Of a stretch of DNA of 64,000 nt, positions 1 through 64,000 are shown piece after piece. This DNA is from Acorus gramineus. Its lineage: Eukaryota > Streptophyta > Magnoliopsida > Acorales > Acoraceae. The number at the start of each line of letters is the position of its first letter. Positions within the stretch are counted from its first letter, which is position 1. The stretch is taken from the NCBI GenBank assembly GCA_030737835.1, contig CM060850.1, positions 19,560,216-19,624,215 of the forward strand. Reading direction: 5' to 3'. The notes under the pieces were generated by a model. The model was not told the origin of the DNA. It was given only the letters and a program-made list of their open reading frames with translations, and made no database searches. The position numbers and the translations under genes were made by a program.

Positions 1-133
1 TTTTTTTTTGGTGCGGGGTGGGTAAATGTAAAATTTATCCCACCCCCCATCTGATGCATATTCCATTACACAATGCAGTTTTAAATGTTTTGCTTTTGCA
101 AGTCTATATTGACTTTCAACTTGATGCTTTCAG

Positions 134-3100
134 CTAACTTGCGGCGTGTTTCCAGTTTTGAGGCCCTCCAATCAGCAACAAAGTATGTACTCATTCTGTT
201 GATTCATTTGGATAATCATATCCTTTATCCTAATTGTTAAATATAATAACATCCAACTACTTCTTCACCCATAGATTGGTGGTGGATTGGAACATATGAG
301 TACAGGGGAACAATACAGATATTTGTTAGCTCGAATTTTTTTTATGGATTTTATATATTTTATATTTTTTTTGAAAAAAAAGGTTACATGATACCTGAGA
401 AATATTGAGATGTAAACAGCAAAATCTTATTTGACTTCTTAAATCTGTCCTCGTTTTTTCCTTTTTTTTCACTTTCACATGTGCATACTTTCATGAAGTG
501 TGGATGTCTGAATGGAATACTGAGCCTTAGTGTAAGATATGTTAACTCATTTTTTGCTTCTCTCTGTATATTAGGACTACAGTTCAGTTTCTGAAAATAA
601 AATTAAACAATATTGACTGAAATCCTTGCGTTGTTCCTATTCATATCTGACCATTACAGTTCTGAAACCCTCTTGGTGCTAAGATGGTGTTTGATTTTCC
701 TCTGAATATAAGTGACAATTTATGTCGCACATTGTATTTAAAATATATTGCTGATAATTTTGTCTCTCCTATGTCTATTTGTAATGAGTTGTCAACAGGA
801 GCCTTCCCACAGATTTTGTTAGGTTGGATCAGGATATCTTGTCACCCCTGGCAGGGAAAAGGCAGCTGTATACCTATGAGACTGTGGATTTTTGGGAACA
901 AATCAAAACCCCAGGGTTGGCAGAATTTTTTGAATAATTTATATATCAGTTCATTAAAATAGTAAAACAAAGTAACTTCTGTTTTATTATCCAAATTCAG
1001 GATGTCCCTAAAATGTTCTGGTCTGTACCTCAACCAATATCGATACACTTCTCCTCATCTTCTGGCTGTTGGTGATGGCACTAAGTCTGCTGCAGTCATT
1101 GGTAATGTTTATATACATCCATCTGCCAAAGTACACCCGACTACAAAGGTATTTTTTATGTATTTATATTACTATTAGTTTTTATATATCACGTAGTAGA
1201 ATCTTTCAAATGTCATATCCAACCCTACACCATTCCTTAATGCATTTTAAATAACTTGGAAAGAAATTGATGTGTTATATGATCGTATTAATAGATATTC
1301 TCTGATGAAAAGGTTACAAAAGGAAATTAAAGAAGATAATAATAAGGACAATTTTCAAAACAGAATCAAATGAGAAATAATCTGCATTCTACCCGAACCA
1401 ACCACTTCCCATGATAATGGAAGAAATCTCCACACCAAGTATCCAAACAACTCATGCTCTAAGAAGAGATGCAATCATCACCATCGTATGCTCCACATAA
1501 ATGCTTTTGTGTTGGAATATACATTCCTTATGAGTTGTCCATATACACGGCCTGTCAACGGGTCGGGTAAAAAAAAAAAAAAAAAAGAAAAGCTCATGTA
1601 TTTGTTTGCCTTATCATTCTATTTGAAATTTTTTGTAATAAAACATTATTATTAATGAAACTATGTTTGAATATAATTTTATACAATTCAAAAGAAGTAA
1701 ATGAATTATTAAACAAAATCCAAAACAATAACCACTAACATAAAAAAAATATTAACCTAAATAATAAACATAACTAATTATACAAACATTCAAAACAATA
1801 TTAACCTAAACAACATTCAAAATAATAAACACTAACATGTTAACCTAAATAATAAACATAAATCATCAACAAACTAATTAATTATACAAATTCAAAAGCT
1901 AATAAATTAATTGTGCAAAACAAATCGACGACAATACATTACTAAGTTTATTACATATTAAACAATCAAGTTCTTGCAAGTTGCAACATCAACACAACGA
2001 AAAAAATGTTATGATTATGATTATGACTTATGATTTATGGGTTTGTTATGATTATGAACCTATGGATACAAAAATAAATTAAGTAAGAAATAAAATTATG
2101 TGTCAACTAATACTAATGGTCTTATAATATATGAATATATTTTAATAAAACAATCGGGTCTCGGGTCCAACGGGTCGGGGCGGGGTGGACCCGGACCCGA
2201 CCCGTTTGTTTGTTCGGGTCCGCCGGGTCGGGTCCAACTCGGGTCGGGTATATTACACGTGTAATCGGGTCCGGATCGGGTCGGGTCTGGGTCTGGACCC
2301 GACCCGTTGACAGGCCTATATACACCTACATAGTGCATGAGAAATAAGCCATTGTAATTTTGCAAGATTGCTTCGATCACTTCTTTTGCGTCTTTTATGG
2401 AATTATTTCCACATGTCTTCGAGATCTCTAAAAGAACAGTTGGATCCTAACGCCTTTTCTTGCTTTCTCCCAAATCCATGCACTAAAAGAACATTCAAAA
2501 ATCAGATATTCCCTAGTTTCCTCCTCTCTCCCACAAAGATCACAAGTACCATTGCCATCATGCGCACATTTCAACCGGTTGGCTTTGGTTAGAGCCTTAT
2601 TGAGGGAGATAATCCACATGAAACAACGAGTCTTCAATGGACCAAGGGTACCCCAATTAGACATTGGGAATGTCTGGTAGAGGGTGCTTGTTAAGGTTTT
2701 TTAAAGAAAGAATTCATGGAGAACCCAGATTGTGGAGCCAATTCCAACTAACCGTGTCTTCATCTTCATAATCTAATTCAACCTTTTGGAGAGCCATGAA
2801 TAGTGAAGTCAATTCCACTATTTCTGCATCATCAAGGTTCCTACAAAGACCAAATGAAATTTTTTGTGTTGGACAAGTGAGTCATGGACACATGACCGGC
2901 ACGTGCCGGACCTGTGCTTGACACATCTTTGCCATGTCCAATATAAAAAAAATAATAAGAAAATTTCAGCCAGACACAGTCCCGACATGGCCCGGACACG
3001 GCTCAAACATGACCATCTTCAATAAAAATTGATTTAAAATACAAACCCTCTCTCCATGAAAACTGTTCTAAAAAAACATCTCCATCAGAAACTCTTTACC

Positions 3101-6100
3101 TCAAATGAATGTGATTTATTGTTTATTTATGATAAATTATTATTGTATGGTGTAATTTGGCTAATGTTGTTCATGATGTTTCATTGTTTGTTGTTGTGTG
3201 TGCTATTATTGTTTTTTTGCTTGGTTGTTATTATTGTTAGGGGATACACAAGTGATTAAAATTGAAAAAAATCCGAGTTCTGTAGGTAGATTAGCCATCA
3301 TGATTCAATGTATTTATTGTCATGTTCTTGACATGACAATAAATATATTATATAATTATGTCATGTCCTTGTCATGTTCACGCGTATTCTAGATTTCAAA
3401 ATACACTATGACCATGCTTATGTTACGTTGTATTCATGTCCCGTGTTTGCGTCCATGTTGCATCGGTCAGGTTGGACATGCCATGACTGTTTGAGAAGAA
3501 AAATGATACATGGATTTTTTTTTTATTTTTTAAAGAAGGTAGATAACTACTACCAACCGATTTCATTAAGAAAAGAGTTAATGTAGATTTGAGTGGAGAT
3601 GAGAGGATACAAAATAAAAAAGGAAATAACTAAAAAAAAACATAGTACCCAATGGGCGGATGCGAGGAGTAGATAGCTACCGATTCAGAGTCGATTCCGC
3701 CCCCATGCAAAGTAAGACTAAGTTACCACCTCAATTGCTCCTCCTCCAAGGAGCACCCCCTGCAACCCCACCAATTCGCACGCCCAGTCCCGAATAAGAA
3801 ACGCCTCCCACATGTTTTCTACGTACACCCTCGCGCCATTGAAAACATCATTCTTCGAGCGCCAAATCACCCAAGAGCCCACGGGTATGACTGAGCTTGC
3901 GATGGTCCTTGAGTGCGCCGGGGCCGAACGGGCTCGTAGGTCCGCACCTGCCTCCCACATATCCCCAAGAGAAAGGAAGGGCGGAGGGATGTAGCCAAGC
4001 CGACTTCCCGCCACAGCGCCCGAGCAAACTGCATTGGTAAAAGAGATGAGAGAAAGTTTCAGGCGCATCACTGCCATAGTTGTCTAGGCTTAGGCGACTA
4101 GGCGGTCCAGATGGACCTAGGCGACCGCCCGCCTAATAGCATGTTAATTAAATGGGCGCTTGGGCCCGCTTACCCCCCTAAATCACGCCTAGTCCGCCCA
4201 ATCCCTCGCCTAATCTCAAAAATAAAAAACAAAAAAAACACAATCGAAAGATTGAAACATCACCTACCCTGCCGGCCAACAGTGGAGCAAATTCTCCCGG
4301 TCCCAAGTGAATCTCTATTGCTTTTTTGTCTCTCCCTCCTATCTCTCCCCAAAATTTCTGAACTTTTATCTCATTCTCCCTCAATCTCTTCCCCCTTTTC
4401 TCCTTCTTTAATGCCACTAGGGTTAGATTATATTAACTTTATTGAAATGGATATGCGCCAATAAATTAATCCATGTGTTCTTTATTTATAAATAACATTC
4501 TTCATTTTAAGTAATATTCCTGGAAAAATTAAAAAATGGATAAGCAGATAAATAACTTTAATATAATTATTAATTTAAATAATAAAATCTTAATTAAGCA
4601 TCGCCTAGGCGGCTAGGCCGTTGGCCACCGCCTAGGCTCGCCTAGCCGCCCAGACAACTATGATCACTGTGTCTATGATCACTGCACAAGGCATGCATAG
4701 CGTTCTCCTCCCCCCTCCATTTCGCCCGGTAAACTTTCATCAAAAAGCGTTTGTGAGCAAGGAGCCACGCGAAGACCTTGATCTTCTGCGGGATCTTGGG
4801 CCGCCATATACGAGCAGGGTTGTTGCAAGCAAGAGAGGTCTGCGGGGTGTCACGCCGATGCCAATCGTAGCCGCTCTTCACTGTGAATCCCGAGGAATTA
4901 GGCCGCCAATGTGGAATGTCTACTTGGTAGGATGGTAGAGGTACCCCCTCATTAGTGAGGGGACTTGGGTTCAAGTCTTGTCGCTTGCTGATAGGGAAAG
5001 ATTTATTCTGGAAAAAAAAACTTACCAATAAAAAAAAAAGTGCAATAATTTAAAATAGGTAAAAAAAGAAGTGATTTGAACGAATATAAATTTTGACACC
5101 TTTCATGGAACAAGTCATTTTCTTCCCATCTATGGAGCGTGGACATAGACACGGGACAAGGAAACGAAACAGTGACATGGAAAATCTTGAAAAACACAGA
5201 CACGACAATAAATAAATAATTAAAAAATTATATACATGATACATTATAATATTTAGAAAAATGGAGCACATCTCCATAAACTATAGCTACAATGGTGTGT
5301 CAACTATCAACTTCATTACGATTTTAATATCATTTAATTTTATGTGAGCATAAACCTTAGGTAAGGAAAAATTTACAATCCTGTGCCTTACATGTGTTGT
5401 ATATTCACGTCGTGTTCATCGTGCATTGTAGCGAACAAAAATGTCCTTTACAAATTTTAAAGATGATGATATGCTCGGAGAGCAAATCAATACATAAAAA
5501 GGGTGACGTGGGTACAACTCGATCTTTTAATCCTCTGATCCTCGGTCTCCTTTGAAGAGTATCTCGAGAATTACAACTTCAGGGATTTTACAAGTTTGGT
5601 GGAGATTTAAAAGGAAGATGAAGATGCTTGCGGTGCGTGATCCTTCGGGCCTTTTCAGTTTGAGCCTTGTTGTTTAGGACCAGCGGTGCTTTGTTCTTCA
5701 CCCTTCTTGGATTTTTTGAACTTGTGGTTTGATTTGAAGCCGCTTTTTCCTGATCTTCCCTTCTCTGGACTTTCTCCTTCGTGAACAAAGTGAAGATATT
5801 CTTCAAGAAGAAGGTGGAATCGAGGGAGAGTTAATATTTCTCTCCCTTGGATTTTCTCCACACTTTTCTTTAAAAAGAAGGTGGAATCGAGGGAGAGTTA
5901 GTATTTCTCTCCCTTGGATTTTCTCCACACTTTTCTTTTTCTTCTTCTTTGGCTTTCTTGACTTCTTCTTCTTTTGATGGATTCTTCAAGAAGAAGGTGG
6001 AATCGAGGGAGAGTTTGTATATCTCTCCCTTGGATTTTTCCCCACCCTTCTTCTTCTTCTTCTTTTGGTTGATTCTTCAAGAAGAAGGTGGAATCGAGGG

Positions 6101-6429
6101 AGAGTTTATATATCTCTCCCTTGGATTTTTCCCCACCCTTCTTCTTCTTCTTTCTTTCTTCCTTCTCTCCCTTAGGCCTTTTTTTTTTGTTCTTGCCTTT
6201 CTTCCTCCCTTTCTTCCTCCTTTTTTCTTTTTCCCCCTCCCTCCTATTTATAGAGGAAGGGAGGGGTGGGTGGTTATACAAGGTAATGGGTAGTTTTAGG
6301 GGGTGTGGGTAGTTAGGTAATGGGTAGTTTTAGGGGTGTGGGTAGTTAGGAAAATTTTTTTTTGTTGACTTTTATTTATTTATTTATTTATTTGATTTGA
6401 TTTTATTTTAATTAATTTTGACTAAATCC

Positions 6430-6466
<37 letters not shown>

Positions 6467-9400
6467 TTTTTTTTGTGTGTCTACATGCATCTAATGTGTT
6501 TCCAAAATTCAATCATTTTTTTTTATTTTGGACACCGTATGGGACGTGTCCAACATGTGTCCAATGTGTAACATGTCGCGTATCCCATACGTGTCTGACA
6601 CGAACACGACATGTTCATTGAACTGTCCTTGCTTCTTGGCTTCCCATACAATTGTTTAATCCACTTCATTTCACCTCATTTCACTTGTAAATTCTGATGT
6701 GCCTTTCTCGACGTGCGTTATATTCAATCCAAAGAAGTTACCAAACTGCTGCCATTGTTCACCTTCTGATGCATTTTACAGTGTTTGCAAAATCTTCACT
6801 CATGCATAAATGTAAGCATCTTCAAAACACTGAAGAAATGCATCTCAAGCTAACATTGCAATAATGAGAATGATTGAGAATGAAACTTCTATATGAATCC
6901 TGTGTTTCTGATTAGCCTTAGTCATTTGAGTTTGAAGGATTATCTTGAATTATTGACTAATTTTATTGTTGTTACTGTGCTCTTTGAAAATGCAGAAGTC
7001 CTTTAATTCTGGTATTTGCTAATGAACATCAAACATTTATGCATCTCTTAATTAAAATGTGTTCATCTCATTTTTTTTTTCTTGAGCTTGTGTTTATTTT
7101 TCATCTGTCCTAATCTGTGACTTCCTTTAAACTAATGTGCTTAATACAATGAGATGATATTATGCTTTCATTCTTTACTTTTTTTATTTTATTAACCAGC
7201 CTTTGCATTTGAAACAGATTGGTCCAAATGTCTCAATATCTGCAAATGCTCGTATAGGAGCTGGTGCAAGGCTCATCAACTGCATTGTCCTGGATGATGT
7301 TGAAATTAAGGTGCAAAATGATATATTACTGGCTGAGAATTTCTTTCAAATTCGTCATTCATCATAAAATTTTCTTTTCTTTTTATTAATCTTGTAGGAA
7401 AATGCGGTGGTTATGCATGCTATCGTCGGTTGGAAGTCATCTGTTGGGAAATGGTCACGTGTCCAGGAAAGTTACAGTTTATTGTTCTTTGTTTCACTTG
7501 CAGCTACTGTTTGCAAATTTTTCTGCCCAAATTTGTCTGAAAACCAGTAATTCCTTTCTCGTGTTTGCTATAATTAGCTTTTATAATGTGCACAAATTGT
7601 CATGTGTCTTCATAAAATGTGAGCTATAAAGTTCAACCTCATAAAACTTCCATATTGTACCATTGTTTCACTCCCCGTCTTTCTAGCATCGTATAATGAG
7701 TTAGGATAATTGTCCCTTTTTCTTATATTTATTGTTATTATTTTTTTTTTTGAGAAATTATAGGAGTGTCTTATTTGAAGAAACCCTTGCATAGAAGGCA
7801 AGGGATCTCTTTACAAAAGAACGGAGAGGAGAAGAAAAGATTAAAATGACAAGAGATAGGAGCAAACCCCGATACCATGATACCCAAGAATCATCACCTG
7901 ATCCAATGGTTGCCCATAATTAAGGAAGGCGTTGCCTCCTCCAAAATGATTGTGACCCAATCTTTAAGTAGAGAGGATATCGCCCGCCCATGTGTTCTCC
8001 CAGTATAATCTATTCTGTTAAAAAACTCCTTCAATGCGTGTGAGCCATATGCACCAGCATGCCACTTGAGGAATGAATGATTGAAACTTGGCTAAATTAC
8101 TTTTATCGCCCTGCTTCCTTTGTTTTCGAAACCACCACCACATTCCTTCAAGGTCAATGTTGGAGCAAGAAGAACCGAGAGCCTCTCCCACTTTCTGCCA
8201 TATTTTCAAGCTAAAGAAACATTTGAAAAATAGATGATCTCTTGTTTCCACCTCCTCACCTCAAAGGTCACTCAATATATCGTCATCATTCTGCTTTATT
8301 AACTTTGGTAGGTACTTTGTCAATGGAGAGTAATCACATAAACACCTAGAATCTTCAAAGGTGGTATAGTGTCCCAAATGAGGCATTCAAAGCGGGATGT
8401 GAGTAGGTGAGGAAGGGGCTCTTATTAAGATTTTGATAAAGAGAGCTCACGGAAAACCAGATCAAGGGGCCAACTTCCAAGCTACTAAGTCTTCCTCCTC
8501 CAAATTCAATGTAACCTTTCCTCCACCTCAAGTCGTTGAGATCACGGTGGAGCTTCGATACCTAAATAATGGAATTCTTACCACATGTAAAGGAGTCGCA
8601 TATATCATTTTCATCGAGAGCCACACGATAGAGGTTGGGGAAAAGAGTGGCTGGTGAGGAGCCGTTAAGCCAATCATCCTTCCAAAACTGAATCTCAAGA
8701 CCATTGTCGGGAATAAGTTGGATTTCCCTTCTTTACTCATCAACTACTTCCAATATATCCTTCCAAACCTTTGAGAAAACTACTCTAGGCTACAGGAGAA
8801 GAAAGAGCCTTGTGCAACCCGAGTAATATTTTGATTTATGACTCTAGACCATAGAGCCTCTGGGTCGGCGGTCATCTACAATAACCATTTACTCAGTAGG
8901 GCCTTCTTCATATAACAAAGGTGTAGAACACCCATGCCCCCATCTTTCTTGGATCTACGAATGAGATCCCATCTAGCAAGGTGTGTGTCTTGTTACTTCC
9001 TTCATTGGTCGAAGGAATCTCCTTCGGATTTTCTCCATCTTCCCAAGGACCTCGCAAGGAACTTTGAAGATGGAAAAGAAGTAAAGGGTAAGACTGCTTT
9101 GAGGATTACAGGACGGCCTCCCAAGCTAAGGATATGACCCTTCCATCCATCAATTGAATCTTTGAATTAAATGTTCCCTATCTGTTTTCTGAAGGCACCA
9201 AATATGGAGAGTGAGCCCTGAATATTTAATCAGATATCTGAAGCATGGCAACCCATCCTCGATGCGTTCACGTTACACCATCACCTTCATGTGGGGGATA
9301 TATATATTTGTTGATGGGATGGTAGGCAATCTAGCCTTGTATTATAGCATGATTAGCATCAAGGCCAAAACCCAAAACTTACAAAATTACAAAACAAGTC

Positions 9401-10841
9401 CAAATCCTGGCCATCCGTGGTAGATGAGAGCTCTACCACGGATCAACAAAATACATAGGTTTCTACTCCTTAACAATAAGTTCTCCTCTTACAAACAACA
9501 CTTGCGTAGTGCCCCTGCAAGATACTCCCAGTCTTTGATGCTATGAACAATGAGCTGCCACACATTGTCAATGTATAGCCTTGTGCCCTAAAAGAGAAAA
9601 TGATTATTTGAAAGCCACAAAGCCCATGTAACCACTGGCACGAAAGACTGTGAGACTTTGGTCTTCTTGCTCCTATCTCTTTTTGGTTTTAACTTTTTTC
9701 TGGCTTCCCACATGCCTTGTAACAAAGAGAAATTCGTGTCTATACTAGTTGCTCCTCGTAGTAGGCTCCAAACCTGTCTTGCTATTGGACAGGACACCAC
9801 GATATGCTCGGTGGACTCAAGCCTTCCTTGATTCCGTCTAGTATGCTTGCAATCGGGTGGCTTGGGTCAGGTTAGAGGGTTGCCCATACCCAAATTGCAT
9901 GCTTAAGTGTCCAACCTAAACCTGAACCTGAACGCAACCTGAACTTCATCCTGAAGGAGTCAACTTAACCCAACCCAACCTTCAACCTGCGGGTTTGGGT
10001 GGGGTTATGGTTAAATTCAGGGTGGTTGGGTTAGACATGATGAAGGGCTATTTTGGATATCTTTAACCATCATCTTCTAATCTAAGAGAAAATACGAACA
10101 AAACTATCCAAAAAACCACAACCTAGCAAACAAATTCATGATCCATTTGAAGCATCAGAGCCCATTCAAAACAGAGAATCAATTATGTTTATGTAAATAA
10201 AACAAACCACCCTATATAATCCAGCCAAACCACTTATAAGGGGAGGGAGGATGGTTAAAAAACATTAAATCTAATCTCAAACTGTGATCTGCAACATAAA
10301 CCCAAAAATCCATTTTTGGGGAGTGCAACTGTCAAATTGAAAGGGGGAAAAAATCACATTTAAAGGCTCAAATATTCTTACAAATAGGGAACCATGATAC
10401 AAATAAAACACAATCCATTTCAAATCTCAAATACATCAAAAACTTTGGGAAACAAACAAGAAATCTCATTTTCTCATTTTATGATCGATCAATATGGAGA
10501 TGGAGATGGATGGATGGAGGATGGACTCTTGGCAAAAATGAAGACAGGAGGGCAACAGTTGGGGATGGCTATGGAGAGAAAGGAATATGTTGGGTAACCT
10601 AGGGTTAGTAATTGAATTGAAGGTCCTGATTTAATCTCACAAAATCAATGGCTTAGGCATTAGGATAAGTTGTAAATGCATAAGTAATGCAAACCATCAC
10701 TATATATGTAGAAGTTTTGAAGCAAAAGTAATGCCCATTACTGGGTTCGGTTGGAACCCAATCAACCTGAACCCAACTCGAATTGGGTTCCAGTTGACTC
10801 GGGTCAGGTTTAACCCGATGGTTAAAAACCCTAACCTAGAT

Positions 10842-10873
<32 letters not shown>

Positions 10874-12191
10874 GAGGGGGGGGGGGGGGGGAGGTTCAAT
10901 ATAATCAGAAATTAAGTTGGAGAACCTAATTACATAAATTCAAACTTATCTGCCTCTTCCCTCAACAAAGGGGTCTCAAAATTTGTTGATATTGGATACG
11001 TCTAATCTAAATCTCCAATCACTCTCAACAACGCAATATCATCCTAATAACTTAACTCAATCTAACATTAACAACATAACTACTATTTTTAATCTATTAT
11101 TGACAAATCCTAACAAATTAATTATCCTGTCCTTGTATAAAATCCATTGTTATAAAGGGATAAAAACCACTAACTAATTATCCAGTTAAAAATAAAATTA
11201 AAAAAAAATCAAATTAGCCCTAATTCGATTTGCATCAACATCTTCTTTCAAGAATCTGATCTAGTCAAGCGATCAATATGATCATGGACTGTGACAAGGT
11301 TCAATCTATGAATATAAAAAAATGTTTTGGAGAGTATTATATATGTATCATTGCAAAACTATTTCTTCTCAGATAATCATGGATCTGAGGGGACCTCAGG
11401 TTTCTGAACTGTCTATTATGTCTTATTAATATGCTAAATTTTTAATTTCTGGGTGACTGGAAAATCTATTGTCATTATTGGGGGAACAATTTCCACTTCC
11501 ACAGAAATTTACACTCCATACTGTCTTCTCATGCATTGTATTCAAATGATCTTAGCCAGTAGAAAACCCTAAAGAGAACTGCTTTTATTTTAAGCTTGCA
11601 TTATATCGAGTGTCTGTGAGATGTCTGTGTGTTGGGGGGGGGGGGGGGGGGTGGCGCAGCAATATTGTTTCCAAGATTATTTTAAAAATAAGTTTTCCAT
11701 GAAAACTCCCTTTCACATGAGAGTAAGAAGGATCTAATCCTTCAATTATGGATGATGAAACCTATGAAACTGATTTGCTGGGGAGAGTTTTCTTATTCAT
11801 CTTCGATGTAAATTTAGGATGAGATCTTTCTTTATATATATGATCCTCCTCTTTATTTATGTTCTTGGGTGATGAAATTATTATTCTTCTGATGTCAATT
11901 TGATTTAGATTTTCACTAACTTTTCTGAGTGTGGTATTCTCTTTTGCAGGGTGAAGGCGACTATGATTCCAAGCTTGGAATCACAATCCTGGGTAGTTAT
12001 CATCCTCCATTCTTTGTTACTTTCATTTGCATTTCAAGAGTTTAATATTGCCTTGTGTATGAACTGAACAGACCTTCCATTATTATTCAGGTGAAGCTGT
12101 GACTGTTGAAGATGAAGTTGTAGTAATTAATAGCATTGTCCTACCTAATAAGGTCCTGAATATCAGTGTTCAGGAGGAGATCATTCTGTAG
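134..12191 (+). CDS. KJC1: KONJAC-type GDP-mannose pyrophosphorylase-like protein, C-terminal half (7 exons)
   Basis: Exons: 134-182, 799-915, 1001-1148, 7218-7310, 7398-7466, 11950-11992, 12091-12191 (TAG at 12189-12191). Phases join without a stop and give about 205 residues. Landmarks are RRVSSFEALQSAT, DFVRLDQDILSPLAGK, YTYETVDFWEQIKTPG, SLKCSGLYL, YIHPSAKVHPTTK, IGPNVSISANARIGAGARL, GWKSSVGKWSRVQ, GEGDYDSKLGITILGEAV and the C-terminal end SVQEEIIL. These are the left-handed beta-helix hexapeptide repeats of the plant GMPPA-like KONJAC proteins (about 415 aa). In Arabidopsis, KJC proteins stimulate the GDP-mannose pyrophosphorylase VTC1, supplying GDP-mannose for glucomannan and ascorbate. 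The N-terminal nucleotidyltransferase half lies before base 1. Splice sites are GT-AG except after exon 5 (CAG then GAAAGT). Whether this is KJC1 or KJC2 is not resolved. The family assignment rests on recalled homology. Confidence 0.92.
183..798 (+). other. KONJAC intron, no further feature seen
   Basis: Donor GT at 183 and acceptor AG at 797-798. The sequence is AT-rich with short T runs. Bases 1-133 are likewise intron, ending in TTTCAG. I see no coding segment or element in either. Confidence 0.7.
1381..2700 (-). pseudogene. LINE reverse-transcriptase relic, split by a hAT-like element
   Basis: On the minus strand 2664-2428 reads through the zf-RVT zinc-binding domain found near the C terminus of plant LINE ORF2. 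It shows WGTLGPLKTRCFMW, then KCAHDGNGTCDLCG and ETREYLIFECSFS. The downstream LINE sequence is cut at 2318 by the element at 1549-2317 and resumes at about 1548-1381. No long open frame remains. It lies antisense in the first large KONJAC intron. Confidence 0.7.
1549..2317. mobile_element. Non-autonomous hAT-like element, 8-bp target duplication
   Basis: Terminal inverted repeats: left GGCCTGTCAACGGGTCGGGT at 1549, right the reverse complement (ACCCGACCCGTTGACAGGCC) ending about 2316. The same 8 bp, ATATACAC, flanks both sides (1541-1548 and 2318-2325). An 8-bp duplication is typical of hAT transposons. The interior is AT-rich with further GGGTCGGG motifs near the right end and no transposase. 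It sits inside LINE sequence. Confidence 0.8.
2760..3640. other. Intron stretch with GTGTCC/GGACAC motifs, origin unknown
   Basis: Around 2870-3000 and again around 3360-3480 there are clusters of ATGTCC, GACATG and CACGTGCC words. The two clusters are partly inverted to each other, so this could be a decayed non-autonomous element of roughly 0.6 kb. No target duplication or ORF supports it. Confidence 0.25.
3718..4890 (-). pseudogene. LINE relic (zf-RVT and C-terminal tail), split by a hAT-like element
   Basis: Minus-strand translation of 4890-4663 gives GFTVKSGYDW, then IPQKIKVFAWLLAHKR and NAMHALCSD. This is the start of the zf-RVT domain of plant LINE ORF2. After the inserted element at 4075-4662 the frame picks up at 4074-3718 with WVIWRSKNDVFNG and WACELVG, the usual C-terminal end. 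Frames are broken. Confidence 0.7.
4075..4662. mobile_element. Non-autonomous hAT-like element with CATAGTTGTC termini
   Basis: Left end CATAGTTGTCTAGGC at 4075 and right end ..GACAACTATG at 4662 are inverted repeats. Subterminal GGCGACTAGGCGG and CCGCCTAGGC motifs extend the similarity. Flanks are ATCACTGC (4067-4074) and ATCACTGT (4663-4670), a 7/8 match consistent with an 8-bp hAT duplication. The 588-bp element has no coding content. Confidence 0.7.
4914..5040 (+). mobile_element. tRNA-derived SINE candidate
   Basis: A Pol III A-box-like word (TTGGTAGGATGG, about 4923) is followed about 45 bp later by a B-box-like GGGTTCAAGTC (about 4968). The unit ends in two A-rich tails (about 5012-5040). 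The spacing and A-tail suit a plant SINE inserted at the edge of LINE DNA. I could not define a target duplication. Confidence 0.45.
5041..5797. other. KONJAC intron, nothing recognised
   Basis: AT-rich sequence with no supported gene. One GTGGACATAGACACGGGAC stretch (about 5141) resembles the scattered GTGTCC words elsewhere in this intron. Confidence 0.5.
5798..6150. repeat. About four imperfect tandem units with internal palindrome
   Basis: Units begin near 5798, 5870, 5980 and 6071. Each holds AAGAAGGTGGAATCGAGGG then AGAGTT..TCTCTCCCTTGG, in which GGGAGA and TCTCCC form an inverted pair around an AT core. Spacer length varies with TTC expansion. Apparent ORFs here are low-complexity Lys/Glu/Phe strings and are not genes. 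Confidence 0.75.
6427..6473. repeat. TTTTC microsatellite running into poly-T
   Basis: Four or five TTTTC units merge into an uninterrupted T run ending at GTGTGTC. This could be the 3' tail of an antisense retroelement. Confidence 0.8.
6474..7217 (+). other. 3' end of the first large KONJAC intron
   Basis: GTGTCC/GGACAC words cluster at 6530-6610. The rest is AT-rich, ending at the acceptor GAAACAG (7211-7217). No gene was found. Confidence 0.5.
7461..7475 (+). promoter_or_regulatory. Probable non-canonical GA 5' splice site
   Basis: Exon 5 of the KONJAC gene must end at 7466 (GTC CAG) to join in frame with exon 6, which starts GGT GAA GGC at 11950 after TTTTGCAG. The intron then begins GAAAGT where GTAAGT is expected. 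The nearest GT inside the exon (7460-7461) and the one just downstream (7471-7472) both bring in an early stop when joined to 11950. The site may be a genuine GA-AG intron or a donor mutation that cripples this copy. Confidence 0.6.
7741..9175 (-). pseudogene. LINE ORF2 3' part with poly-A tail
   Basis: Read on the minus strand from about 9175 it shows RWDLIRRSKKDGGMGVLHL, ALLSKWLL and EALWSRVI (C-terminal part of the reverse transcriptase), then IQFWKDDWLNG, then ETRDHLFFKCFFSLKIW (zf-RVT, 8251-8018). It ends with a T run at 7741-7751 that is the poly-A tail. Stops and frameshifts are frequent. It lies antisense in the 4.5-kb KONJAC intron. Confidence 0.75.
9430..9840 (-). pseudogene. Second LINE zf-RVT tail
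   Basis: The minus-strand frame from about 9830 reads LESTEHIVVSCPIARQVW, then SQSFVPVVTWALWLSNN. This is the last part of a plant LINE zf-RVT domain and C-terminal tail. It is a separate copy from the LINE at 7741-9175. Confidence 0.65.
10842..10893. repeat. (TG)n-(GA)n-(G)n compound microsatellite
   Basis: About nine TG units, then about seven GA units, then a G run of about 18. Confidence 0.9.
11634..11652. repeat. Poly-G tract
   Basis: An uninterrupted run of about 18 G. A similar run lies at 19863-19879. Confidence 0.9.
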
Positions 12192-12690
12192 AAAGTATGT
12201 GCACAAGCAGTTACCAATAAAGAAGTCTCATGGCCAACCTGCAATGGCGACGGCACAGCCCATTTTCGAGTCAATATTTAATTTGCTCTGCTCTGTTTGG
12301 TTGATTTTTTTTGTGTTTATTGTGTAACTGGCATTCACAATTTAAATTATACATACCCGTTCTTTATGTATTCACTTCCGTGGTCTGACTGGCTACATTT
12401 TGCCAAAATGCAATATCATGTTGCTAGTAAAATCATGTCTAGCTCATTTATATGGACAAAGGAACATACTACTGTATAAGTTCAGTTACATTCTGGAAGA
12501 AACAGCCTCTCCAAGTACTTTTATTTACTGAGATTATCAATTTCCAGCAATCTACACAGTCAGCAATTCAAAATATATTGTATCCTCTTCACAATTTATT
12601 GGATAATATTGTGGTTTATGCTTGTATTTTATCAGATTTACATTGTTAATAATCCACTTTGGGGCATTAAATTGATAATTTTTTAAGGTT
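12192..12690 (+). other. Putative 3' UTR of the KONJAC gene
   Basis: The sequence directly downstream of the stop codon has AT-rich stretches that could serve in polyadenylation. The end cannot be set from sequence alone. Confidence 0.4.
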
Positions 12691-12729
12691 ATCTAGTCCT
12701 CTCTCTCTCTCTCTTTTTTAGGAGAGAGA

Positions 12730-13260
12730 AAGATAGGGATGTGTCTTAGAACTTTATTGAGGTAATGACATGTTCAGAAAATTACTATAATTTAAAACAA
12801 AACAATTCGCCATCCTCAATTGAATGGACAGCCAAAAGAAGAAAAAGGACCACCCACACACACAGGTACAGGAGGTCTTTACCGAGTAGCCCACACAATA
12901 GAAACCAAACTTATTCTTGAATGACAAATTTTTTCCCTCCTATTCTTAAATGACAAATTTTTCTCTGACCAGTCAAACATTTTTTGCCCCCGTACAGGTC
13001 TTCCCCAGTCCTTGATAAGACGCACTGCAAATTGCAATGTCCCAAACATTTTCCTTGTATGCTCGAGTGGCCAAGTCCCTCTGAATAGAAGGTGGTTTCA
13101 AATAAGCCAAAGAGGCAATGTAATGGCAGAATTAGACATAAATTTTTTGGCTTTGATGCTCTTGTCCCCCTTCTCCTGGGGTGAGCGCTGCAAAACCTCT
13201 GAGGGGGAGCACATTGTTGAACCCGTGTGTTTAAGTTGTGTTGGTGATGTTGGTGAAAAA
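12730..13260 (-). pseudogene. Likely LINE 3' tail
   Basis: On the minus strand around 13110-12990 one frame gives TLQFAVRLIKDWGRP, resembling the C-terminal tail of plant LINE ORF2. It ends near an ACTTTATTGAGG motif at about 12750. The frame is broken. Confidence 0.4.
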
Positions 13261-13269
13261 CATACTATC

Positions 13270-15195
13270 ATTGAATTGTAGTTTTTCTTGTTTAATCGTT
13301 GAAGATGGTAGAAGAATGGTTGAAAAGTTGTCACATCCCTTCTCATATCTTCGCTTAATCAAATAAATTACACACTGGGTCTTTTACCTGATTGAAAATA
13401 TATCAGACCTAAATGCAACTCTTGTTGAAAATATTTATTTTAAAATTTTTCAAAACTCATTTTAAAAAAGTTCAAAATTCATCCAAACCTTTATGAAAAT
13501 TCGTTTAAAAACTTGTTGAAAACTTCTTTTAAAACAATGATTAATTTGATGAAAAACAACTTCAAATCGTCATGTAATGTCTTAATTAAAAATGTCCAAC
13601 TTTGATACTTTTGACAATGGGGTTACCTAAAGAGATTCCAATTGATTTTGTAGGATAAATATAAGTCCTAACTCAACAAATTACATTGATTCGTATACAT
13701 GTTTTTGCGCAAAAATATGTCATGCAAACATAATTTGGGGACTCACAGTTGTTTGGCATTAACAGTTAAAAAATGGTCTTCCACAAACAGTTCACAAATT
13801 GCATTAACAGCACATTCAATTCATTCACAAATACCACATTTTATGGCAACTATCAAACTATTATTTCATAGAAAAAGGCACAATACTTGACAAAATGGTC
13901 TTCCACTTTCAGTTTACAATGGAGAAACAAGTTTACAATGGAGAAACAAGGTTACATGTTCAAATCATTCACAAATTGTCCATTTTCCACCAACCATAAA
14001 AAAAAATAAAAACAGTTCACAAGTAGTTTTCCACATTCATTTCACAAATAGTCATCCACTATTTCACATAAATTTAACTAAAAAAGTGTCCATTTTGTAG
14101 CAGCCATTCACGTTCAGTTTACTTAGGGTCTTCACTATTACACAATCATTTCATTCACAAACTCTCTTTTTCCTACAACCATCATATTTCATATCACATA
14201 ATCGCATACTGATCCGTCCACATTTAGTCCATACACCCAATTATCTCATATAAAATCAGTCCACAGTATTATACAATGACCATTCATTAAATCATCAACT
14301 TGTGCATCAACAATAAAAAAAATCAAGATACAATCATTCCACAATCTCCAAGATAAAATTCATCAATATAGCCCCTTTGAAACTTGTTAATTTATTTTTA
14401 GGGAAAAATTAATATAACTCTTTAAAAACTTATGAAAATGAAAAAAAATCCTTGAAAAATTGGTAAATCCCGTCATATCCTTATTTTATTAAACAATATT
14501 TGTATTAGTATTAATTGTAATCATAACTAACTACAGTTGCTAACTTTTATGTACACTAAATAAATTGTTTTAGGTACTCTGCAGATGGACCATGTTCTTT
14601 ATCTATCTATTATACAAACCATGAGAGTTTTTCAATTTTCACATGTACTCATAACGCATTTATACGTTTTTATCTGTACAAATTTATTAAAACCCTTTCT
14701 TATCCTAAACCATTATTTCTTTTCCTAATCCTATATTAAGATTTAAATAGATAATATATTTTTTAAATTTTATATATAACTACATTATCTAACAAATTAA
14801 TTAAATTATTTTGGGAAAGAATCCAATTACATATTCATCAAATCTCATTAAATTTCTCAAATTTTATAGTTTAAATGCACATTTTAAATAATTTTAGGTA
14901 GGATTTCAAAAGCTATTTTTATACGGCAAACATACTATTTCTGACAATTGGATGCTTCTCAATGGAGGTGATAAAGACATTCTCTGTATTTTTTTTCGTT
15001 TGAAGGGTATTTTTGCCATAAAAAAACTGATTTAGATTTTATTAATTTCTAAGGACTTATTCAAATATTTTTCCAGATATATAGTTAACTAAATAGAATA
15101 TTTTTTGAATATGCTATTTCCACTGATGGAATGTTGACATAAGGACTTAAACCATTAACTATGACAAAAGATAGGGACCTAAGGTGATTCATTGA
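13270..15195. other. AT-rich intergenic DNA, nothing recognised
   Basis: Many TTCACAAAT and AACAGTT words recur at 13740-14180, giving a loosely repetitive texture without a clear period. No supported ORF. Confidence 0.5.
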
Positions 15196-15345
15196 TTTTT
15201 TTTTTTTTTTTTGAGATAAACGATAAGCATACACCCTTGTATTAGAAGAACTGTGCCCAAATTACAAAAACAAATAAAGCAAAAGAAGATACAAAAGAGG
15301 AATTTCGCTATAGAACAGAATTCTATAGGGCAGACCTAAGATGAT
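15196..15345 (-). mobile_element. LINE 3' terminal fragment with poly-A
   Basis: A T run at 15196-15212 is followed by GAGATAAACGATAAG..CACCCTTGTATTAG. The layout matches the poly-T-plus-tail structure at 7741, so it is probably the short 3' end of a minus-strand LINE. Confidence 0.4.
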
Positions 15346-15954
15346 TCACTAATTTTACATGACTTTTTTTTTTACTTTCATAAGTTTTTGGGGAGTTATT
15401 TTGATTTTTCCCTTACTTATAACTGTCTCTTCATGAGGTGTAAATTCCTGGCCTACTTCCTTTACTACCACATCGTAAGATACCAAGCAAAACATTTTGT
15501 ATTAGTTATGTACAAGAATGCAAATTATAATGTATATTTAATATCGTAATGGTATGAACACCACCAAACTAACATACTCACAAATATCACACTATTTGAT
15601 TTCAGTGGTCCTTGGGTATAATTTATAACAGCATCAGTGCATGACCACATCAAAAGAATGAACACCCCAAATTTCAATTAACCTCAACGTCATAGGACAC
15701 CTAAACTTCATCCAGCACTTCATATCAGCTCAACAAGACCCTACAATTGTAAGGTTTGATATTTTATTTTTTTTGCGTATCGAGTTTTGATTAAGTCAGG
15801 AAGCATCTACCACCTCCTTGAAAGAGATCAAGGGATAAAAAAAAAATTTGTGGTTCTTTATGAACCATTGAATCAACAACTCTTAATTAGGCATAGAACC
15901 TGATATGCTACTTTACAAATCATAAAATTACATAATAACCGTACATTCATCAAC

Positions 15955-16550
15955 AAAATAATCAAGATATGACGAAAATAAAAATATAACCATGAGTCAA
16001 AACACAAACTTAAACTCTACTAGGAACAAAATGAAACATCTCCAAGTTGCATGATTACACACAAATTAAATCAGCTCAACATCTGCAATTTTGCTGTTAA
16101 GGCTAAGGGTACTAGTACAACTATATACCAAGAGAAAAAAATTCTTTATTCACTCTAAAGGAAGCAAAGCTAGATGATAAAGGACGATGACCAAGAAATG
16201 ATCTTAACCATGGCCTTGAGATCCACAAGTTCGTCCACACATTCAATCGAGATATATATGATAAATAACATAACCTAAAATATAATCATGAGTCAAAACA
16301 CATAATCATAAACTCCACCATGAATAACATGAAACATCCCAAAGTTGGATGAATACATGTATTATTAAATCAGTTCAACATCTATAATTTTGCTGCTAAG
16401 GCTAAGGGGAATAGTCCAATGCCAAGAGAAAAATGTTTTATTCACCCTTGTAGAAGAAAAGATAGATGACGAATGATGATGACTTAGAAACAATCTTGAC
16501 CACATCCTTGATATCCACACGCAGCTACATGAGCCTCTAGTCTGGAAAAT
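15955..16550. repeat. Diverged direct repeat pair, period about 296 bp
   Basis: CATGAGTCAAAACACA occurs at 15991 and again at 16287 (as CATGAGTCAAAACACAT). The match continues through ATGAAACATC, AGTTG.ATGA, TCAACATCT, TTTTGCTG.TAAGGCTAAGG and CCAAGAGAAAAA to GATGATGAC. The two units have diverged by point changes and small indels. No ORF spans them. Confidence 0.7.
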
Positions 16551-17720
16551 GAATATGAGAGGGGTGAGAGGTGAATATCAATATGTTTAGTGAGAGAATA
16601 TTACTCATCCTGCTAACATAGATGTATTCAAAATAATAGAATTACATCACGATCATGCATATATGTAATATATATTATAAAATAAATTACACAAGAGGGC
16701 CAATTACCACACTCAACATGATGCATGTAATGCAATGGACACGCATGCCCGTCTTTGCATTCACGCAACGTATGAACCTTTTGTATGTATGGTCAATAGA
16801 CATAACCACAAAGACTTGAGTCATACATTTTCAAATATGTAAATTACATCCATTAGAATGTTGACCACTAAGACCGAGCCTACTAGCGGATGTCACATGG
16901 ATAATAGTATGTACTTAATTAAGAGAGTATATATCATCTTTTTTATACATATCCACATTTCTTTTCTTTGTGAATTCAGATATGTTAAAAAATATTCACA
17001 TATTTTGCATGATTTATCAATTTTGAATATCCATGGTCATACAAAAGATTTTTCTTACTGTTAATTAGTTTTGGATTGTTGTGATTATGTTATATATGCA
17101 ACTTGTTATTGACCTATACAATTTAGATTATGTTAAATTTAATGAATTATAATATATTCTAAGTATGAATTTGTATTATCTAAAAATTTATCAACTATTT
17201 TATGTATTTTGATTTTTTAAAATATTTTTCAACATATCATATGATTTATTAATATTATTTTCATTTCCAAGTAAATAGTAACTGGGTGATGATTAGATTA
17301 ATGCTAATCACTTTGATTGATTTGTAACCTATTAAAAATTCCCAAATCTCTATGCCTACATGAAAGATTGTGCACATGATTTTGTGTATAATTTTAGAAA
17401 TAAAATCTAAAAATAAGGCATGACAAACAAAAAAAAAATCAGAGTATAATTATGAGAACAGCTTTCTTTTATAAGTTTTCAATTCTAATCAAACACACAA
17501 AAAAGCAAGTTTTCAATCTAAACTTGGAAATCAAGAATACATTTATTACAATATCATACGTACTCAGTAGTCACATGAAATACAAAAATCAACGGTACAA
17601 AGGACAACATTGGAAACTATTGGTTACTACAATCACAACTAATAAAGAACAATATTTCCTTAATATCCTTCTTACCATAATTTTTTTTTCTATATATTTT
17701 CAGACTCATCTTATGTATAC
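16551..17720. other. AT-rich intergenic DNA, nothing recognised
   Basis: Short ORFs only, none with recognisable domains. Confidence 0.5.
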
Positions 17721-18284
17721 ATGGTGCAAAGGCCCAAATTTGTGATTTTCTTGAATTTTTTCTTCTTAAAATTTCTTGTTCTTCTCAAATGGGCATCCGA
17801 ACACATCAGAATGGTTTCAATGCTCAGGTGTGTATGCTCACAATACAAACAACATCGAAGAGAAGATGGTCTATGTGGATTTTGGGCCTCCGAACACAGA
17901 ATGGTTTCAATGCTCAGGTGTGTATGCTCACAATACAAACAACATCGAAGAGAAGATGGTCTATGTGGATTTTGGGCCTCCGAACACATCGTATTGTTGG
18001 GAGAATACAATCGAAGATTGATGGAGAAGACAACCACTTTCGTTGTCGGGCTACATATGTTGATGGCGCAGAGGCTAGCGGATCTCTGGACTCAATTGGT
18101 TGGCATGATGAACCGCTCCATACATTATGGTGACTGGTTTAGTGGTTTTGCGCATCGTATTTCGGATTTCATAGACCAAGCCACGCATAAGATAACATAT
18201 CGATCATATCCTCAAAACAACAAAATGCAGCATGCATGGAATCAATATATGAATTATAATCATCACCGAGATGCAACAAATTAA
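17721..18284 (+). CDS. Hypothetical ORF (187 codons) containing a 90-bp in-frame duplication
   Basis: The ORF starts at ATG 17721 and stops before 18285. It opens with a Phe/Leu-rich hydrophobic stretch (FVIFLNFFFLKFLVLL) and then has two copies of a 30-residue unit (MVSMLRCVCSQYKQ..), because bases 17811-17900 are repeated at 17901-17990. The C-terminal part (HMLMAQRLADLWTQ, HYGDWFSGFAHRI) matches no family I know. Other frames of the same repeat are also open, so the frame is uncertain. It may be a chance ORF in non-coding repeat DNA. Confidence 0.25.
   Translation: MVQRPKFVIFLNFFFLKFLVLLKWASEHIRMVSMLRCVCSQYKQHRREDGLCGFWASEHRMVSMLRCVCSQYKQHRREDGLCGFWASEHIVLLGEYNRRLMEKTTTFVVGLHMLMAQRLADLWTQLVGMMNRSIHYGDWFSGFAHRISDFIDQATHKITYRSYPQNNKMQHAWNQYMNYNHHRDATN
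17805..17990. repeat. Near-perfect 90-bp tandem duplication
   Basis: The unit starting ATGGTTTCAATGCTCAGGTG occurs at 17811 and 17901 and is essentially identical to CGAACACA at the end. This implies a recent duplication. Confidence 0.9.
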
Positions 18285-19880
18285 AGAATGATATGCTCAT
18301 AATCTTATAATGAAACTAGCAGTTTATAATACGAAAAGAAGAGTATTCTAACATGAATATAAATATTGTAATTCTTGCAAAACTACATGTGAGACTTAGG
18401 TTTTACTCACCTTCGATTTGACGACACGGAAATCAAAGTCAGTAGATACTAAATCAAATTTATTGGTCTTGAAAATAAGTTATTCAAATCAATAAAAAAT
18501 AGTTAAAATCAGAATCCATGGAATTTTGGTTTGCAGAAACCCAACAACCCCCTAAGGACCCTTAGAAAATTGAAGACTCCTCTAGAGGTTGTCAGATTTC
18601 TATCGTCTGCTGCTCCCTAGTCTAGCACATGTTGCTTCCTCACGATGAGCAATAGCCACGCCTCTCTCTCCAATACATTATAAATAATAAAAAACATTTA
18701 AAAACAAGTCATAAGGTTTGCTTATCCTGGATAAGATCGATAAGACGATATTGATTATGAAAACTTGACGAAGACAATCAATTATTGATGGAAAATCAAT
18801 ACTAGAACATAGAATCAAAGTATTAATCCAAAAACTTGAAAAGCATTCAATTTAGAGAGAGTATAAAAATTCAGAGATCTATCCTATATACATATGATAA
18901 CTCATGAAACTTCTTGATCCATATGAGAAAATATCATAATTAATTGAAACCATAGATCTGAAGCATACTATCACAAATCCATATATACTTAATTGAAAGC
19001 ACATCAAAACAAGGAATTAGATAAAAAAAAAATTTGATCATAGATGGAGAAGATCATTCGAGGACCCTAGATCTATCAAAACATGCATACATCTCTTGAA
19101 ACCCTATCTCTAATCATATGAAAACCTATAAATCTGATAACAACTTATAAAATATCAATAAAACAATATATTACATCTTGAGATTAACATGAGAACAACC
19201 TAAATCAATTGATAAGAAGAAGATACATGATCAAACCCTAACTTTTTAGATGGAAAACCAATAAAACCGAAAAATAATAGACCATGACAAGCATTGAAAA
19301 TACATTTGAAAATATATATGAAAAGATTATACCAAGTTCCTTTTGTATCCATTCACACAACTGCCAAGAAAGAAGAGAGGAAGGGGGAGGGAGATAGAGA
19401 GCACTCTAGAATTTTTAGATTTTATTTGGGGGCAGAGAAGTGAGAGGGAAAATAAATTATATTTCACGGGAGTGGAAATTGACACGAAAAATACGCTTAA
19501 AATCTATGCTTTAAATGCGCGTTGATGAATAATTAATACTCAAAACTCAAATTTGAACGTGTAGACAAGTCGATGACCTCAGGTTGTGGTCGTCCCTTGT
19601 CAATGACCCTAGTTCAGGGTTGTTGGGTTATGGCTCTCCCGCCAGACCTAACCCAACAGCCTGAAAATAGAGGAACCTAACGATGGGTTGTCATAAATCT
19701 AACTGATGATCCTTGGATAGGATTGTCTCCAGGCAGACATCTTTCTAATATTCTTTATGCAGTTATTACATAATCATTTCAATTACTGAAATAAGAAATT
19801 CATATACAAAATTGAAATAGAAAATAGTATTGAATTCCAATTATGATAACTCAAATAAGAAAGGGGGGGGGGGGGGGGGC
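18285..19880. other. AT-rich intergenic DNA, nothing recognised
   Basis: No gene supported. A poly-G run closes the stretch at 19863-19879. Confidence 0.5.
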
Positions 19881-19928
19881 TAATACCACCCCATGACATA
19901 TTCACCCCACCCCACATTAAATATTAAA

Positions 19929-21776
19929 GAGTTCTGCTATACAATCCCTAAGTTTATAAGCCCTTTCCATAGGCCCTATGAGGTGTCAAAATGTTATTGG
20001 CTACCTGGGTGACTTTTACAAAAAGACAAAAAAGCAAAATACAAATCTACCCCTAATTAAAACACACATTCTCTCACTCCATTTCCTTCTTTTTGTGGCA
20101 TTTTTTTCAATTTTGTCTTCACATCCATTTTCAAAATTTGGGACATGCACATTTATCGATACTACATGATAATTGATCATGAAATTTTATCCAAACCCAT
20201 CCACCGAGAAGTTTCAGAGAGTGAGAGGACCTCTTCTGGTCTGCCTTTTTGTTTTTTTCCTATGGATGTTTAATCTTCCTTTTATGTTTGTTCAATTCAA
20301 ATAGGACTGCCCTGCAAAGCAACCTCATTATTTTAGTGGTACAAAGTGAGGAAACAAACCATGCTATCCTTTTCAATGATAGTTCAAACGATCTTTTAGT
20401 AGTTGTAGTTTATACAGTGTGATATTACAATACACTTTTTAAAAAATATATGAAATCTTTTTTTTCTTTTTTTTTTAAGAAAAAAAAAACACATTTTTAT
20501 TTTCAGTTTGTTTAAAGTTGCAAAATGTAACTATCTTTGAAATGTAACTAACTTCGTGCATGTATAACTGTTGTATGTGTGTATTCTATTATGTATGTGG
20601 AGTCATACTTTAAGTATGTATGTTGACATGTGTATGACATGTAATATCAATTGTTGCATGTCAAAAAAAGATAGGAAAATCGAAAGACAAGAACCACACA
20701 ATATTAACCGTGTTTCAGAAAATGTAATTAACTATTAGAGGAATGTAAAGAACTTTAAGAACTATGTATATTCAGTTTGGTTAATGTTAATGTTATGATA
20801 AATGTAACTATCTTTAAATTGTAACTAATTTTAATTCAACGACCTTAACATTTATTAATTTGTATGTGTGTTTATCATGATTTATCTATCTTTTATCATT
20901 ATATGTTTTTGATGTTACTGTTGTACATAATGTAACTAATTTTCATTCAATGGAACTATTTTTTGTTAAAAATGTAAATCACATGTAAATTATTTGGAAT
21001 TATCTATTTCAAACTGTAACTAACTTCTTCTGAATCAAATGTCATTTCAACATACATACATTTTCTTCTGAATCAAATGTCATTCCAACATTTGGCACGA
21101 TTGCTTTTGCACATTACTGCTCAATTTCAACAATGAAATCCTTCTTTGGATTGCCTTTCAAGGAAAATGTAACTGACTATACAAATGTAACTGACTTTTT
21201 ACAAATGTAACTGACTTATTTTGAAATGTAACTCACTTTCAAAGAAAATTAAGAAAACTATGTATGAGTGTTACTACACATTTAAAAATAAATTTTGAAT
21301 CAAACAAAAAAGAAAATTTGAAACGAATTTAGAAGATTTGTATTAGATCATCTAAAATGAAAGAACATGCCGATAAAAAAATTTATTATCAAAGACCAGG
21401 TTCAACAAATATAAATTTGTAAAATCAAGTAATTACGCACAACTGCATAAACATAAATCATTTCAGATCTAGTGCTATGTGTTTTTTAAAACAATAATGG
21501 TGTTTTAAAAAGGAAATAAACTATTGATTATGGATGTATAAATAATTCAATTGGAATGAATCTAAAAACAAAACAAGAAACGTGAATTATAAATGGAAAT
21601 GATTTATTGTCACCGTCATTAATTCTATATAGGTGGAAGAGAGTAATTATTACTGTCTTCTTAATTATGAGAACAATTATCGAATAAAGAAAAAAACCAC
21701 AAAAAGGGTAAAACATGTATTATGCATATGGGGCTTACTTGGGGCCTATAAAGATGGGGTCTGTCAATCATTTTCC
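19929..21776. mobile_element. Non-autonomous MULE-like element with 9-bp target duplication
   Basis: AATATTAAA flanks both ends (19920-19928 and 21777-21785), the 9-bp duplication typical of Mutator-like elements. The left end (CTGCTATACAATCCC then TTTATAAGCCC) and the reverse complement of the right end (ATGATTGACAGACCCC then TTTATAGGCCCC) align as imperfect inverted repeats. The interior has no transposase but many AATGTAACT words (20520-21240). A related arm, reverse-oriented, lies at about 58.8-59.8 kb. Confidence 0.65.
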
Positions 21777-21880
21777 AATATTAAAATAATATTGTGATTA
21801 GTTTGTGAATGTAGCCAAACCCACCCCTTCACAACCCATCCCATGTTAATCTAACCCACCCCAATCATTGAATCGACAAT

Positions 21881-22103
21881 TAAGATGTTGAAAAAATGAT
21901 ATTGTCGACACTAGTACTGTTGATGTATGTACTGGGCCTACTATCTTGGTTTTGCTTGACTCGACCATCCCGATGTCGACAGAATTTGATATTGTCAATA
22001 CTACTGTCGATGAATGTATTGGACCTCCTCTCTTTGTTCTCCTTCATTCGACAATCCAAATGTTGACATAAGTTGATTTTGTTGACATTATTACTGTTGA
22101 GGT
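21881..22103. repeat. Tandem repeat, about 2.5 units of roughly 90 bp
   Basis: Units begin near 21882, 21970 and 22057 with ATGTTGA/ATGTCGACA, then GATATTGTC.A.ACTA, ACTGT.GATG.ATGTA.T and GG.CCT. The last unit is cut by the start of LTR sequence at about 22104. Confidence 0.7.
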
Positions 22104-23169
22104 ATCGCCAACCCACTACACCCTCACCCTCACCCCTCAATAGGTGACATAGGATATTGGGACTTACAATCCAGTGGGTCGCTACATCGCCGACCCACCA
22201 CTCCCTCACCCTCACCCCTCAATATGGTGACATAGGATATTGGAACTGACTAGGCTGATGGTCGCCCTTGGTCCACCGATAGTCTCCCCACTCCGTAGGC
22301 CGTTTGGCCATCCCCACATTCAGCACAGTCAGTCCCAAATCAGGAGGTGCCTACTGATGGGAGCCCCTGCACGGGACAGCCTTTCCAATGCCGGGGTAGT
22401 CTCTACACGGATCCAACGAAGGGAACAGAACAGCCTATCCATCGCATATGATCCACTCGGATCCACAGACAACACATCATAACAACTCTAATGCATAAAT
22501 TCTTCAGAATTTCCTCCAGGGCGCAAAACCAAGATGCGGGGAACATATATAATAAAGTTATCAACAAGAGGTATAATAATAATTATTTACAAGGTTATAA
22601 TATTATTGGGACAAGAAACCTTGGGAGGGCAGCATGAGGTCCCGATACAGGACATCCGACAACCAAACAAGGAACACGGAGTACCCTAGCCCGGGTCTCA
22701 ATGTTGACCTCGCAAGGCCCCTCCCTATAATATTATATAAGACATGCTAGCATACTAAAGTTTGCATTTAAAATTAATAAGTTAAACTAGTAGGACACAT
22801 GCACAGGTCGAGGCTTCCTAGCATGAGATCAGGTGACAGGATGCATGGCTCTTACACTTGTCCTAAGGGTGCAAGTCCCTAACATACAAAGTCTAGGTAG
22901 CATGCATACTACATTTTTATCATGCTTGCATGGATTACACATTATAACAGTTAATATAAATCCATGGTGCCCCAGGGGAAGACGGTACATGCCCAAGTGC
23001 ATATAACGCTTCCCTACTGGGTTGGATTGTCCCACTCACAGCTAGTCGGGTCGTCGCGTGATCGTCCGTCAGAATCTGCAAAATAGGGTAATCAATTCGG
23101 TGAGTAAAACGCACAAATACAACTAAAATACATTAAAATACCCCAACACTCGGACAAGCGTACATACGG

Positions 23170-23580
23170 CCCTTACGCACGCGAGTCCGAGCACCCCGAC
23201 ACACTCCCGAACCCCCGGGCAGCCATACGCACGGCCACCCGCACGCACACGCACGAATGCGCATGCACGCACACACCCCGGCACCATCGGCGCACTGCCG
23301 CGCGCCTGCCCGACGCACTGCCGTACGCTCGCGCGAGCCCGCGCGCACCGCGCGTCCAGCCCAGCGCGCCCCCGCGCGCACGCCCCAGCACGCGCACGCA
23401 CTGGTCCCCAGCTCCGCACACAGGCGCCCTGCCAGCGCGCGCGCACGCTGGCGCGCACGCCCGCGCGCACCCCTGCTCGCGCCTGCACCCGCGCGCACCC
23501 GCGCGAGACTGCGCGCCCGCCTGCGCCCCTGCGCGCGCGCGCGCGCAGACCGCGCCCAGCGCACCCAAGCCCTCATAACC
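23170..23580 (-). repeat. CpG-rich low-complexity tract of the LTR leader
   Basis: GC content is extreme, with alternating CG/GC steps including an uninterrupted (GC)8 near 23531-23546. ORFs of up to 254 codons on both strands are compositional (Arg/Ala/Cys/Gly or Pro/Ala/Thr/His) and are not genes. Equivalent tracts lie at 28000-28440, 30600-31640, 35300-36290, 37260-37850, 40340-40920, 46100-46830, 55740-56290 and 56805-57070. Confidence 0.85.
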
Positions 23581-24001
23581 CCTTTTTAACCATCCCCAAC
23601 CCCTCACACACTCCCTAACACACCTACCCAACATGCATGACCTTCCCAACACCCTTTTAAGCCAAGAAAACCAAGAGAAGAAGGGGAGGAGCTCACCTTG
23701 GAGGGGGAACAAAAGGGGGAGGTTCGGGGGCCCTCGACGCACCCGCGACCACCTCAACCACCACCACCGCCTCACCGGCCTCCTCAGCCCTCTCATGGCA
23801 GCAAAACAGGGGGGGGGGAGATCCATGGAAAGAGGGCTTGAGAGAGAGGAGAAGATAAGCAACAACAACACATGAACACAAACCTCACAAACACTTCCAC
23901 CATCACCTCTTTCTCTTTGAAGCATAATCTCAAACATTTGGGGGCTTGAAAGGGGTGAAAGAGAGGGCCTCAGCTGAAGTCGCTGACGAGGGAGTGAGAG
24001 G

Positions 24002-24007
<6 letters not shown>

Positions 24008-24041
<34 letters not shown>
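24008..24041. repeat. (GA)n microsatellite in the type B LTR
   Basis: About 17 uninterrupted AG units. In the element's sense this is a CT tract. Confidence 0.9.
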
Positions 24042-24045
<4 letters not shown>

Positions 24046-24523
24046 TGCAAAATATCTAAGGAGAAATTACTAAGTCGCCCTCCGACTAGAAATTCTGCGC
24101 AAGCTTCACTGGAACAGCCATAACTTCCCCGATACAGCTCCGAATTGCTCAATTCCAAGACCGATGGAAAGCTAAGAAGATTATCTACAACTTTCATGTT
24201 CATGGAAAGATCAGATAATCTCTCCAGCTAATCCGAAATTAGAGCTAAACATCGAGCAGGGCTGCTGCCAGAATTTCCATCCCCGGGGTATACTTGGAAA
24301 AATACCCATAACTTTTACTACAAGAATCCAGTTGATCTAATTCCACTTCTGTACGAAAGCTAACTCAAAACTGGACATCTTATAATAAAATCATATTTAA
24401 ACCTCTTCATCTTGGATTTTAACAAAATCAAATCCAAATACCAAATTGGAAATACATAACTTAGGAAAAAAATTATGTACCCAAATTTTCAAACAGAGCG
24501 CTCCAAATGACACAGACACAACA

Positions 24524-25250
24524 TTCTTCCCCCCTTAGGAAATTTAGTCATCGAAATTTAAGGAAACCCAAAGGGAAGACCGAAAGTATCATGCATAGAC
24601 CTTTGCTCCCAAGTGGTCTTTGCACCGGACTGGCGCTACTAACACACTATAATCAAAGGAACGGTCTTAGCGTGGAGCCTCTTCTCATGCTTGTCCTTGA
24701 CCTCGATCCACTGCTCCACGAACGACAAATCGGCTCGAAGACGAGCGGCTCGAACGGGATGACGTGAGCAGGATCGTGGACACAACTCACACCCAACCGC
24801 GATGCCTTGGAGCAAACTGCGAACCCACCCCTCCCAGACGGAAGGGTAAGAACTGGCGCTGAGGTGAGCCTTCGCTTAAACTCCAGGAAGCTCTCCTCGC
24901 AAGACGGGGACCGTTCGAACCAGACATCCTTCCAAGCGAGGCGGTTAAGAGGTACAGCTATCTTCGAGAACCCTCGACAAACCTCCCACAATAACCCGCC
25001 AAGCCCAGAAAGCTCTGAATCTCTGCAGGGTTCGACGGTCGACGCCAAATTGACACGGCGAGCATCTTGACCGGGTCCACAGATATGCCCTTGCCGGAAA
25101 TCACGTGGCCCAGAAAACCATCCGCTCCAACCAAATCTCGCACTTAAACCACCATCAGCTGATGCTTCCAGAGTATTCCTTGACTGGGAAAAGAAACCTC
25201 GGGAGAGCAACATGAGGTCCCGACATAGGATACCCCGACAACCAAACAAG
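24524..25250 (-). pseudogene. Element 3 RT/RNase H fragment fused to chromodomain end
   Basis: A polypurine tract borders the LTR (plus strand TTCTTCCCCCCTTAGG, 24524). Minus-strand reading from 25143 gives [31 protein letters not shown] and [12 protein letters not shown] (end of RT and start of RNase H). It then passes directly from LGVSCV into HDPAHVIPFEPLVFEP, which in element 1 lies next to the chromodomain. Everything between (RNase H active site and integrase) is missing, so the copy cannot be autonomous. Frames are broken. Confidence 0.75.
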
Positions 25251-25935
25251 GAACACGGAGTACCCTAGCCCGGGTCTCAACGCTGACCTCACACGGCCCC
25301 TTAAACCAGAAAAGGAACACTAGAAGAAGACATCACTCTTAAAGAACATTACCAACCTCACTGGATCATCTACATCTAGATAATCACCCACCGATATCCT
25401 TCAACCTCCATCTCAAGACCGGACCCAACCTCCTTGGGAACGGTCAAACAACAATTGGGTCACGAGACGACGCGTCTTTGCCTCATCCACACCCTCACTC
25501 CCAAAAGGAGACATATTGGGACTTTGGGAGAGACTTAGACTGCTCTTCACCCCTGGTTCACCGGTAGCCTCTCCTCCACACCGTGGGCCGCCTGGTCCGC
25601 TCCCACAATTCAGCACAGTCCGAACCCAAATCAGGAGGTGCCTACTGATGGGAGCCCTCTGTCAGGAAGGCCTTTCCAACGCTGAGGAGTCCCTACATCG
25701 AATCCAACGAAGGGGGAGAACGATTCCACACCCGTGACATTATTCATTAATCCTCTTCCGGGTAGCCCCTACCTGGCATACTCCCACGATCAGTACCCCT
25801 CCGACTGCATCGGTGGTACCTATGGATGGGAGCCTTCTGCCAGGACGGCTACAACCCGGATTCCTCAACTTGAACAACCACTCTCGATACCCGCTCATCG
25901 AGACATCATCCACTTGCATATCAGCAACCACACAC
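25180..25935 (-). repeat. Scrambled LTR-derived blocks inside element 3
   Basis: Blocks known from the LTRs occur here out of order. On the plus strand GACAACCAAACAAGGAACAC (about 25240) precedes GGTTCACCGGTAGCC, CAGCACAGTCC and AAATCAGGAGGTGCC (25555-25650), whereas intact LTRs have the opposite order. A further block at 25745-25930 recurs at 28441-28600. These blocks replace most of gag and the first part of pol. Confidence 0.6.
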
Positions 25936-26210
25936 CCGCCTGGGCCTTTAATGCTCTTGCCTGCTTCTCCAACATTCTGATCTGGCCTCCAGTGCCTTGG
26001 TCTGAGTCTCCACCAAATCCGCTATCGAGCGAATGCACGTTTCCATGCGGGAGGCTCCTGCGCCGATCCTGGCCTCACAGTCGTGGACTCTCCAGTAGCA
26101 TCCTCGCCTCTAGTAGGTCCGAAAACCTCCAAAGGTCGAGAGGGACAATGTCCGCGCTGTCCTCCACGAGGAGGCATATCAGCAATCCTAAGAAAACCAG
26201 ACACTAGGAT
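25935..26210 (-). pseudogene. Element 3 gag N-terminal fragment
   Basis: The minus-strand frame begins at ATG 26177 with MPPRGGQRGHCPSRPLEV and continues [21 protein letters not shown] frame change follows in the segment matching element 1 residues about 45-70. It then runs into LTR-derived sequence at about 25935. Confidence 0.7.
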
Positions 26211-26279
26211 CAAAATACTCATATAGAAATCCTAGGACTCATCTCTACGAAAAGAAGACCATTGGCTCTGACAGGACCA

Positions 26280-26292
26280 GGCTCTGATACCA
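26280..26292 (-). other. Primer binding site, element 3
   Basis: Minus strand TGGTATCAGAGCC, complementary to the 3' end of plant initiator tRNA-Met, a few bases inside the LTR end (GTGACA). Confidence 0.85.
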
Positions 26293-26298
26293 ACTTTT

Positions 26299-28440
26299 TG
26301 TCACGCCCCGGGCGTCCCCGGGACGCGGCAAGTGTATATATGATATCAGTATAAACAGGAGTTCAATAACATACTCACACAACAACTAAAATGACAACAC
26401 AGACAAAAGCAGGGCTGACATGATATATACACAAATAGCGGAAGCTAAAAGACTGAATCTGTAACTCAAAGACATATTACAGACTCGATACATAATCAAC
26501 TATCCTGTGAGAGCCAATATATACAAAGACATCCAAATAATATACAAACGCGTGCCCAAGCACGGAATATAACACATACAATCAAAAGGGATGCTGATAG
26601 CCTCTGATACTCGCGGGACGTGGCGCTACTCCGCTACTGATGAAGTCCCTCGGGGAGCTCCTCCTCCAGATCCGACTCAGATGACATTGGAGAAAAATAT
26701 TATGCGAGGGGTGAGCCACACGCTCAGTGAACAGCACAACCCATGCATCACAGCTATATTAACCACCAGATCTTATTAACCACAGCCTCATTATTAAAAG
26801 CCACAAAATGGCAACAGCTACACAAATCCAGTGGGTCGCTATCGCCAACCCACTACACCCTCACCCTCACCCCTCAATATGGTGACATAGGATATTGGGA
26901 CTAAACAAACCAGTGGGTCGCTATCGCCAACCCACTACACCCTCACCCTCACCCCTCAATAGGTGACATAGGATATTGGGACTTACAACCCAGTGGGTCG
27001 CTACATCGCCGACCCACCACACCCTCACCCTCACCCCTCAATATGGTGACATAGGATATTGGGACTGACTAGGCTGATGGTCAGCCTTGGTCCACCGATA
27101 GTCTCTCCCCACTCCGTAGGCCGTTTGGCCACCCCCACATTCAGCACAGTCCATCCCAAATCAGGAGGTGCCTACTGATGGGAGCCCCTGCACGGGACAG
27201 CCTTTCCAATGCCGGGGTAGTCTCTACACGGATCCAACGAAGGGAACAGAACAGCCTATCCATCGCATATGATCCACTCGGATCCACAGACAACACATCC
27301 TACCAACTCTAATGCATTAAATTCTTCAGAATTTCCTCCAGGGCGCAAAACCAAGATGCGGGGAACATATATAATAATAGTTATCAACAAGAGGTATAAT
27401 AATAATTATTTACAAGGTTATAATATTATTGGGACAAGAAACCTTGGGAGGGCAGCATGAGGTCCCGATACAGGACATCCCGACAACCAAACAAGGAACA
27501 CGGAGTACCCTAGCCCGGGTCTCAATGTTGACCTCGCAAGGCCCCTCCCTATAATATTATATAAGCATGCTAGCATACTAAAGTTTGCATTTAAAATTAA
27601 TAAGTTAAACTAGTAGGACACATGCACAGGTCGAGGCTTCCTAGCATGAGATCAGGTGACAGGATGCATGGCTCTTACACTTGTCCTAAGGGTGCAAGTC
27701 CCTAACATACAAAGTCTAGGGTAGCATGCATACTATATTTTTATCATGCCTGCATGGATTACACATTACAACAGTTAATATAAATCCATGGTGCCCCAGG
27801 GGAGGACGGTACACGCCCAAGTGCATATAATGCCTCCCTACTGGTTGGATTATCCCACTCACAGATAGTCTGGTCGTCGCGCGACTGTCCGTCAAGATCT
27901 GCAAAATAGGGTAATCAATTCGGTGAGTAAAACGCACAAATACAACTAAAATACATTAAAATACCCCAACACTCGGACAAGCGTACATACGGCCTGTACG
28001 CACGCGAGTCCGAGCACCCCGACTCACTCCCGAACCCCCGGGCAGCCATACGCACGGCCCCCCGCACGCGCACGCACGAATGCGCATGCGCGCACACACC
28101 CCGGCACCATCGGCGCACTGCCGCGCGCCTGCCCGCGCACCCCGACGCACTGCCGCATGCACGCGCACGCTCGCGCGCACCGCTCGTCCAGCCCACCGCG
28201 CCCCCCCGCGCACTGCGCACACGCCCCAGCACGCGCACGCACTGGTCCCCTGCTCCGCGCCTAGGCGCATGCCCAGGCGCCCTGCCTTGCGCCCAGGCGC
28301 CCTGCCCACGCGCGCGCACGCTCGTGCGCACGCCCCTGCGCGCCTGCGCTCACCCGCGTGCACTCCCGCGCGCACCCCCGCTCGCACCCCCGCTCGCGCC
28401 TGCACCCGCTCGCACCCGCGCGCACTCCCTCGCGCACCAG
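26299..28440 (-). repeat. Type B LTR, 5' LTR of element 3 (proximal part)
   Basis: The plus-strand edge TGTCACGCCCCGGGCG is at 26299. It is near-identical to 22104-23520 over the shared part. It contains three minisatellite units (26826-27064), the conserved GTTGTCGG block, the 36-nt block at 27863-27898 and the GC tract (28000-28440). It stops abruptly in the GC tract, at a junction with foreign LTR sequence. In this copy the acceptor of the third block reads CAA rather than CAG. Confidence 0.8.
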
Positions 28441-28640
28441 CCCCTACCTGACATACTCCCACTATCAGTACCCCTCCGACTGCATCGGCGGGACCTACTG
28501 ATGAGAGCCTCCTGCCAGGACGGCTACAACTCGGCCTCTTTAACTCGAACAACCACACTCATTACCCGCTCATTGAGATAATACACACATGCTTAACAGC
28601 AACCAACACACACATATATATTCATAGGGAACAAAACATT
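28441..28640 (-). repeat. Short LTR-like piece between elements 3 and 2
   Basis: Shares CCCCTACCTG.CATACTCCCA, CAGTACCCCTCCGACTGCATC and GCCAGGACGGCTACAAC with 25770-25855. Its right end abuts the truncated pol of element 2 at a GAGGTAATG sequence (minus strand), which looks like a splice donor but may be chance. Confidence 0.5.
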
Positions 28641-28745
28641 ACCTCGAATCATGACGCCCGGAACCTGCGCCTCCTCAGCCGAAAGCGCCGCAACCCTGCC
28701 TTGAGCAAACTGCGGCAGAGGAGCAGGAGCACGCCCCGCCGGCTG

Positions 28746-29934
28746 TCACTGCTGAGGTAGCACACAGGGTCGGCCATCATCAGGGCAATTGTATCTGATA
28801 TGCCCGATGCGCTGACAATGGAAACAGCGCCGCCTCTCCGGCCGCCAGGACTGGATGGGCACTGCCGCAATGGGTGCTGGATCCCACCCTGGCACCGCAT
28901 CTGCTGGAGGAGAGGAAGCCGCTGACTGATCGAAACGGGGCCTCCTCTTCTTGCGCTGCCCCTGGTCCCGACTCCCGGAAGGACCCTGATCTGCAGAATG
29001 GGTCGGAACCCCTACGATGATCCCGAGGTCTCGCTCGACTGTCTTCGCCCGAGACACCAAGTCTGAGAACCTCGAGAAAGCCTGGGAGGAGACATGCACC
29101 CGAATGGCGCTGCAGAGACCAAGCTCGAAACGGCGGCACCGCGCCTCTTCGTCCATCACCAAAGCTGGAGCGAACCTGGATAGCCTCGTGAAGCGCGTGG
29201 AGTAGTCGGCGACAGACATAGAGCCCTGCGTCAACCGCTCAAACTCCTGCACCACGATCTGCCGCGCCGAGAACAGGAAGTACTCCTCCAGGAAATACCT
29301 CCGGAATCCTGCCCAAGAAAGCTGCTCCACTCCCTCTGGAATGTCCACCACTCGGGTAGCCCACCAGTCGGCAGCGCTACCCTTCAGCATGAAGGTGGCC
29401 AGGGAGACTCGCTGGCGATCGGTGCAAAGCATGGTCGAGAAGATCACCTCCACCTCCATCAACCATCGCTCTGGGGCAAGGGGGTCCGCCAACTGGCCAT
29501 AGAACTCGGGAGGATGGAGCTTCAGAAAGGCTGCGAGGCTACTCTGCTGCACCCGCGCTGCAGCCTCTAGTCCCACCTCCCTCGCCAGGGGATCCTGAAC
29601 CCTCGCCGCTGGAAACACCACGGGGACTGGGGGTACTTCGGGTACCACAGACGGATCTGCTACCAAGGGGACCTGTGGAACTGCATCACGGGCCGCCCTC
29701 AGCTCCCGGATCTCCCGCGCCTGCTCTACCAACACTCTGGTCTGGGCCTCCAGTGCCTTGATATGAGTCTCCACCAAATCCGCTATGCGAGCGAACGCAC
29801 GTTCCCGTGCGGGAGGCTCCTGCGCCGATCCTGGCCTCACAGCCGTGGACTCTCCAGTAGCATCCTCGCCTCCGGTAGGTCTGGAAACCTCCAAAGGTCG
29901 AGAGGGATCATGTCCGCGCCGTCCTCCACGAGGA
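28746..29934 (-). pseudogene. Element 2 gag (body of the ORF)
   Basis: This is an open gag frame of about 390 codons. It shows [19 protein letters not shown]-like capsid sequence ([19 protein letters not shown]), [32 protein letters not shown], and the CCHC knuckle [14 protein letters not shown]. Its first three codons lie at 33462-33453, across the solo LTR. It ends in TGA, and the same frame continues into protease-proximal sequence ([12 protein letters not shown]), so gag and pol were probably one frame here. Apart from the insertion and this stop, gag is undamaged. Confidence 0.85.
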
Positions 29935-30197
29935 TGTTATATTTGTGTCACTTTTAGCCTGCTGGTAACCGTTGGAGCGTCCTGGCAGTTTTTAAAATTT
30001 TTAGGGTTTTCGATCGGAACCGCTAATTTTTGGACTGTTAGCTATCGTCCTGAGCTAGAGGACTCTGATTGGAAATCTGACTGCATATTTGGTGTCCTGG
30101 TGCCATTTTAGACCTCTCACGAAAATTTCATCGAATTCCGACATCGTTTGCAAAAATTTCGCAGTTCCGGGGCGTATCCGGGTTTTTAAGTCGCGCA

Positions 30198-30208
30198 CTA
30201 TAAATAAG
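30198..30208 (+). promoter_or_regulatory. LTR TATA box
   Basis: CTATAAATAAG lies about 265 bp from the LTR start. About 25 bp downstream is TACTGTTCATCATC, a word conserved in other LTR copies (36631, 41333, 45702 and 56338 regions) at the same distance from their TATA, so it probably marks the start site. Confidence 0.6.
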
Positions 30209-31770
30209 TGGGATCTAAAATCCCGAGTTACTGTTCATCATCCCCGACCTTGAGCATTTTCTCTCTCCCCTCTCTCTTTTTCTCACTTTCAGGCCCCCTA
30301 GAGCCCTCAAAGCTTAAAACCTAAAGCACGGGAAGTGTAGATCGGGTCCCGATCTACGCTCCGGTGTCTTCAAATCCCGATTCCGACCACCCTAGCCACT
30401 CCGTCCCCCTCTCTTTGTCCTCTGATTCGGGCCGTTTCGAGGGCCGTGATAGATCGGGGCGTAAGAGAGCCTTAGGGAAGGGTTTCGGCGCGTGGAGAGC
30501 GTCCGGGCTTCGCTTCCTCCCCTTGGTAAGGCCTTTTTCTTCACTTTTCTTGCATAGATGTATGCTAGGAGGTGGATTTTGGGGTTGGGTGGAGGTCGGC
30601 GGCTGTGGGTGGCCGTCGGAGGGCGGTGGAGGTGGTCGGAGGTCGGTGGGTGGTGGTAGAGGTGCTCGGGAATGGGTGGGAGGTGGCCTCGGGCAATGGT
30701 GGTGGCTGTCTCGGGCAGGACAGCAGCAGCTGGCGCGGCTGGCAGGGCTGTTTGGCATGCGCGCGGGCGTGCGCGCGGGCATGCAGTCAGGGGGAGATGG
30801 TGGCCAGCAGGCGCGAGTGCTGGGCGTGCTGTGCGCAGGCATGCTGGGCGCGCTGGGTGGGGCTGGCCGGGTAGTCAGGAGCAGGTGCACCAGTTTGCTG
30901 GGCGCGCGAGCGCGTGCGCGCGGGTGCGCGCGCGGGCGTGCGCTCGGGGGGTGCAGGGGGAGGCGTGCGGAGCTGGCAGACTGCGGGCTGCGCGAGCAGG
31001 GCAGGCCGGCTGGGCAGGCCATGCTCGGGCAGCTGGCAGGGGGTGCTCGGGCACCAGGCGGACGGTACTCGGGTGGGTAGGCGAGCGGTGCTCGGGCCAC
31101 TCGGCGACGCGCGCAGGCAGGCAGCGCGGGCAGCAGCGCGCGCAGGCTGGCAGGCGCGCTGAGCGCGTGCTGCCAGGCGCGCTGGGTGCGTGCTGCGCGG
31201 GCGTGCGCGTGGACGCTGGGTGACGGTCCCGGGTGCTGGGCGCTGAGCGCCGGGGTGCTGGGCTGCGGGTGCTGGGTGCTGGGTAGGGCCCGGGGCGCTG
31301 GGCGCCAGGCGGGCAGGGCGCGCGCGGGTGCTGCGCGTGGGGCGCGGGGCACTCGGGCGTGCGGCAGGCAGTCTTGGGCGCTGCGCGGGGGCGCAGTGCA
31401 GGCGGGGGTGCGCGCGGGCGGTGCGCGCGGGGCGCGGGGAGGCCGTGGTGGTGCGCGCGGGGAGCGGTGAGGCGGCGGTGGTGCGCGCGAGGCGAGGCGC
31501 TGCGCGCGGGGGCGCGCGGGGTGCTCGCGGGCGGCGCGAGGCGTGCGGGGTGCGCGGGCTGAGGCGCGGCGGCGCGTCCGGGCGGTCGGGTGGCCGTGCG
31601 GGTGGTGGCCGGCCGTGCGGGTGGTTGTCGGAGTGCTCGGGCTAGCGTGCGTGCGGGTCGTATGCACGTTTGCCCGAGTGTTGGGTTTTGTTATGGGTTT
31701 GGTGTATTTTTGGTTGTCTCTTGTGGTAGGTATGGATTTTAACTCACCATATTGATTGTCTGTCTTGCAG

Positions 31771-31806
31771 ATCTAGACGGACGGTCGCGCGACGACCCCG
31801 ATTCTG
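31771..31806 (+). promoter_or_regulatory. 36-nt splice-framed block (putative micro-exon), solo LTR copy
   Basis: Preceded by a pyrimidine-rich TGTCTTGCAG and followed by GTGAGTGGGAC. The same 36-nt length and borders occur at 37930-37965 and 46959-46994 (plus) and at 23040-23075, 27863-27898, 35144-35179, 40219-40254 and 55614-55649 (minus). In one frame all copies code for a peptide close to DLDGRSRDDP without a stop. That it is really spliced is inference. Confidence 0.5.
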
Positions 31807-32109
31807 GTGAGTGGGACAATCCAACCCAGTAGAGAGGCGTTGTACGCACTTGGGGCGTATACCGACCTCTCCTGGGGCGCCATGGATAAATATTACCTGC
31901 AATAATATGTAATCCATGCTTGTGTGAATTATGTGTAGAATGCATGCTACCCTAGTCCTTGCATGTTAGGGACTTGCACCCTTAGGATATGCGTATGAGC
32001 CATGCAGCATGTCCCCTGGTTTTCATGCTAGGAAACCCCGGCCTATGCATGCGTCCTACTAGTTTATTTATTAAATTAAATGCTGGTATCTGTTAGATCG
32101 CATGCCTTA

Positions 32110-32430
32110 GGATAATATTATAGGGAGGAGCCTTGCGAGGTCAACGCTGAGACCCGTGTTAGGGTACTCCGTGTTCCTTGTTTGGTTGTCGGGATGTCCT
32201 GTATCGGGACCTCGGGCTGCCCTCCCAAGGTTCTAGTCCCAATAATATTATATATAATGATTGGTATAATTATTAGCATAGTTGGTGGATATTATAGGGG
32301 AGGGGCCTTGCAAGGACAGCGGTGAGACCCGGGTTAGGGTACTCCGTGTTCCTTGTTTGGTTGTCGGGGTATCCTATAACGGGAACTCACGCCGCCCTTC
32401 CGAGTTTCTTTCCCCCAATGATATTCCAGC
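32110..32430 (+). repeat. Tandem duplication (about 175 bp) of the conserved LTR block
   Basis: GGGTACTCCGTGTTCCTTG occurs near 32162 and again near 32337. Each copy runs from a TATTATAGGGGAGG-type start through GCCTTGC.AGG, GAGACCC, TTGGTTGTCGGG to a CCCAAT edge. Other LTRs in the window have one copy. Confidence 0.8.
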
Positions 32431-33044
32431 CTTGCTGATTTTTGTACATGTTCCCGCATCTTGATGATGCACCTGGTTGAATTCAGAGGAATTCATGACA
32501 TTTGAGTTGTGATGATATGTAGTCGGCGGATCCGAGTGGATCATATGCGTATGGATAGGCTGTTCTGTTCCCTGCGTTGGATTCGGTAGAGGCTACCCCC
32601 AGCGTTAGAAAGGCCGTCCTTCGGAGGACCCACATAGTAGGCACCTCCTGATTTGGTTTCGGACTGTGCTGAAGTTGTGGGTGGAGACCAAGCGGCCTAC
32701 GGAGTGGAGGGAGAGACTATCGGTGGACCAAGGGTGACCAACAGCCTAGTCAGTCCCAAAATCCTATGTCACCCGTGGTAGGGTGAGGGTGAGGGTGTAG
32801 TGGGTTGGCGATGAGCGACCTACTGGATTTGTGAATAGATGATTATCAGTCCCAATAGCCTATGTCACCCATTGATGGGTGAGGGTGAGGGTGTGGTGGT
32901 TCGGCGAAGTACGAACCACTGGATTATGTTGTTATGTCTTGGAGATTGGATAAATAATGGAATTGTGGTAAATATTGTCTGTGATGCATGGGTTGTGCTG
33001 TTCACTGAGCGTGTGGCTCACCCCTCGCACATGTTTTTCCCCAG

Positions 33045-33109
33045 TGGTCACTGAGCCTGAGCTAGAGCCGGAGCAGCAGTTGGAGCTTTCCGAGGGATTT
33101 CTTCAGTAG
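33045..33109 (+). promoter_or_regulatory. Third splice-framed LTR block ending in a conserved stop
   Basis: Follows the acceptor TTTTTCCCCAG. In the frame continuing from the 36-nt block it reads VTEPELEPEQQLELSEGF then LQ and TAG (33107-33109). Relative to the copy at 48163-48215 (VSSESDPEEELPEGLHQ, TAG) it has exactly 12 extra bases, so the frame and stop are kept. Minus-strand versions end at 26636, 33928, 39223, 53902 and 54463 (approximate). Confidence 0.45.
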
Positions 33110-33452
33110 CGGAGCAGCGCCACGTTCCGCGAGTGCCAGAGGTTATCAGCATCCCTTCTTGACTGTATGTATTTGATTTCCGTGCTTGGCACGTGTTTGT
33201 ATATGTTCAGTTGTATTTGTGTATATTGGCTCTCACAGGACAGATGATTGAGTATCGAGTCTGTAGAATGTTTATTCACAGATTCAGTCTTTTGCTTCCG
33301 CATTTGGTGTATATATCATGTCAGCCCCTTTTGTTGCATGTGTGTCATTCTAGTTGTCTGTGTATGATATATATTATTGACCTCCTGTGTAGGCTTCTGA
33401 TATGATACATACACTTGCCGCGTCCCTGGGTTGGCCGCCCTGGGGCGTGACA

Positions 33453-33582
33453 GAGGAGGCATATCAGCAATCCTAAGAAAACCAGACACTAGGATCAGAA
33501 TACTCATATCAAAATCCTAGGACTCATCTCTACGAAAGAAGACCATTGGCTCTGACAGGACCAGGCTCTGATACCAACTTTT
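33453..33582 (-). other. Element 2 leader with gag start codon and PBS
   Basis: The gag ATG is at 33462-33460 on the minus strand. PBS TGGTATCAGAGCC is at 33576-33564. The leader is nearly identical in elements 1 and 3 (26180-26298, 53440-53559). Confidence 0.85.
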
Positions 33583-36500
33583 TGTCACGCCCCGGGCGTC
33601 CCCGGTACGCGGCAAGTGTATATAAAATATCAGAATCTACACAGGAGGTCAATAATATAACATACACAAGCAACCAGAATGACACACAGACGACAAAAGC
33701 AGGGCTGACATGATATATACACCAAATGCGGAAGCTAAATACTGAATCTGTAATCAAAACACACTACAGACTCCATACATAATCACATGTCCTGTGAGAG
33801 CCAATATACATACAAAGACATCCAACAATAACACAAACGCGTGCCCAAGCACGGAAAATAATACATACAGGCACAAGGGATGCTGATAGCCTCTGAAACT
33901 CGCGGGACGTGGCGCTACTCCGCTACTGATGAAGTCCCTCGGGGAGCTCCTCCTCCAGATCCGACTCAGATGACACTGAAGAGAAAATATTATGCGAGGG
34001 GTGAGCCACACGCTCAGTGAACGGCACAACCCATGCATCACAGACAATATTGACCCCAACCAGATAATCTTTATAATCCACAAACACATTTCTCAAGACA
34101 CAAAATGATAGCAAAAACTCAAAGCCGTGGGTCGCTCGATCGCCAACCCACTACACCCTCACCCTCACCCTCACCCTTCAATGGGTGACAAAGGATATTG
34201 GGACTGGCTACACACAACCAGCGGGTCGCTTCCGCCAACCCGCTACACCCTCACCCTCACCCCTCAAGGGGTGACCAAGGATATTGGGACTTACAATCCA
34301 GTGGGTCGCCACATCGCCGGCCCACCATACCCTCACCCTCACCCTCAACAGGTGACCTAGGCTCTTGGGACTGACTAGGCTGTTGGTCACCCTTGGTCCA
34401 CCGATAGTCTCTCCCCACTCCATAGGTCGTTTGGCCACTCCCACATTCAGCGCAGTCCTTCTACCAAATCAGGAGGTGCCTACTGATGGGAGCCCCTGCA
34501 CGGGACGACCTTTCCAACGCCGGGGTAGTCTCTACACGGATCCAACGAAGGGAACATAACAGCCTATCCATCGCATATGATCCACTCGGATCCGCAGACA
34601 ACACATCCTAACAACTCTAATGTCCTGAATTCCTCAGAACTCCACCAGGGCGCATAACTAAGATGCGGGGAACATGCATAACAGTTATAACAAGGGTGGA
34701 ATATCATTGGGGGAAAGAAACTCGGGAGGGCAGCGTGAGTTCCCGTTATAGGACACCCCGACAACCAAACAAGGAACACGGTGTACCCTAACCCGGGTCT
34801 CACCGCTGTCCTCGCAAGGCCCCTCCCCTATAATATTCACTAAAGCATGCAATCAAATATTTACTAGCATTTAATTTAATAAACAAACTAGTAGGACACA
34901 TGCATAGGCCAAGGCTTCCTAGCATGAGAATAGGGGACATGGTGCATCGCTCATACACATATCCTAAGGGTGCAAGTCCCTAACATGCAAAGTCTAGGGT
35001 AACATGCATTCTACAATTAAATCATGCTCGCATGATATACACATTACAACATGACAATATCAATCCATGGTGCCCCAGGAGAGGTCGGTATACGCCCAAA
35101 ATGCGTATAACACCTCTCTACTGGGTTGGGTTGTCCCACTCACCGAAATCCGAGTCGTCGCACGACCGTCCGTCAAGATCTGCAAGACAGGGTATTGACT
35201 TGGTGAGTAAAATCCACAAACACACTAAAATACCCAAAAATACACTAAAATACTCTAAAATACCCCATACTCGGGCAATCGTACATACGGCACGTACGCA
35301 CGCTAGCCCGAGCACTCCGGCTCACTCCCGCACCACCGGCAACCACCCGCACGGCCACCCGACCCCTCGGGTGCGCCGCCGCGCCTCAGCCCGCGCACCC
35401 AGGCGCCGCTGGGACCCTGCCTGCTGCCCTGGACCCGCAGCCGAGCCACCCGGTGCACCGCGCCCACTGCGCCCCACCGCAGCAGCCCGCGCGCACCCCC
35501 GCCGCGCGCCCCGCGCGCACCACGCGAGCACACCGCACGCCCCGCGCGCCCAGTGCCTCGCCCCGCGCGCACCCACGCGCACCGCCAGCACGACGCCCCG
35601 CACGCACCCCGCGCGCATCATCCGCTCGCACAGCTCTCCGCACCAGCCGCTCGACCAGCACCCGGTATCCGCGACCCAGCACTCGATGTTCAGCGCCCAG
35701 CACCCGGGACCCTCACTCAACGCCCACGCGCAGGCCCGCGCAACACGTGCCCAGCGCGCCTGGCAGCACGCGCCCAGCGCGCCTACCAGCCTGTCCGCGC
35801 TGCTGCCCGTGTTGCCTGCCTGCGCGCGTCGTCGAGTGGCCCGAGCACTGCTCGCCTGCCCGCCCGAGTACTGCCCGCCTGATGCCCGAGCGCCCCCTGC
35901 TAGCTGCTCGAGCATGGCCTGCCCAGCCGGCCTGCCCTGCTCGCACAGCCCGCAGCCATCCTACTCCGCACGCCTCCCCCTGCACCCCCCGAGCGCACGC
36001 CCATGCGCGCACCCGCGCGCACGCGCTCACGCGCCCGACAACTTGGTGCACCCGCTCCCAGCCTACCCGAGCTAGCCCTGCCAGCCTGCCCGGCGCGCAC
36101 GCCCGCCCTGCTGGCCCCCTGCACCACCCTGCGCTGCTGCCCTGCCCGAGACAGCAGCCCGCCAGCCCGAGCTGCAAGCCTGCCAGCCCAAGCTCCTCTA
36201 CCAACCACCTCCGACCACCACCACAGCCTCCGACCACCTCCCACAGCCCTCCGACGGCCACCCACCGCCGTCGACCGCCTCCCAACCACAAATCTACCCT
36301 CCTAACATACATCTAAGCATGAAAAAGAGGGAAAGGAGGCTTACCAAGGGGAGGAAAGGAAATCCGGTTGCTCTCCGCGCACCGAAACCTCTCCCAAAAG
36401 GTTTCCAACGCCCGGATCTACCTCCACCACCGAAATGGCTCAAATCAGGGAAGAAGAGAGGGGAGACGGAGGGGCAAATCTCGCCGGAATCCGGATTTGA

Positions 36501-36933
36501 AAGCACCGGGGTGTAGATCGGGACCCGATCTACACTTCCTATGCTTTAGGTTTTTGGGTTTGAGGGGTCTAAGGGGCTCAAAAGGGAGAAAAATGGAGAA
36601 GAGGAGAGAGAGAGCTCAAGGAAGGAGATGATGAATAGTGCCAGGCACTTTTTAGCTCACCTCTTATATAGTAAGCGACTTAAAATACCCGGATACGCCC
36701 CGGAACTGTGAAATTTCAGAAACGTTACCGGAATTCGATGAAATTTTCGTGAGAGGCCTAAAATGGCACCAGGACACCAAATATGCAGTTAGATTTCCAA
36801 TCGGAGTCCTCTAACTCAGGACGATAGCTAACAGTCCAAAAATTAGCGGTTCCGATCGAAAACTGAAAAAAACAAAAAACTGCCAGAACGCTCCAACGGT
36901 TACCAGCAGGTTAAAAGTGACACATATATAACA
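33583..36933 (-). repeat. Type A LTR, 5' LTR of element 2 (3351 bp)
   Basis: Plus-strand edges TGTCACGCCCCGGGCG (33583) and GTGACACATATATAACA (36933). It contains three minisatellite units (34125-34360), the 36-nt block (35144-35179), the GC tract (35300-36290), a donor-like sequence at about 36345 and a TATA box (36663-36671). Bases 36934-36938 (AATAT) are the candidate right target-site copy. The left one is lost. Confidence 0.88.
36663..36671 (-). promoter_or_regulatory. LTR TATA box, element 2
   Basis: Minus strand CTATATAAG, about 265 bp from the LTR start at 36933, with ACTATTCATCATC about 25-30 bp downstream. The same spacing is seen in the solo LTR at 29935. Confidence 0.6.
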
Positions 36934-37228
36934 AATATGAAATTAGAGCTACACATCGAGCAGGGCTGCTGCCAGAATTTCCATCCCCGGGGTATACTTG
37001 GAAAAATACCCATAACTTTTACTACAAGAATCCAGTTGATCTAATTCCACTTCTGTGCGAAAGCTAACTCAAAACTGGACATCTCATAATAAAATCATAT
37101 TTAAACCTCTTCATCTTGGATTTTAACAAAATCAAATCCAAAACCCAAATTGGAAATACATAACTTAGGAAAAAAAATTATGTACCCAATTTTTCAAACA
37201 GAGCGCTCCAAATGACACAGACACAACA
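36934..37228 (-). repeat. Distal end of a type B LTR
   Basis: Near-identical to 24239-24523, including CATCGAGCAGGGCTGCTGCC and the terminus GACACAGACACAACA. It is most simply the far end of element 3's 5' LTR, separated from 26299-28440 by element 2. Confidence 0.8.
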
Positions 37229-37231
37229 ATA

Positions 37232-38866
37232 GGTTGGCTCAGGTAGGCTGGCAGCGCAGGCAGGCAGGGTTGGAAGGCACAGGGCTGGGCGCTATCGGGC
37301 GTGCGTGCGGGTGGAGCAGGGGTGTTCGGGTGCTGCGCGCCGTGCGGGGGCGTGCGCGCGGGGCGCTGCGCGAGCCACAGTGTGTGCCGTGCGCGCGGGG
37401 CTGCGTGCGGGTGCTGCGCGTAGGGCGCCGCGCGGGGAGTGTGTGCGGGGCGATGCGAGCTGGGGCGCAGTGCGGGCGGGTACGCGTGCGGGGCGCTGCG
37501 CTGGGGCGCAGTGCGCGCGGGTGCACCCGGGGCTGGGCAAGTGGGTGGTGCGAGCGGGCGATGCGAGCTGGTGGTGCGTGCGGGGTGCTCGCGGGATGCG
37601 GCGAAGGGGCGCTGGGCGTGCGGGTGTGCGCGCGGGTTGCTGCGCTGGGGTGCAGTGAGCGCGTGGTGCACCGGTGGGGGGCTCAGCGGGGTGTCCGGGC
37701 GTGCAGGCTGTGCTCGGCCGTGCGTCTAGGCGCGCGGGCTGAGGCGTGGCTGTGCGCCTGGGTCGGGTGGCCGTGCGTACGGCTGCCCGGGGGTTTGGGA
37801 GTGAGTCGGGGTGCTCGGACTCGTGTGCGTAGGGGCCGTATGTACGCTTGTCCGAGTGTTGTGTATTTTTAATGTATTTTTGTCGTATTTGTGTATTTTA
37901 CTCACCAAGTTGGTTACCCTATCTTGCAGATCTCGACGGACGGTCGCGCGACGACCCGGTCTTTGGTGAGTGGGACAATCCAACCCAGTAGAGAGGCGTT
38001 ATATGCACTTGGGCGTATACCGTCCACCCCTGGGGCACCGTAGTTGATATTAACCTGTGTAGTATGTAATCCATGCAAGCATGATTAATGCGTAGAATGC
38101 ATGCCACCCTAGACTTCGTATGTTAGGGACTTGCACCCTTAGGATATGTGTAAGAGCCATGCATCCTGTCACCTTGTTATCATGCTAGGAAAGCCTCGGC
38201 CTATGCATGTGTCCTACTAGTTTGATTTATTAAATTAAATGCTAGCATGCCTTGTATAATATTATAGGGAGGGGCCTTGCGAGGTCAACATTGAGACCCG
38301 GGCTAGGGTACTCCGTGTTCCTTGTTTGGTTGTCGGGATGTCCTATATCGGGACCTCACGCTGCCCTCCCAAGGTTTCTTTTCCCAATAATATTATAAAT
38401 CTCGTTAATTATTATTATATATGTTCCCCGCATCTTGGTTATGCGCCCTGGAGGAATTCTGAAGAATTCATGGCATTAGAGTTGTTGTGATGTGTTGTCG
38501 GCGGATCCGAGTGGATCATATGCGACGGATAGGCTGTTCTGTTCCCTTCGTTGGATCCGTGTAGAGACTGCCCCAGTGTTAGAAAGGCTGTCCCGTGGAG
38601 GGGCTCCCATCAGTAGGCACCTCCTGATTTGGGACGGACTGTGCTGAATGTGGGGGTGGCCGAACGGCCTACGGAGTGAGGAGAGACTATCGGTGGACCA
38701 AGGGTGACCATCAGCCTAGTCTGTCCCAATATCCTATGTCACCATATTGAGGGGTGAGGGTGAGGGTGTAGTGGGTTGGCGATAGCGACCCACTGGATTT
38801 GTGTAGTTCTTGCCACTTTGTGGCTTTAATAATAAAATTGTGGTTAATAATATCTGGTGGTTAATA
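37232..38866 (+). repeat. Plus-oriented LTR fragment
   Basis: Begins inside the GC tract (GGTTGGCTCAGGTAGG) and runs through the 36-nt block (37930-37965), the conserved GTTGTCGG block and one hairpin/G-rich unit (38725-38800). It stops at GGTTAATA before the third block. The right edge is shared with the target site of the solo LTR at 38872. Confidence 0.75.
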
Positions 38867-38871
38867 GGGTG

Positions 38872-41815
38872 TGTCACGCCCCAGGGTGGCCGTCCCCGGG
38901 ATGCGGCAAGTGTATATATGATATCAACAGTCTATACAGGAGGTCAATAACATACTCTAAATAACAGCTAAAAATGACAACACAGACAAAAGCAGGGCTG
39001 GCATGATATATACACAAATAGCGGAAGCTAAAAGACTGAATCTGTAATTCAAAAACATATCACAGACTCGATACATAATCAACTGTCCTGTGAGAGCCAA
39101 TATACACAAATACGCCCAAGTATAATACAAACAGGTGCCCAAGCACGGAAATATATACATACAATCAAAAGAAAGGATGCTGATGGCCTCTAACACTCGC
39201 GGGACGTGGCGCTGCTCCACTACTCATGAAGTCTCTCGGGGAGCTCCTCCTTCAGGTCCGACTCAGTGATAACTGTAGAAAAATATATATGCGAGGGGTG
39301 AGCCACACGCTCAGTGAATAGCACAACCCATGCATCACAATTTATATTAACCACAAATAATTAATCAAGCCTCAAAGTGGCAGGAACTACACAATCCAGT
39401 GGGTCGCTACATCGCCGACCCACCACACCCTCACCCCTCAATAGGTGACATAGGATATTGGGACTGACTAGGCTGTTAATCACCCTTGGTCCACCGATAG
39501 TCTCTCCTCCACTCCGTAGGCCGCTTGGCCACTCCCACACTTCAGCACAGTCCGAATCCAAATCAGGAGGTACCTACTGATGGGAGCCCTCTAACGGGAC
39601 GGCCTTTCTAACGCTGGGGCAGTCTCTATACGGATCCAACGAAGGGAACAGAAACAGCCTATCCATACGCATACGATCCACTCGGATCCGTCGGCAACAC
39701 CTCTCATCAACTCTAATGTCATGAATTCTTCAGAATTCCTCTAGGGCGCATAACTAAGATGCGGGGAAACATATATTATAATATTATTGGGAAAAGAAAC
39801 CTTGGGAGGGCACCATGAGGTCCCGACATAGGACATCCTGACAACCAAACAAGGAACACGGAGTACCCTAGTCCGGGTCTCAATGTTGACCTCGCAAGGC
39901 CCCTTAATATTCCCTAAGGCATGCTAAAATACCATAAGTTCGCATTTAATTTAATAAATTAAACTAGTAGGACACATGCATAGGTCGAGGCTTCCTAGCA
40001 TGAGAACATGGTGACAGGATGCATGGCTCTTACACATATCCTAAGGGTGCAAGTCCCTAACATACACGGTCTAGGGTAGCATGCATACTACATATTAATC
40101 ATGCTTGCATAGATTACATATTAAACAGGTTAATATTAAACTACGGTGCCCCAGGGGAGGACGGTACACGCCTAAGTGCATATAGCGCCTCCCTACTGGG
40201 TTGGGTTGTCCCACTCACCGATAACCGGGTCGTCGCGCGACCGTTCGTCAAGATCTGCAAGACAGGGTAATCAACTCGGTGAGTAAAATACACAAATATA
40301 AACAAAAATACACTAAAATACCCAACACTCGGACAAGCGTACATACGGCCCGTACGCACGCGAGTCCGAGCACCCCGACTCACTCCCGAACCCCTGGGCA
40401 GCCGTACGCACGGCCACCCGACCCAGGCGCACAGCCGCGCCCCAGCCCGCGCGCCCAGACACACGGCCGAGCCCCTGCCCGCATGCCCGGACCCACTGTC
40501 GAGCCCCCCGGGTGCACCGCACGCTCACTGCGCCCCAGCGCAGCAACTCGCGCGCACACCCGCACGCCCTGCGCCCTAGCGCAGCACCCCACGCGCACCA
40601 CCCGCTCGCCTTATCGCGCGCGCACAGCACGCACTGCGCCTCTGCGCAGCGCTCCACCCGCACGCCCCCACACGGCGCCCTGCGCGCAGCACCCGCACGC
40701 GGCCCCGCGCGCACAGTACGCACTGCGCCTCTGCGCAGCTCTCCGCGCGCACGCCCTCGCACGGCGCCCAGCGCGCAGCACCCGCACACCACCCGCGTAC
40801 TGCGCCCCCTGCGCAGCACCCTCGCGCACGCCCGCGCGCGTGCCCTGCTAGCCTGCTCTGCCCGCCCTGCCTGCCAGCCCGCCTGCCTGCGCTGCCAGCC
40901 TACCCGAGACAACCCTACCACCTCCCCGACGGCCACCAATGGCCACCAACAGCCACCAACCGCCACCAACAGCCATGCATACCCCAAAAACACTTCCTAA
41001 CATACATCTAAACAAGAAATGGAAGGAAAGAAACCTTACCCAAGGAGAGGAAAGCAAAAGGGGAGGAGATCGGGTGCTTTTCGCGCACCGAAACACCACC
41101 TCCAAGACTACCACCACCGAGATCTCCAACTCAGCCAAAGAGGGGCTGAAACAGAGGAGAAAAGAGGGTATGAGAAGGGGTCACACATGTGGGAATTCGA
41201 ATCCGAGACCACCGGAAGGTAGATCGGGTTCTTACCTATCCTTTCTCTTCTTAGGGTTTTTTATTTCCACCACTAGAACTAGGTCAAACGGGGGGATTAA
41301 AGAGAGGGAGAGAGAGAGAAATTTTGGAGAAGATGATGAATAGGAGGCTTATGTTGTCGTGGGATTTCTTTATACTCACACACCCACCACACACTCTCAC
41401 ACCCACACTTAGATTAGCCCTAATTAGGTTTAGGCTAGGATTAGATTAGGTTTAAGTGTGGTTTGACCCTAGTCAACCCAACCACACTAAAATCCAAACT
41501 CATTTGACCAAGTCAAAGGTCAACCTTGACCAAGTCAAGTCTCCCAATGACTTTTCGCTCGGTCAAAACCCGGATACGCTTCGGAACTGTGAAATTTTGA
41601 AACGTTACCAGAATTCGATAAAATTTTCGTGAGTGGCTTGGAATGGCACCAGGACACATAATATGCAGTTAGATTTTCAATCGGAGCCCTCAAACTCAGG
41701 GTGATAGCCACAAGTCCAAAATTTTAGCGGTTCTGATCGAAAAACGAAAAAGCTGAAAAACTGCCAGAATGTTCCAATGGTTACCAGAAGGCTAAAAAGT
41801 GACACATATATAATA
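38872..41815 (-). mobile_element. Solo LTR (type A, 2944 bp), target duplication GGGTG
   Basis: Plus-strand left edge TGTCACGCCCCAGG (38872), right edge GTGACACATATATAATA (41815). GGGTG flanks both sides (38867-38871 and 41816-41820). The terminal ACA has changed to ATA. It has the third block, one hairpin unit (39395-39470), the 36-nt block (40219-40254) and the GC tract (40340-40920). Confidence 0.88.
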
Positions 41816-41942
41816 GGGTGAGCTGCGTAAGTTGTGGGGTGGAAATAACGGCCCCCATAAGAAAATTAGTTGTACACATATTTCGATACGATCAGTCTAA
41901 TCCAACTTAAATCGTATTTCAACAACACAACAAAAAGTGGTG

Positions 41943-41946
<4 letters not shown>

Positions 41947-42000
<54 letters not shown>
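41947..42000. repeat. (TA)n microsatellite
   Basis: About 26 TA units. It directly precedes the GRF-like coding fragment and may have replaced its 5' part. Confidence 0.95.
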
Positions 42001-42003
<3 letters not shown>

Positions 42004-42288
42004 TTTAATGAGAGAAAATGCAAATTTTTTGAATGGGTATATCCGTATATTGGTATGGAATATACCAACAAGCATGGGGAAGCTCTATCAAATCAAGAAG
42101 AATCACCAAGACAAGAGGTGGGGATTTCTCCTAATCCATTTTCAAAGATGCATAGCCAACTTGTGGAACTGAAGACTGCCCAAGTTTTAATGAAGTCGGC
42201 TATAGAAGATATGAAGAGCATATTAAAGCTTGTGTTTTTGTTCTTACTTGTTGTAATATGTGCAATTTTATTTAGAACAAATGTGTAA
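41998..42288 (+). pseudogene. GRF zinc-finger protein fragment with C-terminal membrane helix
   Basis: 96 codons, starting with RFNERKCKFFEWVYPYIG. This resembles the second half of a plant GRF-type zinc finger, whose last conserved part is C-x-F-F-x-W. A linker with QLVELKTAQVLMKSAI follows and then a hydrophobic segment (LKLVFLFLLVVICAILF) near the end, as in many small plant GRF proteins. The first zinc ligands are missing upstream, where the TA repeat begins. Family call is by motif only. Confidence 0.45.
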
Positions 42289-42299
42289 TTTTTAGTCAT

Positions 42300-44160
42300 A
42301 TTGCTATCATTTTGAATGTTTGTTCAGATTATGTAATGTTGTTGGTTCAGATTTTGTAATGAAACTTGATGGTTCAACTTATGTAATGAATGGAAGGTGT
42401 TATTTCTAGGCTCCCATAAATAATTCTTGAATGGTTCTCTGCATGTTCATCTACCTTTTTAGATGAGAATTGAGAAAGAGGGAAGAATTGCATTGATTTA
42501 AAATGCCTTTGGAAGTTCATCAAATTTGGCCAATTCAAAAAAACCAATCTGATCCCGGGGATGCCTTTGAACTTATAGAATGGCAGGAGTTCAGTTTCCT
42601 ATTTATAATTCCAGTTCCAAGCAATTTGTTTTTTCATTGGAATTCCAAGTTCCCCCCAATCTGTCACATGAATTCCAAAATAGGTGAGTACTTGATTTGT
42701 TACCGGGAGTTGCAGTTCCAACCAAGTCTCATGGAATTCGAATTCCAAATTTGTTATATCCCCCAAATCCAAATGCACTTTTACATTCTCCACATTCTAT
42801 GTGATGATATATTGCTTGTTTGATGTGTCCTTTTATAGTTTATACTTGTTAAGAGTCCAATTTGGTAAAGCCATCAGCTTGTCGGGGAGAATTATAATAT
42901 TTGTTCCCACCTATCTAAGATAATTGTATGTGAAATTAAATGTATGCAGGCTGCAGTTAACGGTTGTATAATTGCAGCCAGTGTTTAACTTGGTAGTGCA
43001 GCACCTGGAGAGTGGGTATGTGCAATCCTTGGCTCTTTGAGCTCTATCAATTCAGATTATATGCTGATTGTTTTTGTTTGTTGCACCAGAAAAAAATGTT
43101 CTTGGGTTCATATGTATGATGCTCAGAGGGGCTGAGCCAATTCAGGTCCAGTGGAGAAATAGAAAAAGGATAAAAACATGTGTTCTGTAGCCCATCATCA
43201 CTTAAGAAAACTAAAATAAGTGTTCTCCAGCCCAACAACACAAACCTCATTTACCAAGAACAAATGTCATAACTAATTTCTAGTGACCTCATCTGCCAAA
43301 GCATTAGCAATGCTTTCTTCTTAACCTTTCAGGTGCATTCAGTAGCTGCCTCTGTCTACTTTGGAATCAGTCAGTATGTGATAGCTGATTAATTTATCAA
43401 TCCAAGCATTTTTATTTTTTGCATACCACCTATCCATGAAAGTCTGGATAAAAAGAGCCAAACATTCATATTTACAATGAAATAAAAAGTCAAACTCCAA
43501 TGGACTATTCAAACAACAACTACTACTCCTCATTTCAATCACTATCTGACTCCTCATCTAGAGAACATGAAATCAAGAACATGAAATTGAAAGGGTCCTC
43601 CAAAGCTTTTGCCCTACCATGTATTCAACTACATGTCAAATAGCAACAACAGTAACAAAATAATATGAAATTCAACTACATTTGTCCCAACAAAAAGTGT
43701 GTCTTCAAAATCAGGCCCTCCAAAGCTTTTGCCCTGCCATATATACATCAAAGAAGAACCGAAGAACTTGTTTAACAATTAAAAAAAATACGAAACTGTA
43801 TTAATTGCAAACTCCAAAGCAATGCTTTCATGAAACTATGAGAGTTCAAGCTCCTCAATATTTTCATGCATGAATAAAAGACCTACCAACATGCAGACCA
43901 AAGATTAAGCATTTACATAGGGAATCATGTAGATGAAACAGAACAATAAGATATGAAGCCAAGGGAAAAAAAATTACATTCAAATCAAAGATATGGGATA
44001 TTTTTTGCTAGATACCTCACAAAATGGTGGAATTTTGTGTCTATATATCGCGGAGTCTTGTTGTGTGTTTCGTGCTAACCTGAAATATATCACTTGTATC
44101 AACAAATAAAAAAAGACATATATAACAATGTTAATGAGAGTGTTTAATCTAATCTTACAT
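42300..44160. other. Intergenic stretch; one possible decayed exon
   Basis: Mostly AT-rich with no supported gene. At 42951-43015 a segment between TGCAG and GGGTAT reads AAVNGCIIAASV, a stop, then LGSAAPGEW, so it could be a relic exon of an unidentified gene. The paired words CCTCCAAAGCTTTTGCCCT at about 43595 and 43708 are a short direct repeat. Confidence 0.35.
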
Positions 44161-44284
44161 TTATGCTTCTCTTTCTTGCCACACACGCTACACGTTCTCC
44201 TTTGCTTTTCCTTCTCCTCCATCGCTATTTCTATTCCCCCTTCAATCTTTTTCTACTTCCTTTGGTCTTTGAAATGTTTGGAGG

Positions 44285-45243
44285 TCAGAAATCTATAGAG
44301 GAAGGGATTGACATCGTGCTCCATCTTGTTGGATCATTGCTACTACACGCACTAAGTGATTCTTTCTCTTTTTGAAGAGTATACACGAACTTCTTTGCTT
44401 TGTTGTACGCTTCAAAAGGGGCATTGTTCAAATAATTAGCAAATGCATGTATAAGCTCAATGTTCCTCCTTCCTAAATGTGTGCTTTGGCTTTCTCGGAG
44501 TTCCACGCCATCAAAATCAAACGCACATTTATCATTGGCGGTCATTGTCCAATGTTGGAGAATAAGATATTTGGGCAACTCATCAATGAAATCATTTCTC
44601 AACACAACTAGCATAATGGCACATGGAATTCTTTTGCTTTCAAATTTTTTACATGTGCAAAGACATTTTTATTTGATGGATCATATATAACTTCATGCGT
44701 TCTACTGATTTCCCCCAATCTTTTGACGACATGCACCTCTAGAGGGCCCAAAGATTTTGACCCATACTTAAAAGAGGCTTGAAGTTCTTCTTGGAAAATA
44801 TGGAAGATTGCTTTGGTGTACCGTTTCGACATTTGCATTTCAATGGAAAGGGGAGTAACAAGATCGGGGGTCTTATAAAGTGACTCATGATCAGCAACTA
44901 ATTCATTATACCTTTGATGTTCAAGAGCCCTTTGTAGATGATGAGCAAACTCGACCAAATTGTCTTTCTTATTCAAGAACCTATCGAAGAACACATTCTG
45001 ACTCTCACCACATTGAGTACTTCTCATCCATGTCATGAAAATGTGATTGAGAAATGCTGGGATCCACTTCTCATGATTCCAGCATTGTTTAGACACCATT
45101 CATTAGAACTCAAGGAAAATTATGATATTATTTTCTTCCTTGTCTCCTCAAATTTCTCAAGAGTCTCTGACCCATAAATGCATTTCTTGAAAGACATCAA
45201 AAAAGCAGATCTGCAAGACAATGAACCCACTTTTTCTAGCAAC
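44285..45243 (-). pseudogene. FAR1/FHY3-related (MULE transposase-derived) protein, broken
   Basis: Minus-strand fragments in order: FKKCIYGSETLEKFEETRKK, a stop, a frame change, WIPAFLNHIFMTWMRSTQ, FDRFLNKKDNLVEF, SIEMQMSKRYTKAIFHIFQEEL, another frame change, CTCKKFESKRIPCAIMLVV (SWIM zinc finger) and RNDFIDELPKYLILQHWT. FAR1-family proteins are transcription factors derived from Mutator transposases. This copy has at least two frameshifts and one stop. Its SWIM motif has Ile where the first His is expected. Upstream coding sequence is lost at the LTR junction near 45245. Confidence 0.8.
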
Positions 45244-46958
45244 TTCTATATGTGTCACTTTTAACCTTCTGGTCACCGTTGGGACATTCTGACAGTTTTT
45301 CAATTTTTTTCATTTTTTGATCGTAACCGCTAAAATCTCGGACTGTTAGCTATCGTCCTGAGTTTGAGGACCCCGATTGAAAATCTAACTGCATATTATG
45401 TGTCCTGGTGACATTCCAAGCCACTCGCGAAAGTTTCATCGAATTCCGGTAATGTTTCAGAATTTCACAGTTCCGGGGCGTATCCGGGTTTTGACCGAGC
45501 GAGAAGTCATTGGAAAAGTTGACTTGGTCAAAGTGGGCCCATGACTTGGTCAACCCCTTTTGTTTTTTTGTGTGGTTGGGTTGACCCAAGTCAAAGCTCA
45601 CTTAAGCCTCACTAATCCTCTCTTAACCCTAATTAAACCTAATCTAAGTGGGGATTAACCTATAAGTGAGCTAAATATCTTCTCTCCCCCACTATTCATC
45701 ATCTTCTCCATTTGATTTTCTCTCTCCCCCTCTCTCTTTTTCTTGGTTTTGACCTAGCTAGAGGGGTTAAAATCAAAAGCACAAAGAAGAGAAAGGTTAG
45801 ATCTCATCCCGATCTATCCACCGGTGGTCTCGGATTCGAGTTCCGACGAGTTCGACCCCCTCAAGCGCCCTCTTTTCTCCCCTGTTTTCAACTGGTTTGA
45901 GGGCTGAGAGAGATCGAGGTGGTGGTGGTCCTTGAGGAAGTGTTTCGGTGCGCGGAGAGCAACTGAACTCCCCTTCCCTTCCTTTCTTTGCTTGGGTAAG
46001 GCTTTCTCTCATTCCTTTCTTGTTTAGATGCTTGTTAGGAGGATGTTTTTGAGTTGGGGTGGCTGTGGGTAGAGGCCATTGGTGGCCGGTGAGAGGTGGT
46101 AGGGTGGCTCGGGCAGGGTGGTGGGCTGTCCCGGGTAGGTTGGCAGGCAGGCAGGGCAGCGCGGGCAGGCGCAGGGCTGGGCGCAGGCAGGGCAGCGTGG
46201 GCGTGCACGCGGGCGTGCGCCCGGGTGGAGCTCGGTTCGGGCGCATGCGGGCAGCGGCGCGCGCAGGCAGTCAGGCGCAGGCGGGCGAGCTGCGGGCAGG
46301 CGCGCTGGGCGCGTGCTGACTGGCTCGCTGGGTGCGTGCGGTCGGGCGTGCTGGGCGCAGTGCGCGGCGTGCACGCGGAGCGCTGCGCAGGGGCGCGTGG
46401 ACGAGCGGGTGGTGTGCGGGTGCTGCGCAGGGGACGTAGTGCGCGCAGGGTGAGCAGTCGGTGCGAGCGGGCAGGTGTGCGGGCGCTGCGCTGGGGCGCA
46501 GTGCGGGCGGGTGCGCGTGCGGGGAGTTGCGATGGGGCGCAGTGCGCGCGGGTGCACCCGGGGCTGGTTGAGCGGGTGGTGCGAGCGGGTGATGCGAGCG
46601 GGTGATGTGTGCAGGGTGCGCGCGGGGCGAGGCGTTGGGGCGTAGGGCGTGCGGGTGTGCGCGCGGGTTGCTGCGCTGGGGCGCAGTGGGCGCGGTGTGC
46701 ACCCGGGAGGCTCGGTGGGGTGTCCGGGCGTGCGGGCTGGGCTCGGCCGTGCGACTGGGCGCGCGGGCTGAGGCGCGGCTGTGCGCCTGGGTCGGGTGGC
46801 CGCGCGTAGTGCTGCCCGGGGGTTCGGGAGTGAGTTGGAATGCTCGGACTCGCGTGCATACAGGCCGTATGTAGGCTTGTCCGAGTGTTGTGTATTTTAA
46901 TGTATTTTTGGATTTATTTGTATATTTTACTCACCGAATTGATTACCTTATTTTACAG

Positions 46959-46994
46959 ATCTTGACAGACGGTCGCGCGATGACCCGATCATCG
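46959..46994 (+). promoter_or_regulatory. 36-nt splice-framed block, second plus-strand copy
   Basis: Borders TTATTTTACAG and GTGAGTGGGAC. In-frame peptide DLTDRR-like reading is avoided; the frame that joins to 48163 gives LDRRSRDDPII then VSSESDPEEELPEGLHQ and TAG at 48213. Confidence 0.5.
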
Positions 46995-47780
46995 GTGAGT
47001 GGGACAATCCAACCCAGTTGGGAGGCGCTATATGCACTTGGGCGTGTACCGTCCTCCCCTGGGGCACCATGGATTTATATTAACTTGTTGTAATGTGTAA
47101 TCCATGCAAGCATGATAAAAATGTAGTATGCATGCTACCCTAGACTTTGTATGTTAGGGACTTGCACCCTTAGGATATGTGTAAGAGCCATGCATCCTGT
47201 CACCCTGTTCTCATGCTAGGAAGCCTCGGCCTATGCATGCGTCCTACTAGTTTAATTTATATAATTGATTGCTAGCATGTCTTAGATAATATTACAGGGA
47301 GGGGCCTTGCGAGGTCAACATTGAGACCCGGGCTAGGGTACTCCGTGTTCCTTGTTTGGTTGTCGGGATGTCCTGTATCGGGACCTCATGCTGCCCTCCC
47401 AAGGTTTCTTGTCCCAATAATATTATAACTCTTGTTAAAAATTATTATTATACCTCTTGTTAATAATTATTATATATATGTTCCCCGCATCTTGGTTATG
47501 CGCCCTGGAGGAATTCTGAAGAATTCATGGCATTAGAGTTGTTGTGATGTGTTGTCTGCGGATCCGAGTGGATCATATGCGATGGATAGGCTGTTCTGTT
47601 CCCTTCGTTGGATCCGTGTAGAGACTACCCCGGCGTTGGAAAGGCTGTCCCGTGCAGGGGCTCCCATCAGTAGGCACCTCCTGATTTGGGACGGACTGTG
47701 CTGAATGTGGGGGTGGCCAAACGGCCTACGGAGTGGGGAGAGACTATCGGTGGACCAAGGGTGACCATCAGCCTAGTCAG

Positions 47781-48030
47781 TCCCAATATCCTATGTCACC
47801 ATATTGAGGGGTGAGGGTGAGGGTGTAGTGGGTCGGCGATGTAGCGACCCACTGGATTGTAAGTCCCAATATCCTTTGTCACCTATTGAGGGGTGAGGGT
47901 GAGGGTGTAGTGGGTTGGCGATAGCGACCCACTGGTTTTGTGTAGTCAGTCCCAATATCCTTTGTCACCTATTGAGGGGTGAGGGTGAGGGTGTAGTGGG
48001 TTGGCGATAGCGACCCACTGGATTGTATAG
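47781..48030 (+). repeat. Three-unit LTR minisatellite with G-quadruplex motif and hairpin
   Basis: Units start at 47781, 47864 and 47950 (TCCCAATATCCT.TGTCACC), periods 83 and 86 bp. Each has GGGG-TGA-GGG-TGA-GGG-TGTAGT-GGG (first unit 47808-47832), a canonical G-quadruplex pattern. This overlaps a stem AGTGGGTCG (47827-47835) / CGACCCACT (47845-47853) with a 9-nt loop. The second and third units have a shorter loop and one T-G pair. Confidence 0.85.
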
Positions 48031-48444
48031 TTGTTGCCATTTTGTGGCTTTTAATAATGAGATTGTGGATTAGTAATATCTGGTGGTTAATATAGCTGTG
48101 ATGCATGGGTTGTGCTATTCACTGAGCGTGTGGCTCACCCCTCGCATAATATTTTTCTCCAGTGTCATCTGAGTCGGATCCGGAGGAGGAGCTCCCCGAG
48201 GGACTTCATCAGTAGCGGAGTGGCGCCACGTCCTGCGAGTATCAGAGGCTATCAGCATCCCTTGTGATTGTATGTGTTATATTCCGTGCTTGGGCACGCG
48301 TTTGTATATTATTTGGATGTCTTTGTATATATTGGCTCTCACAGGACAGTTGATTATGTATCGAGTCTGTAATATGTTTTTGGATTACAGATTCAGTCTT
48401 TTAGCTTCCGCTATTTGTGTATATATCATGCCAGCCCTGCTTTT

Positions 48445-48661
48445 TGAAACGTTACCGGAATTCGATGAAATTTTTGTGAGTGGCTTAAAATGGCACCAGG
48501 ACACATAATATGCAGTTAGATTTTCAATCGGAGTCCTCAAACACAGGACGATAGCTAACAGTCCAAAATTTTAGCGGTTCCGATCGAAAAACGAAAAATT
48601 TCAAAAACTGCCAGAATGCTCCAATGGTTACCATAAGGCTAAAAGTGACACATATATAACA
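48445..48661 (-). repeat. Remnant of element 1's 3' LTR
   Basis: Matches the last 217 bp (plus-strand sense) of the other type A LTRs, from TGAAACGTTACCGGAATTCG to GTGACACATATATAACA, and directly abuts the polypurine tract. Confidence 0.85.
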
Positions 48662-48676
48662 TTCTCCCCCCCTTAG
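48662..48676 (-). other. Polypurine tract, element 1
   Basis: Minus strand AAGGGGGGGAGAA directly before the LTR start TGTTATATATG. It is the expected plus-strand primer for reverse transcription. Confidence 0.85.
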
Positions 48677-50850
48677 GAAATTTTGTCCTCAAAATAAATA
48701 CAAGAACATCTAAGATGCGGATACGCGTCACGCATGGCGTCCTCAAGCTCCCAAGTGGCCTCGGCACCGGAACGGTGCTGCCATCGCACCTTGACCAGCT
48801 GGACGGTCTTGGTGCGGAGCCTCTTCTCGCGGCGGTCCAGGATCTCAATCGGCTGCTCAACGAATGACAAGTCCGGCTCGAAGACGAGCGGCTCGAACGG
48901 GATGACGTGAGTAGGATCGTGGACATAGCGCCTCAGCTGCGAGACATGGAAGACGTCATGGGCCTGAGCCAACTGTGGGGGCAGAGCTATGCGATAGGCC
49001 ACCTCCCCAACTCGCTCGAGGATGAGGAACGGCCCAATGAAACGCGGACTCAGCTTGCCCCGCACACCGAAACGGAAGATGCCCTTCATCGGGGACACCT
49101 TCAAGAAGACATGGTCACCAACCTTGAAGGCGAGCTCACGGCGACGACGGTCGGCGTAGCACTTCTGACGACTCTGAGTGACTCGGATACGCTCGCGAAT
49201 CGTCTTCACCATCTCTGAGGTCTGGTGAACGATCTCTGGTCCCTCCAACTGGCGCTCTCCAACCTCGTCCCAACACAGGGGGGACCTGCAGCTACGGCCA
49301 TAGAGTGCCTCGTAAGGAGCCATCCGGATGCTCGAGTGGTAGCTGTTGTTGTAGGCAAACTCCACCAACGGAAGGTGCCTCTCCCAACTGCCCCCAAAAT
49401 CGAGAACACAGGCTCGCAGCATGTCCTCAAGAGTCTGGATCGTCCTCTCCGACTAGCCGTCCGTCTGCGGATGAAACGATGTACTGAAGTGGAGGTTCGT
49501 ACCAAGGGCGTGTTGGAGGCTACGCCAGAACCTCGAAGTAAAACGTGCGTCTTGATCAGAAATGATGCTGACTGGAGTGCCATGGAGACGGACAATCTCG
49601 GAGACAAATAACTGCGCCAGGGTGTCCAGAGAATCGGTGAGTAAGATGGGGAGGAAATGAGCAGACTTCGTCAGCCGGTCGACGATCACCCAGATGGCAT
49701 CGCGACCCGAACGTGACCTCGGCAAACCTGAGACGAAGTCCATGGTGATCTGCTCCCACTTCCACTGAGGGATCTCAATGGACTGCAGCTTCCCCGCAGA
49801 GGGCTGATGCTCCGACTTCACCTGCTGCCATACTAGGCATCGGGCAACGAAACGGGCAATATCCGTCTTCATCCAGCGCCACCAGTAGCCACGACGAAGG
49901 CCCCTGTACATCTTCGTGCCACCAGGATGCACTGTGTACCTCGAACGATGGGCCTCGTCCAGAATCTTCCGCTTCAGCTCTGCGTCGTCGGGGATGCACA
50001 CTCGGCCTCTGAATCGCAGGATCCCGTCCGCACGAATCTGGTAGTCCGGACGCTCGCCCCGGGCGACGCCTTCAGAAAGGACTATAAAATGCGGATCCTG
50101 AGCCTGAGCCGTGCGGATATCGTCGAGAAGGACTGGCTGCACCACTAGCCTGGCCAAAAAGCCACCTGCAGGAGTCTCTCGAACACTGATCCAGCAAGCG
50201 GCCTCCTCCAAAAGCCTCCAACGACGGACAGCCATGTGGGCGGCCATGCCCAAGGGCTGCCTACTGAGCGCATCTGCCACGACATTCGCCTTACCCGGAT
50301 GGTAAGCGATGTCACAATCATAGTCCGTCAGGAACTCAACCCAACGTCTCTGACGCATGTTGAGCTCTGGCTGGGACTGCAAATATGTCAAGCTCTTATG
50401 ATCGGTAAAGAGCTCGAACTCCTCTCCATAGAGGTAATGCCTCCACATCTTCAGCGCAAAGATGATCGCTGCCAACTCCAGGTCGTGGGTGGGGTAGTTC
50501 TGCTCATGGGGCTTCAACTGACGAGACGCGTAAGCCACAACCTTACCGTGCTGCATCAGGACGCAACCCACACCCAACTGCGATGCATCAGTGTAAACTG
50601 TGAACCCACCACTCCCAGATGGAAGGGTAAGAACTGGCGCTGAGGTGAGCCTTCGCTTCAGCTCCTGGAAGCTCTCCTCGCAAGCAGAGGACCACTCGAA
50701 CCGAACATCCTTCCGAGTGAGGCGGGTAAGAGGAACGGCTATCTTCGAGAAACCCTCGACAAACCTCCTGTAATAACCCGCCAAGCCCAAGAAGCTCCGA
50801 ATCTCTGTGGGGTTCGACGGTCGACGCCAATTCGACACGGCGAGCGTCTT
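48673..50850 (-). pseudogene. Element 1 RNase H, integrase and chromodomain region
   Basis: Continues the RT frame with [35 protein letters not shown], then RNase H ([57 protein letters not shown]). Integrase follows ([55 protein letters not shown]), with its catalytic Asp residues visible. A TAG stop at 49455-49453 interrupts the frame directly after FHPQTDG. Beyond it the same frame runs on through PLVEFAYNNSYHSSI, the GPY-type module (GPFLILERVGEVAYRIALP) and a chromodomain-like tail (VKVRWQHRSGAEATWELED). Confidence 0.88.
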
Positions 50851-52081
50851 CTCCGGGTCCACAGACTGATGAACCGAACAACTGATGTCTGGCCAAAGTC
50901 TCCAAGACAGTGCGGAGATGGTGAGCGTGCTCCTCAAGACTCCTCGAGTACACCAATATGTCATCGATGAATACTACCACAAAGGAGTCGAGGAAGGGCC
51001 GAAACACCCGGTTCATCAGATCCATGAAGGCCGCCGGTGCATTCGTCAACCCGAATGGCAGTACTCTGAACTCGTAGTGCCCATACCGGGTGCGAAAGGC
51101 CATCTTCGGAATGTCTGACTCCCGGATCTTCAGCTGGTAGTACCCCGAGCGGAGATCGATCTTGGAAAAGACACGCGCTCCCTGGAGCTGGTCAAACAGA
51201 TCGTTGATCCGCGGCAACGGGTACTTGTTCTTCACTGTCCGTTTATTCAGCTGCCTGTAATCAATACACAGCCGCAGCGAACCGTCCTTCTTCCGGACGA
51301 ACAGGACAGGGGCTCCCCACGGAGAAACACTCGGACGTGCGAAGCCCTTCTCCAGCAACTCCTCCAACTGCTCTTTGAGCACCCTCAGCTCTGCAGGGGC
51401 CATCCGGTACGAAGCTCTCGAAATCGGCTCGGTCCCCGGAATCAGATTGATCTCAAACTCGATCGCGCGATCCGGCAGTAATCCTGGAAGATCATCGGGG
51501 AAAACCTCAGGATACTCTGCCACGACCGGAGTCTGACTGATATCTGCCCGCAGCGGTGCATCCTCCTGAGCAATGTACGCTAGAAAGCCCTCACATCCTC
51601 CCTGAAGGAGTCTCCACGCCTGCATGGACGACACGAACCCCAAAGGGGCTACGTCACGATCGCCCACGAACTGGAAGGACCTCCGACCCGGAAGGTGGAA
51701 AGACACCGACTTGGCAAAACAGTCGATGCTGGCATGACTAGCCGCAAGCCAATCCATTCCCAGGATGGCATCAAAGTCCGTCATCGCGAGCTCCACCAAC
51801 TCCACCGGAAACTCATGCTCCGCAACCGTCACCGTACACCCTCGGTACACTGAACTGAGGAGAATACGGTCTCCCACGGGCAATGATATCTCTAAGACAG
51901 CATCTAAAGGAGCAGACGCCACGCTCGTCCGTCTCGCAAAAGCGGGAGACACGAACGAGTGTGTGGCTCCGGAATCAAACAATACATAAGCAGGGAGCTG
52001 GGAGATCTGAACAATACCTCTGACCACGCTGCCTGATGCCTGAGCCTCCTCTGCCGAAAGCGCTGCCACTCGGCCCTGCAC
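50850..52081 (-). pseudogene. Element 1 protease and reverse transcriptase
   Basis: Aspartic protease active site [12 protein letters not shown], then [18 protein letters not shown] follows: [72 protein letters not shown], and the catalytic [12 protein letters not shown]. After [10 protein letters not shown] about 25 expected residues before SVDPEK are missing and the frame changes, so the thumb is broken by a deletion near 50868. The corresponding segment (GFLGHVISGKG) survives in element 3. Confidence 0.88.
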
Positions 52082-52161
52082 GAACTGCGGCTGAGGAGCA
52101 GGGGCACGCCTCGCCGGCTGCGCTGGCTGCCTCCTCTGGTCTGCTGCTGACGCTGAGGCTG

Positions 52162-53439
52162 CTACTGCGGCTGGCGCTGAGGCTGCTGCTGCTGCTGGAA
52201 CAGCTGCTGAAACGACTGCTGAAACGGCTGCTGCTGCAACTGCTGCTGCTGCGGAGGCATCACTCGGGGTCGGCCAGCATCAGGGCAATTATACAAGATA
52301 TGCCCTATGCGTTGACAGTGATAACAGCGCCGCAACTCTGGTCGCCTCGCCTGGACCGGCACTGCTGCGATGGGTGCTGGACCTCGCGCTGGCACCACAT
52401 CTGCTGGAGGAGGGGCAGCCGCTGACCGATCAAAGCGGGCCCTCTTCTTCCTGCGCTGTCCCTGGTCCTGGCTCCTGGGTGGCCTCTGATCTGCCGAAGG
52501 GGTCAAAACCGTCACGAGGATCCCGAGGTCTCGCTCGACTGTCTTCGCTCGAGACACCAAGTCGGAGTACCTCGTGAATGCCTGGGAGGTAACATGCACC
52601 CGAATGGCGCTGCTGAGGCCAAGCTCGAATCGACGGCACCTCGTCTCCTCGTCCATCACCAAGGCTGGAGCAAATCTGGATAGCCTCGTGAAGCGCGTGG
52701 AGTAGTCAGCGACGGACATAGAGCCCTGCGTCAGCTGCTCAAACTCCCGCATCACGATCTGCCGCGTCGAGAACGGGAAGTACTCCTCCAAGAAATACCT
52801 CTGGAACCCCGCCCATAAAAGCTGCTCCACTCCCTCCGGGATGTCCACTGATCTAGTAGCCCACCAGTCGGCGGCGCTACTCTTTAGCATAAAAGTGGCC
52901 AGGGAGACTTGCTGGCGATCCATGCAATGCATGGTCGAGAAGATTGCATCCACTTCCATCAAACATCGCTCTGGAGCAAGAGGATCCGCCGTCTGACCAT
53001 AAAACTCGGGAGGGTGGAGCTTCAGAAAGGCGCTAAGACCACTCTGGTGCACCCTCGCTGCCGCCTCCAGCTCCACCTCCCTCTCCTGGCGATCCTGAAC
53101 TCTCGCCGCCGGAACAACCACAGGGACTGGGGGTACATCGGGTACCACAGGTGGATCTGCCACCAAAGGAACCTGCGGAACTGCCTCGCGGGCCGCCCGC
53201 AGCTCCTGAATCTCCCGTGCCTGCTCTGCCAACACCCTCGTCTGGGTCTCCAATGCCCTGGTCTGCGTCTCCACCAAATCTGCTATCCGCGCAAACGCGC
53301 GCTCCCAGGCAGGAGGCTCCTGTGCCGATCCTGGCCTCACGGCTGAGGACTCCCCAGTAGCATCCTCGCCTCTGGCAGGTCCGGAAACCTCCAAAGGTCG
53401 AGAGGGACCTCGTCCGCGCCGTCCTCTGCGAGGAGGCAT
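52162..53439 (-). CDS. Element 1 gag
   Basis: 425 codons from [19 protein letters not shown] coiled-coil-like region ([20 protein letters not shown]) is followed by the retrotransposon gag domain (AAFLKL-type [63 protein letters not shown]). A CCHC knuckle ([14 protein letters not shown]) and a poly-Gln tail come last. It ends in TAG within the Gln-rich tract, and the protease frame is shifted relative to it. Element 2's gag continues in frame to pol, so the break here is probably damage in CAG repeats. Confidence 0.85.
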
Positions 53440-53541
53440 ATCAGCAACCTAAGAAAACTAGACACTAGGATCAGAATACTCATATAGAAATCCTAGGACT
53501 CATCTCTACGAAAAAGAAGACAATTGGCTTTGACAGGACCA

Positions 53542-53554
53542 GGCTCTGATACCA
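53542..53554 (-). other. Primer binding site, element 1
   Basis: Minus strand TGGTATCAGAGCC, 5 nt inside the LTR end (GGGCGTGACA), complementary to initiator tRNA-Met. Confidence 0.88.
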
Positions 53555-53559
53555 ACTTT

Positions 53560-54121
53560 TGTCACGCCCCAGGGCGGCCGTCCCTGGGACGCGGCAAGTG
53601 TATACATGATATCAGCAGTCTATACAGGAGATCAATAAAATACTCTAAACAGCAACTAAAATGACAACACAGATGAAAACAAAGCTGACATGATATATAC
53701 ACAGATAGCGGAAGCTAAAAGACGGAGTCTGTAATCCAAAAACATACTACAGACTCGATACATAATCAAACGTCCTGTGAGAGCCAATATACACAATACA
53801 TCCAAATACAATCCAAACTGGTGCCCAAGCACAGAAACATATACATACAATAAAAAGGATGCTGATGGCCTCAAAACTCGTGGGACGTAGCGCTACTCCG
53901 CTACTGGTGCAGTCGCTCGGGGAGCTCCTCCTTCAAGTCCGCCTCAGTAATCACTGGAGAAAATAAATATGCCAAAAATACGATATAAATACCCAACACT
54001 CGGACAAGCATGCATACGGGCCCGTACGCACGCGAGTCCGAGTGCCCCGACACACTCCCGCACCCCCGGGCAGCCATGCGCACGGCCACCCCCACGCACG
54101 CGCACGGGTGCGCACGCACGC
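53560..54121 (-). repeat. Element 1 5' LTR, part next to the PBS
   Basis: Plus-strand edge TGTCACGCCCCAGGGCGG. It includes the third block (about 53902-53955) and then jumps at AAATAAATATG to the AACACTCGGACAAGC sequence that borders the GC tract. About 1.5 kb with the hairpin units and the 36-nt block is therefore deleted. The rest of this LTR resumes at 56805. Confidence 0.75.
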
Positions 54122-56798
54122 TGTCACGCCCAGGGCGGCCGTCCCCGGGACGCGGCAAGTGTATACATGATATCAGCAGTCTATACAGGAGATCAATAAA
54201 ATACTCTAAACAGCAACTAAAATGACAACACAGATGAAGACAAAGCTGACATGATATATACACAGATAGCGGAAGCTAAAAGACAGAGTCTGTAATCCAA
54301 AAACATACTACAGACTCGATACATAATCAAACGTCCTGTGAGAGCCAATATACACAATACATCCAAATACAATCCAAACTGGGTGCCCAAGCACAGAAAT
54401 ATATACATACAATAAAAAAGATGCTGATGGCCTCAAAACTCGCGGGACGTAGCGCTACTCCGCTACTGGTGCAGTCCCTCGGGGAGCTCCTCCTTCAAGT
54501 CCGCCTCAGTAATCACTGGAGAAAACAAATATGCGAGGGGTGAGCCACACGCTTAGTGAATAGCGCAACCCATGCATCACAGTTTATATTAACCACAATT
54601 AATCAGCAACCAGCCTCAAAGTGGCATAAACAACATAAATCCAGTGGTCCGTTACATCGCCGAACCACTACACCCTCACCCTCACCCCTCAATAGGTGAC
54701 ATAGGATATTGGGACTTATTAGCCTGATAAACATCCATACACATCCATACACCCTCACCCTCACCCCTCAATAGGTGACATAGGATATTGGGACTGATAA
54801 TCATCCATACACATCCATACACCCTCACCCTCACCCCTCAATAGGTGACATAGGATATTGGGACTGACTAGGCTATTAATCACCCTTGGTCCACCGATAG
54901 CCTCTCCTCCACACCGTAGCTCGCCTGGTCTACTCCCACATTCAGCACAGTCCGAAACCAAAATCAGGAGGTGCCTACTGATGGGAGCCCTCTGTCAGGA
55001 CAGCCTGTCTAACGCTGAGGAGTCCCTACAATGATCCAACGAAGGGAAGAGAAACAGCCTACCCACACGCATATGATCCACTCGGATCCGCTAACAACAC
55101 ATCTCTACAACTCTAGTGTCTTGAATTCATCAGAATTCCTCCAGGGCGCATAACCAAGATGCGGGGAACATGCATTAATATAGACGGGAAAAGAAACCTT
55201 GGGAGGGCACCATGAGGTCCCGATATAGGACATCCCGACAACCAAACAAGGAACACGGAGCACCCTAGCCCGGGTCTCAATGTTGACCTCGCAAGGCCCC
55301 TTAATATTCCCTAAGGCATGCTATAATATTACAAGTTGCATTTAATTTAACAAATTAAACTAATAGGACGCATACAAAGGCCGAGGCTTTCCTAGCATGA
55401 TAACAAGGTGACAAGATGCATGGCTCTTACACAACCTAAGGGTGCAAGTCCCTAACATACTCAGTCTAAGGTAGCATGCATACTACATATCAATCATGCT
55501 TGCATGGATTACATATTAAACAGGTTAATATTAATCTATGGTGCCCCAGGGGAGGACAATATACGCCCAAGTGCATATAGCGCCTCCCAACTGGGTTGGA
55601 TTGTCCCACTCACCGGTAATCAGGTCGTCGCGCGACCGTCCGTCAAGATCTGCAAGACAGGGTATCAACTTGGTGAATAAAATCCACAATACACCAAAAA
55701 TACTCTAAAAATACACAACACTCGGGCAAACGTACATACGGCCCGTACGCACGCGAGCCCGAGCACCCCAACTCATTCCCGAACCCTCGGCAACCACCCG
55801 CACGGCCACCCGCCCCCGGATGCACCGCCACCCGCCCCCGGATGCACCGCCGCGCCCCAGCCCGCGCGCCCAGGTGCCCTGTCGAGCCCCTGCCCGCACG
55901 CCAGGACACGCCGCCGAGCTCTCCAGGTGCACCGCGCGCTCACTGCGCCCCAGCGCAGCAGCCTACGCGCACACCGCACGCCCCGCGCCCAGCGCCTCGC
56001 CCCCCGCGCGCTCCGCGCGCACCACCGCTCGCCTCACCGCGCGCACGCCCGCGCCTCTGCGCAGCGCTCCGCGCGCACGCTCCGCATGGTGCCCAGCGCC
56101 CAGCACCCTCGCCCAGCACACCCAGCGCCCAACACAGCGCCTACGCCACCCGAGCGCACGCCCGCGCGCACGTCCGCGCGCACGCGCGCGCGCGCCCTGC
56201 CACTGCACGCCTGCTGCGCCTGCCTGCTGCACTGCCTGTGCTGCCTGCTGCCCGAGACAGTCAACCACCCTGCCCGAGCACCTCTCCACCACCCACCGGC
56301 CACCAGTGGTCTCCGACCGCCCCTAACCATTTGAGAAGATGATGAATAGTGGGGGGCAAATTTAGCTCTCACTTATATAAGTCAACACACTTAGGTTAGG
56401 GTTAACCTAGGCTTAATTAGGGCTAAGAGAGGTTTTAAGTGGGATTTGACTTGGGTCAACCCAACCACACAAAAAAACAAAAAGGGTTGACCAAGTCATG
56501 GGCCCACTTTGACCGAGTCAACTCTCCCAATGACTTCTCGCTTGGTCAAAACCCGGATACGCCCTGGAACTGTGAAATTTCTGAAACGTTACCGGAATTC
56601 GATGAAATTTTCGTGAGTGGCTTAAAATGGCACCAGGACACATAATATGCAGTTAGATTTTCAATCGGAGTCCTCAAACACAGGAAGATAGCTAACAGTC
56701 CAAAATTTTAGCGGTTCCGATCGAAAAACGAAAAAACTCAAAAACTGTCAGAATGCTCCAATGGTTACCATAAGGCTAAAAGTGACACATATATAACA
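54122..56798 (-). mobile_element. Solo LTR (type A, 2677 bp) nested in the 5' LTR of element 1
   Basis: Plus-strand edges TGTCACGCCCAGGGCGG (54122) and GTGACACATATATAACA (56798). Flanks GCACGC (54116-54121) and GCACGC (56799-56804) are the target duplication. It may be 5 bp, as the site is a CACG repeat. It has minisatellite units (54640-54870), the 36-nt block (55614-55649), the GC tract (55740-56290) and a TATA box (56372-56381). Confidence 0.85.
56372..56381 (-). promoter_or_regulatory. LTR TATA box
   Basis: CTTATATAAG (self-complementary), with ACTATTCATCATC downstream on the minus strand at 56350-56338. Confidence 0.6.
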
Positions 56799-56804
56799 GC
56801 ACGC

Positions 56805-57989
56805 ACGCAGCCCCGCGCCCCGGGCGCACTGCCGCACCCAGCCCTCGCGCCCAGACACGCCGCACGCTTGCGCGCGCCCGCGCGCACCACGCGTCCAGCC
56901 CTGCGCCTACCCGCGCGTACTGCGCCCCTGCACAGCACCCCGCGCGCACCCCTGGGCGCACCGCACGCACTGTGCCCCTACGCAGTGCTCCGCGCGCTAG
57001 CTCGCGCGCACGCCCGTGCGCTCGCGCGTACGCGCGCACTCCCCCAGCGCCCCCGACTGTGCGGATGACCCCGCACGCTCGCCCGAGCCAACCCCACCAC
57101 CAAAACTCAGCCTTCCCACACCCCTAACACACATCCAAACCTTGCACATCCAAAAATACATCCTAAGCATGCATCTAAACAAGAAATAGGGAGGAAGAAA
57201 GCTTACCCAAGGGAGGAAAGGAAAGGAGAGATCTTCGGGTGCTCTACGCGCACCGATTTGCCACCACCAAGACCACCACCACCAAGCCCTCTTCTCAGCC
57301 AAAGAGGGGCTGAAAATAGAGGAGAAAAGGAAGTAAGAGATGAGGTTGAACAAAGGGGAATGGAGATCCGAGACCATGGAATGATAGATCGGGTCCTCAC
57401 CTTCCTTTTCTCCTTCTAGGGTTTCTTCTTTCAAGATCTTCTACTAGATCAAATGGGGCTTTTAAAGAGAAGATGAGAGAGCTTGAGAGAGTTGGAGAAG
57501 AAGATGAATAGGGGGTGATCCTATTCTTGGGCGTGGACTTCATTTAAGCACACACACACACACCACACACACACTCACACACTCACCACTTACACTTAAT
57601 TAGGTTAAGCTAGGTTTAGTTAGGTTTAGGTGAACTTTGACCCTAGTCAACCCAACCACACTAGCAAACAAAACCAATTGACCAAGTCAAGGGTCAAACT
57701 TGACTTGGTCAAAGTCATCCAATGACTTTTCGCTTGGTCAAAACCCGGATACGATTCAGAACTGCGAAATTCTGAAACGTTACCAGAATTCGATGAAATT
57801 TTCGTGAGTGGCTTAAAATGGCACCAGGACACATAATATGCAGTTAGATTTTCAATCGGAGTCCTCAAGCTCAGGATGATAGCTAAAAGTCTAAAATTTT
57901 AGCGGTTCCGATCGAAAAAATAAAAAGTTGAAAAACTGTCAGAATGCTCCAATGGTGACCAGAAGGTAAAAAGTGACACATATATAACA
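56805..57989 (-). repeat. Element 1 5' LTR, distal part
   Basis: GC tract (56805-57070), donor-like TTGG|GTAAGC on the minus strand near 57205, promoter region, and the terminus GTGACACATATATAACA at 57989. An ORF of 145 codons (57434-56997) spans exon-1-like sequence but has no recognisable domain. Confidence 0.75.
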
Positions 57990-58811
57990 GTATACCAGGT
58001 AGTGGCTACCCGGGAGAGGGTTAACGAATAATATTGGTGAGGGTGAGGATGAGGCGAAGACACATCGCCGCGTGACCCATTCGTTGTTCGACCGTTCCCA
58101 TAGTTGTTGGGTCCGGTCTTGTAATCGATGATCAAGGACATCGTTGGGCAGTTATCTAGATGTAGATGATCCAGTAGTGTTGTGTAGACCAGTAATTCCG
58201 GGTCTCTTCGACCGACGGTATGGTCTCTCCCCAAAAGTCCCAAGAGTCTCCCTCCGGGAGTGAGGGTAAGGGCGAGGTGGGTCGCACCGCCGCGTGACCC
58301 TGTTATCCATGGGTTTCCACCCATGTTTTCCTTGTGAGGAAATTGTTTGAGTATTGAACTGTAGTATGGTGATTGGTTTCCAGCCACTCACTGAGCTTGT
58401 AGCTCACCCCTCGCATACTGTTTCTTTTCAGGGGCAGTGTTGGGCGTGGAGCTGGAGCTTTCCTGTGGCGTGGTCTTATGGGCGTGGAGCGTTCTTCCGG
58501 CAAGTGGCGAGTGCGAGGCTGTCAGCAGTCCTAGAGTCATTGTATGTATTGTAATTCGCGCATGTGGCACAGGTTGTATTTTCTTTGGTCTAGACTTGGC
58601 TCTCACAGGACAGTGATTGTGTATTCGAGTCTGTAATAATGTTCTTGATTTACAGACATTGTTTATATATTATGCTTCCACTTTTCAGTCAGTTATCATT
58701 ATCTTGCTTTGTCTCCTTGTGTATTGTTGTTGGAGTTTTTATTGACCTCAGGTATTGATAGCTGATATTATATTATTATTGCCACGTCTCGGGGACGCCT
58801 GGGGCGTGACA
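57990..58811 (+). repeat. Diverged LTR (type C) 3' fragment
   Basis: Shares only the general plan with type A LTRs. G-rich units with GGGTGAGGATGAGG and GAGTGAGGGTAAGG are followed by CACTGAGC.TGTAGCTCACCCC, an acceptor-like TTTCTTTTCAG (58422-58432), CTCTCACAGGACAG and the end GGGGACGCCTGGGGCGTGACA (58811). It is only moderately similar elsewhere. Confidence 0.65.
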
Positions 58812-59815
58812 GTCTGAGTGTAGCAGCCCCGCCATTTGATGATTTCGATGTGATGAAGAGATCTTGGGAGGAGTTCCATGCATTCTCCAATGTCAATCGA
58901 AGTAGGCTTTGAATCTTAAAATATGCATTTGTGGGTAATTTTTTTTGTTACTTTTGTTACATTTGAAATGTAATAGTCTTGTGCATGTGTGTATTATTTT
59001 TGTATTTACATTGTGAAAACTGTGTAAATGTAACAGTCAACGTAAATATATATTTTTGTTACATTCGTAAATGTAACATTTAATCACATACACATAATTA
59101 TTTGAATTTGTTACATTTACAATGTAACAGTCAAATCGCATACATGTAATGATTTATATTGTAAATGTAACAGTCAACTACATGTGTATTGTTGTGGAAG
59201 TGTTATATTTTTTACATTACAATCTAAATAATTATTGAAAAGCAAATTTTTTATTTGCTTTTACAGATGAGTCTACTACATTGAAGTGACTGTTACATTT
59301 ATACACCACAGTTATACAATTATAAGATTGTTACATTTACATTTATGCAACACTGTTACATTCTGTAACAGTTATAATCACATAAATGTAACAAAACAAA
59401 AAATGTCACACTCTTGCGTCTGATGCAATAAAAAAAACTGGAACTTTTTTTTTTGTGTTATTTAGGTAATTTTGGTGCAATTTAGGTAAGTTTTGGTGTA
59501 GTTTTGATGAAAAAAATTTTATGTAATTTTGGTGTTATTTAGATAAGTTTTGGTGTAACTGAAATAGAAAATTCATAAGAATTTCAAAATTCAAATTTTG
59601 AAATAGACAAATTTTAGAGTAACTGAAATTAATGTGAAAGATTAATAAGAGAAAAAAGGGGGATTTGAGTTAATGGGATATATTTTTAGTGAATGGCATA
59701 TCCGTATTTTGTCATTTTACCCTTTTTGAAAAGTCAACAAGCCAACCAATAAGGTGATGACATCTCATGGGGCCTGTGAGTGGGGCCTATGAGTTGGGGC
59801 CTAGGTATCATCACT
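58812..59815. mobile_element. Second MULE-like arm rich in TGTAAC motifs
   Basis: Contains many ATGTAACAGT/TGTTACATTT words (58950-59400). At its right end, read in reverse, ACCTAGGCCCCAACTCATAGGCCCC, GAGATGTCATCACC and TATTGGTTGG match the left end of the element at 19929 (CATAGGCCC, GAGGTGTCA, TTATTGGCTACC). The other end is cut off by LTR sequence at 58811. A 31-codon open stretch (MKRSWEEFHAFSNVNRSRL, from about 58850) is unidentified. Confidence 0.5.
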
Positions 59816-61862
59816 CAAAGAAAAATAAAAACAAAACTCTTGAATCTTTTATCTTCTTTGGTTGTTCTTGTGCCTCCTTGTTTGATTCATTTCTCCCTTG
59901 TTCCTTTCATATGTGCTCCTTTTATAGCCTCCAGTTCTTGAATCTCAACCATTTATTTGTAATATATTGGATGGCTAAGATTAGATAGTTAAGATTGGCT
60001 TCAACCTTCCTCATATGAAGTTTGGATTTATTCCATTCATTGATTTTTTACAGAATCTTCGGATGGCTTTTTGACCCCTAATAAGATGGAATTATGAAAT
60101 CGTCATGGATAGTGATTTGTATATCTTGAAATTATCTGTCCAATGCTATATCATGAGAATAAATCCGATACTTGAGGCAAACGTTATGGTCAAAATAGTG
60201 GGATGGGATTTTGAAGAATATTTGTTTGGATTGATTTTTATTTAATCTTCACCAAATCTTTTTCCATAATTTTGGATCTTCTAGAAACTCTTGATTCTCC
60301 TTCATGTCTTTAACTAATTTGTAGCATATCTTTTATTGATATTCACCATTTAAGTCAATTACATGCAATAACACATGAATTCTGAATATTAGTTATTATT
60401 ATACATAAAATAAGGATATAGAAAATTAGATTAAGGGGTTTAAATGTATAATTAATATGCTTATCAAACACCCCCAAACCTAGTTTTTACTAGTCCTCTA
60501 GCAATGAAAGTGATTAAACAAAATTAAAAATAAGGATAAGGCCACTTTCGCAGGCTCTCACGGTTGCATTTAGCATATGCAACAAGCCCTTAAACCCCTA
60601 GGTCACCCCTGGTAGACGAGTTTGATTCGTGAGGGTTTGCAGTGAATCTACCCACAAAATTCATGATTCACACCTTTTTTTCTTGAATTTCTGCCATAAT
60701 CCCATGATAATATCATAGAGCTCAAGATATTAAATTCCTTTCAAAAAAATCCTTAATGTAATAACATGGTGTGCTCGTGAAAATCTGGACAACACTCAAG
60801 AGATTCAGACTCCTAAATAAGAATTTTCCTTCTAATTGCTATCTAATGGTCGGTTCTCCCTTAGACACTGAGTCAAAACTAAAATAGTCTACTAAGCCAG
60901 CAAGAGATTTGGATTTTCACTGTATTACCTCATGGGCTTTATATGTGATATTCCATCTTACTTACTATCTTTTACAGGGAGGCTTTCACTCTATCACTAT
61001 TGAATCAGTCTTTAAACTTCACATAATGATTGTTAGGCTCTTTGTTCAGAGCACCACACCATAAATGTTTTTCTTCTTCTTCTTCTTCTTCTTTTTGTTT
61101 TTTTGTTTTTTTTTTGAAAAGTACTCTATCGATATTTTTTTTTTCAAGACCTAATGATAAGTAGCCCTTTTCCACTGTACTTATGATTCAAAGGTTGCTT
61201 TTCAATTGATGTAAATCCTAACTCCTTATCAAACAAACCAATGAACTAGACTTTTAGGTTCAACAAGTTTTAGGAAGTTCTTAACATTCTAGGCAATTAT
61301 TAAGTCGACTCCACAAATTCATCTTAACTAAAAAATGCATCCATATGTGTAGTGAATTTTCCAAGATCAAGCATTCAAGACCTACTAAAATAGAAGTTAA
61401 CATAAGAGTTCATGCTACCATCATAGGGATTTAGGCATTCTTCTTTTTCTTTTTTTTAAAATAGTCTATCAATACTGAGAATGATGAATCAAATGATAAA
61501 TCAAATGTCAAAAATCCCCCCAAACCTAATCCATACATTATCCTCAATGTTCATATCATTGGACACATGAAATATCAAGAAAGGAGAATGAAAAGGGAAG
61601 AGTTTTACCATATAAGTGATCACCGTTGAACATCTGCTATACGATGACATCAAAACAATATCAATAGTTCATCATATTTCAAAATAAAGACTACATCCAA
61701 TGACTCAATGATAGTGGACGCAAACAAACACAAAACATAGACTGAAAATGGAAAATTACCCTAACGCCCCCAAACCTAGTTTACAGCATGAACAAGGAAA
61801 TGATGACTTAGGAGGAAAGGCAACCCAGAAAAAATATAGTACAAAATGATTACCAAGAGTGC
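59816..61862 (-). other. Non-coding part of an Athila-like element, no pol seen
   Basis: AT-rich. Recurrent CCCCCAAACCTAG words (60470, 61515 and 61768 regions) and TTCTTC runs (61072-61092) occur. Downstream of a protease one expects RT on the minus strand, but no RT motif is visible in any frame. The element may be non-autonomous or deleted. Its LTRs were not identified. Confidence 0.4.
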
Positions 61863-62780
61863 TTAATCTTGATAGATGGAATCATGGAGGTGAATGACCT
61901 CCACTTTCTCCAGCGGTAACTCCAAAAATGGTTTAATTTCTAGCTTGGGAGGCTCATCAATGGAAGGAAGGGGTGGTGACAGACGAAGGGGCCCAGGCTT
62001 TGGTTGCCACTTATTAAATGGGATGATTGGTTCTGAATCTAGGAGAGCATTTACTTCCATGATCGATTTTTCCATATTAAAATTTTCTTCAAAGTGGGCA
62101 AGAAAAAACTCCAAAGGATCTTTCGTGCTCATAGAATGATGTTTCAAATCCTCAATTATTTCCTCAATAGAATTCACATCTTCTAATTCATCATTATAAT
62201 CTCCTGGTTGTTTTCCAATGTGGAAGATATTTAGGTTAACTGTCATATTTCCAAAAGATAATTTCATCAATCCATTTCGACAGTTAATCAAAGCATTCGA
62301 CGTAGCCAAGAATGTTCTGCCTAAAATTACAAGAATTTGCCCTTTCGGGTTTAGAACAGATTGGGTTTCTAAAACTATAAAGTCAATAGGAAAGATAAAA
62401 TTTCCAACCTTAATTAGGACATCCTCAATAACACCTTTAGGAATTTTCACAGATCGATCTGCTAATTGTAAGGTCACTGGGGTAGGCCTCAATTCTCCTA
62501 TGCCTAACTGTTTGTACACTGAATAGGGCAATAGATTTACACTCGCACCTAAGTCTAGCAAAGTTTGATCAATACGAGTGTCTCCAATCACACATGAAAT
62601 GGTGGGACAACCCGGGTCCTTATACTTGATTGGAGTTTCACATGAAAGAATGGAGCTTACATGGGATGCTAGGAAACTTTTTTGGGTACATTGTTGGTCC
62701 TCCTTTGGGTGCATAAGTCCTTCAAAAATTTAGCATAGGCTGACACTTGTTGGATAGCATCTAGGTGCGGAATGTTCACG
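61863..62780 (-). pseudogene. Athila-like retrotransposon protease region
   Basis: The minus-strand ORF shows YKDPGCPTISCVIG, then the aspartic protease motif LLDLGASVNLLPYSVYKQLG, VTLQLADRSVKIPKGVIEDV, FPIDFIVLE and ILGRTFLATSNALI. These are characteristic of the protease of Athila/Tat-type plant Ty3/gypsy elements. An upstream frame gives NIPHLDAIQQVSAYAKFLKD. It ends IYQD and stop, without running on into RT. Confidence 0.85.
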
Positions 62781-62785
62781 CAAAC

Positions 62786-63890
62786 TTACTTAAACACCTC
62801 TAAAACAGATTTATTAGTTGAACCTAATCGCTGAGGATATGGGGCCTTGAGAACATAAACTCTCTCAGGAGAATCATTGGGCTTTGCTTTCTCTGGGATG
62901 GATGGGCTAGGAGGGATAGGTTCAGAATTTGGGTCCTCATGAATAAATTTGGGCTTTTCCTTATCATCTTCAACATCATTGCTAGGCATAATAACCTTGT
63001 TGTCCACTTGTCTACAAGACCTAAGAGTAGTGATTGCATTAGCCTGGTTGGACTGGTTACTAGAAGAATCTTGGATTTGTCCTTGAAGAATGGGTCCTCT
63101 AGGGTTGGGCTCAGGTTGACTAGGAAACTTTCCTTTCTCTCTCTCACTCATGGTGGTGGCCAATTGATCAACTTGAATCTCGAGCAGGAGATCGCCTAGG
63201 TGGTGGATTGAAGGATTTATCCTGTAGATTGCATAAATTGATTCAAAGTGGCAGACATCTGGGAAGATGATTGAGTTAGATTTTGAGTGGACTTCATAAG
63301 AACATCTAACCCTTTCTCTAAGGAAGAGAACTTCTTCTCATTTTCTGTTTGAAAACCAGGCAGAGGAAATGGAGTAGGAATGGGTTATGTGTTAGGTCTA
63401 GGATTCATGGGAGCTTGAGGAGGTCCCTGTGGGCCTCCCTGATATGGGACTTAAGTCCATGACAGATTTGGATGATTCCTCCATCCAGGATTATAAGTTT
63501 GAGCATATGGGTCATTTTTCCTCCGTTGTAAGCTATTGGCATGTTCGGCCCAACTTTCCTTGTGGGATGACAGGGAAGGACAGTCTTCCACTAGGTGATT
63601 TGAAGATTTACATAAAATGCAGACAATAGTAGGGGTGGAGGTGGAGAGTTGATTAACAGAATCCTGATTTGGTTTCATCTCTAGGGCCTCTACTCTACGA
63701 ATGAGAGATGCAAACTTGGCTTCAGACTCAAAACTATTATTAATGGAATGAATACCTCCCTTAGAAGGTATGGGTTTCTCAGGCTCTCTAATTGCCTCCC
63801 ATTGCATGAATTTTTCAACTACTTCTTCCATAAATGCCCATGCCTCAGTTTCATTTTTATCAGTAAATTCACCACTACACATTGATTCAA
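62786..63890 (-). pseudogene. Athila-like gag C-terminal part, interrupted
   Basis: Fragments on the minus strand: AWAFMEEVVEKFMQWE, CCHC knuckle CILCKSSNHLVEDC, and TYNPGWRNHPNLSW (63882-63451, ends in a stop). After several stops, MATTMSEREKGKFPSQPEP to YVLKAPYPQRLG (63163-62786) follows. The part upstream of 63890 is cut by the LTR at 63894. Confidence 0.8.
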
Positions 63891-63893
63891 CAC

Positions 63894-64000
63894 TGTTATA
63901 TATGTGTCACTTTTTGGCCTGTTGGTAACCATTGGAGCATTTTGGCAGTTTTTGAGTTTTTTTCGTTTTTCGATCGGAACCGCATAATTTTGGACTGTTA
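63894..64000 (+). repeat. Start of another type A LTR, leaving the window
   Basis: TGTTATATATGTGTCACTTT begins at 63894 inside Athila-like gag. The match to the other LTR starts continues through GGTAACCATTGGAGCATT and TCGATCGGAACCGC to the window end. The candidate target site is AACAC (63889-63893). It may be a solo LTR or a full element. Confidence 0.85.

Follow-up and report, generated by a model that had tools for sequence, protein, structure and literature searches.

A repeated hairpin in the LTR minisatellite of a Ty3/gypsy element, with stem pairing possibly kept by selection

In this paper we describe a minisatellite in a window of 64 kb, the whole stretch of DNA that was analysed, in which LTR elements are nested on both strands at about 22-58 kb. 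Eight LTR copies or fragments contain 18 units of this minisatellite, and 15 of the units form a complete 9-bp hairpin. We give an even chance to the reading that selection on pairing has maintained it as a repeated sense-strand RNA hairpin in the LTR leader of a Ty3/gypsy (chromovirus-like) element, the host being Acorus or a near relative. The stem, its copy number, its wobbles and its compensated pairs are direct observations. If the reading is true, the repeated hairpin with its compensating changes would be a concrete and easily tested cis-element. The arrays and their hairpins are as follows.

47779..48037, forward strand: A47, three units of one LTR, hairpins at 47827-47853, 47909-47933 and 47995-48019
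32752..32937, forward strand: A32, two units, hairpins at 32799-32824 (G-U at pair 4) and 32895-32920 (pair 6 T-A, fourth G-run lost)
38722..38811, forward strand: A38, single unit, hairpin at 38770-38794
34116..34372, reverse strand: A34, three units, hairpins at 34300-34326 (C x A at pair 7), 34220-34244 (pair 3 C-G) and 34126-34152 (A x G at pair 1)
54627..54865, reverse strand: A54, three units, hairpin solely in the last (54643-54669; pair 6 T-A, pair 7 T-G)
26813..27066, reverse strand: A26, three units, hairpin in all (26992-27018, 26912-26936 and 26830-26854)
22090..22247, reverse strand: A22, two units, one complete (hairpin at 22173-22199) and one cut inside the hairpin at about 22103
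39385..39465, reverse strand: A39, single unit with one fewer G-run, hairpin at 39398-39424

The units are 70-96 nt long as cut and are alike within an array. A covariance model built from 15 units recovered the same 18 and no others in the window up to E 5. The exact unit pattern had no match in viral contigs or in genome contigs described as prokaryotic, so that all 18 units come from one window. The original prediction placed an array at 47781..48030, which we find as the three units of A47 with their stems present, and it assigned a hairpin and a G-quadruplex motif to every unit. Both generalisations go too far. Two of the three A54 units, in the LTR adjoining the gag reading frame, have TATGGATGTGTATGGATG instead of the hairpin, with the remainder of the unit intact, and a junction truncates the A22 unit at 22090-22164. 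The four-run quadruplex motif is present in 13 of the 18 units and is missing from the A39 unit, all three A54 units and the second A32 unit. Another minisatellite, with an 87-nt unit, adjoins the cut end of the A22 array (21897-22097).

In A47 the stem is AGTGGGTCG/CGACCCACT in one unit and AGTGGGTTG/CGACCCACT in two. Over the 15 hairpins, 133 of 135 pair cells are standard pairs, the broken ones being the C x A at pair 7 (34300-34326) and the A x G at the outermost pair (34126-34152). Three stem pairs are invariant. One-sided variation is found at pair 1 (A-U in nine units, G-U in five, A x G in one), pair 4 (a single G-U), pair 7 (one U-G and one C x A) and pair 8 (U-G in eight, C-G in seven). 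The two predicted double changes are borne out: pair 3 has changed from T-A to C-G in one unit (34220-34244, AGCGGGTTG/CGACCCGCT), and pair 6 from G-C to T-A, or U-A in RNA, in two units. These are the second unit of A32 (A32u2, GGTGGTTCG/CGAACCACT at 32895-32920, where the change had been given at 32896-32919) and the last unit of A54 (A54u3). For the latter a T-G intermediate had been proposed at 54643-54668, which was a misreading of the register, as pair 6 there is T-A just as at 32895 and the wobble belongs to the neighbouring pair 7. The minority unit with one mismatch is indeed seen, as the C x A of the first A34 unit, but it lies at 34300-34326 and not at 34305-34330, and the second broken pair had been overlooked. 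A32u2 and A54u3 group on a tree built without the stem columns, and the pair 6 change is therefore probably a single shared event.

Stem columns are as changeable as those around them, with 0.67 parsimony steps per column where the upstream columns have 0.64 and the G-runs 0.68, which argues that pairing is kept and not sequence. Perfect 9-bp inverted repeats with a loop of 5-10 start at 36 positions in 22001-58000, with repeats of every kind and overlapping windows included in the count; 20 Markov-1 resamples averaged 0.4. RNA folding of six of the 18 units gave z scores of -2.1 to -3.5. A wider fold, consisting of an AGTCC/GGATT closing stem, a second helix ATATCCT/AGGGTGT and TCACC/GGTGA, is predicted in many units in varying form, and the RNAalifold consensus is related but different. 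Broken cells number 7 of 75 in the closing stem and 5 of 105 in the second helix, and TCACC/GGTGA is complete in 14 of 15 units; the remaining one, A39, is misplaced in the alignment. No pair there has changed on both sides, and we do not claim this fold. A search of 22001-58900 against Rfam gave no match at the gathering score.

Tests against relatedness were run on the 15 complete hairpins, and leaving out the three units without one favours pairing. When the 3' letters were shuffled among sequences, none of 500 shuffles equalled the real data in share of paired cells, in doubly changed cells or in covariation score, while two doubly changed pairs arose in 18 of the 500 and the number of pair types in 155. 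Slid partners were 21-53% paired, and the slide by -3 (53% paired) also gave two doubly changed pairs. Our null model placed the parsimony number of stem changes randomly on neighbour-joining trees of the units, free of any pairing constraint. It left a mean of 120 of 135 cells paired; at least 133 were reached at P 0.0003 (6 of 18,000) and at least two doubly changed pairs at P 0.05. In 12 settings with all 15 units, which differed in the columns used for the tree, the share of transitions and the weighting of branches, P was 0-0.003 for paired cells and 0.02-0.08 for double changes. The corresponding values were 0.0013 and 0.059 with site-fixed rates, and 0.0008 and 0.036 with 11 units. With A34u2 dropped, P was 0.0017 for paired cells and 0.23 for the remaining double change; with A32u2 and A54u3 dropped, 0.0073 and 0.19.

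The covariation check that had been recommended was run in the manner of R-scape on the units of the window (200 simulations). Among the nine proposed pairs E is 0.0052 for pair 6 and 0.075 for pair 3, but over all column pairs it is 1.9 and 27. The unpaired column 88 scores level with pair 6, since it too singles out A32u2 and A54u3. These results are suggestive, not decisive: they support retention of pairing for the helix as a whole and not covariation of single pairs. The earlier argument that two compensated pairs suggest selection thus keeps its force in so far as pairing exceeds the tree null. It loses some because there are just two such pairs in 15 related units of one window, because of the E values over all pairs, because one of the pairs probably reflects a single event and because the arms may have been copied.

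Of five one-sided transitions, four produce a G-U pair when read in the sense of the element and would be A-C in the antisense. This strand bias is in line with folding of the sense RNA, although so few changes are not significant by themselves. The isolated hairpin is predicted to be more stable in sense than in antisense in 14 of 15 units (means of -14.2 and -11.6 kcal/mol), the exception being A34u1. DNA folds of three units also beat shuffles (z -2.6 to -4.2), so that folding does not separate RNA from DNA. Of the proposal that selection acts on an RNA (or DNA) structure, possibly in packaging or dimerisation, the general part has gained from the tree null, the G-U bias and the sense stability, but the particular part finds no support: a self-complementary loop stretch of at least 4 nt is present in 1 of 15 loops (34126-34152, CGATCG, read by eye).

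The main rival to a leader structure is that mutation itself keeps the arms matched: replication or reverse transcription would switch templates or convert one arm to the other, units would also spread within arrays, and no selection would be involved. Two double changes cannot decide between these readings, and we consider arm copying rather unlikely. Each double change could be one templated event, the units of an array resemble each other, and the region is rich in duplications and inverted copies. Frequent copying, however, would be expected to give perfect matches, whereas the U-G at pair 8 persists in 8 of 15 units and the G-U at pair 1 in 5 of 15. It is also conceivable, if improbable, that the inverted repeat is a DNA site, either two half-sites that a dimeric DNA-binding protein recognises or a hairpin extruded from the DNA, which would act as a repeated enhancer. 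Tandem arrays in LTRs can serve as enhancers, the arms are palindromic and the DNA hairpin is predicted in the three units mentioned above. A DNA site sits less well with loops of 7-9 nt, which vary the half-site spacing, with the alteration of half-site sequence in two lineages, and with the position of the arrays downstream of the likely promoter.

The fourth G-run of the unit sits in the 5' arm of the stem, which makes hairpin and quadruplex mutually exclusive and raises the question whether the G-runs are what matters. A quadruplex in LTR DNA or RNA would then tune transcription or reverse transcription and the hairpin would be a by-product, which we think a minor possibility. The frequency of the four-run motif is in line with this, as are the three G-runs retained even in the A54 units without a hairpin and the G4Hunter scores of 1.52-2.00 in all 18 units (1.52-1.76 in those without the four-run motif). 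There is also precedent: plant LTR elements carry sense-strand GGG runs and G4 motifs, which lie past the predicted promoter in the LTR's 3' half (Lexa et al., PMC3902901), and a G4 put into the 3'UTR of Ty1 lowers retrotransposition (PMC8074290). By its sequence motif the array is an instance of these plant LTR quadruplex motifs with a hairpin added, alike in strand, in LTR half and in lying 3' of a predicted promoter. It differs in that the runs stand in a tandem unit, that the 5' arm of a hairpin uses the fourth run, and that the hairpin outlasts the four-run motif in two units. In these two, A32u2 and A54u3, the G-C to T-A change at pair 6, for which the 3' arm compensates, is also what removes the fourth G-run; as the hairpin stays, pairing was kept there and not the four-run motif. 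Their G4Hunter scores are 1.52 and 1.68, and they may form weaker quadruplexes. A quadruplex as the selected feature would thus have to accommodate five of 18 units without the motif, two of them through a stem-preserving change, and it leaves the paired 3' arm unexplained. Units with the hairpin but not the four-run motif bear on the question whether quadruplexes are the reason that G-rich LTR motifs persist.

The place of the arrays within the LTR is described by the following features.

45661..45700, forward strand: TATA-like and start-like sequence TATAAGTG ... CTATTCATC of the A47 LTR, a putative promoter
46959..48162, forward strand: exon-like 36-nt block (46959-46994), then intron-like GTGAGT ... 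CTCCAG (46995-48162) holding A47 near its 3' end
46955-47000, 31767 and 37926, forward strand: copies of the exon-like block
55653, 40258, 35183, 27902 and 23079, reverse strand: copies of the exon-like block
53522..53570, reverse strand: LTR 3' end GGGGCGTGACA and primer binding site TGGTATCAGAGC, 5' of gag (limits approximate)

Six LTR starts were examined. Each has a start-like CTATTCATC or CTGTTCATC 295-479 nt into the LTR, preceded by a TATA-like sequence in five and by a weaker TTAAAT in one. In five LTRs the arrays begin 1484, 1878, 2087, 2266 and 2521 nt beyond the start-like site. Lying 1.5-2.5 kb downstream of promoter-like sites, they should be transcribed, and we infer that the array is part of a transcribed R/U5 leader. 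Very GC-rich short tandem repeats of the CGCGCG type are found 3' of the start-like site (30586-31584, 35472-36255, 37389-37524, 40422-40975, 46095-46791 and 55800-56248); they are open in several frames on both strands and are probably non-coding.

The exon-like block (ATCTTGACGGACGGTCGCGCGACGACC...) has the form TTGCAG (TTACAG in one copy), 36 nt, GTGAGT, and lies 5' of the array in all eight array-bearing copies. Downstream there is a pyrimidine-rich site in seven places, of which six adjoin arrays and the seventh belongs to the distant 58 kb LTR. The site has AG in all but the 26 kb copy, which has AA, and it falls roughly 110-145 nt past the array in the copies at 47 and 54 kb. The block and the later CTCCAG-like site could make up a putative spliced leader. 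R and U5 are copied from RNA, so a stretch spliced from the genomic RNA would vanish at the next reverse transcription. As many copies contain the intron-like stretch, it must either be retained in the genomic RNA or not be an intron at all. A conserved coding frame in the exon-like blocks was considered and rejected, as there is no clear coding signal by codon position: variable columns number 7, 6 and 7 of 12 each in the first block (eight copies), and 7 of 17, 2 of 18 and 5 of 18 in the second (five of seven copies, the longer 32 kb and the distant 58 kb ones being left out). None of 18 frames (three from each of the six LTR starts, up to 420 residues) is free of stops.

If the leader hairpin that we favour is real, the unit would be a small structured domain of the element's sense RNA, transcribed from the LTR promoter and situated within the R/U5 leader. 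During the active life of the lineage, selection on pairing would have maintained the 9-bp hairpin, with each LTR carrying one to three copies. It would probably have acted in cis, as a structure in the leader of the unspliced genomic RNA. Its role is a guess: it might be a docking site for Gag or host RNA-binding proteins, or serve to retain the nearby intron-like stretch. A further idea, to which we give very little credence, is that the array is an RNA switch, in which hairpin and quadruplex share the fourth G-run. It would keep the intron-like stretch unspliced in the genomic RNA so that it survives reverse transcription, and would thereby separate genomic from messenger RNA. In the LTR 5' of gag the 3' end is duplicated (53560-54534, reverse strand; 97.6% over 414 nt), and the inner copy has sequence like that before the exon-like block joined directly to the CTCCAG site without an array. 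Distant LTR relatives at 25440-25540 (reverse strand) and 58010-58330 (forward strand) have hairpin-forming sequence of different letters at the position of the unit, for example TCTCC(C)/GGGAG and GGGTCGC/GTGACCC in the 58 kb relative. These are a lead towards a structure kept across families.

Four pieces with reading frames on the reverse strand (48673-53448) match Retrotrans_gag, RVP_2, RVT_1, RT_RNaseH and Integrase_H2C2 above the cut-off. The integrase core rve is below it (21.6 against 32.6), and so is a Chromo match at the integrase C-terminus (E 0.00045, 20.5 bits against 25.1). With predicted gag, protease, RT, RNase H and integrase the element is a Ty3/gypsy LTR retrotransposon. The LTRs also have TG..CA ends, starting with TGTTATATATGTGTCAC and ending with GGCGTGACA, and an adjacent tRNA primer site, TGGTATCAGAGC, which we take to be of the initiator tRNA-Met type. 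The weak chromodomain match leaves the chromovirus-like character uncertain, and the element may belong to a Tekay/Del-type chromovirus lineage. The long-LTR elements of that type share the order protease, RT, RNase H, integrase and TGGTATCAGAGC after the LTR, and the weak chromodomain match would fit them; the LTR described here has GC-rich repeats, an exon-like block and a structured minisatellite. A place in the 5' leader of the RNA, presumed for the hairpin described here, is shared with retroviral packaging and dimerisation hairpins; the present hairpin differs in rarely having a self-complementary loop stretch (1 of 15) and in standing in an array about 1.1 kb from the primer binding site in the 54 kb LTR. 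Our literature search found quadruplex work on plant LTR elements and no paper on a selected RNA hairpin in such elements, and the array itself appeared in no title or abstract found.

A gag piece has 89% identity, across 96% of the query, to a predicted protein of Acorus gramineus. A. gramineus accounts for seven of the ten hits listed, in a search that scored the 7996 candidate proteins with the most words in common. These matches make Acorus, for which genome papers exist (PMC10281966, PMC10282084), the probable host. A fragment of a further retrotransposon-like aspartic protease reading frame is found at 61863-62729 on the reverse strand.
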